A DNA stretch of 64,000 nucleotides from Flavobacteriaceae bacterium (GTDB lineage: Bacteria; Bacteroidota; Bacteroidia; Flavobacteriales; Flavobacteriaceae), in the NCBI GenBank assembly GCA_027490305.1, contig JAIXYI010000049.1, positions 1 through 64,000 of the forward strand, written 5' to 3'. This document shows, piece by piece, positions 1 to 64,000 of the stretch. The notes under the pieces are model-generated. The model worked only from the letters and a program-made list of their open reading frames with translations, did not search any database and had not been told where the DNA came from. The translations under genes and the position numbers were made by a program. The first letter of the stretch is position 1. Every line of letters begins with the position of its first letter.

Positions 1-1
1 A

Positions 2-46
2 CAGAACGACAATGAGTTGAAACCACCAATGGAAGTCAAACCTTAA
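2..46 (+). CDS. 3' end of an upstream gene (reads ...QNDNELKPPMEVKP*)
   Basis: Open frame from the window edge to TAA, followed directly by a terminator hairpin. Confidence 0.5.
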   Translation, partial: QNDNELKPPMEVKP

Positions 47-52
47 ATTCAT

Positions 53-86
53 GTGCCGGGTTTCGGCCCGGCACTTATTTTTATTT
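53..86 (+). terminator. Rho-independent terminator
   Basis: Perfect 8-bp stem GTGCCGGG-TTTCGG-CCCGGCAC followed by TTATTTTTATTTT. Confidence 0.85.
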
Positions 87-87
87 T

Positions 88-1257
88 ATGTTTACGAAAG
101 AGCAATTGGAGAAGTGGGAACAAATGGGGTATGTATTCCCCCCAGAGTATGCGAACTGGGCGGTGAAAGAAGTTGTGAAGAAAGATTCCACGCCAAAGAT
201 GATGCAGGTCAAATTATTAAATACCCCCGAAGATTTTAATGGAATCGTCGAGTTTGAGGTTGTGACTAACATAACAAAAGATAGTAAACACTCTTTTACA
301 TTCACACTGTGGGATGTAGATAGTATATTGTCAGACTCTCCGGACACAAATACTGATAGTTTTTTAGGGCAAACCACATTTAAAGTAAAAGACAAAAATG
401 TATTTAAATTTCTTTTAACCGAAGAGATGAGGAATAAGGCATTCGCGGATATCGAATTTGGATCAGCAGAATGTTATATCCAAGTTTCTCATCCTGATGC
501 GGAGTCTGTTTATTCACGAGTATTCAAGGTCTCTAAAAATAGGATTGGTAAGAAATCAGGAAACGGCCCCTGTGACCCTGTATTGGTTAAGAAACTTGTG
601 TTATCTGATAAGGAAAGGGCAATATTCCTTGCTACTTTATGGGGAGAAACCTGGGGTGAGATCGAACTAAAAGAAGTTGCTTGGGTGTATTACAATTTGA
701 TTCAAAAATATGGTTTCAATTCTGGTATGGCAAATTCATATTTTTATCTGCATGGCCCGAAAGACCCATACGGGTTGTATAAATCAATACTTTACTATTT
801 GGGAGAGGGACCAGAATACGAAAATGATCCCGTAAAAACTGGAGGGACTATAAAAACTTATATAAAAGGCCCTTTTTTCAAAGACGTCGTTATTCCGAGA
901 CTCAAAAGACAAATGGAATTTGTAGACTCGAAAGTATTGATTGAAAAGCCTAAGACCTGTATTCAAGGGTGGTTCGGTCAAGGCTATTGGGGAGACATGA
1001 ATATTCGGTTTAAAGCGGACTGGACGCGAGTATGGGCAATGGCTACAATGTATTATAATTTGCAACAGACAAATAAAGCCCATAAAATATTGGTCAAAGA
1101 GTATAATGCTTTTAATTACAAGGGACAGAATATCACTACATTTATTTTTGATCGGGACTCAATCCTACTTTATTTCGAGCAAGAGCACCCCAATATAATG
1201 CCAGAAAACTATTTCGACATCCCTCAAATGCTGTACTATGATAAAATACCTGATTAA
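88..1257 (+). CDS. hypothetical protein, possible SleB/cell-wall-hydrolase-like C-terminal domain
   Basis: 389-aa ORF; segment ATLWGETWGEIELKEVAWVYYNLIQKYG resembles the E-x-GE helix of SleB-type hydrolases; no signal peptide seen. Confidence 0.7.
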   Translation: MFTKEQLEKWEQMGYVFPPEYANWAVKEVVKKDSTPKMMQVKLLNTPEDFNGIVEFEVVTNITKDSKHSFTFTLWDVDSILSDSPDTNTDSFLGQTTFKVKDKNVFKFLLTEEMRNKAFADIEFGSAECYIQVSHPDAESVYSRVFKVSKNRIGKKSGNGPCDPVLVKKLVLSDKERAIFLATLWGETWGEIELKEVAWVYYNLIQKYGFNSGMANSYFYLHGPKDPYGLYKSILYYLGEGPEYENDPVKTGGTIKTYIKGPFFKDVVIPRLKRQMEFVDSKVLIEKPKTCIQGWFGQGYWGDMNIRFKADWTRVWAMATMYYNLQQTNKAHKILVKEYNAFNYKGQNITTFIFDRDSILLYFEQEHPNIMPENYFDIPQMLYYDKIPD

Positions 1258-1903
1258 TCTCTTATGTGTCGTTTGTATTTTCAGTTGCGTTTCATGTGAC
1301 CAGCCAAAACGCTGTCAACTGACATTGCTTTTACAGACAGACATAGACGATAACGGCGATGACGGACGTTTTAACACCAAAATAGGTTACCGTCCGGGTG
1401 TATTCCATACGGAGCATTACCGGATGGCAAAGTCTGCCGGATTTGTCGCACTCGATACCATACGAAGCCTGTGGATCAACGGAAAAGAAGTACCCAGTTC
1501 GCTCGATTTTGATGCGTTAGCCGCAAAATACAAAACGCATGCGATCCGAATCGAAGATCTGTTTAAGAGTGACGAATTCGCAGATTCCCTTTTTTATCAG
1601 CGTCATCGTCTGTTAAACGAGAAACAGGCTAAAGGCGCATTCCACGGTTCAGAGCATTTCCTTACGTTAGAGGATAATACTTATGTCCAACTGCTGGATA
1701 CCGCCGGGCCGCAAATCCTATTGAGATTTTATAAAGATGGTGTTGAAGAGGAACAGCACCTGAAAAGTTATAGCGAATTGTTTCCGGCCAGTTTAAAAGC
1801 ATTAGACATTGACGGCGACGGACGGAAAGAGGTTTTGGTGGTGTGCACGGGATTTTCCTATTGGGGTGCGAGCGCGAACGTCAGGGTATTTAAGGTGCCG
1901 TAG
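1238..1903 (+). CDS. putative lipoprotein
   Basis: 221 aa, N-terminal MIKYLINLLCVVCIFSCVSC lipobox-like; overlaps the 3' end of the upstream ORF. Confidence 0.75.
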   Translation: MIKYLINLLCVVCIFSCVSCDQPKRCQLTLLLQTDIDDNGDDGRFNTKIGYRPGVFHTEHYRMAKSAGFVALDTIRSLWINGKEVPSSLDFDALAAKYKTHAIRIEDLFKSDEFADSLFYQRHRLLNEKQAKGAFHGSEHFLTLEDNTYVQLLDTAGPQILLRFYKDGVEEEQHLKSYSELFPASLKALDIDGDGRKEVLVVCTGFSYWGASANVRVFKVP

Positions 1904-2114
1904 GAAGTTGTCAGGATATGAATTATGAGAATTGTAGAAAAAAGTAGCGTTCTTGTTTTAGGATTATTCGAGCGAGCAGACCTGCTACAAAGTAAATGGT
2001 ATAAAGGTCACGAATGTGGGAAATAAGCTAGTTTTTTAGAGAGCAGTAAAGGCCATTTTTCAATTGAATCGTAAGTTTTTTTAACGGAGTTAAGAATTAA
2101 AAAAACAGAAAGAA

Positions 2115-2756
2115 GTGAATAGCGCATTCTCCTGCATCGCCCTCCTTTTGTATTGTGTAGGTTTTGCACAGTGCGAGAATGAAGATGTATTTGTCTGTTT
2201 TAACAAGCAACGGCAGGTCATTCTTTCAGAAGATCGCCTGTATACGCTGAAAGGGTCATTTAAGACAGACAGTGAAGTTTCGACCGTAAACGAATACACC
2301 TACAATGTATATTCCCACGGCAAAACAATAGGGCGGTATTTTCTGGATGACAACATGAACTACGAAGCGGCGCTTTTGGATATAGACAGAAGTTTAGAAA
2401 AAAAAATCGGGCTGGCAGGGCAACTCAAATTGGTTGGTGTAGCAAGGGATTCTTTGTGTGTAGTGATGCAAAAATTACTGGCGACAAATGAATTCGACGG
2501 CCAACTTCCTGCTCTTGTCGACTTAGGTTTTCTTTTACACGCTGCCGGTTACCAGGAGGCGGCCTTTGAGGTGCTTACGAGGGTGCTTCAGATCGATTCA
2601 AGGCAAACCACTGCCCATCTCCATATGGCAGACGTTTTGTGGGATTTAAAACGATATGATGCTGCACGCCCGTATTATGCGAGCTACGTTGCGTTAATGA
2701 AAGCCAATGGGAAGCATCAAAAAATACCGTTGTATGTCAGAAAACGGCAACAATAG
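2115..2756 (+). CDS. exported TPR-like protein
   Basis: 213 aa, GTG start, signal peptide, C-terminal TPR-like helices (AAFEVLTRVLQIDSRQTTAHLHMADVLW). Confidence 0.7.
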   Translation: MNSAFSCIALLLYCVGFAQCENEDVFVCFNKQRQVILSEDRLYTLKGSFKTDSEVSTVNEYTYNVYSHGKTIGRYFLDDNMNYEAALLDIDRSLEKKIGLAGQLKLVGVARDSLCVVMQKLLATNEFDGQLPALVDLGFLLHAAGYQEAAFEVLTRVLQIDSRQTTAHLHMADVLWDLKRYDAARPYYASYVALMKANGKHQKIPLYVRKRQQ

Positions 2757-2802
2757 TAAAAGTGTGCCGGAACTACAAAGCTGATCCTCGAATTCAAACT
2801 TT

Positions 2803-3648
2803 ATGAATGCCATTAGGATGATACGCATTTACCTGTTTCTTCTTGTCTTTTTAAGTGTTTCCGGGAATTCGATGGGGCAGTCGAATAAATGCCCTGATAA
2901 TTTTAGCGTGACGAAAGAAGAAGGCCTATACGCGCTGCATCTCGACGGCATGGATTATGTTTTCGAAGAGGATGTAATCGCCCTGCCCGGTTTTACTCCT
3001 ACCTTACGACTTGAATGTCCTTCGTTTGGGATTGACTTGATTATGACGCAGCAGGACGGCAATAATTATCAGGTCACGCATCTTTTCCTGGAGCGAGTGG
3101 ACCATGAATTTGTGGTAACTTTTCAATATCGTATTTGGAGCACGCGCGCAGGGTCTGAGATGGCAGGTATGAAAATAGCCGCTATACCTTTGCGTCGGTT
3201 CTTTGAACCGCAAATGCAAACCCAACTTTTTAACGCCTCCGACGTAAAGATCGGTAATCCGGAAGAGGAAGATGAGGCGAAGACGTTCTTTTCTACGGTA
3301 AAGAGTGCGTATAAAAACAAAAAGTATGATACGCTTGCTATTTTGTCGCATCCTTTTGTTTTTGCCAACCTGCCTCTTTTTGAAAAGAAGAACATTATGC
3401 AGTTGAACGATCTGGGATTCTATTGCCAGAAACTGCATTTGGATGAAAATGCTATTTACATCCTTGAGAGGGTCCTTTCGTTAGACCCTAACCGAACGGT
3501 CGCTCACCTAAACCTGGCCGATAGTTACTGGAACCTTTCAAACACGGCTAAAGCGAAAGAGCTGTATGGGAAGTATGTCGCATTAATGCGTATGGGCGGA
3601 AAGCAAAAGAAAATCCCTCGGTATGTATACTCGAGGCTGGACCCTTGA
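2803..3648 (+). CDS. exported TPR-like protein, paralogue of the preceding gene
   Basis: 281 aa; C-terminus (AIYILERVLSLDPNRTVAHLNLADSYWNL...YVALMRMGGKQKKIPRYV) matches the 2115-2756 product. Confidence 0.75.
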   Translation: MNAIRMIRIYLFLLVFLSVSGNSMGQSNKCPDNFSVTKEEGLYALHLDGMDYVFEEDVIALPGFTPTLRLECPSFGIDLIMTQQDGNNYQVTHLFLERVDHEFVVTFQYRIWSTRAGSEMAGMKIAAIPLRRFFEPQMQTQLFNASDVKIGNPEEEDEAKTFFSTVKSAYKNKKYDTLAILSHPFVFANLPLFEKKNIMQLNDLGFYCQKLHLDENAIYILERVLSLDPNRTVAHLNLADSYWNLSNTAKAKELYGKYVALMRMGGKQKKIPRYVYSRLDP

Positions 3649-3755
3649 GTAAAATAGGGAGTGGGTTTGAAGGGCGGTATAGTTCGCTGTTGAAATCGGT
3701 TACGTATGAATGGGTACGAGCGAGATGCTTGTGCCAGCAGGGGGAAGAATTTCTA

Positions 3756-4376
3756 ATGATGAAAACACTTATTCTTTTCGTAGGTTTTATTATGCTGTCT
3801 TGTTCTCCGGTAGAAGACAATGTGAAAATTCAGGATTTAGGATCTGATGGCGATATATTGGTGTCAAAGCTAGTTAGAGGAGATAGCTTAGAACTTAATA
3901 TTCCTTTTAGATTTAGAATTATCAATTCTTCGTTGGAAGACATTTCCTGTGATTTAGAGTTTAAAACCCGACAGGGCTTTATGTATGACCAACCCCTATT
4001 GGTGTCATTAGATGGAGTTTTGCACCGACACTTTAAGCGGGAACAGAAATGTATCCGCGCCGGGAAAGCAAAGGAGTTAACCTTTTATTATAGGATGCGC
4101 ATAGGACGCAACGAAGTGCCGGGCGATTTGAAGTTTGGTCCGTTAAGAGACAGTGTTGCTACACCTTATGCATTAATTCGGGGAGATTCAAAAATGGCAA
4201 GAGCTTTTACTGAATCCGTCAAAAACGATTCGCTTGCTTTTGACTTTTCCTATCGGGGCCACGTCTTTCTGAAAATTAAAAGGATAGCAGAAAGTAAGTA
4301 CTACACACTAACCGAGGAGGACTTGAAAAAAAGTCTCAACGCGAGTATTTTTGATCCGGCGCTTTTGCGTAAATAA
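3756..4376 (+). CDS. putative lipoprotein
   Basis: Internal ATG at 3756 gives MMKTLILFVGFIMLSCSP lipobox; in frame with the longer ORF from 3645. Confidence 0.7.
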   Translation: MMKTLILFVGFIMLSCSPVEDNVKIQDLGSDGDILVSKLVRGDSLELNIPFRFRIINSSLEDISCDLEFKTRQGFMYDQPLLVSLDGVLHRHFKREQKCIRAGKAKELTFYYRMRIGRNEVPGDLKFGPLRDSVATPYALIRGDSKMARAFTESVKNDSLAFDFSYRGHVFLKIKRIAESKYYTLTEEDLKKSLNASIFDPALLRK

Positions 4377-4653
4377 GAGAATAGGAAGGAAAGTAGTTGG
4401 TACCCTTGGTAAGGGTCAAAAGCCACTTCTTCCTTGGTATACGTGTGTACGTATACTCTACGGAAGGTCGGTGTTGAAATTGGCTACGTGTGAATCAACA
4501 CCAGCGTGACGCATATGCCAGAGGTGGGTATATACGGGTGGTTTCCGGGATAGCGCCGCGAAGTCGGAGACGTTCGCGGAGCGGGGTAAGCAGTAGGCAG
4601 TCGCAGTAGGCAGTCTCGCTTGCTCAGGTGCTCAGTTCCTCATCCCCCTCTCC

Positions 4654-4839
4654 TCACAAATACCGCTCGACTTCGTCGCGGTTGACGCCCATGAAGTTGC
4701 AGAATTCGTCGATGGTGACGACCTGGTGGGGTTGTTTTTGGAGTTGGGTTTTGATGCGTTCTAAGAGATAGCGTGAGGTGCGTACGGTTTTACCGGTGAA
4801 ACGGGCCACGGTTTTTGGATCGATTACGGCTGCTTTCAT
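4654..4839 (-). CDS. small conserved-looking protein, possible DNA-binding
   Basis: 61-aa ORF MKAAVIDPKTVARFTGKTVRTSRYLLERIKTQL..., HTH-like composition. Confidence 0.5.
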   Translation of the reverse strand: MKAAVIDPKTVARFTGKTVRTSRYLLERIKTQLQKQPHQVVTIDEFCNFMGVNRDEVERYL

Positions 4840-5081
4840 GGTGCAAACGATTAGGTTTTACAGTTGATGAATGCCGTCTTCTGGGGTAGGCGGTTTGGCA
4901 TGTAGACGCTCACAGGTGCCGAAATGTTGCACCTTAACAGAAATTTAGGTTTCTCGAGGGGAAAAAAGTGTCGTTTTCGGCAAAAAGTGTCGAAAAGGGT
5001 TGGTTTCGGAAATGGGGGTGTCGGCACGGATTAGACGGCCGTTTAGTTTTGGCCCATTGTTTAATCTTAAACCAATTTACG

Positions 5082-5801
5082 ATGAGAAAAGTGAGTGAAA
5101 CCGGGCACAACAAGAATGTGGCGAATTTTAAGGCGCTGCTAACGATTGCAACTGAGATGGGTGCGTTGTACCAACCGATGAACCGTTCTATTGAACTGGC
5201 GCAACTGCAGCCGGTTGTGCAGCAACTGGACGGCTGTATGACGGCGATGGAGGCTACGTTGCCGGCGTTTTGGAATGCGCAGGCGGACCGTGTGGCGGTA
5301 TTCGCAGAGTTGAACCGGCGTAGTGCGAGTGCGGTGAATGCGTTCTGCACGCTGCGTGTGGCAGAGGGCGACAAAGAGCACGTGAAGAGTATCCTGAAGA
5401 AGATTCGCCCGACGGGTGGAAGGAAAAAGGTGGATCCGGAGAAAGATAACAGCGAAACGATTTCGACTTCACAGCAAAGTTATGACAACCGGGCCGCGAA
5501 CTTTGGTTTGTTGGTGGCGCAGTTGCGTTCGCGTCCGGCGTATGCCCCGAATGAGACCGAACTGCGTCCGGGTGCGCTTGAGGACTTCCATGAGCGGCTG
5601 TTGGTGGCGAACCAGGAGATGGCGCGCAATACGTATTCGCTGCTGACGGCGCGTACGCAGCGCAATGAGGCGCTGTATACGGGCCAGGATAGCGTATTAG
5701 TGCTGCAACGCGAGATTAAAGGGTATCTGAAGTCGTTGGGTTCGAAAGGTGCGGCGTATTATAAGGCGGCGACGCGGTTGACGTTTTCGTATCGGTATTG
5801 A
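5082..5801 (+). CDS. hypothetical helical protein
   Basis: ATG at 5082 (MRKVSETGHNKNVANFKALL...), long ORF followed by a terminator. Confidence 0.7.
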   Translation: MRKVSETGHNKNVANFKALLTIATEMGALYQPMNRSIELAQLQPVVQQLDGCMTAMEATLPAFWNAQADRVAVFAELNRRSASAVNAFCTLRVAEGDKEHVKSILKKIRPTGGRKKVDPEKDNSETISTSQQSYDNRAANFGLLVAQLRSRPAYAPNETELRPGALEDFHERLLVANQEMARNTYSLLTARTQRNEALYTGQDSVLVLQREIKGYLKSLGSKGAAYYKAATRLTFSYRY

Positions 5802-5823
5802 CAACTGATTCCTGATAGGTGAC

Positions 5824-5863
5824 AAAAACCCCGGTGGCGTGTGACGCTGCCGGGGTTTTTTTT
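5824..5863 (+). terminator. Rho-independent terminator
   Basis: AAAAACCCCGGTGGCGTGTGACGCTGCCGGGGTTTTTTTT stem-loop with T run. Confidence 0.85.
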
Positions 5864-5896
5864 GTGGCTTTAGGGCCGCAGGGTGCTGGTAGGAAG

Positions 5897-6148
5897 TACT
5901 TCATGGTCGTTTGCGATTACTTCGTGGTCATTCGCATTTACTTCGTGCTTGTTTGCGATTACTTCGCGCTCGTTTGCTTTTACTTCGTGCTCATTTGCGA
6001 TTACTTCGCACTCGTTCGCTATTACTTCGCGCTTACACGCTATTACTTCGTGCTTGTTCGCCACTACTTCGTGCTTATTTGCTACTGCTTCGTGGTTATT
6101 CGCTTTTACTTCGCACTTATACGCTGTTACTTCGTGCTTCTACGTATT
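5897..6148. repeat. 21-bp tandem repeat, 12 units (core TACTTCGTGCT)
   Basis: Core recurs at 5897, 5918, 5939, 5960, 5981, 6002, 6023, 6044, 6065, 6086, 6107 and 6128, exactly 21 bp apart. Confidence 0.9.
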
Positions 6149-6311
6149 CCCAGCGTTATTGGTAGTCAGTTGCTTAACGCCTTATTTTCTGCTAAATACT
6201 TTGAAAAACAGGTATTTATACGCGTAGCCGTTTTCTGCACAATGTTTACTTTGGCAACGGGGTAAGCAAAACAACGCTTAACGTCTGTAGAAAACTCTGA
6301 ACCAAAACTGG

Positions 6312-9300
6312 ATGACCATGCCTAACATTCCAAATTCGTTTGTCAAGAACATCGCTATTCGGTTGCGGGATGATTATAGTCTTTCAAACGAGCCAATCCC
6401 CTATTTTCACCGCAGGCTTGGTTTTTTACTTATAGAAACGTGGCCATTGCTCGGCAGGAGCTCCAGTGAACAGCACAAAAGAGCGAAGAGGCAGTTTATT
6501 GGCAGGGAGGACTTGCAGAAAAAATTCCTTGCTTTTTTGGAGGGCAGTAAGAAGGGGGTGTATTTAGTTACGGGTTATCGAGGTATGGGAAAAACGAGTT
6601 TTGTCAATCACGTCCTCAATCAGTACCGACTGGAAGACCGTAAAAGAATAAATGCCGTACATCTTACACTTGCCCAGGAAAATCCGAACGAATGGGATGT
6701 ATTACGCCAATTGGTGTCGAGTTTGTGCATGCGCATTCAGCCTGAAGTGGCGTTGTACCATCTTGTTAAGAATAGCCTATGCGCGACGGTGGGTGTGGTA
6801 TCTGCGTGGTATTTTATCAAGGAGACATTTTTTGTAAACGGGGGGCTATTAGTAAAAATGGGCGCTTTCGGCGCGGGAGTTTTGGGGGGATTGGCGGTTG
6901 GAGTGGTGTTGCGATTGCTGCTCTCGACACTCTTGTCATGGGCTTATCGGAATTATTACGGGTTGGTTTCACTGCGTGACCGTTGCTATGCCGTTGTGTC
7001 GGAAGAACGCGACCGGGAAGGAGGGCTTCGTTATCAGGGTCTTTCAGGAAGTATTAGAACCCGGAGAGGAAAGGCATATCCCATTGCCACATCCAAGGAG
7101 ATTGAATTTGAACTTTCCCGTTTATTGTCACGGATTACCAGGTGGGAGTTTGTTTTTGTTTTTGATGAACTTGACAAGGTTGAAGGCACTACGCCGAATT
7201 CACGGATGACCGAAACGATGGAGGTTTTTGAACAAAATCGGGCGTCGCGCGAACATCATTCACTTCGCGACCGAAAGCAAGCCGTATTGGGCCTGATTGC
7301 CGGCCTAAAGAATTTCCTTACGTCGGCCAATGCGCGTTTTATCTTTATCGCCGGGCGCGAAATGTTCGATGCCTCGCTTGCCGACATTGCGGATAAGCAG
7401 TCACCGCTGAGCAGCATCTTTACCTATACCTTCCACATCGAAAGCCTGCTGAAAGCTGAAACGGGCTATGAGGGTGAAAAGAACATTTCTTCTTTGAGCA
7501 CCGGGATAGAAGAGTTCCTGAAACGGCAGTTGTTTGAATCTGATACACCGGAATTCACCAAACGATCGTTAGATTATTTTTTGGATAGCGTCGCCAAAAA
7601 CAGCGAGGAACGCGAGAATCGGCAGTTCCGGTGCATGATGCAGGCATTTATTACGTATCTCGTGTATCGCACTGGCGGGGCACCGAAAAAACTCATCCGC
7701 ACCTTTCAGGAATTTGTGATGATAGGCGCCGAAGACTGGGAGGAAAAGGAGACCAAAACGATCATAAAGCTTACGACAACACAGAAACTGGGGTGTGCGG
7801 CCCAGGAAGACGGAAACAAATCGTATAATTACCTGTACTTTAATTATTTCAATCAACACCGTATCGGACTGGTCAATGCCATTTATCGTCCCTACACAGT
7901 GATGAAAGGCCGCACGTTTAAGGCGTTTTCAGAGAATACAGTCATCTCGGTGCCCTATCTTTTTGACCACCTTTTCAAATTCCATTCTTTCGCCTTTAGC
8001 ACTTCGTATATGGAGTTGATCCCTGAGATCATGTCGACCAACAAGACCCCTGCGTTAAAACAGGACCTGAAAGACGTAATTCGTTATTTATATAACGGAC
8101 CGCTTCGGGAGACGGACATACAGCTATTTGATTATAAGTTCAGCAGCAAAACCGCCAGTGAGATCGCATTTATTTCCCGGGTATTTGAAGAGGACGCGGC
8201 TGCTTATAATTTTACGCTTGATGAAAGTTATCCGATAAAGGCGGTCCTGATCGACAAAATCAAGGAGTTACGCAGTGTTTACGCCCAGTTTAAGGTTGAC
8301 GCAGAGCAGCTAAATCCGCAGATTTTCTCTATTTCCAACCTTAATGCCAGCCTCGCGGACCTGTATTTTTTCGATGGTGAATACCTGGATGCGCTGAATG
8401 GTTATTCCGATGCTATTCGGATGATTAACCACCTTTCGGTCGACCGGATGAATATCCGGGATTTCACGGGCCTGATACGGAATAAACTCAAAATCGGGCT
8501 TTGTTTCCAGAAAATCAGCTCGTTCGATGATGCGTTAGGCATCTATGCAGACGCGGTCCTGGATATCAAACGCTTTTACGCGTTCGCCTTGCAGAAAGCA
8601 AATTATGTCAACATCCGAGCCTGGAGAAGGGAAAGCGAGCCTAAAACGCAGTTTATGAGTGCCGTTTTAAGCGATTTGCTCCACCTCTGTGTGCAACCGT
8701 TTTTGGCGCAGTTATACGTACAGGAAAAACTGGCTCACGAAGGTGTCAGCTCTGGAAAGGCTCGCCTCGAGTTTGGGGAATTCATACGTATCTGCGAGGA
8801 AGTAGAACTGCACTGCGGACGGAATCGGCTCGTATTGGGCAATGCCTGTTTGCATCACGGTCATTTGTTGTATTACAAAAACAGTTTCCAAGCCACGCAA
8901 ACGTACGACCCAAAGGCGCCCGAGCCTGAGTGGTACGTTGAAAGACGAAAAACGATAGATGCTCTTTTTGGGAATTACTACGAAAGCCGTCGTCAGCCTA
9001 CGCTGGCCATCAAACTATATCTATTGGGGCTTGATGAGGTCGTAAGGGGGCGTGCTTTTTTCCGGGCGCTGCTTCCCGTGCATTCCGAAAAGCAATTTCT
9101 TTGTTCTGACACACGTCCAGGCCCTTTCCTACGGGCTTATCTCGATAAAGTAGCACAATTTCTGAGTGATGAAACGAAAGAGCATGAACAGTTCACATCG
9201 AACTTTCATAAGGCAGTGGCTACCTTCCTTTCTTGTATCGGTGATTGCATCCTGGGGATGGAGCCTTTGCCGAATGTGGCGCGTTACCGTGAATTATCTG

Positions 9301-10415
9301 ACCTCATATCGCCTAAGGGTACCCTGTTTGCCGAAGTAAAAAATGACTGCTTCGATGTTCCCGATGCCTTGAATTGTTACCTGCTGTCGGCGCGGTTTTA
9401 CGAATTTCATGGGCACCTCCCCAGCGCGGTATTTGAATACCGCAAAATCCTTCAGACCATCATGGTCGTCGTTCGAGAAGAACCCCAATGCCTGGTGGCC
9501 AACCTGCAACGGTTAACCCGAATAGATGCCGGTGTGCGCCAACCGGCTCGGGAACTGCTCCGTCGCGCAGGAGGACGTACCGGAGACCACATGAAGCTGA
9601 AAATTCTGAAACAACATGCTCGAAAACTTGATTCCGAAAGCAACAGCCCATCCAACTGGAATGTATCTTACGAAATCGCCAACGCACAGGATAGTAAGGA
9701 AATCGACCTGTTGTATGAAATGATCCGGATGAAACTAAAAATAGAAGGCGAGCCAATCGAGAAAATGGTCAATTCCTACTACCCGGTTTCCACGCAAGCA
9801 CTGCGTATCACCGAACTCGATTATTATTGCAAGGTATTATGGTCCAAAGCCGTAGAGCCATGCAAGACCTTGAAATTAAAACCAGGCATCCGTGCTATTG
9901 GGATTGAGGTCATTCATTTCGTTTACACGTCTAATGCGCTGATCCGGCTACTGCAAATCTATGAGACCGACTATTTTTTCAGTCCGGGCTATCTCGCCTA
10001 TCGGCATTACAAGCTCGCATGTTTTCTCTCTATCGGCGAGGTAAAGAACCACCTCGAAGAGCAGGAGCACTTACTGAGTGAACTAAAAGAAAAAGTCGAC
10101 ACGACGCCGGCCATGCTTGCCGAAAACACCATCTATCAGCTTGAAACCCTACTGGGTGGGCCGATCGGTACGGCCTGCCACGCAGCCCACCACTACGGAA
10201 TGGCCGTCGACCTGTATCTGCGTTCCATCGAAATGCACACCGCCGGCACGGAGTACAAAAGGCATATCCATGACCTCATCTACCTCGAAGACGACTTCAA
10301 CGACAACAATTACCGCTTCGGTGCGGCACTCGACCGCTACCAGATCGTGCATGGGGTTTACGATAAGAGGATTCAGGAAATTAAGGGTATTTTAGGGGAT
10401 AGGAGTAGGCATTAG
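6312..10415 (+). CDS. KAP/STAND-like P-loop NTPase with membrane segment and long helical C-terminus
   Basis: 1367 aa; Walker A GYRGMGKTSF, Walker B FVFVFDELD, hydrophobic segments between them, TPR-like C-terminal region. Confidence 0.8.
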   Translation: MTMPNIPNSFVKNIAIRLRDDYSLSNEPIPYFHRRLGFLLIETWPLLGRSSSEQHKRAKRQFIGREDLQKKFLAFLEGSKKGVYLVTGYRGMGKTSFVNHVLNQYRLEDRKRINAVHLTLAQENPNEWDVLRQLVSSLCMRIQPEVALYHLVKNSLCATVGVVSAWYFIKETFFVNGGLLVKMGAFGAGVLGGLAVGVVLRLLLSTLLSWAYRNYYGLVSLRDRCYAVVSEERDREGGLRYQGLSGSIRTRRGKAYPIATSKEIEFELSRLLSRITRWEFVFVFDELDKVEGTTPNSRMTETMEVFEQNRASREHHSLRDRKQAVLGLIAGLKNFLTSANARFIFIAGREMFDASLADIADKQSPLSSIFTYTFHIESLLKAETGYEGEKNISSLSTGIEEFLKRQLFESDTPEFTKRSLDYFLDSVAKNSEERENRQFRCMMQAFITYLVYRTGGAPKKLIRTFQEFVMIGAEDWEEKETKTIIKLTTTQKLGCAAQEDGNKSYNYLYFNYFNQHRIGLVNAIYRPYTVMKGRTFKAFSENTVISVPYLFDHLFKFHSFAFSTSYMELIPEIMSTNKTPALKQDLKDVIRYLYNGPLRETDIQLFDYKFSSKTASEIAFISRVFEEDAAAYNFTLDESYPIKAVLIDKIKELRSVYAQFKVDAEQLNPQIFSISNLNASLADLYFFDGEYLDALNGYSDAIRMINHLSVDRMNIRDFTGLIRNKLKIGLCFQKISSFDDALGIYADAVLDIKRFYAFALQKANYVNIRAWRRESEPKTQFMSAVLSDLLHLCVQPFLAQLYVQEKLAHEGVSSGKARLEFGEFIRICEEVELHCGRNRLVLGNACLHHGHLLYYKNSFQATQTYDPKAPEPEWYVERRKTIDALFGNYYESRRQPTLAIKLYLLGLDEVVRGRAFFRALLPVHSEKQFLCSDTRPGPFLRAYLDKVAQFLSDETKEHEQFTSNFHKAVATFLSCIGDCILGMEPLPNVARYRELSDLISPKGTLFAEVKNDCFDVPDALNCYLLSARFYEFHGHLPSAVFEYRKILQTIMVVVREEPQCLVANLQRLTRIDAGVRQPARELLRRAGGRTGDHMKLKILKQHARKLDSESNSPSNWNVSYEIANAQDSKEIDLLYEMIRMKLKIEGEPIEKMVNSYYPVSTQALRITELDYYCKVLWSKAVEPCKTLKLKPGIRAIGIEVIHFVYTSNALIRLLQIYETDYFFSPGYLAYRHYKLACFLSIGEVKNHLEEQEHLLSELKEKVDTTPAMLAENTIYQLETLLGGPIGTACHAAHHYGMAVDLYLRSIEMHTAGTEYKRHIHDLIYLEDDFNDNNYRFGAALDRYQIVHGVYDKRIQEIKGILGDRSRH

Positions 10416-10630
10416 ACAGTTGTCAGTGTTTGTGATGGGTATATTACGAGGTGCAAAGTCAGAGACGTTCGGCTGGCGGTTTTATGACAGGTGTTGTAGA
10501 GGTTACAAGGACCTTTTTGGGCGTATCGTTTGTCGCCAAAAAATAGTTACTTTAGCCTAACCCCTTGACGAAAAGTATCGTTTTCGATTGGGTATTTTTT
10601 TTACCACTTCTTTGATTGGCAGAGTTCACT

Positions 10631-10969
10631 ATGGATAAATATAGAAAAGTTATCGATACCTTGCATCAGTTTCGCGATAATCGCGACTGGTCCCAATTCC
10701 ACGATTCCAAAAACCTTGCCCTTGCCATTTCGATAGAAGCGGCAGAACTTAATGAACTCTTTCTGTGGAAAAAAGGCGATGAGGTTGAGCAGGTCAACCC
10801 GGACAAGCTAAAAGAGGAACTGGCAGATGTGCTGGCATTTTCGTTTTTACTGGCAGAAAAACACGGACTGGATATCTTCGAAATAGTATTGGAGAAGGTA
10901 AAACAAAACGATCAAAAGTACCCCGTGGAAAAGGCGAGGGGAACGGCCAAGAAGTACGATGAATTATGA
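10631..10969 (+). CDS. MazG-like nucleotide pyrophosphohydrolase
   Basis: EAAELNELFLW...KLKEELADVLAFSFLLAEKHGLD matches the MazG-like EExxE...ExxD helices; ATG at 10631. Confidence 0.88.
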   Translation: MDKYRKVIDTLHQFRDNRDWSQFHDSKNLALAISIEAAELNELFLWKKGDEVEQVNPDKLKEELADVLAFSFLLAEKHGLDIFEIVLEKVKQNDQKYPVEKARGTAKKYDEL

Positions 10970-12825
10970 TTGTATATCAGGCTACTAAAGCAAAGTTTAC
11001 TGAGGATGTTCTTGCTAATCGAATTGATGAGGAAATTTACCATTATTTCCGCGTCACTTTGTTCAGTGAGACTACATTAGCCGAGGTGAGGTCATGGCGG
11101 AATTCCATGATGTACATGTGCAACGTATTAAACATTCCTGATATACCCGATAGCGCAGGTGTTGCTATCGAGTATCGAATATCCCAAACGTCCAAACGGA
11201 TTGACTTTATTTTGACGGGCAAGGACGAAGTGGGTTCGAGTCAGGTGATACTGATTGAACTAAAGCAGTGGGAAAAAGCCGAACTAACGGATAAAGACGG
11301 ATTGGTAAAAACGTCGTTTCAAGGAGGTAGAGCGGAGACCGCCCATCCATCTTATCAAGTTTGGTCGTATGCAGCCTTACTCAATGGGTTCAATGAGGCC
11401 ATATACACGCAAAACATTGGTTTAAATCCTTGCGCATACCTTCATAACTACACCTCTGATGGTGTAATCGATCATCCTTTTTACCAGCCGTATATAGACA
11501 AGGCTCCCTTGTTTTTAAGACAGGACGCAGAACGTCTTCGGGATTTCATTATGAAATTTGTGCGTTATGGGGACGATAAAGATATCATCCTCCAAATAGA
11601 GAATGGTAGAATACGTCCCTCAAAATACCTTGCCGACAGTCTTTCGTCCATGCTAAAAGGAAACAGGGAGTTCATCATGATAGATGACCAGAAAGTTGTT
11701 TTTGAGAACGCCGTGGTCATGGCGCAACGGGCAGATAGTGGTCGTAAACAGGTGCTGATTGTTGAGGGAGGTCCCGGAACCGGAAAGTCCGTCGTAGCTA
11801 TCAATCTTTTGGTAGCACTGACTAAAAAAGGGTTTTTAGCACAATATGTCACTAAAAATTCCGCCCCCCGAACTGTATACGAAACCAAATTAAAAGGAGA
11901 AATCCGTAAGACGGTTATTTCCAATTTGTTTACCGGTTCTGGAGCCTTCACAAATGCCATAGCCGATGAGTATGACGCATTAATTGTTGACGAAGCCCAT
12001 CGACTCAATGAAAAGTCGGGCATGTTCATGAACCTCGGAGACAATCAGGTTAGGGAAATCATCGGCGCGTCAAAGTTCAGTGTTTTCTTCATTGACGAGA
12101 ATCAAAAAGTGGCCCTTCACGACATTGGGACAATTGATGAAATCTCCAAGCACGCTAAACAATTAGGTGCTGAGATCACGAAATTGGCACTTTCGTCACA
12201 GTTTCGTTGTAATGGCTCAGATGGGTACTTGGCTTGGCTCGACAACGCTCTACAGATTCGGGCGACGGCCAATGATACTCTTGAAGACCTTGATTACGAT
12301 TTTCGGATTTTTGATAGTCCGGCTGAAATGCGCGATTTAATTTTTAAGAAGAATAAGATCAACAACCGCGCGCGTTTAGTTGCAGGATACTGTTGGCCAT
12401 GGCTCAGCAAGAAAGACAAGAAGGCATACGATATCGAGTTTCCTGAGTACGATTTTCATATGAAATGGAACCTTGCAGACGATGGTATGAACTGGATCAT
12501 ACAGCCAGACTCGGTGAATGAAATCGGATGTATCCACACTTGCCAGGGATTAGAGGTTGATTATATCGGTGTTATTATAGGGCAGGATATGGTTGTTCGT
12601 GACGGTCGGATTGTGACCGACGCATTTGCTCGAGACGTCAATGACAAGACCGTTAGAGGGTTTAAAAAAATGAGGAAGGAAGATGCGGATGGTACCGACA
12701 AACTTACCGGCCAAATCATCAAAAACACCTATCGTACGTTGATGACGCGGGGCATGAAGGGTTGTTATGTTTATTGCGTGGATCGAGAGTTAAGTGCACA
12801 TTTGCATCGTCTTATTAAAAACTAA
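10966..12825 (+). CDS. PD-(D/E)XK-like nuclease fused to a DUF2075 (Schlafen-like) helicase domain
   Basis: RIDFILTG...VILIELKQW (D...ExK), GGPGTGKSVVAINLL Walker A, ALIVDEAHRL Walker B, C-terminal CQGLEVDYIGVIIG; ATGA overlap with the MazG gene. Confidence 0.88.
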   Translation: MIVYQATKAKFTEDVLANRIDEEIYHYFRVTLFSETTLAEVRSWRNSMMYMCNVLNIPDIPDSAGVAIEYRISQTSKRIDFILTGKDEVGSSQVILIELKQWEKAELTDKDGLVKTSFQGGRAETAHPSYQVWSYAALLNGFNEAIYTQNIGLNPCAYLHNYTSDGVIDHPFYQPYIDKAPLFLRQDAERLRDFIMKFVRYGDDKDIILQIENGRIRPSKYLADSLSSMLKGNREFIMIDDQKVVFENAVVMAQRADSGRKQVLIVEGGPGTGKSVVAINLLVALTKKGFLAQYVTKNSAPRTVYETKLKGEIRKTVISNLFTGSGAFTNAIADEYDALIVDEAHRLNEKSGMFMNLGDNQVREIIGASKFSVFFIDENQKVALHDIGTIDEISKHAKQLGAEITKLALSSQFRCNGSDGYLAWLDNALQIRATANDTLEDLDYDFRIFDSPAEMRDLIFKKNKINNRARLVAGYCWPWLSKKDKKAYDIEFPEYDFHMKWNLADDGMNWIIQPDSVNEIGCIHTCQGLEVDYIGVIIGQDMVVRDGRIVTDAFARDVNDKTVRGFKKMRKEDADGTDKLTGQIIKNTYRTLMTRGMKGCYVYCVDRELSAHLHRLIKN

Positions 12826-12973
12826 CATGATTTAAAGGTGAGTGCTTGCATCAAGAGAGAGTCGCAGTTTTACATGCCCTTTTGACTCTTGATTTTTAAA
12901 GGTTTATTCTCTAAATCCGGGCTATTTAAGTCTGGCGGCTAATTCGGTGTTGTTAATTTAAAGCAGAAATATA

Positions 12974-13225
12974 ATGGCACGGGTACAAATAATTCATGAA
13001 GTCACCGCCGACGAACCAAACGACTGGCAGTTATTCTTTTAATAAAGTGGATATCATTATGAAGATGAGTCAACGCAGATTGGATATCGTTTCATTTGGA
13101 AACGATCCAATGGTCAACTGCAGGCGGCGCGAGGTCAGGCCAGGATTCCGGATGTACGGAGTATCAATCAATTGATGGAACTGGCAAGAACTGAGGGGTG
13201 GCTGGGAATCGAAGACAGGATTTAA
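12974..13225 (+). pseudogene. small (83-codon) gene interrupted by tandem in-frame TAA TAA
   Basis: Single frame reads MARVQIIHEVTADEPNDWQLFF**SGYHYEDESTQIGYRFIWKRSNGQLQAARGQARIPDVRSINQLMELARTEGWLGIEDRI*. Confidence 0.6.
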
Positions 13226-13484
13226 GCTCACACGTGCATTAGATGAAAAATACCGTATCATTTCACGAAGCAGCCGTAATCGCCTTAATCAGCCTTAACA
13301 ATTTACCACATCGTTTGGTGCGATTGCCGCTGACATCGAAAAACGGAGACCGTTCCCAAACCGCAAAGCGGGTATTGCGCTTCCTGAGCAGCTCAAGTTG
13401 CGAAGCAGGTTATCGGGGCGACGGTATGGCTATTTGTTTGAGAAGATCGACAATCAGCACATTCGGTTGCGGTTTAGGTCATAG
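13218..13484 (+). pseudogene. second degenerate coding remnant (one in-frame TAA at 13296-13298)
   Basis: Frame reads GFKLTRALDEKYRIISRSSRNRLNQP*QFTTSFGAIAADIEKRRPFPNRKAGIALPEQLKLRSRLSGRRYGYLFEKIDNQHIRLRFRS*, protein-like composition. Confidence 0.45.
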
Positions 13485-13585
13485 CTCTGTGAGGCATAAA
13501 AACAGGTATTTCCACGTAGTGGTCGTTTACCGGCTTTTCGCATTTTTGGAACCACAATGGGTCACGCAGCCCGTAACAAAATAAG

Positions 13586-14701
13586 ATGCACCCTATGGAA
13601 GCTGAACTTATTGATATTCTTATTCTCGATTTCCCGCTGGAAAACGAACGCCAAGACACCTTTCTCGATATTACGGGTGCCCGTACGCAGGAGAATACAA
13701 TTTCACGGATTTACGCCTACTTCCTGAATTCGCGAAATCATGAGATCAGGCATCTTTTTTTGGACACACTAATTGAGCTGATTACGGAAAAAAGCGGAGA
13801 GTCACTCGACTTTAACATCGGGAATCCGTATTCTTATCTCGAATACCCTACCAAAAGAGGGCGTATTGATATTTTAGTACGCTCACATGACCAGAACCAC
13901 TTACCTGATTCGGGCGAACAGAGCACGGCCATTATCATCGAAAATAAGATCTATCACGCCCTCCTAAACGACCTTTGCGAGTATTACGATTTCGTGGACG
14001 TGGCATCGAAAAAAGGCGTGCTGCTGACCTTAATGCCACATGCATTACCTCTGGACGATATGCGTTTTTATGTGAATATTACCCATCGGGAATGGGTTGA
14101 TGCCATTCGAAGGAAAGGGCTGCCGTTTTCGGCTACGCTGGCTGAGGCTTTATATATCAACGATTTTATACGAAATATGGAAGAACTTACGGGAAAAACC
14201 GGCATGAGTGCCGATGCAGCTTTCTTTTTCCAACACGCCCCGAAAATCATGCGAGCACGGAAAACGTATGACGAGGCGTATGCATTTATCGTGTCACAAC
14301 TTAACCTCCTGAGCAGCAAGATGGGTATGAGTTTCTATGGCAATGGTTATTTTTGGCGCCATATATGGGATAAGGCCGGACATGCGCAGGTGTATTACGC
14401 TATTGTTTTTGGCGAGGCTTTCGGTTCGTCTCCCAAAATTACGGTGTTTCTAGAAGTATATCGCGACTCGATCAAGCGTGCGGGTGACTTCCGTCAACTA
14501 TTGGAAAAAAAGGGGCTTTATCAAACGCTTACGTACGATTCGGCACAAAATGCCTCATGGGCTCATTTGGCACGAAAAGAGTATGACTTGGATTATGGTA
14601 CGATAGGAGACCTCGCGGACACACTCCACCAGCATATCCAGCGTGATTTCCAGGAAGCATATGATGCCGTATTTCTATTGGCTGATAAGAATGATTTTTA
14701 G
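13586..14701 (+). CDS. PD-(D/E)XK nuclease family protein (PDDEXK_4-like)
   Basis: GRIDILVRS...AIIIENKIYHALLNDLCEYYDFV core; 371 aa. Confidence 0.85.
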   Translation: MHPMEAELIDILILDFPLENERQDTFLDITGARTQENTISRIYAYFLNSRNHEIRHLFLDTLIELITEKSGESLDFNIGNPYSYLEYPTKRGRIDILVRSHDQNHLPDSGEQSTAIIIENKIYHALLNDLCEYYDFVDVASKKGVLLTLMPHALPLDDMRFYVNITHREWVDAIRRKGLPFSATLAEALYINDFIRNMEELTGKTGMSADAAFFFQHAPKIMRARKTYDEAYAFIVSQLNLLSSKMGMSFYGNGYFWRHIWDKAGHAQVYYAIVFGEAFGSSPKITVFLEVYRDSIKRAGDFRQLLEKKGLYQTLTYDSAQNASWAHLARKEYDLDYGTIGDLADTLHQHIQRDFQEAYDAVFLLADKNDF

Positions 14702-14749
14702 CGCTTCGGTTCCGTCGCATCAAACTATCCTTTTTCTTATAATTGCACC

Positions 14750-15361
14750 ATGCAAACAACCCAGGGAATCGTTTATGTGCTGGTAAACCCAGCGATGCCC
14801 AACATGATCAAAATCGGAATGACGACCGCCGAGGACGTGAAATTCCGGATGGCGCAATTGTATACCACCGGTGTGCCCTTGCCTTTTGAATGTGTGTATG
14901 CCGCGCGGGTGAGTAACCACGAAGCGGTGGAGAAAGCCCTGCACGTGGCATTTGGGCCCAACCGGGTGAACCCGAAGCGGGAGTTTTTCGAGATCGAGGC
15001 TACCCAAGCCATCGCTATCATCAAACTGATGGCTATTGAAGATGTGACGCCCAATGTGGCGCGCGAGGCAGAGGTGGTGGATGAGGTTGACCGCGATGCC
15101 GGGGCGGCGTATGCCAGAAAGAAACGGCCGCGGTTTAGTTTTTCTGAAATGAATATACCCGTGGGCAGCGAGCTCGTGTCGGTCACGAATGGTGAAACGG
15201 TGACGGTGCACTCGGATCGCTCCGTACTGTTCCGCGGCCAGGAGACCTCGCTTACCAACGCCACGCGGGTGATACTGGAGAACGGCTACCATGTGGCGCC
15301 GGGCCCGTATTGGACATTCAACGGGCGGAGGCTGCGGGATATTTATGATGAGACGTATTGA
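14750..15361 (+). CDS. GIY-YIG (T5orf172/MUG113-like) nuclease-domain protein
   Basis: GIVYVLVNPAMPNMIKIGMT...VEKALHVAFGPNRVNPKREFFEI. Confidence 0.85.
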   Translation: MQTTQGIVYVLVNPAMPNMIKIGMTTAEDVKFRMAQLYTTGVPLPFECVYAARVSNHEAVEKALHVAFGPNRVNPKREFFEIEATQAIAIIKLMAIEDVTPNVAREAEVVDEVDRDAGAAYARKKRPRFSFSEMNIPVGSELVSVTNGETVTVHSDRSVLFRGQETSLTNATRVILENGYHVAPGPYWTFNGRRLRDIYDETY

Positions 15362-15414
15362 CTTGAATAGGGAAGGTCGGTTTGCACGCCTAAAACAAAA
15401 AACTATTTCGTACT

Positions 15415-15945
15415 GTGGATCCTACTTATTTTGAGAAGCTTGTTGGTCGATGTGAAGAGCGAGTGGGAGAAGTCCAGGTATTTTTTGCATCTGGCTACTG
15501 CCCACGGGTGCGGGATTTGTATGAAAGAGAGCCACCCTTTAAGAGACATCCTAACTGCCTGGAAAAGCTGAAACTGTCATTACAGCTTGATCATGGCGCG
15601 AAGATAAAGCCCGTTCAGGGATTGTACATCTTTGCGGAGCTTCAAGGGGAGCGATACGAGCCAGTATACGTCGGTATTTCACGGAATATATTCCGCCGGT
15701 TACGTCAGCATGTCTTCGGCAAAACCAAGCTGCATGCTAGCCTTTGTTACAAGAAAGCCAAGGCGCTGCACCGAGATACTGACGGGCCGTTTGATGAACT
15801 ACCCGCCATCCAGTTCCAACAGGCGAAGCTGATGAATTACGCTGTGATGGTATTTCCTGAGTATTCCGACTACGATCTCTATTTTATGGAAGTCTACCTC
15901 GCCGGTCGACTAGGTACTAAATGGAACAGTTTCCGGACGCATTAG
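15415..15945 (+). CDS. GIY-YIG nuclease-like protein
   Basis: GLYIFAELQGERYEPVYVGISRNIFRRLRQH; GTG start. Confidence 0.75.
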   Translation: MDPTYFEKLVGRCEERVGEVQVFFASGYCPRVRDLYEREPPFKRHPNCLEKLKLSLQLDHGAKIKPVQGLYIFAELQGERYEPVYVGISRNIFRRLRQHVFGKTKLHASLCYKKAKALHRDTDGPFDELPAIQFQQAKLMNYAVMVFPEYSDYDLYFMEVYLAGRLGTKWNSFRTH

Positions 15946-16002
15946 CCAAAGCAGATGTCTTAAAACACTCACGCCTTAAGTCGTCCAGGTTGTTTACGTC
16001 GT

Positions 16003-17685
16003 TCAACGTTTTGTCTTTTTCTTCGCCGTTTTTGTAGTCTTCGCTGGTGCCGGTGTCGCCGCTTTCCCAGCGCTCTCCGCCTTTTTCGGGTTTCGGAAGG
16101 CCCGCAGCATGGCGCGATATTCCTTGTCGCCGGATATCGCATTGGAGGTGAAGCGGGGTTCGTTCCAGTACATGGAAATGAGGTTGTTGAGTTTACGGAA
16201 GCGCTGCAATTTGGAAGGGTGTGTACGGAAGCTTTTGGAACGGAAGTCGGCGGTTTTCCATGTCATGAACGTTTTGGCTGTTATGCCCGTAATGCCCCCC
16301 TGTTGCAGCAGGGTGTTGTTGTCATCGGGTTCTTCTGTGAACTTTTCAACGAGTGCTTTGCCAAAAGAAACACTTTCCTCTTTTAATAATCCGTACGTAT
16401 TGTAAAGCGTTTTCCAGACCAATGGCGCCTGTCGGGGGTCGTAGCCCGCACCTACCATAAGCCGTACGCCCACGCGATCCGCCTGGTATTCATCGTCGAC
16501 TGAGTAATCCGAAACGCGTTTGAGGAAATAGGCATGGGCCAGCGCGTTTACGTCCGCTTTCTCCTCGGGTGCTTTACCGGCTGCAGTGGCTCTTTCTTCT
16601 TTGGCGCGTTCGGCCGCCTCCTGTCTTTTTTGCTTGTCCGATTTTCCTAATAAGCCGGCAATAGCGTTGCCCGTCTGCTTTACTATTCCATCGTTTTTCT
16701 TGGCGCGTTCCTCGTCGTGGAGTTGTTTTGATGAGTGCTCGTAAATGGCATGCGCGATCTCATGGCCCAAAACGGCTGCCAGTTGCGCTTCGTTTTTCAG
16801 TACTTTCAGCAATCCGGTATAAACGAAGGCTAGTCCGTTAGGTCTTACATTGGCATTGACGTCCGGGTTGTTGACAACCACGAACACAAATTGTTTTTTG
16901 GCCTTGATATGGTCAGGAACGAGTTTTTGTCCGACGGCATTCACATACGCCTGCACGGCTTCATTGTCGAGTATCGTTCCGATCCCGGGTATCTCCGTCC
17001 CGAACAGGGTTTTTCTTTGTTCCGGATCATTCCATAAGGGTGCAATCCTGTCATATTCCTTACCGTCGATGGTGTCGGCTATCTTGTCATATTGAGTGCG
17101 GTTATCCGGGCTTAACAAGAAGCGCGATACTTCAAACACACCGGGGGTGTAAGATCCTTTGAGTTCGGCCATATCGCCGAGTTTGAGCGCGGTGAGGCTG
17201 GAGAGGGCCTTATTGCCGTATTCGCTCTTTTTCCGCCCCTGTATAACAGTGCCAGGTGCCAGTCGGATCCGGTTTCCGTCAACATAGGCGATATCCGATT
17301 CGATGGCGTCAATACGACCGGTAATGTCTTTGAGTTTTTGTGTATTGTCAATGATTTGGATGGTGACGGCATCGCTATAGCCCCCTTCCTCAAAACGTTC
17401 GTACGTTACGCTCAATTCATCATTGCTGCGAATATCGTCGAGAGTGCCTTTTTTTTTGCCGTCCAACAGGATGACCGTATTGTCTTTTATGTTAAGCACG
17501 TCTTGACGAATGCTTTCGTCTTCAACGAAATTTACCAGCAATATGCGCTTACCAAGGTCGACGTTCTCGACGAATGCCGGTCGGTTTTCATAGTATTTCG
17601 AAATTTCTTTTACCTGTGCACGTACGACTACATGGCTACAGAGTATGCATACGAGGATTACAATCCGTTTCATGTTATTTTTCAT
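16003..17685 (-). CDS. M48 family metalloprotease, exported
   Basis: GHEIAHAIYEHSSKQ zinc motif; N-terminal signal peptide. Confidence 0.92.
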   Translation of the reverse strand: MKNNMKRIVILVCILCSHVVVRAQVKEISKYYENRPAFVENVDLGKRILLVNFVEDESIRQDVLNIKDNTVILLDGKKKGTLDDIRSNDELSVTYERFEEGGYSDAVTIQIIDNTQKLKDITGRIDAIESDIAYVDGNRIRLAPGTVIQGRKKSEYGNKALSSLTALKLGDMAELKGSYTPGVFEVSRFLLSPDNRTQYDKIADTIDGKEYDRIAPLWNDPEQRKTLFGTEIPGIGTILDNEAVQAYVNAVGQKLVPDHIKAKKQFVFVVVNNPDVNANVRPNGLAFVYTGLLKVLKNEAQLAAVLGHEIAHAIYEHSSKQLHDEERAKKNDGIVKQTGNAIAGLLGKSDKQKRQEAAERAKEERATAAGKAPEEKADVNALAHAYFLKRVSDYSVDDEYQADRVGVRLMVGAGYDPRQAPLVWKTLYNTYGLLKEESVSFGKALVEKFTEEPDDNNTLLQQGGITGITAKTFMTWKTADFRSKSFRTHPSKLQRFRKLNNLISMYWNEPRFTSNAISGDKEYRAMLRAFRNPKKAESAGKAATPAPAKTTKTAKKKTKR

Positions 17686-17688
17686 GGG

Positions 17689-18474
17689 TTATGGTGTTTG
17701 GTAGGCCCAGCCCCGTTGGCGCAGGTAGTCTTGAAGGAGCATGGCCTGTAGTGGCGGAGAAAAAGGTGTTATTTCTGACTGGAATTGTGCGATTTGTTGC
17801 AGGCATTCTTTTTTGATGTTGTCGGTGGGCACTTCGAAGGTGTATTCAAACGATAGGGTGCCGTCTTTTTGGGTGATGTTCCAGATGTAAACGCCCGGCG
17901 AAAGGGTTGCCAGGGGGAAGCGGCCGCTTCTTGGTTCGGCGATGCTCGTCAGTTCTTCCTCATTGTCGGTCTGGATGGTGAGGCTCCCGATGTTGCCGGG
18001 TGGTGACATGGGCCATTGCAGGGTGAGGTTGTCAGAAAGGAGCAGGGCGCCATCCCAGGGGAAAATGGCAGTGTCGCTTTCCCCGTCGTGAGCACGTATA
18101 CCGCCGGGGACACTTCCGACCTTGGTCGAGGCACTTTTTTTCCCGAACGCCCTCAGGTATTCCCAGAATCCCATTCCTTTAAAAACCGGTATCGATCGAA
18201 GCCTGGATACGAGTACCTGACAGGTCCAGGATCCGGCGGTGTTTATTTCGCCCATATGCCGTTCGTCGTCGGTGTATACAACGGCGAAGGAATTGGCATC
18301 TGCGGTGACCGATACGGCTCCCGCTATGCGATACACTTTCCTGAAGCCGCAAACACCCTGTCCTGAAATGGTTACTTTCCCTTTATACACCAGCAGATTT
18401 AAGGATTGCTGCGCGTGCACATTCACAGTCAGGCCAAGCGTGATCAATAGTAAAAGATGACGTAGGTATTTCAT
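17689..18474 (-). CDS. exported FecR-like domain protein
   Basis: Signal peptide; LLVYKGKVTISG...VYRIAGAVSVTADANSFAVVY resembles a FecR domain. Confidence 0.6.
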   Translation of the reverse strand: MKYLRHLLLLITLGLTVNVHAQQSLNLLVYKGKVTISGQGVCGFRKVYRIAGAVSVTADANSFAVVYTDDERHMGEINTAGSWTCQVLVSRLRSIPVFKGMGFWEYLRAFGKKSASTKVGSVPGGIRAHDGESDTAIFPWDGALLLSDNLTLQWPMSPPGNIGSLTIQTDNEEELTSIAEPRSGRFPLATLSPGVYIWNITQKDGTLSFEYTFEVPTDNIKKECLQQIAQFQSEITPFSPPLQAMLLQDYLRQRGWAYQTP

Positions 18475-18478
18475 GGGG

Positions 18479-19738
18479 CTACTTTTTTCGGGTCTTCCTG
18501 AGGATTATACGGTCATATATTTCGCCCGCTATGGGGCGATATAGGTTCAGTATTGTCAATGCAAACAACAAGTTGCCATAAGGCAAATGCACACGGATAC
18601 ACATGAGGGCGGCGGCGAGCCACGCAATTCCTATGTAGGTGGCAATGATGCAAAGCGGTTCCAACAGCAAGCGGAGCCAGATCGCACGCTGTTGCTCAAG
18701 GAAATGGCAGGCCATGAAATACAGGAACAGGCATCCCCCAAACGCGGCGAGACCGATCAATCCTCCAGTTCGATGGCCGATCGTGGGTTGGTCTCGTTCG
18801 CTTACTATCATTTGTAGGGCCTCGGCATGGATAACGGCACCCGGCATTACCGGATCGCGGTGCAGCAGGTCAGGGGTTGTGGGCACGCGATGGTGGTCGA
18901 GGGTATCCACCGCATGGTCCGGCAAGGATGAGTGAAGATAGCCGATGATGACAAATCGCCCATCGATTTCCCTTCGCAGGTCGGGTAGACTGGCGTCGTC
19001 GTCCATTACGGTGTCGTATTCCAAGGAGGGGAAGTTCATGACGCGATAGGGATCGTTGTAGTCTGGATTAAAGACATCGTAATAGCCTTTTCCTTTACTT
19101 ATATAGGTCAGCGTGAAGATGGGGGGCAGGTATTGGTCCCTGGTAATATCGCCCCTTTCCGCAATTGCGGCTGCAAATGATTTTTCCTTGCCCAGGTAAT
19201 TGTAATAGTGGCGTACGGCCCCATACTTTGACTGGAGTAGCTTCTGGGTTATGTTGCGGGCTTTGGGAAATCTGGGATGGGGGTAGCTGTGTCCTAGTAC
19301 GATGGAAGAATCCGACAGGGCGAGTCCCAGTTGCTCATCGACATCCCGGTCCTTTTCACCTACAAAGTCAATGTCGACCCCAATGGCCCTTGGATTAAAC
19401 GTACATATCCGGTCAAGCAACCCAGGTAGCAGCGCCCTCAGTGATTCGGTTTTCACTGAACCGATATTGATGAGGAGGACATCTTTGCGTTTTCGGTCGT
19501 ACGAGGTGTCTCGGTAGGTTTCGTAATAGATATCACTAAAGTCGATGTCTGAGGCAGCCAAATCCTCTACGCCTGCTATTTTCACCGATACAAAATGGTC
19601 CTTAACAATCGACACGAACCACTTGGACGCACCGAAAAACGGCCAGAATAAGATGAACGTGAGCAACAGAAGCCCAAAGCGAAATGGCTTAGGGCTTCTG
19701 AAAGGTTTGTATCGCAAAAAAGGAAGTAACTTCCGCAT
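18479..19738 (-). CDS. CHASE2 domain membrane protein
   Basis: N-terminal TM, FSDIYYE...KDVLLINIGS...NPRAIGVDIDFVGEKDRDVDEQL, C-terminal TM helices. Confidence 0.85.
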   Translation of the reverse strand: MRKLLPFLRYKPFRSPKPFRFGLLLLTFILFWPFFGASKWFVSIVKDHFVSVKIAGVEDLAASDIDFSDIYYETYRDTSYDRKRKDVLLINIGSVKTESLRALLPGLLDRICTFNPRAIGVDIDFVGEKDRDVDEQLGLALSDSSIVLGHSYPHPRFPKARNITQKLLQSKYGAVRHYYNYLGKEKSFAAAIAERGDITRDQYLPPIFTLTYISKGKGYYDVFNPDYNDPYRVMNFPSLEYDTVMDDDASLPDLRREIDGRFVIIGYLHSSLPDHAVDTLDHHRVPTTPDLLHRDPVMPGAVIHAEALQMIVSERDQPTIGHRTGGLIGLAAFGGCLFLYFMACHFLEQQRAIWLRLLLEPLCIIATYIGIAWLAAALMCIRVHLPYGNLLFALTILNLYRPIAGEIYDRIILRKTRKK

Positions 19739-20139
19739 ATGGCAGATAAGTTAATAGGTTAGGCATATGGTTTCGTCAGTAACCTATTCTTAAAACCCCG
19801 GCTGCGTTTGGGCGGAGATAGTATAAGCACGCACACCAAATGCGCCTTACGGATTGATAGTTTTTCCATGTCTGCGATGATGTAAGTAGACGTCATTAGA
19901 GCGGTTCTTACTTCCAAAACAACCCTGTGTGGTACTGATAGCGAAAGATACTTAACGCTTTGGCGTAGGGGAAATAGTTATCGTTCATTTGCTGATAAAT
20001 CCGACTAACGTCGTACCCATACGTAGAAGTACGCATGGGGTCCGTTGTTTCCGAATGCGATGTTATGGTGCCTTGGTCGTCCCGCAGGTGAAGGAATTAG
20101 GTTTGTCATAACATCAGCTATCGCATGTCTTCTCAATAC

Positions 20140-21558
20140 TTAACTACGATACACAGAAAAGTTATCTATTAATGACCCCTTGGGAAACAAGATCTCATAT
20201 CCGTTTTTGAGTACGATTTTTCTGTTAGTTGTATCGTAATGCTTCGCATAGACCTGCTGTAGCCACATCCGAAAGTCGCTGGCTTCGCTGTAGTCCCGAA
20301 ACCACAGGGTTCCCTGGGTGCCTGTCGGTGATTTGATCTTAAGGGGAAGTTTTATATTACTTTCTAACAACTCGAAGAATTTTGGGTTGAGGTCTTCATG
20401 CCGAAGCAATACGACGTTTCTGGGTTGCATGGTATCGCAGTAGTAAACCGTAACGCAATCATCGGATTCGGTAATGGTTTTGTGCTTTTTGTTTACGTGG
20501 CGGAAATCGCCGGTAAAACCCAAATCGGCCGTGATGTCGTTTAGGAAATTGAAATAGGTAATGATTACTTCCTGCGTGCCTACTTTGTTCGGATCAATGG
20601 GCTGACCGTCGGCTTGGGTCAGGTCGTCGAAAGAGAAGGTTTTTGTCACGGCCACATTCTGCTGTTGGGTCTGACCGTCAAAAACGATATCGGCAATGAT
20701 GTTGCCCGTCAGGTCGATGCCGCTGATGCTTTCCTGCAGGACGGAAAGCGTGTTGTTTTCTACGGACACGTTGAGCGCTACGATCCGTTGCCGTAACAGC
20801 ACTTCTTCCGAAAAAGAGCGGGATCCGGACAGTTTGCCGTTTAATCCCTGGCTGTTGGTGCTGCCGTCGGTAGTCTTGTAATAAGTGCTGCTGCCGTCTT
20901 CGGAACCGTCCGTCTGCTGGTAGGTGTTATTGTCGCCGTCATAGCGTGTGCGGGTACTCTTCCAGGCATTTCCGCCGCCATTTTCCACCGAAGACGATGC
21001 GCCCACTCCCAGATTGCCCGTTACTTCGGCCGAAAGGGAATTGCTGTAGTTGACTTTCCCGAGATCTACCGTTTGGAACGCTGTTTCAAGTCGGTTGCAA
21101 CTGAGCAGGCGCACCTCCTTGCTTAAACACAGATGAATCTCTGCCTTGGAAATACGGTCAGCAGGCCAATGGCTTTTGTTTTTAAGTGTCAGCACGATAC
21201 GTTTTGGGATTCGGGTATAATCGATAAACCGAATGTCAGCCTTGGGGGATGCTGACAGCGGTTTGCTGATATCGGTAATTACAGATGAAGCGTTTTTTTC
21301 AAAACAGCTAAATTGCCGGATTAGTTCTTTCTGCGCTGCGGGTGACAGGTCGAATATCGTTTTCTTGGGTGTGGGCGGCGTGGGGTCCGGATCGGTAATA
21401 AAAACGCTGACGTCCATGTAGTGATCCAGATTATTTTGTTCGGTCAGCGTAAGTGATTTATACCGCCGCGTAAGGTGTCCGTTGGTGCCGCAGCCGACAG
21501 TGATCATCGCGATCACGACACACACAAAGAAGTAGCGAAGTGCAGTCTGCGTTCTCAT
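20140..21558 (-). CDS. hypothetical lipoprotein
   Basis: 472 aa with lipobox AMITVGCG. Confidence 0.8.
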   Translation of the reverse strand: MRTQTALRYFFVCVVIAMITVGCGTNGHLTRRYKSLTLTEQNNLDHYMDVSVFITDPDPTPPTPKKTIFDLSPAAQKELIRQFSCFEKNASSVITDISKPLSASPKADIRFIDYTRIPKRIVLTLKNKSHWPADRISKAEIHLCLSKEVRLLSCNRLETAFQTVDLGKVNYSNSLSAEVTGNLGVGASSSVENGGGNAWKSTRTRYDGDNNTYQQTDGSEDGSSTYYKTTDGSTNSQGLNGKLSGSRSFSEEVLLRQRIVALNVSVENNTLSVLQESISGIDLTGNIIADIVFDGQTQQQNVAVTKTFSFDDLTQADGQPIDPNKVGTQEVIITYFNFLNDITADLGFTGDFRHVNKKHKTITESDDCVTVYYCDTMQPRNVVLLRHEDLNPKFFELLESNIKLPLKIKSPTGTQGTLWFRDYSEASDFRMWLQQVYAKHYDTTNRKIVLKNGYEILFPKGSLIDNFSVYRS

Positions 21559-21773
21559 ATTTTGATCATGGTTGCGGAAGCAGTGGCTCCGGTGGTAGTT
21601 TCCGTTACTTGTTTCTTACCCTGAAATGAAGAGTGGGTTTTCGGATACGAAATTGTGTTCCCGGCGGTGTAATGAGGCATCGCCTGAAGTTGGGCGAGCG
21701 TGCTAGCTACCTGAATGGCTTCCCAATACGGAAGGGATAGTTGGCTGTCGAGTACGGTAATGAAGGTTGACAT
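21555..21773 (-). CDS. small hypothetical protein
   Basis: 72 aa; stop overlaps the start of the next gene (ATGA). Confidence 0.6.
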   Translation of the reverse strand: MSTFITVLDSQLSLPYWEAIQVASTLAQLQAMPHYTAGNTISYPKTHSSFQGKKQVTETTTGATASATMIKI

Positions 21774-21791
21774 AGTATAATGATGTAATGG

Positions 21792-23075
21792 TTACTTTTT
21801 GGCGGGCTGACCCGAAGGTGCCTGGGTCGTGTTGGAAGTGGATTTCACCGGCGAGAGCGGTTTCTTTTCTTCTACCATATAATCGGTTATTTTAGAAATC
21901 CCGATACTGTGGTAATAGGTTTTGTATAAGGCACGCGAGAGGTTAGGGTCCATGTGGATCATCAGTCCGTAGGTCTTGGCGATACACTCTTTCTGTACGA
22001 ATTTCCACGAAATAGCGGTGAGGTGATAAGAGGTAATTCCGATCAGCACCAAAACGATGCTTGTATTCAGGCGATGGCCGTGGATGAAGCGGAACTGGAG
22101 GAGGAACAACAGGGAAGCGCCTGCGATCATGAGGACCGTTCCGCTTTCGCTCATGTATTTTGGCGCTATGAGGATGTTGGCGATGAGATAGACGGCGAAT
22201 ATGGCCAGGAGGATGAGTTCAGGCCAAGTGTGCCGTCCTGATACCGGATCGTTTTTTTTGGGGTTGTAAAGCTTGTCTCGGAAGCTCATGATGAGGGTCA
22301 CGAAAAAACCGAGGTAGGCCACGCAGAGAAAGATCCAGCTACCAAAGCAAAAGGTTTGGTTCAGGATGGCTAGCTTTTGTGACGCATCGAGATAGTCTTT
22401 CCATTTGGGCGACTCGAGAATGCGGTGCTTGGAGGCATAATACATTTCCGTGATCATCTTTTCCCGGAAGTCGGTGTCGTCAAAGGCGAGTAGCTTGAAC
22501 CCGAGGCTGTCGCGTACGGTTATCAGTCGGTCTGAATTCAAAGCATTGGGGCCAAAGAATTCGGTGAAGATTTGGGATTTCAGCACTTTTTTGGTATCGG
22601 CCAGGTCGGGCGTTTCCGGATCGGACGCCCAGGTCTTTTTCCATCCGAGATGCAGCGCATCGGGCTGGTCCATGAAGTTGTTGGAAACATTGGAGAAAAT
22701 GGCGCCCAGTATAAGGGAAAGAATAATTACGGTGGTACTTAACGATACGAGTTGGGCAAAACGGACCAGGCGTCCGACCAGCGCGCAGGACGTGCCTGTG
22801 GCGGTTCCATTGAAATAGTTGCGTATGAGCTTCCCGTAGTAGCGTGACAGGAACGAGGGGAATGACTCATTTTTGGTGTGGTGCCGAGGGTGGAGGTACA
22901 AAAGGAACAATAATGACGCCGACAAGACGAACAGGATGGCGAAACCCTGCACGAATGTGTCGCGTGACAGGCCTTCTTCAAAGTAATTTACAATCGAGAT
23001 TTCAAGTGTCATAAAAGTAAGGTATCGGTTCGTACTGCTAGGAAGTGGGCACCTGTTCGGAGAGGGTGCCGACAT
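21792..23075 (-). CDS. multi-pass membrane protein, unknown
   Basis: 427 aa, several hydrophobic helices; start may be internal (MTLEISIVNYFEEG). Confidence 0.75.
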   Translation of the reverse strand: MSAPSPNRCPLPSSTNRYLTFMTLEISIVNYFEEGLSRDTFVQGFAILFVLSASLLFLLYLHPRHHTKNESFPSFLSRYYGKLIRNYFNGTATGTSCALVGRLVRFAQLVSLSTTVIILSLILGAIFSNVSNNFMDQPDALHLGWKKTWASDPETPDLADTKKVLKSQIFTEFFGPNALNSDRLITVRDSLGFKLLAFDDTDFREKMITEMYYASKHRILESPKWKDYLDASQKLAILNQTFCFGSWIFLCVAYLGFFVTLIMSFRDKLYNPKKNDPVSGRHTWPELILLAIFAVYLIANILIAPKYMSESGTVLMIAGASLLFLLQFRFIHGHRLNTSIVLVLIGITSYHLTAISWKFVQKECIAKTYGLMIHMDPNLSRALYKTYYHSIGISKITDYMVEEKKPLSPVKSTSNTTQAPSGQPAKK

Positions 23076-23248
23076 TTCTCCAAAAGTAGGACGGTCTTTT
23101 TTCGTAACTATCAGGCGAACACCCGCACAACGAAAGGAATTTTCCTTTTCTTTGTATAGGGGAAACCCTATTAATCAGATTTTTACCAAAAACTACCTTT
23201 GGGCGTTTGTCATTGCAATTCAGTACGTCTAACCCATTACATACGATC

Positions 23249-23887
23249 ATGAAAACAAGCACACGACTTTTGCGCATCCAACCTAAAATGGTAAAAGAAC
23301 AGATGGACAACGCGCCGCAAATGGTGGACTTACCGCCGCGTACAAACTGTTCGAACAATGAGTTTATCCGGGACTACGACCGAGTGGCCACGGCTGCCCG
23401 TCCGGAGTGGCTGCGGCGGTTCGGATTTCGGGCCTGCGGCAACAAGGATGCAGAATACTGTATCATGCGTAGGCATCATATGACACCGGAAGCTTTTTGG
23501 TCGTGCCTTACCCGGGGTGGTGATGAGGATAATCCAAACGCCGTTTTATTCAACGTGGTAAAATGGGGGGATTTCCTCGCGCTTTTCCCCGAGATCGAGC
23601 AATTGTGTTATGAGAAGTACCTGAGTTTGGAACATAATGAATCCGGTAAACTCGTGTTTGATGTGGAAGCACATACTTTCGATAAGACCTGCTATTCCTT
23701 TCCTCTATTCCGTGCGATTGCAGATAATATAACTGACGTTACCGAAATTTGGTTCGCCAAAGGCCACTACACGTATAGTTTTGGTAAGGAGGTAGAAGTG
23801 ATCGATCCAAAAGTGCTGTTTATGGTGCGCCATGGTAACCGCGGATTCAATTTTTTCAACCTGAGCCAAGACCCTGCGTTTTTCTAA
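23249..23887 (+). CDS. hypothetical protein (cassette A, gene 1)
   Basis: ATG 23249 MKTSTRLLRIQPKMV...; distant similarity to the 31349-31939 product. Confidence 0.7.
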   Translation: MKTSTRLLRIQPKMVKEQMDNAPQMVDLPPRTNCSNNEFIRDYDRVATAARPEWLRRFGFRACGNKDAEYCIMRRHHMTPEAFWSCLTRGGDEDNPNAVLFNVVKWGDFLALFPEIEQLCYEKYLSLEHNESGKLVFDVEAHTFDKTCYSFPLFRAIADNITDVTEIWFAKGHYTYSFGKEVEVIDPKVLFMVRHGNRGFNFFNLSQDPAFF

Positions 23888-23890
23888 GAC

Positions 23891-24538
23891 GTGAGTTTCG
23901 AAATACTGAATCCGACCCGTTTATTGGTGTTTATCACCTTTTTTGTGTGCCTCATCGTGCGCCATCGCCATAAGAATAAGGCGTTTGAACTGGTTTTCAT
24001 TATCGTTTCGATCAGCGCCGCCAACGAGATATTGACGGCGGCACTCAGTTACCGGCACCATGCAACGTATGTGCTGAATAATCTCTACGTGATGGTGCAC
24101 GGCTGGATGTGGTTCCGGGTGATGAGACATTTGGTTTTGCGGTGGCGGAAGCTGCAGCTATCGGTTTCCATCGCCCTCCTTGTGTTTGGCATCGGGAATT
24201 TTTTTATAGGGGAAGGAATGCAGCATTTTGCTTTTTTTAACTTTATAGTAGGATCTATACTGTACGTGGCGACGTTCCTTTATGTGGCATTTGGAGCATT
24301 GCTGGAAGATGATTTTCTTTTTTTTAAACGGCGAGAGTTCCTGCTCCTGCTGGCGCCAATCCCGTATTACCTTCCCATGAGCATGGTTTTTGGTTTTGGC
24401 AGTAAGGAACTCCACTCTATGATTGTATTCGGACACATTACGTTCTACATGGCGCTTATCACATTTGTTAATTGCCTATATTACGGACTTATCCTGTTGT
24501 ATACCCATCTTGACAACAAATACCGACATAACACCTAA
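23891..24538 (+). CDS. multi-TM membrane protein (cassette A, gene 2)
   Basis: 215 aa; similar to the 30702-31337 product in sequence and hydropathy. Confidence 0.8.
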   Translation: MSFEILNPTRLLVFITFFVCLIVRHRHKNKAFELVFIIVSISAANEILTAALSYRHHATYVLNNLYVMVHGWMWFRVMRHLVLRWRKLQLSVSIALLVFGIGNFFIGEGMQHFAFFNFIVGSILYVATFLYVAFGALLEDDFLFFKRREFLLLLAPIPYYLPMSMVFGFGSKELHSMIVFGHITFYMALITFVNCLYYGLILLYTHLDNKYRHNT

Positions 24539-25280
24539 GCTCGCAACCGGTATCGTTGTAATTGTGCTGTTCTTCGGACTCGTGGCTTTGTTTTGCACAC
24601 TTCTGGTCCGATTGTATCGCCGACGCACGGCCGATTATTACAGGGAAAAACTGGAACACCAAAAACAACTCTCGGAGGCTACACTTGAAAGCCAGCGGCA
24701 GCTTATGGCCATTCTCGCGCGGGATTTTCACGACGATATCGGCCAACAACTGACGGTATTGAATTTCGGAATCGAACGATTGCGGCTGGATGCGCCACAA
24801 GAAGAATCAATGTGGGCAGGGTTTTCTGTTTCGTTGTCGAAAGCTTCCGAGGCTGTCCGGATGATCAGCCACACCTTGGGAAGCCTCGCCGAATCAGACC
24901 TGCCGGAAGCGATTCGGAGTGAAGCAATGCGTATACAGAGCTATTCCGGAATTGCCGTACGGGTAGAGGCTCCAGAGGGACAAAACTGGCAGGAAACGGA
25001 GAAAGTGGTGTTGTATCGTATTTTTCAGGAGTGTGTCAACAATGCGCTGAAACACGCCGAAGCCCGAACTATTTCTATTGAACTGGAACAAGAGCCCATC
25101 CCCCGTTTTCGATTCTGTGACGATGGGAGGGGTTTCGACGTAGACGCTGTTGAACGACACTCTTTCGGTCTCGATTCGATGACATCAAGGGCCTTACGCG
25201 CCGGTTATAGCCTGTCAATTGAAAGCAGTCTGGGCCATGGAACCTGTATCACGGCCACTAAAATGAGCAATAATGAGTAA
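24510..25280 (+). CDS. sensor histidine kinase, HisKA_3/NarX type (cassette A, gene 3)
   Basis: ARDFHDDIGQQLTVLNFGIERL; HATPase_c FRFCDDGRGFDVD; probable TTG start at 24510 (start uncertain; ORF open from 24423). Confidence 0.88.
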   Translation: MTTNTDITPKLATGIVVIVLFFGLVALFCTLLVRLYRRRTADYYREKLEHQKQLSEATLESQRQLMAILARDFHDDIGQQLTVLNFGIERLRLDAPQEESMWAGFSVSLSKASEAVRMISHTLGSLAESDLPEAIRSEAMRIQSYSGIAVRVEAPEGQNWQETEKVVLYRIFQECVNNALKHAEARTISIELEQEPIPRFRFCDDGRGFDVDAVERHSFGLDSMTSRALRAGYSLSIESSLGHGTCITATKMSNNE

Positions 25281-25926
25281 GGTAACAGTGGGTCTTATTG
25301 ATGACCACAGTATCGTAAGACAGGGCATCCGTGAGATACTGGAACGCCTGGGTGGCTATAAGGTAATTGTTGAATTTGAATCAGGAGAGGCGTTTTTGGA
25401 CGCGTATCCGCTCACGCCGTCACCCGACGTTTTGTTGCTTGACTACAGTATGAAGCGGCTTGACGGACTTGAGATCATCCGCCAATTGGCGCGACAGGAA
25501 AGCGACTTAAAGGTGGTTTTACTTACCCAGCATCTTGAAGAATCTGCAATAGCGGAAGCTTTTTACTTCGGTGCCAGAGGGTTCCTGACGAAAAATTGTA
25601 CGGCTTCGGAACTCAAAACCGCTATCGATAACGTTGTGACAATCGGCTATGTCGATTCTGTCGCCGCCATGCGTTACATGCGGGCCTATAAAACCCGGTC
25701 AAAAGAACCTTCTATCATATTGTCGGTGCGGGAAGCGAAGTTTCTGACACTCGTATGCGACCCAGCCGAGCTCACGTACGACCAGATTGCAGATCGGATG
25801 GGGGTTTCTGTAAAATCAGTCGAAGCATATCGCGCCAGCCTTTTCGATAAATATGACATTCGCTCGAAAACCGGACTTGTGATGTTTGCCTATCGGCACC
25901 GGTTGGTGGATGTGCCGAACAAATAG
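25273..25926 (+). CDS. LuxR/NarL-type response regulator (cassette A, gene 4)
   Basis: Receiver domain VGLIDDHSIVRQGIREIL, HTH YDQIADRMGVSVKSVEAYRASLFDKYDIRSKTGLV. Confidence 0.92.
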   Translation: MSKVTVGLIDDHSIVRQGIREILERLGGYKVIVEFESGEAFLDAYPLTPSPDVLLLDYSMKRLDGLEIIRQLARQESDLKVVLLTQHLEESAIAEAFYFGARGFLTKNCTASELKTAIDNVVTIGYVDSVAAMRYMRAYKTRSKEPSIILSVREAKFLTLVCDPAELTYDQIADRMGVSVKSVEAYRASLFDKYDIRSKTGLVMFAYRHRLVDVPNK

Positions 25927-26042
25927 GATAAGGAAAGCACGAGGTAATAGGGGAATAACCCTTGGAGGAGTCGGGGCTGATTACCCAATTACCTACGCAG
26001 TGAATAATAGAGTCCCTGTTCGTATGAGCCCTGCTCGTGATC

Positions 26043-26654
26043 TTATCTGTCCTGGGGGCTGCTTTGCTGGTACGACAATGCAAGATACTCATACATCTTG
26101 AAGTGGTAGGTCCATCGCTGACTCGCATACCTAAGGAAGGCGAAGCAGGATAACACCACCAAAAAAGGAATCATAATACCCGTTACAGTCCGGTAAAAAC
26201 AAAGGTATAGGCACAGCACGCAAAGTGATCGGAAAAATTTGGCATTTGCGAGGTGTTTTTCTAGTTCCGGAACCAGCGTTGGATGGTTGAACCGAAGTTG
26301 CGCTTCGGCGGTCTTGAAAAGATTGTCATGCAGCGGAACCTTTTCACTGATGAGACGCTCTGTTGCCTGGATGAAATCTTTGTATTTTTTTCGTTTATGA
26401 GCTTCGTAGGTCCTGACATATAGGGGATTCAATAGCATTGCACCAATATGATGCACGAAATGCCCGGCCACGTATGACGCCAAAATAAACACAAACCAAG
26501 AAAACACCGTAGGGCTGGCGCAGGTCACATCGATCATGGCCAGTTTTTCGGACCCGAAATAAGCGGGAAACGTGAGGCAAAAGACCGAGCCGGGGACAAT
26601 ATACGCGAGGAAGTCGACCAGTCCGAAAAACAAATCACCGGGTTTTACATTCAT
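26043..26654 (-). CDS. hypothetical membrane protein
   Basis: Internal start MNVKPGDLFFGLVDFLAYIVPGSVF; hydrophobic segments. Confidence 0.7.
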   Translation of the reverse strand: MNVKPGDLFFGLVDFLAYIVPGSVFCLTFPAYFGSEKLAMIDVTCASPTVFSWFVFILASYVAGHFVHHIGAMLLNPLYVRTYEAHKRKKYKDFIQATERLISEKVPLHDNLFKTAEAQLRFNHPTLVPELEKHLANAKFFRSLCVLCLYLCFYRTVTGIMIPFLVVLSCFAFLRYASQRWTYHFKMYEYLALSYQQSSPQDR

Positions 26655-26755
26655 GTTGTTTTTTTTTGGTTCTACGAAACGCGCCTTGTCTGCACCCATC
26701 CTTCCGAGCGGGTGGGGCTTTGTGCCAAAGATAGGATAAAGTCTGGGATGGGGGG

Positions 26756-27410
26756 CTGAGTCAATGAGCGCTTGAGTCCCTGAGCGCCTTAGTCCCTTAG
26801 TCCCTGAGCGTTCACCAACTACCCGCTACTGACTACTTCTGAAGCAACTGAGTTCCTGAGTCCCTGAGCGCCTGAGCGTCCAACCACTAACTACTAACTA
26901 CTAACTACTGACTACTGACTACTTTTAGAACCTCATGCGGCTCCGATTTCGAGCGAAGCCGAGAAATCTGCGTTATCCACACAGCATCCCGTCATTCCGA
27001 GCGCAGCGAGGAACCTCTACTACATGAAGGTGTGAGGTGTCCGTGAGTCCCTTAGTCCCTTAGCGCCTTAGTCCCTGAGCGTTCACCAACTACCAGCTAG
27101 TGACTACTTCTGAAGCAACTGAGTTCTTGAGTCCCTTAGTCCCTGAGCTCCTGAGCGTCCAACTGCCAACCAATGACTACTTCTGAAGCAACTGAGTAAC
27201 TGAGACTGCCAACCAACGACTGTCTACTCCTGTGACTGCGACTGTGACTGGCAACTAAACGGGATTCCTTCGCTGCGCTCGGAATGACAATGACCGCATA
27301 TGTGATATCATGTAACGAAGAAAGGTCCAAGTAAGTAAATATCACTGCCAACTGCGACTGCCAACTGCCCACTTCTGTGACTGAGACTGCGACTGAGACC
27401 GCGACTGCCT
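26756..27410. repeat. low-complexity intergenic repeat region (CTGAGTCCCTGAGCG / CAACTACCAACT / TGACTACTTCTGAAGCAACTGAG)
   Basis: ~100-bp block at about 26785-26885 recurs at about 27065-27165; a shorter copy at about 27177. Confidence 0.8.
26991..27288. repeat. inverted pair of GTCATTCCGAGCGCAGCGA elements
   Basis: GTCATTCCGAGCGCAGCGAGGAACC at 26991; reverse complement at 27261-27288. Confidence 0.8.
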
Positions 27411-27420
27411 CCTCGCTCCT

Positions 27421-27455
27421 AAAAAAAAACCGGGCTGTTTCCAACCCGGTTTTTC
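27421..27455 (-). terminator. Rho-independent terminator downstream of the rhodopsin gene
   Basis: AAAAAAAAACCGGGCTGTTTCCAACCCGGTTTTT. Confidence 0.85.
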
Positions 27456-27470
27456 ACTACAACAACAACC

Positions 27471-28196
27471 TTAGTCTTTCTGTGATTTGACCGCGAGGGT
27501 ATAGATCACCAGGCCAAATCCGATTTTGTTGATGGCGTCGGCGATGTTATACGCCACGTCTACGTTGCCTTTTCCGAGGATGCCGGTATACCAGCCGTCG
27601 GTGCCCAGCATGTAGCCGAGTGGGTAGATGGCCCATCCCACGAGTACGAACCAACACAGGATTTTGTGTGCTGCCAATACGTTGCCGCCTGCGGCTTGTG
27701 CCAGTTTTGAGGCCGAGCCGAGCCAGATTTCATACACAATGGCAAAATACGCGATACCGGAAACGAGGCCCCATAGCCATGCGTTGGCCGGATCGACCGC
27801 TTCTCCGAAGTAGCCCGTGATAAGCATGATAACCGAATAGAAGATCATTTTCCACAAGAGGCCCTGCTTGGCGCCGGCTACTTTGAGGATGAGGTAGAAC
27901 TCGAGGCACATCAACGGCACGGTCAGGATCCAGTCGACATAGCGGAAAAACGTCGGCGATTCCTGAAACGCGGCCCAGTAATCGCGCATGTAATAATAGT
28001 GTACGGCCGCAATAAACGTAATCAATCCGGAAACCAATACAGAGGTGCGCCACTTCTTGTCGAATTGGTTAAGGGACAGGAAAAAGAAAGCAGATGCCGC
28101 CATCATGGCCATGCATCCTACAAAAAAGGTAAATCCGATGTAGTCTGTTGGTAGCAGTTTCGACACGGTCATCGGAATCGTTGTTAAATGAATCAT
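27471..28196 (-). CDS. proteorhodopsin (light-driven H+ pump type)
   Basis: Helix C RYVDWILTVPLMCLEFYLIL (D88/T92/E99 = DTE motif), helix G ADAINKIGFGLVIY with retinal Lys224. Confidence 0.97.
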   Translation of the reverse strand: MIHLTTIPMTVSKLLPTDYIGFTFFVGCMAMMAASAFFFLSLNQFDKKWRTSVLVSGLITFIAAVHYYYMRDYWAAFQESPTFFRYVDWILTVPLMCLEFYLILKVAGAKQGLLWKMIFYSVIMLITGYFGEAVDPANAWLWGLVSGIAYFAIVYEIWLGSASKLAQAAGGNVLAAHKILCWFVLVGWAIYPLGYMLGTDGWYTGILGKGNVDVAYNIADAINKIGFGLVIYTLAVKSQKD

Positions 28197-28224
28197 GTGA
28201 CAAAGTTTTAAGGGTTACTAATTT

Positions 28225-28275
28225 TGTTTAATCAAAACTACGAAATCATTAAACACGAAATCGTTTTTGTTTAAT
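28225..28275. promoter_or_regulatory. divergent rhodopsin/blh promoter region with three TGTTTAAT octamers
   Basis: TGTTTAAT at 28225 and 28268, ATTAAACA at 28248; minus-strand TAGTTTTG at 28233-28240; plus-strand TATCTTTA at 28287. Confidence 0.5.
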
Positions 28276-28310
28276 GTTTTTTCAATTATCTTTAAACAAA
28301 ATTTATCAAG

Positions 28311-29219
28311 ATGCCGAAATACGCCCGTTTTGCGCTTGTTGCCAGCTTCGTAGGACTCTGGATCGATTCTTTTCTGTCGCATTCCGTTCAGGCGGTATTG
28401 GGGTTTGCGCTGATTTTTACGTTTGGGATCCTGCACGGGGCGAATGACTTGCAGCTTATCCGGCACACCGGCCCTTCTTTTCCGACCCGTGATCGCGGGC
28501 GGATGTGGGTCTATTATGTGGCGTTTGTGGGGGCGACCGCCGTGCTTTTTTACCTGATGCCGCGGGTGGCGCTGGTTTTGTTTATTATGTCAAGCGGTTA
28601 TCACTTCGGCGAACAGCATGTGTCGGCACATCTGGGCCGGGCGGTCGGCAAAGGAATCAGAACGGTGTTTTTCACGCTATACGGGCTGCTGGTGCTGTTC
28701 CTGGTTTTTTATTTCCATAAAGAAGAGGTGCAACAGATTGTGTTGGGGATTACACACGACCTTGTTCCGTTGGTGTTTTTTGGATGGGGTTTGGCGTTGG
28801 TGGGTAGTGGGGTCGCGCTTATGGGAATAGCATTAGGCATGCGGGACGCGGTGTTCCGGTCGGTGTGGGTGCGGGAACTTTTCTACCTGGGGGTGTTTGC
28901 CATCTTATTTAAGGTATCCGGACTGATCTGGGGCTTTGCGCTGTATTTCATTTTATGGCACAGCATACCTTCCCTGCGCGACCAACTTCGTTTTTTATAC
29001 GGTCGTACCGGAGTGGGGGAATGGAAGCAGTATTTGAAGCAAGCCCTCCCGTATTGGGGAATGGCATTGGCCGGACTTCTTACCTCCTATCTGCTGCTGC
29101 AGGACCAATTGGTGTTTGAACCGTTGTTTTTCTCCTTCCTGGCGGCGATTACCTTTCCGCATGTGTGGGTGATTTTGCGGATGTCGGAGGGGAGAGGGCC
29201 TGAATCCCTGAGTCCCTGA
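28311..29219 (+). CDS. blh: Brp/Blh family beta-carotene 15,15'-dioxygenase
   Basis: GILHGANDLQLI, SSGYHFGEQH, LWHSIPSLRDQ motifs; multi-TM; divergent from proteorhodopsin. Confidence 0.93.
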   Translation: MPKYARFALVASFVGLWIDSFLSHSVQAVLGFALIFTFGILHGANDLQLIRHTGPSFPTRDRGRMWVYYVAFVGATAVLFYLMPRVALVLFIMSSGYHFGEQHVSAHLGRAVGKGIRTVFFTLYGLLVLFLVFYFHKEEVQQIVLGITHDLVPLVFFGWGLALVGSGVALMGIALGMRDAVFRSVWVRELFYLGVFAILFKVSGLIWGFALYFILWHSIPSLRDQLRFLYGRTGVGEWKQYLKQALPYWGMALAGLLTSYLLLQDQLVFEPLFFSFLAAITFPHVWVILRMSEGRGPESLSP

Positions 29220-29251
29220 GCGTGCAACTACCAACTCCTAACCCCTGACTC

Positions 29252-29941
29252 CTAACTCCTAACCCCTCCCTTCTCGCTTTCTTCCAAAAACGGCGGTGTC
29301 AGTTTATTTCGGAAGGAAAAGAGCACCAGTCCGACTTTTGATTTGATCTGGTAGCGTTCGAACAGCGCAGTGCGATACGATTCGACGGATTTGACCGAAA
29401 CGTGCATCAGGTCGGCCATTTGTTCGTAGGTAAATTCGCGTTCGTCGCATACCAACGTTAGGAAGTGCATCTCCCGGTCAGAGAGCACGGGCTTTTTACT
29501 GTTTTTTTGTTTCGGATCGAAGTTCCGGACGCGCCTGAGGATATCGGTGATGTTATAGTATCCGACATTCACGACGGTATCGATGGCGTTTCGAAGCTCC
29601 TGGGCGGTGCAGTTCTTGTGCAGGAAGCCACGGGCGCCGAAATGATAGGCATCGTTGATGATGTCTTCGTCGAAGTGTTGGGTAAGAAGGAGCATTTTCG
29701 AATCATCTTCCCGCTCTTCAAGGGCGCGCAGGACGTCAATCCCATTTTTGTGGGGCATCGAGTAGTCGAGGAGGTACAGTTCAGGGGCATCCGAAAGGGG
29801 AAGGGCTTCCAAAAAGGCGTCTCCGTGTTCAAATTCATGACTCACCTTGAAGCGTCCCATTTTCTCAATCAATTCACGCAAGGCGTGCCGTACGATTTGG
29901 TGGTCGTCAATGATGCCAATCTTAATAGTCTCCATGTGCAT
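29252..29941 (-). CDS. LuxR/NarL-type response regulator (cassette B, gene 4)
   Basis: IGIIDDHQIVRHALRELIEKMGRFKV; HTH YEQMADLMHVSVKSVESYRTALFERYQIKSKVGLV. Confidence 0.92.
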   Translation of the reverse strand: MHMETIKIGIIDDHQIVRHALRELIEKMGRFKVSHEFEHGDAFLEALPLSDAPELYLLDYSMPHKNGIDVLRALEEREDDSKMLLLTQHFDEDIINDAYHFGARGFLHKNCTAQELRNAIDTVVNVGYYNITDILRRVRNFDPKQKNSKKPVLSDREMHFLTLVCDEREFTYEQMADLMHVSVKSVESYRTALFERYQIKSKVGLVLFSFRNKLTPPFLEESEKGGVRS

Positions 29942-30715
29942 TTAGGTAGGTGTTGCGGTTAGAGTTACGACGGTGCCTTCCCCTGGTGTCGTATCGATCT
30001 TGACTCCATAGCCAATTAACGCGGCGCGGCTGCGCAGGTTCTGTAACCCCAGGGTTCCGCCTGTTTGTATGAGGTTGCGATCAAAACCTTGGCCGTTGTC
30101 GCGTACCGTCAGGCGGAAAGGGGTGGTGTGGATGTCGACCGCGACCTTTGTGGCCCTGGCGTGTTTGAGGATGTTCTGGATACTTTCCTGAAAGATGCGG
30201 TAGATCACGATCTGGTGGCCCGGAGGAAGAGGGAGGTCGGGGTGACCGTGCGTGGTGTAGGTAAAAGAGATGGATTTCTGCCGGTTGAGCCGTTCGATTT
30301 CTTTTTCGATGGTTATGAAGAGGTCCTGGCTGCTGATAAGCTGGTAGTTCAGGGAATGGCTGATGCCCCGGATCGATTCCGATAGCTCGGATACGGCTTT
30401 GGAGATGGGTTCGAGCGACGGCGTGAGTTCGGGTGCGTCGAGTTTCAAATTCTCCAACTGGAAATTGAGGTAGGTCAGTTGTTGGCCCGCGTCGTCGTGA
30501 AGGTCTTGCGAGATATTGGTAAGCACTTGCTCCTGGGTTTCGATAATCGTGGTGGTAAGGGTCTTCTGGAAGTCGAGGTCTTTTTGGTAGAGCTGTGCGG
30601 TATAGGTGCGGATTTTCCGGAAGTAGAGACGGATGAGGATGACGCAAAAGACGATGATTTGCGTAAAAAAGAAAAGGCATATGACAATACCAAATACAAT
30701 ATTATGTTCCATCAT
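29942..30715 (-). CDS. sensor histidine kinase, HisKA_3 type (cassette B, gene 3)
   Basis: SQDLHDDAGQQLTYLNFQLENL; LTVRDNGQGFDRN; internal start MMEHNIVFG. Confidence 0.9.
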   Translation of the reverse strand: MMEHNIVFGIVICLFFFTQIIVFCVILIRLYFRKIRTYTAQLYQKDLDFQKTLTTTIIETQEQVLTNISQDLHDDAGQQLTYLNFQLENLKLDAPELTPSLEPISKAVSELSESIRGISHSLNYQLISSQDLFITIEKEIERLNRQKSISFTYTTHGHPDLPLPPGHQIVIYRIFQESIQNILKHARATKVAVDIHTTPFRLTVRDNGQGFDRNLIQTGGTLGLQNLRSRAALIGYGVKIDTTPGEGTVVTLTATPT

Positions 30716-31337
30716 GTCTTTGTTTTTCACGGTACATAAAGATGGCTGTCGTGATGTAATACACCGCATTTACAAAATAACACACTAAGGTGAAAAACGG
30801 AACTCCATATATTGGCATAGTATTGATCCCCTTAAGTTTAAACCCCATAAGCAAACTAAACCCTACAAAAAACACGATGGGCGCCGATAATAGGGTGTAG
30901 GTGTTTGAAGAGAAGTAGGCAAGGTCTTCACTTTTAAGTCGCTCCATACTGTCGGCAATCATCCAATATGTGTACATAACGGCACCTATCACAAGGCTGT
31001 ATACCTTGAAGTTATGGAGACCTGGTTCAAGGACGATAAAATCGAAAACGCAAAAGGCAAGATAGGTTTTTATTAAGCGTCGCCCGGTTTTACGTCTTCC
31101 TGAGGTAGTGCTGAGAAGAGAAAGCCACAGCATACAATGGACAACATTGTAGAAACTTGCGCTTAACTGTAGTGGCAATTCCAATAGCTTTAGTAGGGTC
31201 GATAAGAGCTCATTCGTTAGGTTCAGTGCCAGTATATAAAACAAATAAACATGGTGCTTATTTCTTTTGTCGTGATGGAATGCCCAGTAGACGAAGGAAA
31301 GAAGCACCACAATTTTTATGGGATTGATAATCTGCAA
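30702..31337 (-). CDS. multi-TM membrane protein (cassette B, gene 2)
   Basis: 211 aa; NPIKIVVLLSF..., paralogue of the 23891-24538 product. Confidence 0.8.
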   Translation of the reverse strand: MQIINPIKIVVLLSFVYWAFHHDKRNKHHVYLFYILALNLTNELLSTLLKLLELPLQLSASFYNVVHCMLWLSLLSTTSGRRKTGRRLIKTYLAFCVFDFIVLEPGLHNFKVYSLVIGAVMYTYWMIADSMERLKSEDLAYFSSNTYTLLSAPIVFFVGFSLLMGFKLKGINTMPIYGVPFFTLVCYFVNAVYYITTAIFMYREKQRHDGT

Positions 31338-31348
31338 TATATCGTCGA

Positions 31349-31939
31349 TTATGTTGGGTCGTCACTCATGTCATAGTAGAATCTGGTGCCCTGTCCGATT
31401 GAATTAATGAATTCAACATGAAAGACAATGCGCCTGACCTGATTAAACTTTCCACGCTGCCGGATCACGATGTTACCCCACGTAAAGTGAATGAACGTTG
31501 GTACACCCGCGTTGACACGTATGCGGGGAATCGCCTCAAACAAAATCGTAGGATACAGGCTTTCCGTGTTGCGGTAGTCGTCGCTGCGCCGAAGGCTCAT
31601 TTGGCTGCCATTTATATCAAAGCCCAGATAGCCATCATAGCAACTCATATTGTTGTCGGAAAGAAACTTCATCAGATCGCTCCACGAGAAGGAATATACC
31701 GGGTTGTTCGTGATACCCGACATGAGTTGGTCATACGCGGCTTTGTCAAGCACGTTGTGACGTAACTCGGATGTAGCCTGCATCGACGGGTCACAAGATA
31801 CGGCTAAAGGGTGTAAGGCTTTAAAGTCATCATAGTCGTCCTTGCCTAACGCTTTCGTAAAGTTCGCCTGTTCGCCAAGGAATGCCACCCAGTCTGGTGC
31901 TTGGGTATTACCAGTTGGAAAATTTGCTGCTGTTTTCAT
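31349..31939 (-). CDS. hypothetical protein (cassette B, gene 1)
   Basis: MKTAANFPTGNTQAPDW...; same position and similar length as cassette A gene 1. Confidence 0.7.
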   Translation of the reverse strand: MKTAANFPTGNTQAPDWVAFLGEQANFTKALGKDDYDDFKALHPLAVSCDPSMQATSELRHNVLDKAAYDQLMSGITNNPVYSFSWSDLMKFLSDNNMSCYDGYLGFDINGSQMSLRRSDDYRNTESLYPTILFEAIPRIRVNAGVPTFIHFTWGNIVIRQRGKFNQVRRIVFHVEFINSIGQGTRFYYDMSDDPT

Positions 31940-32198
31940 AATGAGAACCATTTTAGGATTGTTACCGCCAAGTTCATCAAATGCCGTCGAAGCCCGACTA
32001 GGTAAAACCCTATTCTTTTAACCCGGTTTTGCCTATTAAAGGAGAGGCCTCAAAAATAGGTAAAATATTTTGACAAATCCGGTATTTGCTGGTTTTTAGT
32101 TGATTAGATATAAACCTACTCGTTATTCAGGGTTTTCCCCACCTCCTCAGCATCGCCGTGCCGCTAGCTTTGGAGCATCAATCCTAAACCCATTCCTC

Positions 32199-32822
32199 AT
32201 GAAACGACTGGTATTTTTACTCCTGCTCATTGGCCTGACGTCTTCGGCCTATTCACTTAATGGTTCCGATACCGTAAAGGTGTCCAATCCACCCTTACCC
32301 CAAAAAATCGAAGTGACGTTAAAAACCGCCGATGCGGCGGCCAAAACACCCGCGCCCTGCCCCGATTGCTGCCCGCCCGTTCAGGGGATCAATGCCAGCG
32401 TACTGGTATGGATGCCTGTAATCCTCTTTATCGTAGTGCTTTTTGTGGTGTGGTGGACGACACGCAGGTCGGGTTTTCGTTTCACCCAGGCGCTGTACGA
32501 GAACGATCCCGAGGAGATTATTGTTCACGCGCCAACTGAAGCCGACCCGAATGCCACACTGAAAAAGACGGTGCTGGATGCCAAAGGGCAACCTGTTTAC
32601 CAACCCAGCACAAGCCGACTGATCGCACTGCTGTCGGCCCTGACAACATTGATTATCGTCGTGTGCTTTATTTCCTATTACGCGTATTGTATGATCCGCT
32701 GTAAAGAACTGCCCGATTTCGAAGCGCTGTTCAACGTGGTGTTGGCACTCGGTCTGGGCGTGGTGCCGTATAGTGTGAATAAAGTAACAGCGGCGGCAAA
32801 GGCGTCCGACACGTCAAAATAA
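32199..32822 (+). CDS. exported/membrane hypothetical protein
   Basis: Signal peptide MKRLVFLLLLIGLTSSAYS, additional TM helices. Confidence 0.7.
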   Translation: MKRLVFLLLLIGLTSSAYSLNGSDTVKVSNPPLPQKIEVTLKTADAAAKTPAPCPDCCPPVQGINASVLVWMPVILFIVVLFVVWWTTRRSGFRFTQALYENDPEEIIVHAPTEADPNATLKKTVLDAKGQPVYQPSTSRLIALLSALTTLIIVVCFISYYAYCMIRCKELPDFEALFNVVLALGLGVVPYSVNKVTAAAKASDTSK

Positions 32823-32866
32823 TCAGGTTCCCTTTTAAATTATTGTTTCATTTAATCTATTACGTT

Positions 32867-33358
32867 ATGTCAAACCTTGCAATCGGAACGATCATTTCCT
32901 CTGTCCTGAATTTTGATCAATTGTGTAAAGTTCTGGGCGAAACGCCCGCATTCAACAGTAAAACTTCCTCGTATGCGCCTTGCGACGGACGCTCGGTCAC
33001 CGGCTCAAAGCTGGAACTTGCCACCGGCCGTGAGATAGCGCTTAGTCCGGACTTGCGTGGCCGCTTCATACGTGGCCTTAACCAGATCTATAGCGTCGAT
33101 GCACCTATATTTGATATCCACAAGGCGGATGAAGACGGCGCGGGGCGGAAGCCCGGTGATTACCAACCCGACGCAGTAGCCCGCCACACACACTCGTATA
33201 CGGATCGGCAGGAGGGTGTGGGGCCGAACCAGGCGGATGACGGGAATGATATCGGTTTCAACCGGGTAGATACCAAGACTACTGGAGAAAACACTGATGC
33301 TTGCAACGAAACGCGCCCGCGGAACGTGTCGACCTTTTTCTACATCAAAATCAACTAA
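32867..33358 (+). CDS. phage tail-collar-like protein
   Basis: APCDGRSV...PDLRGRFIRGLN...HTHSYT...ETRPRNVSTFFYIKIN resembles the C-terminal end of tail-collar/fibre proteins. Confidence 0.65.
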   Translation: MSNLAIGTIISSVLNFDQLCKVLGETPAFNSKTSSYAPCDGRSVTGSKLELATGREIALSPDLRGRFIRGLNQIYSVDAPIFDIHKADEDGAGRKPGDYQPDAVARHTHSYTDRQEGVGPNQADDGNDIGFNRVDTKTTGENTDACNETRPRNVSTFFYIKIN

Positions 33359-33362
33359 AGCC

Positions 33363-34667
33363 ATGCGACATAAAACGTTGCTCTTCGCACTGATACTAAT
33401 GGTGGCGAAGGGCGCATCGCAGGATGCTCTTACTGGAGTTGAGACGACGGAGTTGATTTCAAACGCTTTTTCAAAAATACATACCGGCCATGCAGCGGAT
33501 AACCAGGGAACCTTTGGCTCACTTGACCTGACTAAAACAGAGGCAATCGTGACGTCTTCGTTTTCAATAGGTAAAGGCGGTGATATTCTCACGGCTAAGT
33601 TCAAAGGAGGGGTCACAGATGGATTGGCCGCTGTGTTCAATAATTCCAAATTAAATACCAATCAGTCCCTTGAGGTGCTGTACCATATGCTAATTTCGGA
33701 TAGACCTTTTATAGGTTATTATCATACCGATCTTATGAAAAAAAGACAGTCGGAGCTCAAGGCTGAACTGGACTACTTTGATCACCTGTATACGTATTTG
33801 CAGACTAAAGGTCTCTTGGGAGCTGTGGAAAGAGCGTTGAAAATCAGGCGTGATGCTATCCAAGTGGAGGGTCCGTTCTCCGCAAAGATTATAGAAATAA
33901 AGTTAGTGAATGAAGCGCTACGGAACCATGTTGACAATAACCTTCCGGGTGCCATATTGCCGGCATGGTTTGAACTACGAATGTTAGAAGGTAATAAGAA
34001 AGCGGAGGCCCTTCGTCAGAATGATAAGGCAATCAAACCCTCCCAATTCCATTTGACATGGATGTCGGTTGGGATAAATGCCCGGAACGACGAATTTCGA
34101 CTGTTCGATACCGACGCACCTTTTGAAGACGCTATTCGCAAAGAGCAGAAACTCGGTTACGGATTTTCACTACAGATTTCTTCCTATCGCTTTTCCGAAA
34201 ACGACAACAACTGGTATTGGGCTTTAGTAGCGAATCACCAACACAAAAGTAATTATCTCGACCTGAAAAAGATGGATGTTACGGAAACAGTAACACGGGG
34301 TACGGGCGATAATGTGACTAGGGAGACTTCAAAGAAATATACGGTGTACTCGGGAGACTATATTTCCGACGTCGGTGAGACGACCCTGAACGCCGATTAC
34401 TTTTATTTCTATAAGAATGCACATTTCGTTGGCTTACATGCTTTTTCAAATGCTGCGTTTTCGGAGAAAAAGAAGCCGATTTACAACCTGGGTTTCGGCC
34501 TTGTAGTGCCCTTCAAAGACAAACAAAACAAAGACACGATAGTCAACGCAGAACTTTACTATACGATCAAGAATCTTATGGGTATCGATGACAATCGGTA
34601 CAGCGTTTTAGAACGCAACGAAATCGGATTTCGCTTTACCTTTCCTTTTCAATTTAATACTTTTTGA
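33363..34667 (+). CDS. exported hypothetical protein
   Basis: Signal peptide MRHKTLLFALILMVAKGASQ; 435 aa. Confidence 0.75.
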   Translation: MRHKTLLFALILMVAKGASQDALTGVETTELISNAFSKIHTGHAADNQGTFGSLDLTKTEAIVTSSFSIGKGGDILTAKFKGGVTDGLAAVFNNSKLNTNQSLEVLYHMLISDRPFIGYYHTDLMKKRQSELKAELDYFDHLYTYLQTKGLLGAVERALKIRRDAIQVEGPFSAKIIEIKLVNEALRNHVDNNLPGAILPAWFELRMLEGNKKAEALRQNDKAIKPSQFHLTWMSVGINARNDEFRLFDTDAPFEDAIRKEQKLGYGFSLQISSYRFSENDNNWYWALVANHQHKSNYLDLKKMDVTETVTRGTGDNVTRETSKKYTVYSGDYISDVGETTLNADYFYFYKNAHFVGLHAFSNAAFSEKKKPIYNLGFGLVVPFKDKQNKDTIVNAELYYTIKNLMGIDDNRYSVLERNEIGFRFTFPFQFNTF

Positions 34668-34669
34668 AT

Positions 34670-34873
34670 ATGACACCCGAAGAATTTAGAGAACTGTACG
34701 TGCCCACAGGCGAACGCTACCGCGGCATCTGTAAACAAGGAGATTTTAAAGGGAAATGGCGCGATAACCTGACTGACGCTTTTAGAGAGGCACTCGCCCA
34801 TCAGGACGAAAATGAAAACCATATAATCGATGTCGAGCATCACGTCAACTACTCCCGCCGCGACGCTACATGA
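34670..34873 (+). CDS. small hypothetical protein
   Basis: ATG 34670 MTPEEFRELYVPTGERYRG..., immediately after the preceding stop. Confidence 0.55.
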   Translation: MTPEEFRELYVPTGERYRGICKQGDFKGKWRDNLTDAFREALAHQDENENHIIDVEHHVNYSRRDAT

Positions 34874-34976
34874 GGAGTGAAACAAGTGGCGAATGGAAAC
34901 CGGAGGAGGGAGTGACTGGTTAACGGCGAGTGAGATGAAACGTCCAACTCCTTATTACCAACTCCTAAACCCTAAC

Positions 34977-37697
34977 TCACTCCTCCTCAACCTCCTCCGT
35001 CTTCTTCGAAAACACCTTAAACTTCGGAGCCGTATGCGTGCCGGTAACCGCCACCGGAACACCGATCAACCCAAATGGGGGCAGGCCTACGCGTATGCGA
35101 AGCGCGAGTTTGCCGTCGAAATTAGTCTTGCCTTCAATGCGCAGGCGGCACAGCGCAATCTTCATTTTGGTGCGTTCGATCGTGATGACGTTGCGCCGGA
35201 TCGTAGTCTTGATATCCACTTTCGAAAGATCGGGATCATCGATAGCCGAAACGGTTTTTTTACTGAGGCCGTTGAAGAGACGAAGGCCCTTGACTTTGAT
35301 CTTCTTCAGCGAAACGGTACCGCCGCCTTCCAGCGATGGGTAAACGGGCGACATATCGGGCCCCAATTGTCCTTTTAAATTGTAATCGACCGACACGATG
35401 CCCTGCGCGCTGCCAGCTGAGGTGGCCATTTCGCGAAACATCGGAATCTCTTCATACGCCCGATGGATGTCGAAATCACGCGCCCGGAAGCGAAGGTCAA
35501 ACGCGGCGCTCTGTGGTGTCAGGTCGTCGTATGAGCCGTCAAGGTGCAACGTAGCGCCGGCAATGCCAAGCTGTGCCCCGTTGAGCGTGACTTTTCCGCC
35601 TGAAACGCCAACGGTTCCTTTTACGTCGTTGAGCTTGAAGGTGTCGAATAATACTTGCTTCGCACTTGCCGTCAACGAGACGTCAAGATTGGTGGGCACT
35701 AACGCCACACCGGTCGCGGTGGCAGTAGGTTCTTCGGCTTTTTGGGTCGCGGCGCCGGTTGCTACGGGTGCCCGGAACTCGTTGAGGTCAAGCAAATCCG
35801 ATTCCATACGGAAGGCACCGTGCAGCGTAGCCTTCTTCTCAAAAAAGTAGTTGATGGCGTTCGTAAGCTGGCCGTTGAGTGTGAAATCGCTTTGGCCATA
35901 ACGTGCAACGAAGGTGTTGAACTGCATCTTTTCGCGGTTGAAGGCAAAGACGCCTTTTTCAATGCGAAGGGTTTTCGGCAGGCCGTCCATCCGCGTATCA
36001 ATACGTTCTACCGTAAGGGTGCCACGGTTGTTGAGGCGGTTGTAACGCCCGGCAGTGGCATCGCTTTGTTTGCCTTTCAGGCGTACGTCGGCGGCAATGC
36101 GTCCGTCAACGGCGAGTCCTTCCTGGCGGAACACGCGGTACAACCGTCCGATGTCGAGCGTGCCTTTGGCGTTAAGGTCATAGGCAACGTCGTCGAGGTT
36201 GGAAAAAGAGGCCTCCATCCGGAAAGGATTACCGGCAAAGGTAAACGAGGCCGGCCGGATGGCGATTTTCGTATCGGCGTAACGCCCGTTTTCGTTGGTG
36301 GCGGTAACGGCCAGATTGAGGTCGGATACCGGTTCGGGATAGTAAGCCGTTTTCAGGTAGCCGTTGGTCCAGTTGAAGCGTCCGGTAGTGGTAGGAAAGA
36401 GGTGACGGGCGGCGCTGTAGGTGCCATTCGACTGGATGTTGATGTCGAGTTTTCCTTTTACATCGACCAACGAAATGCCGAGTGCACGATTGAGTACCGC
36501 CAGGTCGACGCCTCCCTTCATCTCGGCCTTAACGGAGGTTTCGCCCAGTTTTTTCAGTTCGACCGTCGAGCGGAATTGATCCTTCCCCAATTTAAATGAG
36601 AACGGCGATAGTTTTAGATAGAAGTCCTCCGGATCGAGTGACGGCAGGGCCGCGTCAAGGTTCAGTTGTATGTCCGAGGCGGCGAGGGGCGCGTCCTTAT
36701 ATTGGATATAGCCATCGGTGATGCGGGTGTGGAATTTCAGGGTCGGACTCCGGTTCGTGCTCGCGTCATACCGTCCTTTCAACGCCAGCATCAGGTCGAT
36801 GGTGCCGGCCACTTTTGAACGGTCAAGCCATTTGACGTACGCCGGCGGAAGTGCCGTAAAGAGGTCTTCGAGGTCACTGCCGTTTGACGTCGCAGCGATG
36901 TCGATATAATAGCCGCTTTTGAGGATGTTGACGACGCCCTTGAAATTGATCGGAAGCTCGTTGATGCGCAGGTCATTGCGCTGCAACGCAAACGTAAGGG
37001 CATTGGTGTTGATGCGGGTCGTCAGTTCGGCACGTATGTTCTTTTGTGCCATATACGATTCGCCGTCGTAGGCAAAGTCGAGCGAGCCGATTTCGGCTTC
37101 GGTTTCGAGGTCAAAAACCGCTTTATCGAGGTCGCCTTTCCCCAGGTAATTGAAATCGTTGGCTGCTACACGGATCTTGGCCGAGCGGTCGTCATAGCGC
37201 AGGCGGCAGCGGGAAATCCGGATTTTGTCGAGTCGGAGGGAAGCCGATGAAACCGTGTCGGCCGGCTGGGGCGTATCGGCGATGTACACATTATAATTTG
37301 CTTCGCCTTTCTCGTTTACCTTCACCTGTATATCGGCATCGTCTACATAAATTTCATCGATGGCGACGCGGCCCTTAAAAACCAATTGTGAAAGGTTGAT
37401 GCCGAAACCGATACGGTCGGCTGCGGCCAGCGTGTCGTTTTGAAAAGGCGCGGATCCTTTGAGCGAAAAATCGTCGAGGGTAACGGTCAGCGACGGAAAG
37501 TGGTCGAAAAACGACAGCCTTGCTTCGGAAAAATTCAATTCGCCGGTGAGTTTCCGGTTGGCGAAGGCTTTTACTTCCTGGGCAATTTTTCCCGGAAACA
37601 GGATCGGCAACAGGAACATCAGGAGCAGGAGGGACCCCAATCCCATACCTATCCACTTCAAAATCTTGAAACTACGGCGTGATGGGCGCTTTTTCAT
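34977..37697 (-). CDS. AsmA family protein
   Basis: N-terminal TM then FPGKIAQEVKAFANRKLTGELNFSEARLSFFDHFPSLTVTLDDFSL; 906 aa. Confidence 0.9.
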   Translation of the reverse strand: MKKRPSRRSFKILKWIGMGLGSLLLLMFLLPILFPGKIAQEVKAFANRKLTGELNFSEARLSFFDHFPSLTVTLDDFSLKGSAPFQNDTLAAADRIGFGINLSQLVFKGRVAIDEIYVDDADIQVKVNEKGEANYNVYIADTPQPADTVSSASLRLDKIRISRCRLRYDDRSAKIRVAANDFNYLGKGDLDKAVFDLETEAEIGSLDFAYDGESYMAQKNIRAELTTRINTNALTFALQRNDLRINELPINFKGVVNILKSGYYIDIAATSNGSDLEDLFTALPPAYVKWLDRSKVAGTIDLMLALKGRYDASTNRSPTLKFHTRITDGYIQYKDAPLAASDIQLNLDAALPSLDPEDFYLKLSPFSFKLGKDQFRSTVELKKLGETSVKAEMKGGVDLAVLNRALGISLVDVKGKLDINIQSNGTYSAARHLFPTTTGRFNWTNGYLKTAYYPEPVSDLNLAVTATNENGRYADTKIAIRPASFTFAGNPFRMEASFSNLDDVAYDLNAKGTLDIGRLYRVFRQEGLAVDGRIAADVRLKGKQSDATAGRYNRLNNRGTLTVERIDTRMDGLPKTLRIEKGVFAFNREKMQFNTFVARYGQSDFTLNGQLTNAINYFFEKKATLHGAFRMESDLLDLNEFRAPVATGAATQKAEEPTATATGVALVPTNLDVSLTASAKQVLFDTFKLNDVKGTVGVSGGKVTLNGAQLGIAGATLHLDGSYDDLTPQSAAFDLRFRARDFDIHRAYEEIPMFREMATSAGSAQGIVSVDYNLKGQLGPDMSPVYPSLEGGGTVSLKKIKVKGLRLFNGLSKKTVSAIDDPDLSKVDIKTTIRRNVITIERTKMKIALCRLRIEGKTNFDGKLALRIRVGLPPFGLIGVPVAVTGTHTAPKFKVFSKKTEEVEEE

Positions 37698-37819
37698 GGA
37701 AGCGAAGATACGGTAAATGTTAAATTTTATAAAGTGATGAGGCCTACTTTCCTACTAATAACGAGGCTTCCCGAAAAAAACACGACGAAAAGCGTTTCCG
37801 AAATCGATTTTTTTTCGAT

Positions 37820-37846
37820 TTGCTACGCGCAACCTATTTGCTTTTG
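37820..37846 (+). promoter_or_regulatory. putative promoter of LRR copy 1 (TTG-N16-TGCTTTTG)
   Basis: Aligned with the copy 2 promoter; -7 box deviates from TAnnTTTG. Confidence 0.5.
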
Positions 37847-37883
37847 TCTATCTAAACAACACAAACGCTTAAACAAAACAGCT

Positions 37884-40721
37884 ATGAACAAACTTCGCCT
37901 CTTCCTGTTTCTTGCGCCATTGTGGTGTTTTTCCCAGAATGTCGTGTTTGCCGATCCCAACCTTAAAGCGATTCTAACTTCTCCGGAAGCGGGCTATGTT
38001 TCGGCCTTTTCTTTTAATGATGAACCAATGGCGATCGACGCAAACGGCGACGGTGAAATCCAGGTGTTGGAGGCGGAAGCCGTGGCCCGACTGGGCGTTT
38101 TTTACGGCAATATAACCAGTTTAGAGGGCCTTCAGGCCTTTGCCAATCTGAAGTCACTTGATCTGTTTGGACTCTATCTCAGCGGAGGATCGTTCGATTT
38201 TTCGGTGTTCACCAATCTCGAGTTGTTGACGGCATCCTATTGCCAATTAGGATCTGTGACCCTGGCCAATATGAACGCATTGCATACCGCCTACCTGAGC
38301 ACCAACCAACTGACATCCGTCAGCCTGACGAATCTTCCGATATTGAAGCATCTTGACCTTTCTTCAAATGGCCTGCAAACAGTTGAATTTGTGAATCTTC
38401 CGCAACTGTATACGTTAGGTTTAACGGCCAACCAACTGTCGACCCTGTCGCTGTCGAACATGCCGTTGCTGATCGAAATAAATGTATCGCAGAACCAACT
38501 ATCCACGCTTGACGTATCGGGCTTACCGCAGCTTCAGAACCTTTTTGCGGATTACAACCAACTTACTTCGCTGGATGTTTCACAAAACCCTGCACTTGTC
38601 GGGTTGTACGTGCAGCAGAACCTCCTGACAGAATTGACGGTTTCGGGACTCCCACAGTTATACCAGTTGGCGGCTGGCCAAAATCTCCTTACTTCGGTAA
38701 CGTTAGAGGCACTTCCTTCCCTTACCGGGCTCGATTTATCGAACAACCAATTGACCTCGGTGGACCTTTCAGGCGCGCCAAACATCCAGAATCTGTTCCT
38801 CGCTTCGAACGACCTGGCAAGCCTGGATCTCTCGGCTAATCCAACGATTGTGTCGCTGGAATGTTCCGGAAACCAATTGTCGACGCTCGACATCTCGAAT
38901 CTCACCTCGCTATCGTATTTGGGTTGTGGATACAACCAATTGACGCAGTTAGACCTGCCGGAGTCGCTCTACCTGTATCAGGTAAGTTGTGGATCGAACC
39001 AACTGACCACGCTGGATGTTTCAGGGTACCAATACCTATTTACCCTTGACGTGTCTAACAACCAAATCGCTACACTGGATCTTGGCGGACTATATAACCT
39101 CGGCGACATTCATGTGGAAGGCAACCAATTCGTGAACCTTGATTTCGCCGACAATAGTTACGCCTTTACGATTACGTTTCTTCCGAACGATCTGCTGCAG
39201 ACAGTTAACCTAAAAAACAACGGCTACCAGAGTCCATACTTTGTGTACAACGATTATACGAATGCGCCCGCCTTGCAATTTATCTGCGTGGATGCCTTCG
39301 AACAGGCGGAATTCCAATACTACATCCAGGCACTCAATCCGAATATCATCGTGAACGGTTATTGCTCGTTCGATTTGTCGGGTGAATACAATATCATCAG
39401 CGGAACGGTTCGTTTTGACTTCAACAATGATGGCTGTTCGGAGACGGATACCGCTGTGCCCTATGCAAAAGTGGTCATTTCCGACGGGGAAGTCGACGGT
39501 GCTACGTTCACCGACGGCAATGGTTTCTATTCGTTTGTGGTGCCAGACGGAAATTATACCTTCTCAATCGACGCGGAGACTTACCCAGGATTCACCGTTT
39601 CAGCCGGTGCGTCGACCGCTTCCTTTGACGAGAATACCTTTTCAGGCTCTATCAACAGCGATATCTGCCTGCAGCCAACCTCAGCGTTGTTCGACGGTGA
39701 GGTTACGGTATTGCCGTACTCAATTCCCTATTACGGCTTTGAAAGCTACTACATGATCAACGTGCGCAACAAAGGCAACCAGTTGCTATCGGGCAATGTG
39801 GTGTTCAATTATGATGCCGCCGCCGCCGTTGCCACAAGTGCCTTTCCGGTTGTCGATGCGGTTGGAGTGGGCACCTTGACGTTCAACATCGAGAACCTGC
39901 TGCCGTTCGAAACCCGCACGATTTATGTCGGATTGACCTATAATACCAGCGAGTCGGAGAATGTATGGGAAGAAGCCGAACCTATTTCATTCGAAGCGAT
40001 TTTCAACGTCACACAACCTGAGGCGACTCCGGAAGACAACGTATTCTCGTTCGTGCAGCCACTGGGTGAGGACGCCGTTGTAGAGAATGCCGTATATTGT
40101 ATGGAAGGCGAGGAAGTGGATCCAACTGAAATCGGCGACTACCTGCATTACACCATCAACTTCCGTAACACCGGAGGCGAAACCGCACCGTTCGTGGCGC
40201 TCAAGTCGGACATCGACCCCGATCAGTTCGACATCAACTCGATCGAAATCCTGAATACGACTATGCCGGCCCAAATTAAAGTGGTAGGCAATATGCTGGA
40301 ACTGGTATTTGAAGACGCGCAGCTACAGCCCGGAGGCGAAGGAAGCGTATTGCTTCGCATGAAGTCGAAAGAGACCCTGCAGCCAGGCGATACCGTCGAA
40401 TTCGGAACCGCGGTGTATCTCGACTATGATGAGATGGTGCAGACGAATATGGCCCAAACCACATTCACAGCGTCACTTGGGAACGATGATTTCACTACCG
40501 GATCGTTTACGGTGTATCCCAACCCAGCGAAGGACCGTTTCCGCATCCAGTCGTCATCACCGGTTCGCAGCGTGGCACTATATGACATCCAGGGGCGTAA
40601 ACTCCGCGATCTCAACTACACCGAAGAAGGCGTATCGGTTGAAGGCGTTCCGACCGGCGTCTATTTTGTAAAAGCTACCACCGAGGCCGGCCCTGCCGTG
40701 ACCAAATTGGTGAAACAATAA
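37884..40721 (+). CDS. secreted leucine-rich repeat protein with EF-hand-like loop and T9SS type A sorting domain (copy 1)
   Basis: Signal peptide MNKLRLFLFLAPLWCFSQ; ~21-aa LRRs; DUF7619-like domain; YPNPAKDRFRIQSSSPVRSVALYDIQGRKL...VYFVKATTEAG. Confidence 0.93.
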   Translation: MNKLRLFLFLAPLWCFSQNVVFADPNLKAILTSPEAGYVSAFSFNDEPMAIDANGDGEIQVLEAEAVARLGVFYGNITSLEGLQAFANLKSLDLFGLYLSGGSFDFSVFTNLELLTASYCQLGSVTLANMNALHTAYLSTNQLTSVSLTNLPILKHLDLSSNGLQTVEFVNLPQLYTLGLTANQLSTLSLSNMPLLIEINVSQNQLSTLDVSGLPQLQNLFADYNQLTSLDVSQNPALVGLYVQQNLLTELTVSGLPQLYQLAAGQNLLTSVTLEALPSLTGLDLSNNQLTSVDLSGAPNIQNLFLASNDLASLDLSANPTIVSLECSGNQLSTLDISNLTSLSYLGCGYNQLTQLDLPESLYLYQVSCGSNQLTTLDVSGYQYLFTLDVSNNQIATLDLGGLYNLGDIHVEGNQFVNLDFADNSYAFTITFLPNDLLQTVNLKNNGYQSPYFVYNDYTNAPALQFICVDAFEQAEFQYYIQALNPNIIVNGYCSFDLSGEYNIISGTVRFDFNNDGCSETDTAVPYAKVVISDGEVDGATFTDGNGFYSFVVPDGNYTFSIDAETYPGFTVSAGASTASFDENTFSGSINSDICLQPTSALFDGEVTVLPYSIPYYGFESYYMINVRNKGNQLLSGNVVFNYDAAAAVATSAFPVVDAVGVGTLTFNIENLLPFETRTIYVGLTYNTSESENVWEEAEPISFEAIFNVTQPEATPEDNVFSFVQPLGEDAVVENAVYCMEGEEVDPTEIGDYLHYTINFRNTGGETAPFVALKSDIDPDQFDINSIEILNTTMPAQIKVVGNMLELVFEDAQLQPGGEGSVLLRMKSKETLQPGDTVEFGTAVYLDYDEMVQTNMAQTTFTASLGNDDFTTGSFTVYPNPAKDRFRIQSSSPVRSVALYDIQGRKLRDLNYTEEGVSVEGVPTGVYFVKATTEAGPAVTKLVKQ

Positions 40722-40744
40722 GCGATTAGACATGCTTTGTAAGA

Positions 40745-40775
40745 GAGGTCGTCTGAAAAACGGCCTTTTCTTTTT
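40745..40775 (+). terminator. Rho-independent terminator of LRR copy 1 (weakened)
   Basis: GGTCGTCTGAAAAACGGCCTTTTCTTTTT, degenerate version of the copy 2 terminator. Confidence 0.6.
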
Positions 40776-40920
40776 GCGAAATAGTCACTAACCGGCGCTT
40801 TTTCATGGAAGCGAAGTGAATGTTAAATTTTATGAAATGTTACAGGGCACTTTCCTACTAATAACAGGGCTTTCCGAAAAAAACACGACGAAATGCATTT
40901 ACGAAAACGATTTTTTTCAT

Positions 40921-40947
40921 TTGCTACGCGCAACCTATTTACTTTTG
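40921..40947 (+). promoter_or_regulatory. putative promoter of LRR copy 2 (TTG-N16-TACTTTTG)
   Basis: Exact TAnnTTTG -7 box. Confidence 0.6.
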
Positions 40948-40984
40948 TCCATCTAAACAACATGAACGCTTAAACAAAATAGCC

Positions 40985-43825
40985 ATGAACAAACTTCGCC
41001 TCTTCCTGTTTTTTGCGCCATTGTGGTGTTTTTCCCAGAATGTCGTGTTTGGTGACTCAAACCTTAAAACGTTGCTGACCTCGAACGATTCAGTGAACTA
41101 CATTGCCATTTCTGAAACTGATGAATACATGACAAGCATCGACACGAACGGTGACGGTGAAATACAGGTTTCGGAGGCACAGGCGGTCTGGAAACTCGGC
41201 ATCCTATATGCCAATGTGAGCAGTCTGGATGGTCTGGAAGCGTTCTCAAACCTACGCGCTTTGGATGTGTTTGGGCTCAACCTTACCGACCAGGAAGTAG
41301 ACTTCTCTGTCTTCCCCCAACTAAAGTACCTCAATGCAGGTTACTGTCAGTTGACATCGGCGCAAATCAATAACCTTCCCTATTTAGAGTATGCGTATCT
41401 GCCTAGTAATGGTCTGACATCCGTTACGGTGGCAAACCTACCGGCGTTGCAGCAACTCGACTTTTCAAATAACGGTCTTCAATCTGCCACACTCGAGAAT
41501 TTGCCGTTGCTCTCGCTACTGGGTTTGGCAGGTAATCAACTCGCGTCGCTGACCCTTTCTGGTATGCCCCTGATGACACAACTGAACGTTTCGTCGAATC
41601 AACTTACATCACTGGATGTGTCTGGAATGCCGGCCCTACAGGTGCTCACTATCGACAATAACCAAATAGCAAACTTGGAACTCGGACAAAATCCGGCACT
41701 GCTGATGTTGTTCGCGCGCCAGAACCTGCTTACGGAACTATCGCTGCCGTCTATGCCTGACCTGTTCCAGATAGCCCTCGGCCAAAACCTGCTGACGTCG
41801 TTCAACCTCGGGTCACAGCCCAACCTTAAAATCCTGGATGTAACCAACAATCAGCTTTCATCGCTTGATTTGTCAGGCGCGCCTACCCTTGAAGACCTGT
41901 TTGTGGATTCCAATAACTTCACCAGTCTCGATTTGTCTAACAACCCTATGCTACGTATGTTCCAGTGCGCGAACAACCAGATAACCGCACTGGCAACCGA
42001 AGGGCTGTCAAACCTTTCGTACATCAACTGTAGCTTCAACCAATTAACGGAACTGGTGTTGCCGGATGCGCCTTATTTGTATGGCGTATATTGTAGCGAC
42101 AACCAAATTTCATCGTTGGACCTGTCTGGACAGGAATACCTGAGCTACCTCAATGTGGCCAATAACCAATTGACGGACCTTGATTTCTCCGGACTCTATT
42201 ACCTTACGGATGTTTCGGTGGAAGGCAACCAATTCGTGAACCTTGATTTTGGCGATAATACCTACGCCTATTCCATCCAGTTTCTTCCCAACCCACTACT
42301 GGAGACCGTCAACCTGAAAAACAACGGATACCAAAGTCCGTTCTTTGCTGGCAATGACTTCACCGATGCCCCTGCGCTGCAATTCATTTGCGTGGATGCC
42401 TACGAGCAGGCGGAATTCCAATACTACATCCAGGCGGTCAACCCGAATATCATCGTGAATGGCTATTGCTCGTTCGATTTGTCGGGTGAATACAATATCA
42501 TCAGCGGAACCGTTCGTTTCGACTTCAATAATGATGGCTGTTCGGAAACGGATACTACCGTGCCCTACGCTAAAGTCATCGTTTCAAGCGGGGAAGGCGA
42601 CGGTGCTACGTTCACCGATGGTAATGGTTTCTATTCCTTTGTCGTGCCGGATGGCAATTACACCTTCTCAATCGAGGCAGAAGCCTACCCTGGATTTACG
42701 ATATCAGCGGGCTCGTCCACCGCTACCTTTGATGACAGTACGTTCTCTTCCAGCATCGTCAGTGATATCTGTCTGCAACCAACGTCTGCGCTATTTGACG
42801 GCGAGATTACCGTATTGCCGTATTCTATTCCCTATTACGGATATGAGAGTTATTATATGATCAACGTGCGCAACAAAGGCAACCAGTTGTTGTCGGGTAA
42901 CGTTGCATTCAATTACGATTCCGCTGCGGCTGTTGCTACGAATGCGTTCCCTTTTGCCGATGCGGTTGGAGTGGGCACCTTGACGTTCAACATTGAGAAC
43001 CTGCTGCCGTTCGAAACCCGTACGATTTATGTAGGACTGACCTACAACACGATTGAGTCGGAGAATGTGTGGGAAGAAGCCGAACCGATTTCATTCGAAG
43101 CGATCTTCAACGTGACCCAAGCTGAGGCAACGCCGGAAGACAACGTATTCTCGTTCGTACAGCCACTGGGTGAAGACGCCGTGGTAGAAAATGCCGTATA
43201 TTGTATGGAAGGTGAGGAAGTGGATCCAACCGAAATCGGCGATTACCTCCACTACACCATCAACTTCCGCAACACCGGAGGCGAAACGGCACCGTTTGTG
43301 GCCCTTAAGTCGGATATCAATCCGGATCAGTTTGACATCAACTCGGTTGAAGTGCTGAACACGACCATGCCGGCCCAAATAAAAGTGGTGGGCAATATGC
43401 TGGAACTCGTATTCGAAGATGCCCAGCTACAGCCCGGAGGTGAAGGAAGCGTATTGCTGCGCATGAAGTCGAAGGAAACCCTGCAGCCAGGCGACATGGT
43501 GGAATTCGGAACCGCTGTGTATCTCGACTATGATGAGATGGTGCAGACAAATATGGCCCAAACCACGTTCACTGCCTCACTCGGAACCACAGATTTTGAA
43601 ACGGCTTCGTTCACCGTGTACCCGAATCCGGCTGCCGATCGTTTCCGTATTCAGTCGTCATCCCCAGTTCGTAGCGTCGCCCTCTTCGACATCCAGGGAC
43701 GCAAGTTGCGTGACCTCAACTACACCGAAGAAGGTGTTTCGGTTGAAGGCGTTCCGGCGGGTGTATATTTTGTAAAAGCTACCACCGAGGCCGGCACCGC
43801 CGCTACCAAATTGGTGAAACAATAA
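40985..43825 (+). CDS. secreted leucine-rich repeat protein with EF-hand-like loop and T9SS type A sorting domain (copy 2)
   Basis: Paralogue of the preceding gene with near-identical signal peptide and C-terminal half. Confidence 0.93.
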   Translation: MNKLRLFLFFAPLWCFSQNVVFGDSNLKTLLTSNDSVNYIAISETDEYMTSIDTNGDGEIQVSEAQAVWKLGILYANVSSLDGLEAFSNLRALDVFGLNLTDQEVDFSVFPQLKYLNAGYCQLTSAQINNLPYLEYAYLPSNGLTSVTVANLPALQQLDFSNNGLQSATLENLPLLSLLGLAGNQLASLTLSGMPLMTQLNVSSNQLTSLDVSGMPALQVLTIDNNQIANLELGQNPALLMLFARQNLLTELSLPSMPDLFQIALGQNLLTSFNLGSQPNLKILDVTNNQLSSLDLSGAPTLEDLFVDSNNFTSLDLSNNPMLRMFQCANNQITALATEGLSNLSYINCSFNQLTELVLPDAPYLYGVYCSDNQISSLDLSGQEYLSYLNVANNQLTDLDFSGLYYLTDVSVEGNQFVNLDFGDNTYAYSIQFLPNPLLETVNLKNNGYQSPFFAGNDFTDAPALQFICVDAYEQAEFQYYIQAVNPNIIVNGYCSFDLSGEYNIISGTVRFDFNNDGCSETDTTVPYAKVIVSSGEGDGATFTDGNGFYSFVVPDGNYTFSIEAEAYPGFTISAGSSTATFDDSTFSSSIVSDICLQPTSALFDGEITVLPYSIPYYGYESYYMINVRNKGNQLLSGNVAFNYDSAAAVATNAFPFADAVGVGTLTFNIENLLPFETRTIYVGLTYNTIESENVWEEAEPISFEAIFNVTQAEATPEDNVFSFVQPLGEDAVVENAVYCMEGEEVDPTEIGDYLHYTINFRNTGGETAPFVALKSDINPDQFDINSVEVLNTTMPAQIKVVGNMLELVFEDAQLQPGGEGSVLLRMKSKETLQPGDMVEFGTAVYLDYDEMVQTNMAQTTFTASLGTTDFETASFTVYPNPAADRFRIQSSSPVRSVALFDIQGRKLRDLNYTEEGVSVEGVPAGVYFVKATTEAGTAATKLVKQ

Positions 43826-43847
43826 GCGATTAGACCTGTTTTGTAAG

Positions 43848-43880
43848 AGAGGCCGTCTGAAAAGACGGCCTTTTCTTTTT
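43848..43880 (+). terminator. Rho-independent terminator
   Basis: AGAGGCCGTCTGAAAAGACGGCCTTTTCTTTTT. Confidence 0.85.
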
Positions 43881-44035
43881 GAGAAAGGCGCACTCTGGTA
43901 AGGCGCTGTCATTTTTTTCCTATTTTTGGACGACAAGGTGCCCCCTTTTTACGATTAATGACCTACCTCTTCCCTGTGCAAGTGAACGTCCGGCGACGGA
44001 TGTTCCCCGTTCGCCTAACCAATGCCAGAACGCAC

Positions 44036-45955
44036 ATGAAGCCACTTTTACCCCTATGGATGGTGCTGCTGTTTTTTTCCTTTATAGAAAACAGCAGGGC
44101 GCAATCTTCCCACATCGACAGTATCAAGCGAACAATTGTCGCCTATGACCGTCAGAAGGCCCGTAGCGGATCGTCTGGCTTAACACTAAAGGATTCAGCC
44201 AAGGTGAAGCTGCTCTACCGGGTGGCGGCCGATGGGTTGTTCGAGCAGCCCGATACCGCGGCGGTGTATGCCCGTAAAGTCGTCGATCTTGCCAAAGCCA
44301 TCGGTTTTACAAAGGGCGAAGGCTGGGGATACGGTAAGCTGGCAACGGTCGCCCAACTCAAAGGCGACGTCAAACAGGCCACGATGTGGTACCAAAAGGC
44401 CATAGACATCGGCCTGAAAGTAGACGATAAAAGGGAGTTGGGAGAGAACTACGCGAACCTTAGCGTACTCTACGCCAATTCAAACAATTATATCGATGCG
44501 ATCAAGGTGGCCCAAAAGGCGCTGTCAATCGCGAAAGCCCTTAAGGATCCCCAAACCGAGGCATCGGTTTACAATAATATCGGGTTGTTCTGCGACCGGA
44601 AAGGAGACGCGCGCGAGGCCATCTACTACTACCGCAAATGCCTGCAGTTATCAACGCAACTGAAGGATGACCGATTGGGGTCGACCGTAAACACGAATAT
44701 CGGACGAAAATTACTCTCGTTGAACAAGATCGCGGAAGCCAAAGCCTACATCAAAAAAGGACGGGAGTTAGGCGAGCGCGGTCCACACATCCAGGCGTTG
44801 GCCCACAATTATGAAACGGAAGGGCTGCTATTGGAGCAGGAGGGGAATTTCAAAGGCGCTCTTGACACCCAATTAAAGGCACTCGATTTCTGGAAGCAAG
44901 TCGGTGATCCTCGTGCCATCTGCCATTCGATGCTCTATGTGGGGCAGGCCTATACGCGAAACAAACAGCCGGCCCAAGCGGCACCCTATTTTCAGGAAGG
45001 GTTGGCCATGGCGCAGCAAGGTGGCGACTACGAACTCATCGGACAGGGACACCTGGGTCTGTCGGACGTATACGCGGCCAAAGGCGATTACCGTCAGGCA
45101 TTTGAAAACTTCAAACTGTATAAACAGGCCAATGATTCGGTCTTCAATACGGAAAAGGAAATGGCATTCAACAACCTGCGTATCCGCTATGACGTCAGGG
45201 CAGTGCAAGACTCGATTAAGGGCGTGCAACAACAACGGGATTTTCAAGACCGGCGACGGAAAACAATGAATAACTTTATTTTTATTCTGTTGGGACTGGC
45301 GGTAGTCTTTCTGGTCGTGCTGGTGGTGCAACGGAACAAAATTGCCCGTATTCGCCGTCAACAGGCACTTGAAGAAGAACGTAACCGGATGCGACGCGAT
45401 CTTCACGACAACCTCGGGGCGCAATTGTCGACCGTGCGCATGTACCTTAACAGCTTCCGGAATAAAAGCCAGTTCGACGATAAGAATGTGTCAGACACCG
45501 TCGGGCTCCTTGATGATTCGATTGCCGAATTGCGCCGGATTATGAGCGATGAAACGACCTCGGTCTTATCAGAAAAAGGACTCATTGCCGCGACCGAAAT
45601 GCTCGTGAGCAAGATGGGGCGGCTTCAGGGTGTGACGTTCTCGTTAAGTCATCACGGACTCGACGCCCGGGTGTCCCAACAGGTCGAACATGAAATGTTC
45701 CGCATCCTGCAGGAATTGGTCAACAATACCCTGAAATATGCCGGTGCCCAGCAAATCGCCATCGAGTTCATTCGCCGTGATGGTAAGCTAATCCTGATGT
45801 ATGAGGATGACGGAAGTGGGTTCGATTTGGCGACGGTGCGGCGAGGTAACGGGCTTCATAATATTGAGTTTCGCGCGAATGCCATGAACGGGTCCGCCAC
45901 GTTTGAATCGTCGCCCGGAGAAGGTTCCCACACGATAGTTGAAATACCATGTTAA
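44036..45955 (+). CDS. TPR-containing sensor histidine kinase (HisKA_3)
   Basis: Signal peptide, TPRs (ANLSVLYANSNNYIDAIKVAQKAL), TM, RRDLHDNLGAQLSTVRMYL, HATPase. Confidence 0.92.
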   Translation: MKPLLPLWMVLLFFSFIENSRAQSSHIDSIKRTIVAYDRQKARSGSSGLTLKDSAKVKLLYRVAADGLFEQPDTAAVYARKVVDLAKAIGFTKGEGWGYGKLATVAQLKGDVKQATMWYQKAIDIGLKVDDKRELGENYANLSVLYANSNNYIDAIKVAQKALSIAKALKDPQTEASVYNNIGLFCDRKGDAREAIYYYRKCLQLSTQLKDDRLGSTVNTNIGRKLLSLNKIAEAKAYIKKGRELGERGPHIQALAHNYETEGLLLEQEGNFKGALDTQLKALDFWKQVGDPRAICHSMLYVGQAYTRNKQPAQAAPYFQEGLAMAQQGGDYELIGQGHLGLSDVYAAKGDYRQAFENFKLYKQANDSVFNTEKEMAFNNLRIRYDVRAVQDSIKGVQQQRDFQDRRRKTMNNFIFILLGLAVVFLVVLVVQRNKIARIRRQQALEEERNRMRRDLHDNLGAQLSTVRMYLNSFRNKSQFDDKNVSDTVGLLDDSIAELRRIMSDETTSVLSEKGLIAATEMLVSKMGRLQGVTFSLSHHGLDARVSQQVEHEMFRILQELVNNTLKYAGAQQIAIEFIRRDGKLILMYEDDGSGFDLATVRRGNGLHNIEFRANAMNGSATFESSPGEGSHTIVEIPC

Positions 45956-46611
45956 CATCGAAACGCTATAAAGTATTGATTGCGGACGACCACCAGTTGT
46001 TTATCCAGGGACTGAAACTGATCTTAAAGGAAGAGTTGGATATCGTTGAGGTCGATCATGCGCTCGACGGGAGGGAAGCGATCGAGAAGGTCCGCCGTAA
46101 CAACTATGATGTCGTATTGCTTGATGTGAACATGCCCGTTATCGACGGAGTGGAAGCGGCCGCCGAGATACGACGGCATTCATCGACGATAAAGGTGCTG
46201 GTCGTCAGTATGTTTTCGGATATGGACACCGCCGGTCGGATTCTTGAGGCCGGAGCAGACGGCTTCCTGATTAAGAATGCCGATGCGTCGGAGTTCCGGC
46301 AGGCGTTCGACGCGGTCTTCCGGGATGAGATTTACCTCTCGCCCGGTGTTTCTGATTTGTTCACCCGCGACCGCAATGGCAAGATCATCGTCAGAAGCGA
46401 ATTCGTCCAGTTTACCAAAAGCCTGGTGAGTAAGCGCGAGAAAGCCATCCTAAAGATGATTGCCGAAGGCCATACCAGTCATTTCATCGCAGAAGCCCTG
46501 CATCTTTCGGCTAAGACGGTCGATACGCATCGCAATAATATGCTGGCCAAACTCGGCCTGCCCAATAGCGCTGCCCTGGTGCGTTTTGCAATCGAAAACA
46601 AGCTGATTTGA
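45949..46611 (+). CDS. LuxR-type response regulator
   Basis: VLIADDHQLFIQGLKLILKE receiver; HTH HFIAEALHLSAKTVDTHRNNMLAKLGL; overlaps the kinase stop. Confidence 0.93.
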   Translation: MLTSKRYKVLIADDHQLFIQGLKLILKEELDIVEVDHALDGREAIEKVRRNNYDVVLLDVNMPVIDGVEAAAEIRRHSSTIKVLVVSMFSDMDTAGRILEAGADGFLIKNADASEFRQAFDAVFRDEIYLSPGVSDLFTRDRNGKIIVRSEFVQFTKSLVSKREKAILKMIAEGHTSHFIAEALHLSAKTVDTHRNNMLAKLGLPNSAALVRFAIENKLI

Positions 46612-46623
46612 TTAGCTGGTTTT

Positions 46624-46678
46624 CCTGAAATTACAGGAATTTATGTATTTCCTGCGCCCGCCCGATGCCGTACGTTTA
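46624..46678 (+). promoter_or_regulatory. putative promoter/operator of giant gene 1
   Basis: CCTG-AAATTA-CAGG inverted repeat, TATTTCC-N18-TACGTTTA, also present at 56543-56598. Confidence 0.5.
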
Positions 46679-46697
46679 CATTCTAAAATACGGCGAA

Positions 46698-49600
46698 ATG
46701 AACATCTTTTACGCTTTCGACCCTAAAAAGAAATGGTTGTGTTGGATCATGGCCGTGTTCTTCTCTGGATCGGTTCCGGTCTTCGCACAGACCAACAGCA
46801 TCACCGAGAGTTACGCGTTCCTGCGCGTCAACGGTAGCAACCTCACCCTCGACATGCAGGCAACCACAAGTTTGCAGGACCTGAATGGCCTCAACCTGGG
46901 CACTTTTGCCATCGGTACCCATTCGCTGGTCGTGCGTGGCGGACAACAACGTACCTCCAAATGTTCGGGGGGAACCGTCACCGCCAGCCGCTTTCTTTGG
47001 CGGGTATGGGCAACCGCATCCGGTCCCTCGGGCGCTTTCACGACCATCGACCTCACGACGGTTATCGATGAGCCGGGTGGATGCGGGGGCAACCAGTCAT
47101 GGCAAAGCACCAGCGGTACCTACGACCTGATCGGCAATTTGATGCCCGGAAATTATACGTTGGAAGCCTATACAGCAGCAGACGGAAGTCCGTCGAATCT
47201 CATCGCCAACAACGGAGGAGCGAATTACAGGGCCACTTTCACGGTGGCCGTCGATTCGTCAAAACCCGTTTTGGTTACTTCGTCTTCTGCCAGCAATCCT
47301 TTGATACGGGCGGTGCCGAACCTGGGTACTGCCTTCTTACTCGTCAATCAACGCTCCGTCACTGACGCGATTACGATTTATATTGCCGGTAATACGACCG
47401 AATCTTCCGTCGCCCGGCTGTACGGCAGCACCGCCAGCGCCGGAGACTATACATCGGTCAGCATCAGACCCTATGGAGGCGCAGCGCGTACGGTTGCCGG
47501 AAACATTGCCGGACAGATGATTGTGCTGGATGGTGCCGACTTTGTCACCTTTGACGGCCTCAACACCGACGGTAATTCGTTGACCCTTAGGAACAGCAGT
47601 ACGTCGTTCTTACCCGGCACCAGTACGTTGGAATTCGTCAATGACGCCCGCTGGAATACGATCGCGAATTGCAACATCAGCGGCTCGTCTACCACTGCCC
47701 TCACACTTCCGGGCGGCACGATCTGTTTCGGAGCGGGAACGTCATCCGGAAACTCGAACAACACCATATCTAATTGCAACATTGGTCCAGCCGTAAGCGT
47801 TCTTCCCACCAAGGCCATATACGGAGGTGGTAGCGGAATTTCGAACGCCTACGTTACGCTTACCAACAATAACATCTTCAATTTCTTCAGTGCGTCTTCT
47901 GATAGTTCGGGAATTTATGTAGCGGGCGGATGCGATCTCTGGACGATTGAGAACAACCGTTTTTACCAAAGCGTCGCGCGTACCTTTTCCGGCAATGCCC
48001 TGAACTGCGCGATCAACATTGCCGGCAACACCTCCGGCATCAGCGGTTTCAACATTACCGGCAACATTATCGGATATGCCAATGCAAGCCAGAGCGGTAC
48101 CTACACATTAAGCGGGGGAGCAGGCCGCTTTATGGGCATTTTTTGCAACACGGTGGTAACGCCCCTTTATCCTTCTTCCATCACATCAAATACCATTGCG
48201 AAGGTCAGCCTCACCGGCGTAACGTCATCCGGTACGGGCAACGCTACCCCTTTCGCGGGAATTGTTACGGGTGCCGGAAAAATCAGCGTGAATGCCAACA
48301 TGGTGGGGTCAATGCTTGCGGGATCCCTCACGTTCGCAACGACCAACCCATCAGATACCGAAATATATGGTATTTGCGCGCTGGCGTATGAAGATTTCAC
48401 CTCGAACGCCAACCAGGTCGGAGGCATTACCGCGTCGAACAGCGCTGTGGGCCAGCGGTTCGGACTCAGGGGGATCAGTTGTTTTCAAATAGGAGGTTCC
48501 GTTTTCTGGTCGGCTTCGGCTAACGTTATAGGTGGCACTACGGCAAATTCGCTGCAGAACAATTCGCTTTCGGATATGGCGTATGTGCACGGGATGAGCG
48601 CCCTTACACCAACGGCCACCCTGACCGACAACACCATCCGGAACCTCACCGGAGCAGGCGGTATACAAATCGGTGCGTTTACCTCAGTGGCAGGGATCTA
48701 TTGTGAAAATGCCCTGAACCAAATCGTATCCCGCAATACCATTTTTGCGCTTACCAATACCAATACGACGAAAGCGACACCTATATCTGGTATACAATTC
48801 AGTGGAAACAGCGGAAATATCATAGACCGTAATTTCATCTACCGGTTGAAGGCAGCTTCTGAATCGGCCAACGTCACCGGGATCTTCGTGACCCAGGGCT
48901 CGAACACCTTTCGAAACAACATAGTGTCGCTGGGCGTCGGTATTTCCACTTCCATGATTTTTGTGGGCATCAATGAATATGGAGGCAATAACAATTTCTA
49001 CCACAACACGATTTACATTGGCGGTACGGCCACATCGGGCACCTCGCAGAGTTTCTGTTTGACGTCTACGTTGGGTTCAGGGACCCATGATGTCCGGAAC
49101 AATATTTTCAGCAATGTCAGGACGACAACCGGCTTTTCTGGCCTGCATTCGGGCGTGATCATCCCCGGAAGTGCACCCAACCCGCCCGGTTACACGCTCG
49201 ATTACAACCTCTACTTCGTGGCAGTCGGCAATTTCGTGGGAATCCGCGGAACGGTGGCAGGGATCGATCTGGGTACCTGGCAAGCACAGAGCGGACAAGA
49301 GTCTCATGGCAATTTGAGTAACCCACAGTTCGTTGCGCCCACAGCCACCGTTCCCAACCTGCATGTCAAGAACACCGCAGCGACGCGCATTGAAAGCAGG
49401 GGTATACCACTGGCGGGCATTACCGACGATTTCGACGGCGAAATCCGTTCGACCCTTACTCCGGTTGACATCGGTGCGGATGCGGGCGTTTTTATAGCGG
49501 TGGATACGACGGCACCCGTTATCACCTATACGCCTTTCCCGTATGGAACCGTCGGCGGAACCCGTACGGTAAGCGGAATCACCATCACCGACGATGTCAC

Positions 49601-52600
49601 TGGAGTAGCGACGGCTTCTGGGTCGCGGCCGAGGTTATACTATAAAAAATCCACCGATCCGAATACCGCATCGGGTTGGAAGTATGTGGAAGCGGCTGAC
49701 GGTTCTTCCTACGATTTTACGATCAATTATAGCTTACTCGCATCGGGCGGTGTGTCTGGCGGCGACGTCATACAATACTTTGTAGTGGCACAGGATAAGC
49801 AGTCGACGCCCAATGTAAGCATCAGTGGCGGTACCTGGGCGGTGGCGTCATCCAGCGTGAATCTGGGCACGGCGCAATTTCCGATAGGCGGAACCCTCAA
49901 CTCCTATGTCATCAAGGATTTCATCACCGGCAACAAGACGGTGTGTCCGTCGGGCTGCGACTTTTCGAGCCTTACGAACGAAGGGGGTGCCTTCGTTAAA
50001 ATCAATGCGTCGGAGATGGCGGGTTCCGTGCAGCTACTGATTACGGGCAACCTTACGGCTGAAACGGGCACGCATGCGCTTGACGAATTCATCGGCGGTA
50101 CGGCCGGGACCTACCGCGTGGTCATCAAGCCTTCCGGTGCCGCCCGCACCATTTCCGGCAATTACGCTGGGGGACTTATCCGCCTGAACGGGGCAGATCG
50201 CGTCACAATCGATGGCTCGCTTTCCTCGACGACCAATTCTGTCTGTCCGCCCAGCCGTGCCACGCGCGATCTGGTCATCGAGAACACCTCGACTTCGGCT
50301 TTCGCATCCGTCATCCGCTTACAAAACACCACGTCGTCAGGAGGCGCTTCCAATAACATCATTCGAAACTGCCGGATCATGGGGGTTGCGGGCACTACGC
50401 CTTACGGCATCCTTTGTGCGTCGAATACCGCCTCTTTACTCGGGAGCGACCATGACAACAACAGTTTCATCAACAATGAGATCAGCCGCGTGAAGGTGGG
50501 CATCAGCACCGGAGGCGCCAGTCTCGCCAATAAGAATACCGGCACCGTAATCAGTCTGAATAAAATGGATGCCGCCGCACCGGATAACCTTACTACGGCC
50601 GGAATTATCGTGCTGTATGACGAGGGCGCCGTCATCAGCGGGAACACGATCGGGCACGTACAGCGTGTTTCGGGCTCCAAAGCGGTAGGTATCTCGTTAG
50701 GTATGCCAGAGGTAGCAAACAATTACCTCTCAACCGGCTATCAGGAAGTTACCGGCGCTACCGTAAGCAATAACCTGATCTACGACATCGAACATACCGG
50801 TGGCTGGGACGCCTATGGCATCGTCATTGGCGCTATTTCCGAATCGGGTACCAATCCCAACAAAGTCTGGAATAACTCGATATCAGGAATCCGTTCGAAG
50901 GCTACGCCGCAATCGGCCACTTTTGGGATTTATGTCGGGGCTAACCTGGGCGCCACCCAAATCTATCACAATGCCATTTCGCTTTTCGGTACCACATCCG
51001 ACAGCACGAACTCATACGGCATTTTCGTCGACAACGCGGACCCTACAGTGGATATCCGCAATAACATCATCGTAAACAAAGGGACGGCGCTTTCGTCAGG
51101 TAAGCAATATGGTATTTCGTTCACTTCGGGCACTTTCACCAACGTCACATCGAATAACAACGACATCTTCGTTACGGCAGACGGTAACCACTTCGCAATC
51201 GGAACCGGGTCTGCGACCACCCCAACCGGTGCCTCGCTTTCGTCCTGGACGACCGCTACCGGAAAAGACGCCGCATCAGTAAGCGTCGATCCGAGTTTCA
51301 CATCAGACGATGACCTCCGCCTGCTGGCTGTGGGCGCCAATAACGCGCTCGTCAATGCAGGGGCCAATTTATCGGCGACCCTGGCAACCGATATGGATTG
51401 TGCAACCCGCGACACGACACCGACATTGGGTTGTAAACAACTTACGTCGATCCCGATCTGCTCGGGCTCGAACGGAGGCACTGCAACGGCTGTCGCGCCC
51501 AGCCTGTGCAATTCGAGCGGGCAGACGACGATTACGGCTACCGGGTTTTCAACCGGAAGTAATACCTTATACCAATGGCAGTATGCCACGACAGCCGCCT
51601 TCACCTCTCCGGTGAACGTCGGCACGGCTTCTACGTCATATGCAGACCTTTCCACCGGTACGATTACCGCGACGCGCTATTACCGTCTGGCGGTTACGTG
51701 TCCGTCCACATCCCAAACCGGCTATTCTACCATTGCCACTGTGTTGGTGAATGCGCCTGTGGTCGTGTCGGTTACGCCTTCCACACTTTCGACCTGTGTG
51801 GGCGGATCCGTGACCCTGACAGCTTCCGGCGCAACGACCTACTCATGGAGTCCTTCGACCGGACTCAGCGCCACTACAGGCGCCACCGTAACGGCCAGTC
51901 CGACCGTGACGACCACCTATACGGTAACAGGCAATACCAACGGATGTACGGCCACCACGACTGTCACCGTCACCGTGGTTCCGGTGGTGTCGAGTCCGGT
52001 GGTGTCGTCAAACTCGCCGATCTGTAGCGGCAGTAGCCTGAACCTGACGGCCAATCCGGTATACCTACAAGGCTATGACCTCACGGCAATGAGCGGACAG
52101 CCATACACCAGCCTGACGGCGAGCAATGCCACCGCCGTGACGCTTACATCCGGCATGGGTACCATCAGCATCCCGTCTTTCCGGTTCAACAATGTGGCCT
52201 ATACACAGGCCCGGGTGTCTGAAACGGGGGTACTGGTTTTCGGAACGAATACGGGTACCGTGAATTCGGGCAATAGTTCGTTACCGGCAACCGTAATCAG
52301 CGGCACGGGGAATTCCCAGGCGGCCATCTGCGCACATTGGGATCTCAACGTGTCCAACGTCTATTCCAAGATTTACACCAGAACCGTGGGTGACGAGTTC
52401 ATCATCGCATGGAATAGTTACAACGGTGTCGGTATCAACTTCGAAATCAAGCTAAATACGGTTACGGGTGCCATCCATTTGGTCTATTCCGGAGCGATGA
52501 ACTGGGGAGAAAGCGCGACCATTGGGTTAAACTACGGCACCACGTCAGGGCTACAGTACTCGTATAACACCACAACGTCCCTGAACGGCCAAAGTCTCAC

Positions 52601-55600
52601 TTTTACACCCCGACAACCCACGTATAGCTGGAGTGGGCCCAATGGCTTTACCGCCAACACGCTGAACCCCGTAGTAACGGCGGCGCCTACCTCGGCAGGA
52701 GGCACTTATGTGTTGACGGCTACCGACCCGGGCTCAGGCTGCTCAGCTTCTTCGAGCGTGACGGTGGTGGTGAAGCCAACGCCTGAAATCACGATTTCCC
52801 CGTCCGGGCCCTACTGCGGTAGTGGCGCTACAACCCTAACAGCGTCGGGTGCGACCACCTATACGTGGAGTCCGGCCACGGGTCTTACTACCACGACCGG
52901 CCCAACCGTAACCGCCAACCCTTCAGTAGCTACGGTCTATACTGTGACGGGCACTACCGATGGTTGTTCCGCGTCCCGCTCGTTTACGGTATTTCCGGGC
53001 GTCAGCACCGTGGCGTCGTCGAATTCACCGCGGTGTTCAGGTGATACGTTACAACTGACCACCCCAACGGTGACCGCAGCGAATTATATCGTAGACGGAT
53101 TCAGCAATGTTTCCTTCGTCGACATCAGCGCCACGGGAACGGACGTTCCGGGCACATTGGGAGGCGATTCCAACCACAATATCAACTTTCCTAATTTCGT
53201 CTACAACGGGGTAACCTATAACACGGCGCGCGTCGGCAACGATGGCGTGGTGGTGTTGGGAACGAACACGGGTTCCATCGTTTACAGTAACTCGGCACTT
53301 CCACAGGGAATCGGCAGTTCCTCCAGCGCATCGACTGGGTTGATTACGACGACGGGCAATTCACTCGCCGCTATTTGTGCCTATTGGGACGATCTCGACA
53401 TGGTAGCGGGGGTTACGTCGTTGAAAACACAGACGGTAGGCGATACATTTATTATCCAGTGGACGGATGAAAGGAGATACGGCTCGACTACCAACGGCAC
53501 CATTACGTTCCAGGTACAACTGGAACTGAGCACAGGCAAAATCCACATCGTCTACCGCGACGTAACGTTCAACGACGGATCCGGCAAGGGAGGCAGCGCA
53601 ACAGTGGGACTCAATTTCAGTGCGACATCGGCTTTACTTTTTTCCCATAATACGACCGCCGTGGCGGACGGGCAAAGCCTTTCCTTCCTACCGAATACCG
53701 TCACATACGCCTGGACAGGCCCTAACGGTTTTACGTCAACCGACCAGAATCCGGTTATAGCGAGTGCCACGTTAGCCAATTCCGGAAGTTATACCGTGAC
53801 AGTTAACAATTCCGCGACGGGCTGTTTCGGAACGGCTACGATTCCTGTAGTGGTCTCATTGACACCCCAGGGCGGCACGCTTTCGGGCGGAGGCGGCATG
53901 TGTTTCGGCGCGCATGCGAGTGTGCTGACGCTTACGGGGTACACAGGCACTATCGTTCGCTGGGAGAAATCAGAGACGCCCTATGCCGAATGGACGGAGG
54001 TAGCGAATACGTCGCCCACACTGGATCCGGGTATTTTGTATAATGAGACAAAATACCGCGCTGTAGTGCAGGCGGGATGCGGCACGGTCTATTCCGACGA
54101 AAGTGGGTTTACGTTCGCCACCACTACCTGGAACGGTTCGGGTTGGACAAACGGCTTCCCCGATGGAGGAAAAAGCGTGTTCTTCTCGGCTGATTTTACG
54201 GCCACTTCGGATATTGCCGCCTGTGAAGTATTCATTGACTCGAATGCGAAGGTGGTGTTTCCGGCCACGGAACCTGCCTCGTCCGAATCGGTTGGCTCTG
54301 GCTTCGACCTGACGGCAAACGGCGTGGTGCTGGTGGCATTCGGATCGCTGTTGTTCGAGCAGGGAAGTAACCTGATTCAAAAGGATTATACCGGTCCGAA
54401 TTCGGGAAATATCAAGATGAAGACCAATGTGAAGTTGTGGCGGCAAGACTATGTATATTGGGGCTCGCCCGTTGACCAGGATCCGTTCGCGATGGAGTTC
54501 AATGCTGAGGGAATGCCCGAGCCGGTAACAATCGGGCAGACGCTGCGCTCGTTTTCACCGGCCACGCTGTCGCAGCGGTTTTACACGTTCGACCCGGTAA
54601 CGAATGCCTTCGTTTCGCAATTTGGACCCAGTGAAGCCATCGGGGTCCAGAATCCGGCCACCTATACGTTTGAAAACGGCAAAGGGTATATGGTGCGTGC
54701 CCCGAATACCTTCCCGAACCCGCCGGCCTCACCGGTAGGGGCCTATCCGGTGACACAGTTCAGCAGCCAGTTCGTCGGTGTGCCGCATAACGGAACGATA
54801 ACGGTGCCGACGACCAACGGACTGAGTAATGCCCATTTGTTGTCAAACCCCTATCCATCACCCATACAGGTTTTGGGGCCTGATGGTTTCCTTGCCCTTA
54901 ACCCGGGAACAATTTATCTCTGGACACACCATGATCAGTTGCCTGCCAGCAGTAACTACGCTATGTGCAATAGTTTTGGTAGTACGGCTGCGTATCGCGG
55001 CGGTGTGGTTCCGAATGGAACGATCCAGGTGGGGCAAGGTTTCATCTTCCAAAACGAGACGGGCCTTCCGGAAGTGACGTTCAACAACGCCATGCGTACC
55101 GGTAACAATGAAGGGCAGTTTTTCCGGAAAACCAACACTGCCAGCCGTATCTGGCTGAACATCGACAACGGATCCATAAGAGGTAACCAGATGATGGTCG
55201 GTTATTCGGATGCGGCGACCACCGATGTTGACGCAGGGCTTGACGGTCTCCTGATGCCAAACGGCACGTGTATTTCGTCACTTATTGGCACGAGTCGCTA
55301 TGGTATCCAGGCGCGACCGGCTTTCACTGTGAACGATATCGTGCCGATGGGATTGCGGGTGGTGACATCGGGTAGCCATACCATTTCCCTCGATCATGCG
55401 GATGGAATTTTCCAGCAGGAACAGGATATCTTCCTAAAAGACAACCAAACCGGAGTCGTTACCAACCTCAAACAATCGGACTATCGATTCACCTCGAACG
55501 CCGGTGATTTTGACGGACGGTTCCAGTTGCAATTTGTAGACCTGCCGCCTCAGGCCCGCATTACTACGGCACTTGACGTAGTAGCGTACGTAGACCCAAC

Positions 55601-55802
55601 TCATACCCTGACCCTCGAGGCAGGAGCTGCGGTCATGCGAGACGTGACGATTTTCGACATCCGTGGTCGCCTGGTGTATACGCGACCGGACGTGCAGGCA
55701 ACAACGGTACGGTTAACCGACCTGAAAGCGGAACGCCAAGTGTTGTTGGTGCAGGTGAGGATGGAAGACGGAGCGGTAGTTACGAAGAAAATAGCCTACT
55801 AA
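46698..55802 (+). CDS. giant T9SS-secreted surface protein with beta-helix and Ig/PKD-like repeats (copy 1)
   Basis: ~3030 aa; repeated N-x-I beta-helix patterns, CxGGSVTLTASGATTYSWSPSTGLS modules, C-terminal T9SS sorting domain. Confidence 0.9.
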   Translation: MNIFYAFDPKKKWLCWIMAVFFSGSVPVFAQTNSITESYAFLRVNGSNLTLDMQATTSLQDLNGLNLGTFAIGTHSLVVRGGQQRTSKCSGGTVTASRFLWRVWATASGPSGAFTTIDLTTVIDEPGGCGGNQSWQSTSGTYDLIGNLMPGNYTLEAYTAADGSPSNLIANNGGANYRATFTVAVDSSKPVLVTSSSASNPLIRAVPNLGTAFLLVNQRSVTDAITIYIAGNTTESSVARLYGSTASAGDYTSVSIRPYGGAARTVAGNIAGQMIVLDGADFVTFDGLNTDGNSLTLRNSSTSFLPGTSTLEFVNDARWNTIANCNISGSSTTALTLPGGTICFGAGTSSGNSNNTISNCNIGPAVSVLPTKAIYGGGSGISNAYVTLTNNNIFNFFSASSDSSGIYVAGGCDLWTIENNRFYQSVARTFSGNALNCAINIAGNTSGISGFNITGNIIGYANASQSGTYTLSGGAGRFMGIFCNTVVTPLYPSSITSNTIAKVSLTGVTSSGTGNATPFAGIVTGAGKISVNANMVGSMLAGSLTFATTNPSDTEIYGICALAYEDFTSNANQVGGITASNSAVGQRFGLRGISCFQIGGSVFWSASANVIGGTTANSLQNNSLSDMAYVHGMSALTPTATLTDNTIRNLTGAGGIQIGAFTSVAGIYCENALNQIVSRNTIFALTNTNTTKATPISGIQFSGNSGNIIDRNFIYRLKAASESANVTGIFVTQGSNTFRNNIVSLGVGISTSMIFVGINEYGGNNNFYHNTIYIGGTATSGTSQSFCLTSTLGSGTHDVRNNIFSNVRTTTGFSGLHSGVIIPGSAPNPPGYTLDYNLYFVAVGNFVGIRGTVAGIDLGTWQAQSGQESHGNLSNPQFVAPTATVPNLHVKNTAATRIESRGIPLAGITDDFDGEIRSTLTPVDIGADAGVFIAVDTTAPVITYTPFPYGTVGGTRTVSGITITDDVTGVATASGSRPRLYYKKSTDPNTASGWKYVEAADGSSYDFTINYSLLASGGVSGGDVIQYFVVAQDKQSTPNVSISGGTWAVASSSVNLGTAQFPIGGTLNSYVIKDFITGNKTVCPSGCDFSSLTNEGGAFVKINASEMAGSVQLLITGNLTAETGTHALDEFIGGTAGTYRVVIKPSGAARTISGNYAGGLIRLNGADRVTIDGSLSSTTNSVCPPSRATRDLVIENTSTSAFASVIRLQNTTSSGGASNNIIRNCRIMGVAGTTPYGILCASNTASLLGSDHDNNSFINNEISRVKVGISTGGASLANKNTGTVISLNKMDAAAPDNLTTAGIIVLYDEGAVISGNTIGHVQRVSGSKAVGISLGMPEVANNYLSTGYQEVTGATVSNNLIYDIEHTGGWDAYGIVIGAISESGTNPNKVWNNSISGIRSKATPQSATFGIYVGANLGATQIYHNAISLFGTTSDSTNSYGIFVDNADPTVDIRNNIIVNKGTALSSGKQYGISFTSGTFTNVTSNNNDIFVTADGNHFAIGTGSATTPTGASLSSWTTATGKDAASVSVDPSFTSDDDLRLLAVGANNALVNAGANLSATLATDMDCATRDTTPTLGCKQLTSIPICSGSNGGTATAVAPSLCNSSGQTTITATGFSTGSNTLYQWQYATTAAFTSPVNVGTASTSYADLSTGTITATRYYRLAVTCPSTSQTGYSTIATVLVNAPVVVSVTPSTLSTCVGGSVTLTASGATTYSWSPSTGLSATTGATVTASPTVTTTYTVTGNTNGCTATTTVTVTVVPVVSSPVVSSNSPICSGSSLNLTANPVYLQGYDLTAMSGQPYTSLTASNATAVTLTSGMGTISIPSFRFNNVAYTQARVSETGVLVFGTNTGTVNSGNSSLPATVISGTGNSQAAICAHWDLNVSNVYSKIYTRTVGDEFIIAWNSYNGVGINFEIKLNTVTGAIHLVYSGAMNWGESATIGLNYGTTSGLQYSYNTTTSLNGQSLTFTPRQPTYSWSGPNGFTANTLNPVVTAAPTSAGGTYVLTATDPGSGCSASSSVTVVVKPTPEITISPSGPYCGSGATTLTASGATTYTWSPATGLTTTTGPTVTANPSVATVYTVTGTTDGCSASRSFTVFPGVSTVASSNSPRCSGDTLQLTTPTVTAANYIVDGFSNVSFVDISATGTDVPGTLGGDSNHNINFPNFVYNGVTYNTARVGNDGVVVLGTNTGSIVYSNSALPQGIGSSSSASTGLITTTGNSLAAICAYWDDLDMVAGVTSLKTQTVGDTFIIQWTDERRYGSTTNGTITFQVQLELSTGKIHIVYRDVTFNDGSGKGGSATVGLNFSATSALLFSHNTTAVADGQSLSFLPNTVTYAWTGPNGFTSTDQNPVIASATLANSGSYTVTVNNSATGCFGTATIPVVVSLTPQGGTLSGGGGMCFGAHASVLTLTGYTGTIVRWEKSETPYAEWTEVANTSPTLDPGILYNETKYRAVVQAGCGTVYSDESGFTFATTTWNGSGWTNGFPDGGKSVFFSADFTATSDIAACEVFIDSNAKVVFPATEPASSESVGSGFDLTANGVVLVAFGSLLFEQGSNLIQKDYTGPNSGNIKMKTNVKLWRQDYVYWGSPVDQDPFAMEFNAEGMPEPVTIGQTLRSFSPATLSQRFYTFDPVTNAFVSQFGPSEAIGVQNPATYTFENGKGYMVRAPNTFPNPPASPVGAYPVTQFSSQFVGVPHNGTITVPTTNGLSNAHLLSNPYPSPIQVLGPDGFLALNPGTIYLWTHHDQLPASSNYAMCNSFGSTAAYRGGVVPNGTIQVGQGFIFQNETGLPEVTFNNAMRTGNNEGQFFRKTNTASRIWLNIDNGSIRGNQMMVGYSDAATTDVDAGLDGLLMPNGTCISSLIGTSRYGIQARPAFTVNDIVPMGLRVVTSGSHTISLDHADGIFQQEQDIFLKDNQTGVVTNLKQSDYRFTSNAGDFDGRFQLQFVDLPPQARITTALDVVAYVDPTHTLTLEAGAAVMRDVTIFDIRGRLVYTRPDVQATTVRLTDLKAERQVLLVQVRMEDGAVVTKKIAY

Positions 55803-55807
55803 TAAAC

Positions 55808-55840
55808 AAAAAACGCTCCCAGTATCGGGAGCGTTTTTTT
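55808..55840. terminator. bidirectional Rho-independent terminator
   Basis: AAAAAACGCTCCCAGTATCGGGAGCGTTTTTTT between converging ORFs. Confidence 0.9.
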
Positions 55841-56483
55841 ATCGTTTCAACAGTTTGCATACAGCATTTCCAGTGTCTGAGCTGAGGTGCACCGCATAAA
55901 CACCCGGCGGCAGGGACGATACATCCAAAACGGTCTCATTGCCTTCGCGTACGGACGGAAGGGGAAGCCGTCGTCCCGACATATCATATACTACAACACG
56001 AGAACGTACGTCGACCGATGCGATGCGCACAAGGGTAGAGGCGGGGTTTGGATACAGGGTAAAGGCCGTGCCCGTTGGCGCATGCACCGAAAGCGGCGCT
56101 AATTCGGTCGTCACTGTGTTGGTTTGTACCGGGGCATTGAAATCAAAGAAAATAGCGGCGTCATTTTCAATCGTCGTCCCCTGGATAAAGTTCGATCCCG
56201 GTTTGACGCGATAGGCAATCCAACCATGGCTCGCGACGGCATCCTGGCTCGTCGCAGGCAGGTCGATGCCATCAAAGCGGAACGTTACCAGATTATCTTG
56301 ACGGGTGGTTTGGACGGGATGACTCGCACCTTCCACCGCGAACGTGCTCCAGTCAAGAAGGTCACTCAGGGCGTTTTCCACGCGCACATTGACCGCCTCT
56401 GCCGTGCCCGTATTTTCAAATCGTACGATGTAATGTAGCCAGTCGTCGGCCTGCTCCTGCGAGATAACCGCGCCTTCCAGCAC
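55839..56483 (-). pseudogene. N-terminally truncated DUF7619/T9SS sorting domain protein fragment
   Basis: LEGAVISQEQADDWLHYIVRFENTG... is the C-terminal portion of a larger family; no signal peptide; upstream edge abuts a duplicated regulator-gene fragment. Confidence 0.7.
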
Positions 56484-56542
56484 CTGGTGCGTTTTGCCAT
56501 CGAGAACAAGCTGATTTGATTAGCTGGTTCGCGTAGATAACT

Positions 56543-56598
56543 TCCTAAAATTACAGGAATTTATGTATTTCCGGCATACAGCCGATGGCGTACGTTTA
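56543..56598 (+). promoter_or_regulatory. putative promoter/operator of giant gene 2 (duplicate)
   Basis: CCTA-AAATTA-CAGG, TATTTCC-N18-TACGTTTA with the same spacing as copy 1. Confidence 0.5.
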
Positions 56599-56618
56599 CC
56601 GTTAAAAAACACGGTATT

Positions 56619-59600
56619 ATGGGTTCACCTGTACACGCTTCGATAAAAAGGCATTTGCCCCTGCTGGCGGCAGCATGGTTGTTGGCCGGCCTGCTTCCGA
56701 TTTTCGCCCAAACCAACAGTATTACAGAGAGTTTTCTGTCCCTGCGTATAAACGGTACGAATACCGTATATGACATGAATGCGGCCACCACAGCGCCCAA
56801 TTTTGAAGGGGCTAACCTGGGCACGTATCTAATCGGTTCCAACAGCCTGATTCTTCGCGGCGCCCTCCAACGGACGTCAAAATGCGCGGGAGGAACAGTG
56901 ACCGCTAGCCGTCTCCGGTGGCGCGTATGGCTAACGGCGAGTGGTCCTTCCGGTACGTTTGCGACCATCAATCTCACTACAGTGAGTTCTGAACCGGGCG
57001 GATGCGGAGGCAACCAATCGTGGCAGGCAACCGACGGCGCCTTTGACCTGGCCGCCAACCTCCTGCCCGGCAATTACACCTTAGAGGCCTTTACTGAAGC
57101 CGACGGCACACCGTCGAACCTCGTTGATAACAATGGTGGGGCCAATTATAAAGCGACCTTCACAATAGGTGTCGACACAACTAAGCCGGTATTGATCACC
57201 ACAGGCGCCAATACCCTAATCAGGGCGGCACAGAATCTGTTTGCTGCCTTCGCACTGGTCAATGCAGGGGCAGTTACGGGTGCGATTACACTTCGGATCG
57301 CCGGCAACACGAACGAGCCTGTTACGGCGGTTTTGTTTGCAAGTAACGGCTCTGCACCCAACTACAGTTCCATACAGATACAACCCTTCGGAGGGGTGGC
57401 CAGGGTAATTACAGGGAGCCTCGCAGCACCGCTGGTAGTACTCGACGGCGCCGACAACGTGCGGTTTGATGGCCTGAATACCGACGGACATGCGCTCACC
57501 ATTCGGAACAGCAGTACGTCTAACATGCAGGGCACCAGTACGATTACCTTTCGAAACGGAGCCGAAAACAATACCCTTACGAATTGTAGCATAATGGGTG
57601 CCTCAACCACACAATTGAGTCTCCCCGGCGGAACGATCGTCTTTACGGAAAGTACTTTTGGCAACGACGACAATACGATTTCCAATTGTACTATCACTTC
57701 TGTTGGCAGCAATCTGCCCACTAAGGCTATCTTTAGTGGCGGTTCGGGCATCAACAGTCTGTGCGCCATCACAAACAATAACATCTCCAATTTTTTCAGC
57801 CCATCCCAAGACAGCTCGGGCATCTTCATTGCAGGTAATTGCAGCAGGTGGACCATCAGTAACAACCGCTTTTTTCAAACATCGGCGAGGGTCTTCTCGG
57901 GCAATGCCTTCAATGCGCCTATCTATGTGATGGGGACATCGGGTGCTGTGGATGGATTTGTCATTTCGGATAACACCATCGGTTTCGGGTCCGCTTCGCA
58001 AACCGGTACCTACACGCTTTCAGGCGGAGGCGGTCGGTTTATAGGCATCCTATATAATTCGGTAACCGGCATCACGAATCCGTCGTTTGTTACCGGCAAC
58101 ACCATTACCCGTATCAGCCTGACAGCCACCGCTGCTTCAGGAGTTGGTCTTGCAACGCCCTTTGCCGGTATCATAACGGGATTAGGACAGGTTACGGTCA
58201 ACAATAACGTCATCGGCAATATGACGGCTACAGGTCGGATTACCGTATCCACAACGGGTATCAGTGATACAGAAATGAATGGAATCCACGCTTTGACGAG
58301 CTCCAGCGTTGTTGCGAACGGCAACCAGATTGGCGGTATATCGGTTTCGAATACAGGCTCGAACGCGCGCTTCGGTTTTATAGGAATAAGGATGACGCCC
58401 TCCTCCGGATCCGGAAACTTGACGGCGTCTTCAAACACTATCGGCGGTACGGTCACCAATTCGATCAGCAACAACGCCACTTCTACTTCAGCCTATATAA
58501 ACGGATTGTTATGTACGGCGGCTACAGCATCATTGACGGATAACGTCGTACGTAACCTTACCACCGCATCGGGTACCGGTAGCGGTGGCCTTGCCTCGGT
58601 TGCCGGTTTGCTGCTTCAGGACGGCAGTAATCAAACTATCTCCCGCAATACCATCTCGAATCTGAGAAACACCTTTACCGGTTCGTCGACCGTTGTGGTC
58701 GGTATCATTTTTTATGGCAACAGCGGTAATGTAATCGATCGAAATACCATACACAGCCTGTCTGCCGCCCACTCTGCGTCGTTTGTGATGGGCATATTGG
58801 TCGCTACGGGTTCAAACACCATCCGTAACAACATGATTACCTTGGGAAGAGGCGTAGCAGATCCGATGCTGCTTATCGGTGTCTACGATTATGGCGGTAA
58901 TAACAACTTCTATCATAACTCTGTATACATCACCGGGACAACGAGCGGCACCACAGAGACTTTGGCGTTCTTTTCTTTATCGGGAACGGGTATGCGCGAT
59001 ATTCGGAACAACATCTTCTGTAATATGCGTATGACAACCGGTTACTCGACCATCCACGGGGGCCTCCGACTGCCGGCGGACACCTCTAACTTTATCATGG
59101 ATCATAACCTATACGACCTTGCAGCCGGTAACTTCCTCGGGATGATGGGTTCCTACGGGAGTCTGTTTCTACCGGACTGGAAGAGTTTAACGGGTCAGGA
59201 AGAGCACAGCGTAACCGGTAACCCGCAGTTTGTAGCACCTACGTCCGCAACGCCTAACCTCCGTATAAAAACGGGAATAGGAACACTTGTCGAGCGTCGA
59301 GGCACCGCCTTGGCCTCGGTTACAGACGATTTCGACGGTGAGGTACGCGATTCTGCCACACCTGTGGATATAGGCGCGGATGCCGGCTTGTTTACGGCTA
59401 TCGATACAACGCCTCCGCTGATCGCTTATACGCCGGTGAATTACGGTACCGTCGGCAGCGGACGGTCAATAAGTGGTATTTCCATCACCGATGATGTATC
59501 AGGCGTAGCAAGTGACGCAGGTGTACGGCCCAGGCTGTATTTCAAGAAGTCGACCGATCCGAATACCCTGGCAGGCTGGAAATTCGTCGAGTCGACAGGA

Positions 59601-62600
59601 GGCTACGATTTCTTGATCCCCTACAACGTATTATCCGGCGGAGGCGTTGTGCCTGGCGATGTGATCCAGTATTTTATCATCGCCCAGGACCGGCAGACGC
59701 CGGCTAATATCTCGATCGCCGGTGGTACGTTCAATACAGCGCCTACAACCGTCGATCTGGGTGCGGCGCAGTTTCCGATTGGCGGTACGATTCATTCGTA
59801 TGTCATCAGGGACTTCATAAGCGGCAACAAAACCGTCTGTCCTTCAGGTTGTGACTTCAATAGTCTGACGAACACGAACGGCGCGTTTGATGTCATCAAC
59901 CGATCAGACGTGGCAGGATCCATGTCGCTTTTCATCTCTGGAGACCTTACAAACGAAACCGGAACGTTTGCCCTCGACGAGTTTAATCCGGGGACGGCCG
60001 GTACTTACCAGATCGTAATCCGTCCGGTAGGGGCACCCCGCATTGTATCAGGCAGTAGCCCAGAGGCACTCATTCGCCTGAACGGCGCTGATCGCGTCAC
60101 CATTGATGGTTCGCTCTCCAATACGAACAATACCCTTTGTCCGCTCAGCCGTGCATCGCGTGATCTGATCATTGAAAATCGGGCGACTTCGGGTTCCCCC
60201 TCAGTCATCCGGATACACAACGTGGGTTCGTTGGCGGGCGCCTCCAACAATACCATCAAAAACTGTCGGATCAGGGGAGCTGCCGGCTATACAGAGTATG
60301 GTGTCATTTCCGGATCGGCCAACGACGTAATCGGAACCGATCTCGACAATAACAGTTATATCAATAACGAGATCAGTCGCGTAGATGTAGGCATCAGTAC
60401 AGGTGGCGCCAGTCTTGCCAACAAGAACACGGGTACCATAATTCTTCTGAATGAAATGGATGCCGCTGAACCGGATAACATCCGTAGAGCCGGCATCGTT
60501 GTGTTGTATGACGAGGGCGCCGTCATCAGCGGTAATACGGTGGCACACGTGAAACGAGGTTTGGGCGCACGGGCGGCTACCGGCATTTCGTTGGGCATGG
60601 GGCTGTCAGCCAGCAACTATCGTGCAAGCGGTTATGAGGAAGTGACAGGTGCCACAGTAAGCCATAATATGATCTACGATATTGAAAACACCGACATTCG
60701 GGACTCGTACGGTATCTCAATTGGGGCCATTTCAGAATCGGGTACGAACCCTAACAAGATTTGGAACAATTCGATATCGGGAATCCGTTCCGGATCAATA
60801 TTCGGCTCTGCCACTTTCGGGATCTACGTAGGGGCCAATCTCGGGGCAACCCAACTATACCACAATACCCTTTCGCTTTTCGGCCCGACATCCGGCGTCA
60901 CAAATTCATACGGCATCTTCGTCGATAATGCTAGTCCCACGGTTGACATCCGCAATAATGTCATCGTAAATAAGGGTACGGCACTTTCGACAGGTAAACA
61001 ATTCGGTATTTCCTTCACTTCAGGCACCTTTACCAACATCACGTCGAATAACAACAGTATCTTCGTTACGTCCGATAGCACCCACTTCGCGATCGGAACC
61101 GGATCTGCGACCACCCCAACCGGTGCCTCGCTTTCGTCCTGGACGACCGCTACCGGAAAAGACGCCGCATCAGTGAGCGTCGATCCGAGTTTCACATCGG
61201 ACGATGACCTGCGCCTGCTGGCTGTGGGTGCCAATACGGCGCTCGTCAATGCAGGGGCCAATTTATCGGCGACCGTGGCAACCGATATTGATTGTGCAAC
61301 CCGCGACACGACACCGACGGTGGGTTGTAAGCAACTCACTTCGATTCCGGTCTGTGCAGGAGCCAATGGCGGTACTGCTATGGCCGTTGCACCCATCCTC
61401 TGTACCTCGAGTGGACAGACCACGATCAGGGCCACTGGTTTTTCAACCGGCAGTAACACGTTATACCAATGGCAGTATGCCACAACAGCTGATTTTTCCG
61501 CGCCGGTAAACATCGGTTCGGCTTCTACATCGTATGCTGACGCTTCAACCGGCCTGATCACCGCTCCACGCTATTATCGACTGGTCGTGACATGTCCGTC
61601 GACCTCGCAAACCGGTTATTCAACTGTGGCTTCTGTTGCCGTAAGCGACCCGGTTGTTGTGACTGTCACGTCTTCAGTTCCCACGATTTGTGCGGGTGGA
61701 TCTGTGACCTTGACGGCCTCGGGTGCCACGAGCTATACCTGGAGTCCTTCTATCGGACTTAGTGCTACCACGGGGACTACGGTAACGGCAAGCCCAACCG
61801 TAACCACTACTTATACCGTAACGGGCAATACCAACGGATGCACGAATACCGCTACCATTACCGTAAACGTGGTTCCGGTGGTTCCAAGTCCGGTGGTTTC
61901 GTCGAATTCACCTGTCTGTCCGGGCAGTCCGCTTAACCTTAATGGCGGTACGTATTTCTTGGATGGGTATGATATGAGTGTGACTACGGGTCAGACGTTT
62001 TTCGCTCTTAGTGAAAGTAATGCCACCGCTGTGGCGCTCACGGACGGCATGGGTACGATCACCATGCCGCCTTTCCGATTCAACAATGTGGTCTATACGG
62101 AAGCTCGGGTGTCGGTGAATGGGGTCTTGGTGTTCGGCGCGAATACGGGTAATGTTTCGTCTGACAATAGTCAGTTGCCGGCAACGGTAATCAGCGGCAC
62201 TGGAAACTCTCAGGCGGCCATATGCGTGCACTGGGGAGCCAACACGACGAGTCCTTCGTCCAAGATTTTTACCAAGTCAGTGGGGGACGAGTTTATCATC
62301 GGATGGAATAGTTTCATCGATGTCAACGCGAAGTTTCAAATCAGGCTGAATACCGTCACGGGCGCGATCCGACTGCTGCATTCGGGTCCGGTAAACTGGG
62401 GAGAGGGCGCAACTATTGGGCTGAATTACAGCGCAATGTCGGCTTTACAATACTCCTTTGACACAGGAGGAACACTTGATTCAGAAACTATTCGCTTCAC
62501 ACCCAGACAAGCAACATTTGCCTGGACCGGTCCCAACGGCTTTAGCAGCACTACCCTTAACGCCGTGGTAACTACACCAACGAGCCTGGCCGGAGGAACC

Positions 62601-64000
62601 TATATTCTTACGGCTACCGACCCCGAATCAGGCTGCTCCGCTTCATCGAGTGTGTCGGTAGTGATAAAGCCGAATCCGGAGATAACGGTTTCGCCTTCCG
62701 GGCCCTATTGTGGCAACGAGTTTACAATAACGGCATCCGGAGCGACCACGTATAGCTGGAGTCCGGCCACGGGTCTTAGCGCCACCACCGGTGCTACCGT
62801 GACTGCCCAGATAACAGAGCCAACAACCTATACGATAACCGGAACGCTTGATGGCTGCACGGCGTCTAAGCAGATTACGTTGCATCCTGCTTTGTCAGTT
62901 GCTGCCGCTTCCAATTCCCCGCGTTGTTCGGGCGAAACACTGCAGTTGAATGCGCCTGTGGCTTCAACCGGCGGTTATCTTATGACCCCCTTGAGCGGGG
63001 TGGCCTTCGTCGATATCCTCACTACTGGCACCACTATTCCGCTGACCTCCGGCGACGACGCCTATACCATTACCATACCGCCTTTTGTCTACAACGGAAC
63101 GACCTTTACAACCGCCCGCATTGGGAATGACGGCGCAGTGGTCTTTGGTACGAACGCGGGGGTTATCAACTATACTAATAAATCCTTACCAGAGGGGGTG
63201 GGCTCTTCCTCTAGCGTTGGTATCATTTCAGGATCTGGCAACTCGGTGGCGGCGCTTTGTCCCTATTGGGACGATTTGGATCTTCTGCCCACTACTTCAG
63301 TGAAAACGCAGGTTATAGGCAATACGGTAATTATCCAATGGACCGACCAGAAACTGTTCAGTAAACCCGCTGCCCTTGGGGGGATTACGTTTCAGGTACA
63401 GCTGGAACTTATTACAGGTCTTATCCATTTCGTCTATCAGGATGTGACGTTTACTGACGGAGGCGGCAATGGTACCACAGCAACAATCGGACTTAACTTA
63501 TCCAGTTCCGCCGCTGTAGAGTATTCGTTCAATTCGTCGTCGCTGACGGATGGCCAAAGCATCACCTTCACACCGGCGGTGAACAGCTATAGTTGGACCG
63601 GTCCGAACGGGTTTACTTCCACCGTCCCAAACCCGGTGATTCCTTCTGCCACGGAAGCGGCAACCGGCACCTACACCTTATCTGTCTTCAATTCAGTTAC
63701 CGGTTGCAGCAGTTTGGCAACCACGGATGTCGTTGTGGCATCGATACCAGCCGGAGGGACCATAACCGGTGCCGGGGGAATGTGTTTTGGTGCCAATGCC
63801 AATGCTTTGACGATAAGCGGCTACACCGGATCGATTGTTCGTTGGGAGAAATCGGAGACACCGTACACGGAATGGATCGAAATTGCGTCGACAAGTCCGA
63901 CCCTGGACCCGGGTATCCTGTACAACGAAACCAAATACCGGGCTTTGGTGCAGTCTGGCTGTGGTAACGCCTATTCGCAGGAAGCCGGTTTTACGTTTGC
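56619..64000 (+). CDS. giant T9SS-type surface protein (copy 2), truncated by window end
   Basis: ATG 56619 MGSPVHASIKRHLPLLAAAWLLAGLLPIFAQTNSITESFLSLRING...; colinear with copy 1; frame still open at 64000, hence absent from the ORF track. Confidence 0.88.
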   Translation, partial: MGSPVHASIKRHLPLLAAAWLLAGLLPIFAQTNSITESFLSLRINGTNTVYDMNAATTAPNFEGANLGTYLIGSNSLILRGALQRTSKCAGGTVTASRLRWRVWLTASGPSGTFATINLTTVSSEPGGCGGNQSWQATDGAFDLAANLLPGNYTLEAFTEADGTPSNLVDNNGGANYKATFTIGVDTTKPVLITTGANTLIRAAQNLFAAFALVNAGAVTGAITLRIAGNTNEPVTAVLFASNGSAPNYSSIQIQPFGGVARVITGSLAAPLVVLDGADNVRFDGLNTDGHALTIRNSSTSNMQGTSTITFRNGAENNTLTNCSIMGASTTQLSLPGGTIVFTESTFGNDDNTISNCTITSVGSNLPTKAIFSGGSGINSLCAITNNNISNFFSPSQDSSGIFIAGNCSRWTISNNRFFQTSARVFSGNAFNAPIYVMGTSGAVDGFVISDNTIGFGSASQTGTYTLSGGGGRFIGILYNSVTGITNPSFVTGNTITRISLTATAASGVGLATPFAGIITGLGQVTVNNNVIGNMTATGRITVSTTGISDTEMNGIHALTSSSVVANGNQIGGISVSNTGSNARFGFIGIRMTPSSGSGNLTASSNTIGGTVTNSISNNATSTSAYINGLLCTAATASLTDNVVRNLTTASGTGSGGLASVAGLLLQDGSNQTISRNTISNLRNTFTGSSTVVVGIIFYGNSGNVIDRNTIHSLSAAHSASFVMGILVATGSNTIRNNMITLGRGVADPMLLIGVYDYGGNNNFYHNSVYITGTTSGTTETLAFFSLSGTGMRDIRNNIFCNMRMTTGYSTIHGGLRLPADTSNFIMDHNLYDLAAGNFLGMMGSYGSLFLPDWKSLTGQEEHSVTGNPQFVAPTSATPNLRIKTGIGTLVERRGTALASVTDDFDGEVRDSATPVDIGADAGLFTAIDTTPPLIAYTPVNYGTVGSGRSISGISITDDVSGVASDAGVRPRLYFKKSTDPNTLAGWKFVESTGGYDFLIPYNVLSGGGVVPGDVIQYFIIAQDRQTPANISIAGGTFNTAPTTVDLGAAQFPIGGTIHSYVIRDFISGNKTVCPSGCDFNSLTNTNGAFDVINRSDVAGSMSLFISGDLTNETGTFALDEFNPGTAGTYQIVIRPVGAPRIVSGSSPEALIRLNGADRVTIDGSLSNTNNTLCPLSRASRDLIIENRATSGSPSVIRIHNVGSLAGASNNTIKNCRIRGAAGYTEYGVISGSANDVIGTDLDNNSYINNEISRVDVGISTGGASLANKNTGTIILLNEMDAAEPDNIRRAGIVVLYDEGAVISGNTVAHVKRGLGARAATGISLGMGLSASNYRASGYEEVTGATVSHNMIYDIENTDIRDSYGISIGAISESGTNPNKIWNNSISGIRSGSIFGSATFGIYVGANLGATQLYHNTLSLFGPTSGVTNSYGIFVDNASPTVDIRNNVIVNKGTALSTGKQFGISFTSGTFTNITSNNNSIFVTSDSTHFAIGTGSATTPTGASLSSWTTATGKDAASVSVDPSFTSDDDLRLLAVGANTALVNAGANLSATVATDIDCATRDTTPTVGCKQLTSIPVCAGANGGTAMAVAPILCTSSGQTTIRATGFSTGSNTLYQWQYATTADFSAPVNIGSASTSYADASTGLITAPRYYRLVVTCPSTSQTGYSTVASVAVSDPVVVTVTSSVPTICAGGSVTLTASGATSYTWSPSIGLSATTGTTVTASPTVTTTYTVTGNTNGCTNTATITVNVVPVVPSPVVSSNSPVCPGSPLNLNGGTYFLDGYDMSVTTGQTFFALSESNATAVALTDGMGTITMPPFRFNNVVYTEARVSVNGVLVFGANTGNVSSDNSQLPATVISGTGNSQAAICVHWGANTTSPSSKIFTKSVGDEFIIGWNSFIDVNAKFQIRLNTVTGAIRLLHSGPVNWGEGATIGLNYSAMSALQYSFDTGGTLDSETIRFTPRQATFAWTGPNGFSSTTLNAVVTTPTSLAGGTYILTATDPESGCSASSSVSVVIKPNPEITVSPSGPYCGNEFTITASGATTYSWSPATGLSATTGATVTAQITEPTTYTITGTLDGCTASKQITLHPALSVAAASNSPRCSGETLQLNAPVASTGGYLMTPLSGVAFVDILTTGTTIPLTSGDDAYTITIPPFVYNGTTFTTARIGNDGAVVFGTNAGVINYTNKSLPEGVGSSSSVGIISGSGNSVAALCPYWDDLDLLPTTSVKTQVIGNTVIIQWTDQKLFSKPAALGGITFQVQLELITGLIHFVYQDVTFTDGGGNGTTATIGLNLSSSAAVEYSFNSSSLTDGQSITFTPAVNSYSWTGPNGFTSTVPNPVIPSATEAATGTYTLSVFNSVTGCSSLATTDVVVASIPAGGTITGAGGMCFGANANALTISGYTGSIVRWEKSETPYTEWIEIASTSPTLDPGILYNETKYRALVQSGCGNAYSQEAGFTF

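What the first reader, a model, noticed from the sequence alone, without database searches (positions are those of the whole stretch)
23249..31939. Two inverted, paralogous four-gene cassettes bracket the rhodopsin/blh pair
Cassette A (+, 23249-25926) and cassette B (-, 31939-29252) share order and size: small soluble protein, multi-TM protein, HisKA_3 kinase, LuxR regulator. Both are about 2.7 kb. The membrane proteins are clearly related (NPxRLLVFITFF/NPIKIVVLLSF N-termini, LYYGLILLYTHLDNKYRHNT vs VYYITTAIFMYREKQRHDGT C-termini), as are the kinases and regulators. Gene 1 similarity is weaker. The cassettes face inward around a proteorhodopsin/Blh locus, which suggests an ancient inverted duplication or a recurrent sensory module. 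A link to light sensing or rhodopsin expression is inference.
Basis: partly seen in the sequence, partly recalled or inferred. Interest (0 to 1): 0.8.

Follow-up and report, generated by a model that had tools for sequence, protein, structure and literature searches.

The report
Self-regulating sensor operon, two divergent copies
The two look-alike gene sets around the rhodopsin genes are real copies of an undescribed four-gene signalling operon of Flavobacterium and its relatives, which has nothing visible to do with light, appears to switch on itself and a variable set of genes facing away from it, and has fast-changing front-end sensor genes.

Summary
In detail: two paralogous four-gene cassettes (small protein, 7-TM protein, HisKA_3 kinase, LuxR-type regulator) face inward at 23249-25926 (+) and 31939-29252 (-). 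All four gene pairs are homologous, gene 1 too (leave-out profile, E 1e-19 to 1e-21).

A and B are not each other's nearest relatives, so this is no recent in-place inverted duplication. The rhodopsin link is coincidence: of 400 genomes of the genus, 50 carry the cassette, 99 a rhodopsin and 12 both (12.4 expected), never side by side outside this genome; no operator lies near rhodopsin/blh.

The cassette is a conserved operon (about 60 loci, strict order, mainly Flavobacterium). A palindrome, TAGGGWWWWCCCTA, precedes gene 1 and sits at -42.5 from a TAnnTTTG -7 box, an activator position. Many loci carry a mirror-image operator-promoter for a divergent operon of variable genes (small membrane proteins, caspases, DyP peroxidases, proteases, tail-collar-like), so the regulator probably activates both sides. 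Between close relatives gene 1, often gene 2, is hypervariable (50-59% identity where kinase and regulator exceed 93%). Best reading: an autoregulated accessory-sensor two-component module with a diversifying sensor. The signal is unknown. I found no published description.

The parts
23249..23887 (+). A1: gene 1 of cassette A, small fast-evolving protein (212 aa, no signal peptide here)
   Evidence: ORF; leave-out profile match E 7e-21
23891..24538 (+). A2: gene 2, 7-TM protein (215 aa)
   Evidence: 25% identity to B2, E 4e-20; leave-out profile 4e-48
24423..25280 (+). A3: HisKA_3 histidine kinase with one N-terminal TM and no sensor domain (ORF start; the true start is more likely near TTG 24510)
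   Evidence: Pfam HisKA_3, HATPase_c; 36% identity to B3
25273..25926 (+). A4: NarL/LuxR-type response regulator
   Evidence: Pfam Response_reg, GerE; 52% identity to B4
31349..31939 (-). B1: gene 1 of cassette B (196 aa)
   Evidence: leave-out profile match 3e-19; AlphaFold2 model pLDDT 82
30702..31337 (-). B2: gene 2, 7-TM protein (211 aa)
   Evidence: AlphaFold2 model pLDDT 94 with seven long helices
29942..30769 (-). B3: HisKA_3 histidine kinase, one TM
   Evidence: Pfam
29252..29941 (-). B4: NarL/LuxR-type response regulator
   Evidence: Pfam Response_reg, GerE just below cut-off; sister to L053 regulator, 100/99
23157..23170 (+). Operator A, TAGGGGAAACCCTA
23194..23201 (+). -7 box TACCTTTG of cassette A, TTTG 34 bp from operator centre
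   Evidence: whole pattern matched
31999..32012 (-). Operator B, TAGGGTTTTACCTA, cassette side
   Evidence: the box at the expected place is GAACTTGG, non-canonical
32022..32035 (-). Weak inner operator-like site, 23 bp from operator B
   Evidence: score 2.9, weak
32105..32118 (+). Inner operator-like site of the divergent side, TAGATATAAACCTA
   Evidence: score 11.5
32128..32141 (+). Outer operator-like site of the divergent side, CAGGGTTTTCCCCA (weak by itself)
   Evidence: score 4.2; TTTG at offset 34; 23 bp from the inner site
32165..32172 (+). -7 box TAGCTTTG facing the divergent genes
32202..32822 (+). Divergent gene 1 of cassette B: TM protein, homologues divergent to cassettes in L062 and L090
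32867..33358 (+). Divergent gene 2: phage tail-collar-like protein, homologues divergent to cassettes in L106 and L108
33363..34667 (+). Divergent gene 3: unknown protein (434 aa)
   Evidence: no family match
21792..23075 (-). Gene divergent to cassette A: multi-TM protein (427 aa); no clear operator-promoter of its own
27471..29219 (.). Rhodopsin (-) and blh (+): NOT part of the system

Best explanation
Each cassette is one autoregulated signalling operon. Gene 1 and the 7-TM gene 2 form the sensing unit for a membrane histidine kinase (gene 3) that has one TM helix and no sensor domain of its own; the kinase phosphorylates the LuxR-type regulator (gene 4). The regulator binds TAGGGWWWWCCCTA, alone or as pairs about 22-23 bp apart, centred at -42.5, and activates its own operon (positive feedback) and, at many loci including B here, a divergent operon of variable genes with an effector or envelope look. 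Shown by sequence: operon order, homology, 7-TM model, operator, its fixed spacing to the -7 box, mirror-image promoters, hypervariable gene 1/gene 2. Inferred: who binds whom, activation rather than repression, the signal and the effector role. A and B are two separate lineages of this operon in one genome; their position around rhodopsin is accidental.
For: Strict gene 1 - gene 2 - kinase - regulator order in 14 same-genus or same-order loci and about 60 loci of Flavobacterium, Chryseobacterium, Epilithonimonas, Pustulibacterium and Neptunitalea. 52 of 62 TAGGN6CCTA sites in 1.02 Mb lie just upstream of gene 1, about 180-fold. TTTG begins 33-34 bp from the palindrome centre in about 26 of 39 proximal sites; distal sites show the same spacing on the other strand (15 sites at 33-34); the flavobacterial -7 box is TAnnTTTG at -12 to -5 (PMC9723704), which puts the centre at -42.5. 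The operator-promoter pattern occurs in 31 of 50 cassette-bearing genomes against 6 of 50 without, p 3e-7, often as outward-facing pairs. Upstream neighbour divergent in 49 of 55 loci against 122 of 276 controls; 33 of 38 after removing close relatives, p 4e-7. Gene 2 model: seven long helices, pLDDT 94. Kinase and regulator domains.
Against: No binding or expression data. About a third of cassettes lack a good operator (though L061 and L092 have theirs before an extra gene 1 copy). In the window, B's cassette-side -7 box is non-canonical, B's divergent outer operator is weak by itself, and cassette A shows no clear divergent operator-promoter. Sister regulators in three loci are paired with a different, longer kinase and no gene 1/2, so the operator could predate the cassette. 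Gene 1 and gene 2 do not always vary together, which weakens a strict ligand-receptor pairing.
Confidence: 0.68

Rival explanations
1. Polymorphic self-recognition or quorum-type system: gene 1 is the (often lipid-anchored or exported) signal or recognition protein, gene 2 its 7-TM receptor, and variants define groups that do not cross-activate, as in Bacillus ComQXPA; the divergent genes are the group-specific response.
For: Gene 1, and in several pairs gene 2, fall to 46-80% nucleotide identity between flanks of 90-99%; in L077/L079 dS falls 2.24, 1.25, 0.34, 0.11 along the operon, which suggests replaced or long-kept alleles. Positive autoregulation fits. ComX and the ComP membrane part are likewise variable and ComA conserved (PMC4008528).
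Against: Gene 1 can change with gene 2 nearly constant (L068/L113: 59% and 96%) and the reverse (L085/L088: 83% and 53%). About 24 of 61 gene 1 products, A1 and B1 among them, show no export signal. Gene 1 is a 180-270 aa folded protein, not a short pheromone precursor.
Confidence: 0.2
2. Envelope-stress or attack surveillance module, like LiaFSR: gene 2 and gene 1 sense damage by phage, toxins or competitors; diversification of gene 1/2 reflects an arms race with the attacker, and the divergent genes are defensive.
For: Sensor-less one-TM HisKA_3 kinase with separate membrane partner and NarL-type regulator is the LiaFSR layout; weak LiaS match. Divergent operons include caspases, DyP peroxidases, subtilase, matrixin, DNA methylase. 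Independent variation of genes 1 and 2 fits outside pressure.
Against: No PADLOC match. Divergent genes also include housekeeping ones in some lineages. No LiaF domain.
Confidence: 0.3
3. Light- or rhodopsin-linked regulation.
For: Physical closeness in this one genome only.
Against: Chance-level co-occurrence, no closeness elsewhere, no operator in the rhodopsin/blh stretch, no retinal-binding lysine pattern in gene 2.
Confidence: 0.02
4. Recent inverted duplication of one cassette around the rhodopsin genes.
For: Inverted arrangement and same order.
Against: Proteins only 24-52% identical; B sister to another species' copy, A on a separate long branch; different divergent genes.
Confidence: 0.04

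Closest known systems
LiaF-LiaS-LiaR (Bacillus/Streptococcus three-component system)
   Same: Membrane partner protein, HisKA_3 kinase without a sensor domain, NarL/LuxR-type regulator, autoregulated
   Different: LiaF family not matched by gene 2 (no Pfam hit); gene 2 is a 7-TM protein; an extra fast-evolving gene 1; divergent target operon
UhpC-UhpB-UhpA (Enterobacterales)
   Same: Separate polytopic membrane sensor, UhpB-type kinase (NCBIfam UhpB match E 1.6e-24, below cut-off), LuxR-type regulator
   Different: UhpC is a 12-TM transporter-like protein (own knowledge); gene 2 has seven TM helices and no MFS match
ComQXPA (Bacillus quorum sensing)
   Same: Four same-strand genes ending in HisKA_3 kinase and LuxR-type regulator; front half hypervariable, back half conserved (PMC4008528)
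   Different: No ComQ or ComX homologue; TM part is a separate gene; gene 1 is a folded protein of about 200 aa; Gram-negative hosts

Membership tests
LiaFSR | HisKA_3 kinase with little or no extracytoplasmic sensor domain | tested here: met
   One N-terminal TM, then HisKA_3 and HATPase_c
LiaFSR | LiaF-family membrane protein | tested here: not met
   No LiaF or other Pfam family over cut-off in any of 16 gene 2 proteins
LiaFSR | LiaS equivalog | tested here: not met
   49.4 bits against cut-off 450
UhpABC | MFS-type UhpC sensor | tested here: not met
   Seven helices, no Pfam match
UhpABC | UhpB equivalog | tested here: not met
   86.6 bits against cut-off 408
ComQXPA | ComQ isoprenyl transferase and ComX precursor | tested here: not met
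   No Pfam match for gene 1 or gene 2
ComQXPA | Hypervariable signal/receptor part, conserved kinase/regulator | tested here: met
Microbial rhodopsin (gene 2) | PF01036 match and TM7 Schiff-base lysine | tested here: not met
   No match; lysine in the TM7 part examined only at position 183 (4 of 53) and at its far end, 203; Foldseek hits to rhodopsins not significant (E above 1)
NarL/LuxR response regulator | REC plus GerE domains | tested here: met
   (B4's GerE at 23.1 bits, just under the 23.5 cut-off)
Autoregulated two-component operon | Regulator binds its own promoter | not testable with these tools
   Operator conservation and spacing only

The most novel reading that the evidence does not exclude
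A polymorphic recognition system of Bacteroidota: fast-diversifying gene 1 and 7-TM receptor variants define compatibility or attacker-specific types, and a conserved kinase-regulator pair switches on a divergent, interchangeable effector operon (caspases, peroxidases, proteases, membrane proteins).
Probability: 0.25. Interest if true: 0.85.

Novelty: new variant of a known kind. Interest (0 to 1): 0.6.

Why it matters
Genes 1 and 2 belong to no described family, yet form a conserved operon in about one in eight genomes of the genus sampled (50 of 400). The sharp contrast between hypervariable sensor genes and conserved kinase, regulator and promoters marks a sensor under diversifying pressure, rarely described for two-component systems outside Gram-positive quorum sensing. 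The precise operator lets candidate targets be read from sequence in any carrier, so regulon and signal become directly testable.

Tried and rejected
Rhodopsin/light link: tested by co-occurrence, closeness, operator scan and TM7 lysine; rejected. In-place inverted duplication: rejected by the tree, though A's own place is unresolved. Homology of gene 2 or gene 1 to solved structures: no significant sequence or fold match. Known defence systems: no PADLOC match. A fixed partner gene in the flanks: none; flanks are lineage-specific. Wider regulon in F. soli and CYK-55 genomes: many extra palindromes, but many share longer repeated flanks, so they were not counted as targets. The hhalign comparison is circular (A1 is in the profile) and is not used.
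Full report
OBSERVATION. The eight genes exist as described. Each pair is homologous: regulators 52%, kinases 36%, membrane proteins 25%. The weak gene 1 pair was tested with a profile built from other genomes without A1 or B1: A1 E 7e-21, B1 E 3e-19, no shuffled copy among the hits. Genes 1 and 2 match no curated family in Pfam, NCBIfam, PADLOC or PHROGs.

DISTRIBUTION. In the window's own genome only these two copies of gene 2 exist. A search of 199 relatives found 13 other same-genus genomes and one of another family with a convincing match, and these loci have the order gene 1, gene 2, kinase, regulator. A scan of named genomes gave about 60 cassettes in Flavobacterium, Chryseobacterium, Epilithonimonas, Pustulibacterium and Neptunitalea; the Neptunitalea loci have extra gene 1 (and in L092 gene 2) copies. 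In 400 genomes of the genus, 50 carry gene 2; only the window's genome has two. More distant regulators (40-47% identity) pair with kinases without gene 1/2, and three close ones (L082, L089, L115) with a 514-654 aa kinase instead.

RHODOPSIN. In the same 400 genomes 99 have a rhodopsin and 12 have both, against 12.4 expected. In the 11 other genomes with both, the two lie on different contigs, or 425 kb apart (G262). No cassette locus has rhodopsin or blh in its fetched flanks. The operator is absent from 26.7-29.25 kb of the window. Gene 2 is a 7-TM protein but has no rhodopsin match and no consistent TM7 lysine.

ORIGIN OF THE PAIR. In the regulator tree B is sister to Flavobacterium sp. 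BFFFF1 (100/99); A is a long branch of uncertain place, not joined to B. The two are distinct lineages of the operon; ancient duplication or separate acquisition cannot be told apart.

PROMOTERS. Upstream of gene 1 lies TAGGGWWWWCCCTA: 52 of 62 such sites in 1.02 Mb fall in the upstream windows. Relative to the palindrome centre, TTTG begins at 33-34 bp in about 26 of 39 loci. As the flavobacterial sigma-A -7 box is TAnnTTTG at -12 to -5 (PMC9723704), the palindrome is centred at -42.5, an activator position (inference). A second palindrome near -180 to -205 shows the same spacing on the opposite strand, towards a divergent gene. Some loci have further copies 21-23 bp away. The complete pattern is found in 31 of 50 cassette-bearing genomes and 6 of 50 without, and the matches in the latter mostly lack the W core. 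The palindrome weight matrix was derived from these loci, so its enrichment there is partly by construction; the TTTG spacing, the strand mirror and the cassette-free genomes are independent checks.

WINDOW PROMOTERS. A: operator 23157-23170 with TACCTTTG at 23194-23201, exact spacing. B, cassette side: operator 31999-32012, box GAACTTGG (non-canonical). B, divergent side: CAGGGTTTTCCCCA 32128-32141 with TAGCTTTG 32165-32172, exact spacing, and an inner site 32105-32118, facing the genes at 32202-34667. A's divergent side has no good promoter of this type. One more strong operator in the genome (C1:52315) precedes a TM protein plus DNA/RNA non-specific endonuclease; in genome G128 one precedes a 481 aa probable lipoprotein at exact spacing.

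DIVERGENT GENES. 49 of 55 loci have a divergent upstream neighbour (controls 122 of 276; 33 of 38 after thinning, p 4e-7). These genes differ between loci, but some families recur in loci of different surroundings: caspases (L057, L069), DyP peroxidases (L062, L074), tail-collar-like proteins (window, L106, L108), TM proteins (window, L062, L090). Others are a subtilase, a matrixin, a DNA methylase, and ordinary enzymes. An effector role is inference.

HYPERVARIABILITY. Median pairwise identities over all loci: gene 1 20%, gene 2 33%, kinase 51%, regulator 64%. In close pairs the contrast is sharper: regulator 97% with gene 1 53-59% (L068/L113, L075/L113) or gene 2 53% (L085/L088). Nucleotide profiles drop abruptly at gene 1 between well-conserved flanks. 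dS is also raised in gene 1, so replaced or long-kept alleles are likelier than fast point change alone; no dN/dS above 1 was seen. Genes 1 and 2 do not always change together.

MECHANISM. The kinase has one TM and no sensor domain, so gene 2, with gene 1, is the likely sensing part, as in LiaFSR or UhpABC; membership in those families was tested and not met. 37 of 61 gene 1 products have a lipoprotein or other hydrophobic N-terminus, 24 (A1 and B1 included) do not (crude rule). Signal and direction of gene 1/2 action are unknown.

LIMITS. Gene calls are simple ORFs; start codons uncertain (A3 probably begins near 24510). Several loci are metagenome bins; loci are related, so counts are not independent. 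No experiment supports binding. Literature searches found no description, but only open-access papers were searched.

Noticed in passing
window 43958-46611 (+): A third, more distant two-component pair (665 aa HisKA_3-type kinase and LuxR-type regulator, 26-31% to cassettes A and B) just before very long ORFs.
   Followed up: no
window 46665-55802 and 56619-63998 (+); 37734-40721 and 40985-43825 (+): Two pairs of tandem large paralogues: very long ORFs (3045 aa and an open one of about 2450 aa) 64% identical, and about 950 aa ORFs 75% identical.
   Followed up: no
window 26043-26699 (-): Membrane protein with a weak match to the Csx27 family (E 5e-4, far below cut-off); probably chance.
   Followed up: partly
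L169-L175 (F. soli), L176-L181 (Flavobacterium sp. CYK-55): Dispersed intergenic repeats carrying the TAGGGWWWWCCCTA palindrome with longer shared flanks, several beside type I restriction or HNH genes.
   Followed up: partly
L092:4683-7570 and L091:6135-7575 (Neptunitalea), L061: Extra tandem copies of gene 1 (and gene 2 in L092) upstream of one kinase-regulator pair; in L061 and L092 the operator lies before an extra gene 1 copy.
   Followed up: partly
L082, L089, L115: Same regulator family paired with a 514-654 aa kinase and without gene 1/2: apparent swap of the sensing part.
   Followed up: partly
L036, upstream of 7347: A short ORF of about 45 codons with a signal-like start lies between the operator and gene 1 in F. 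soli.
   Followed up: no
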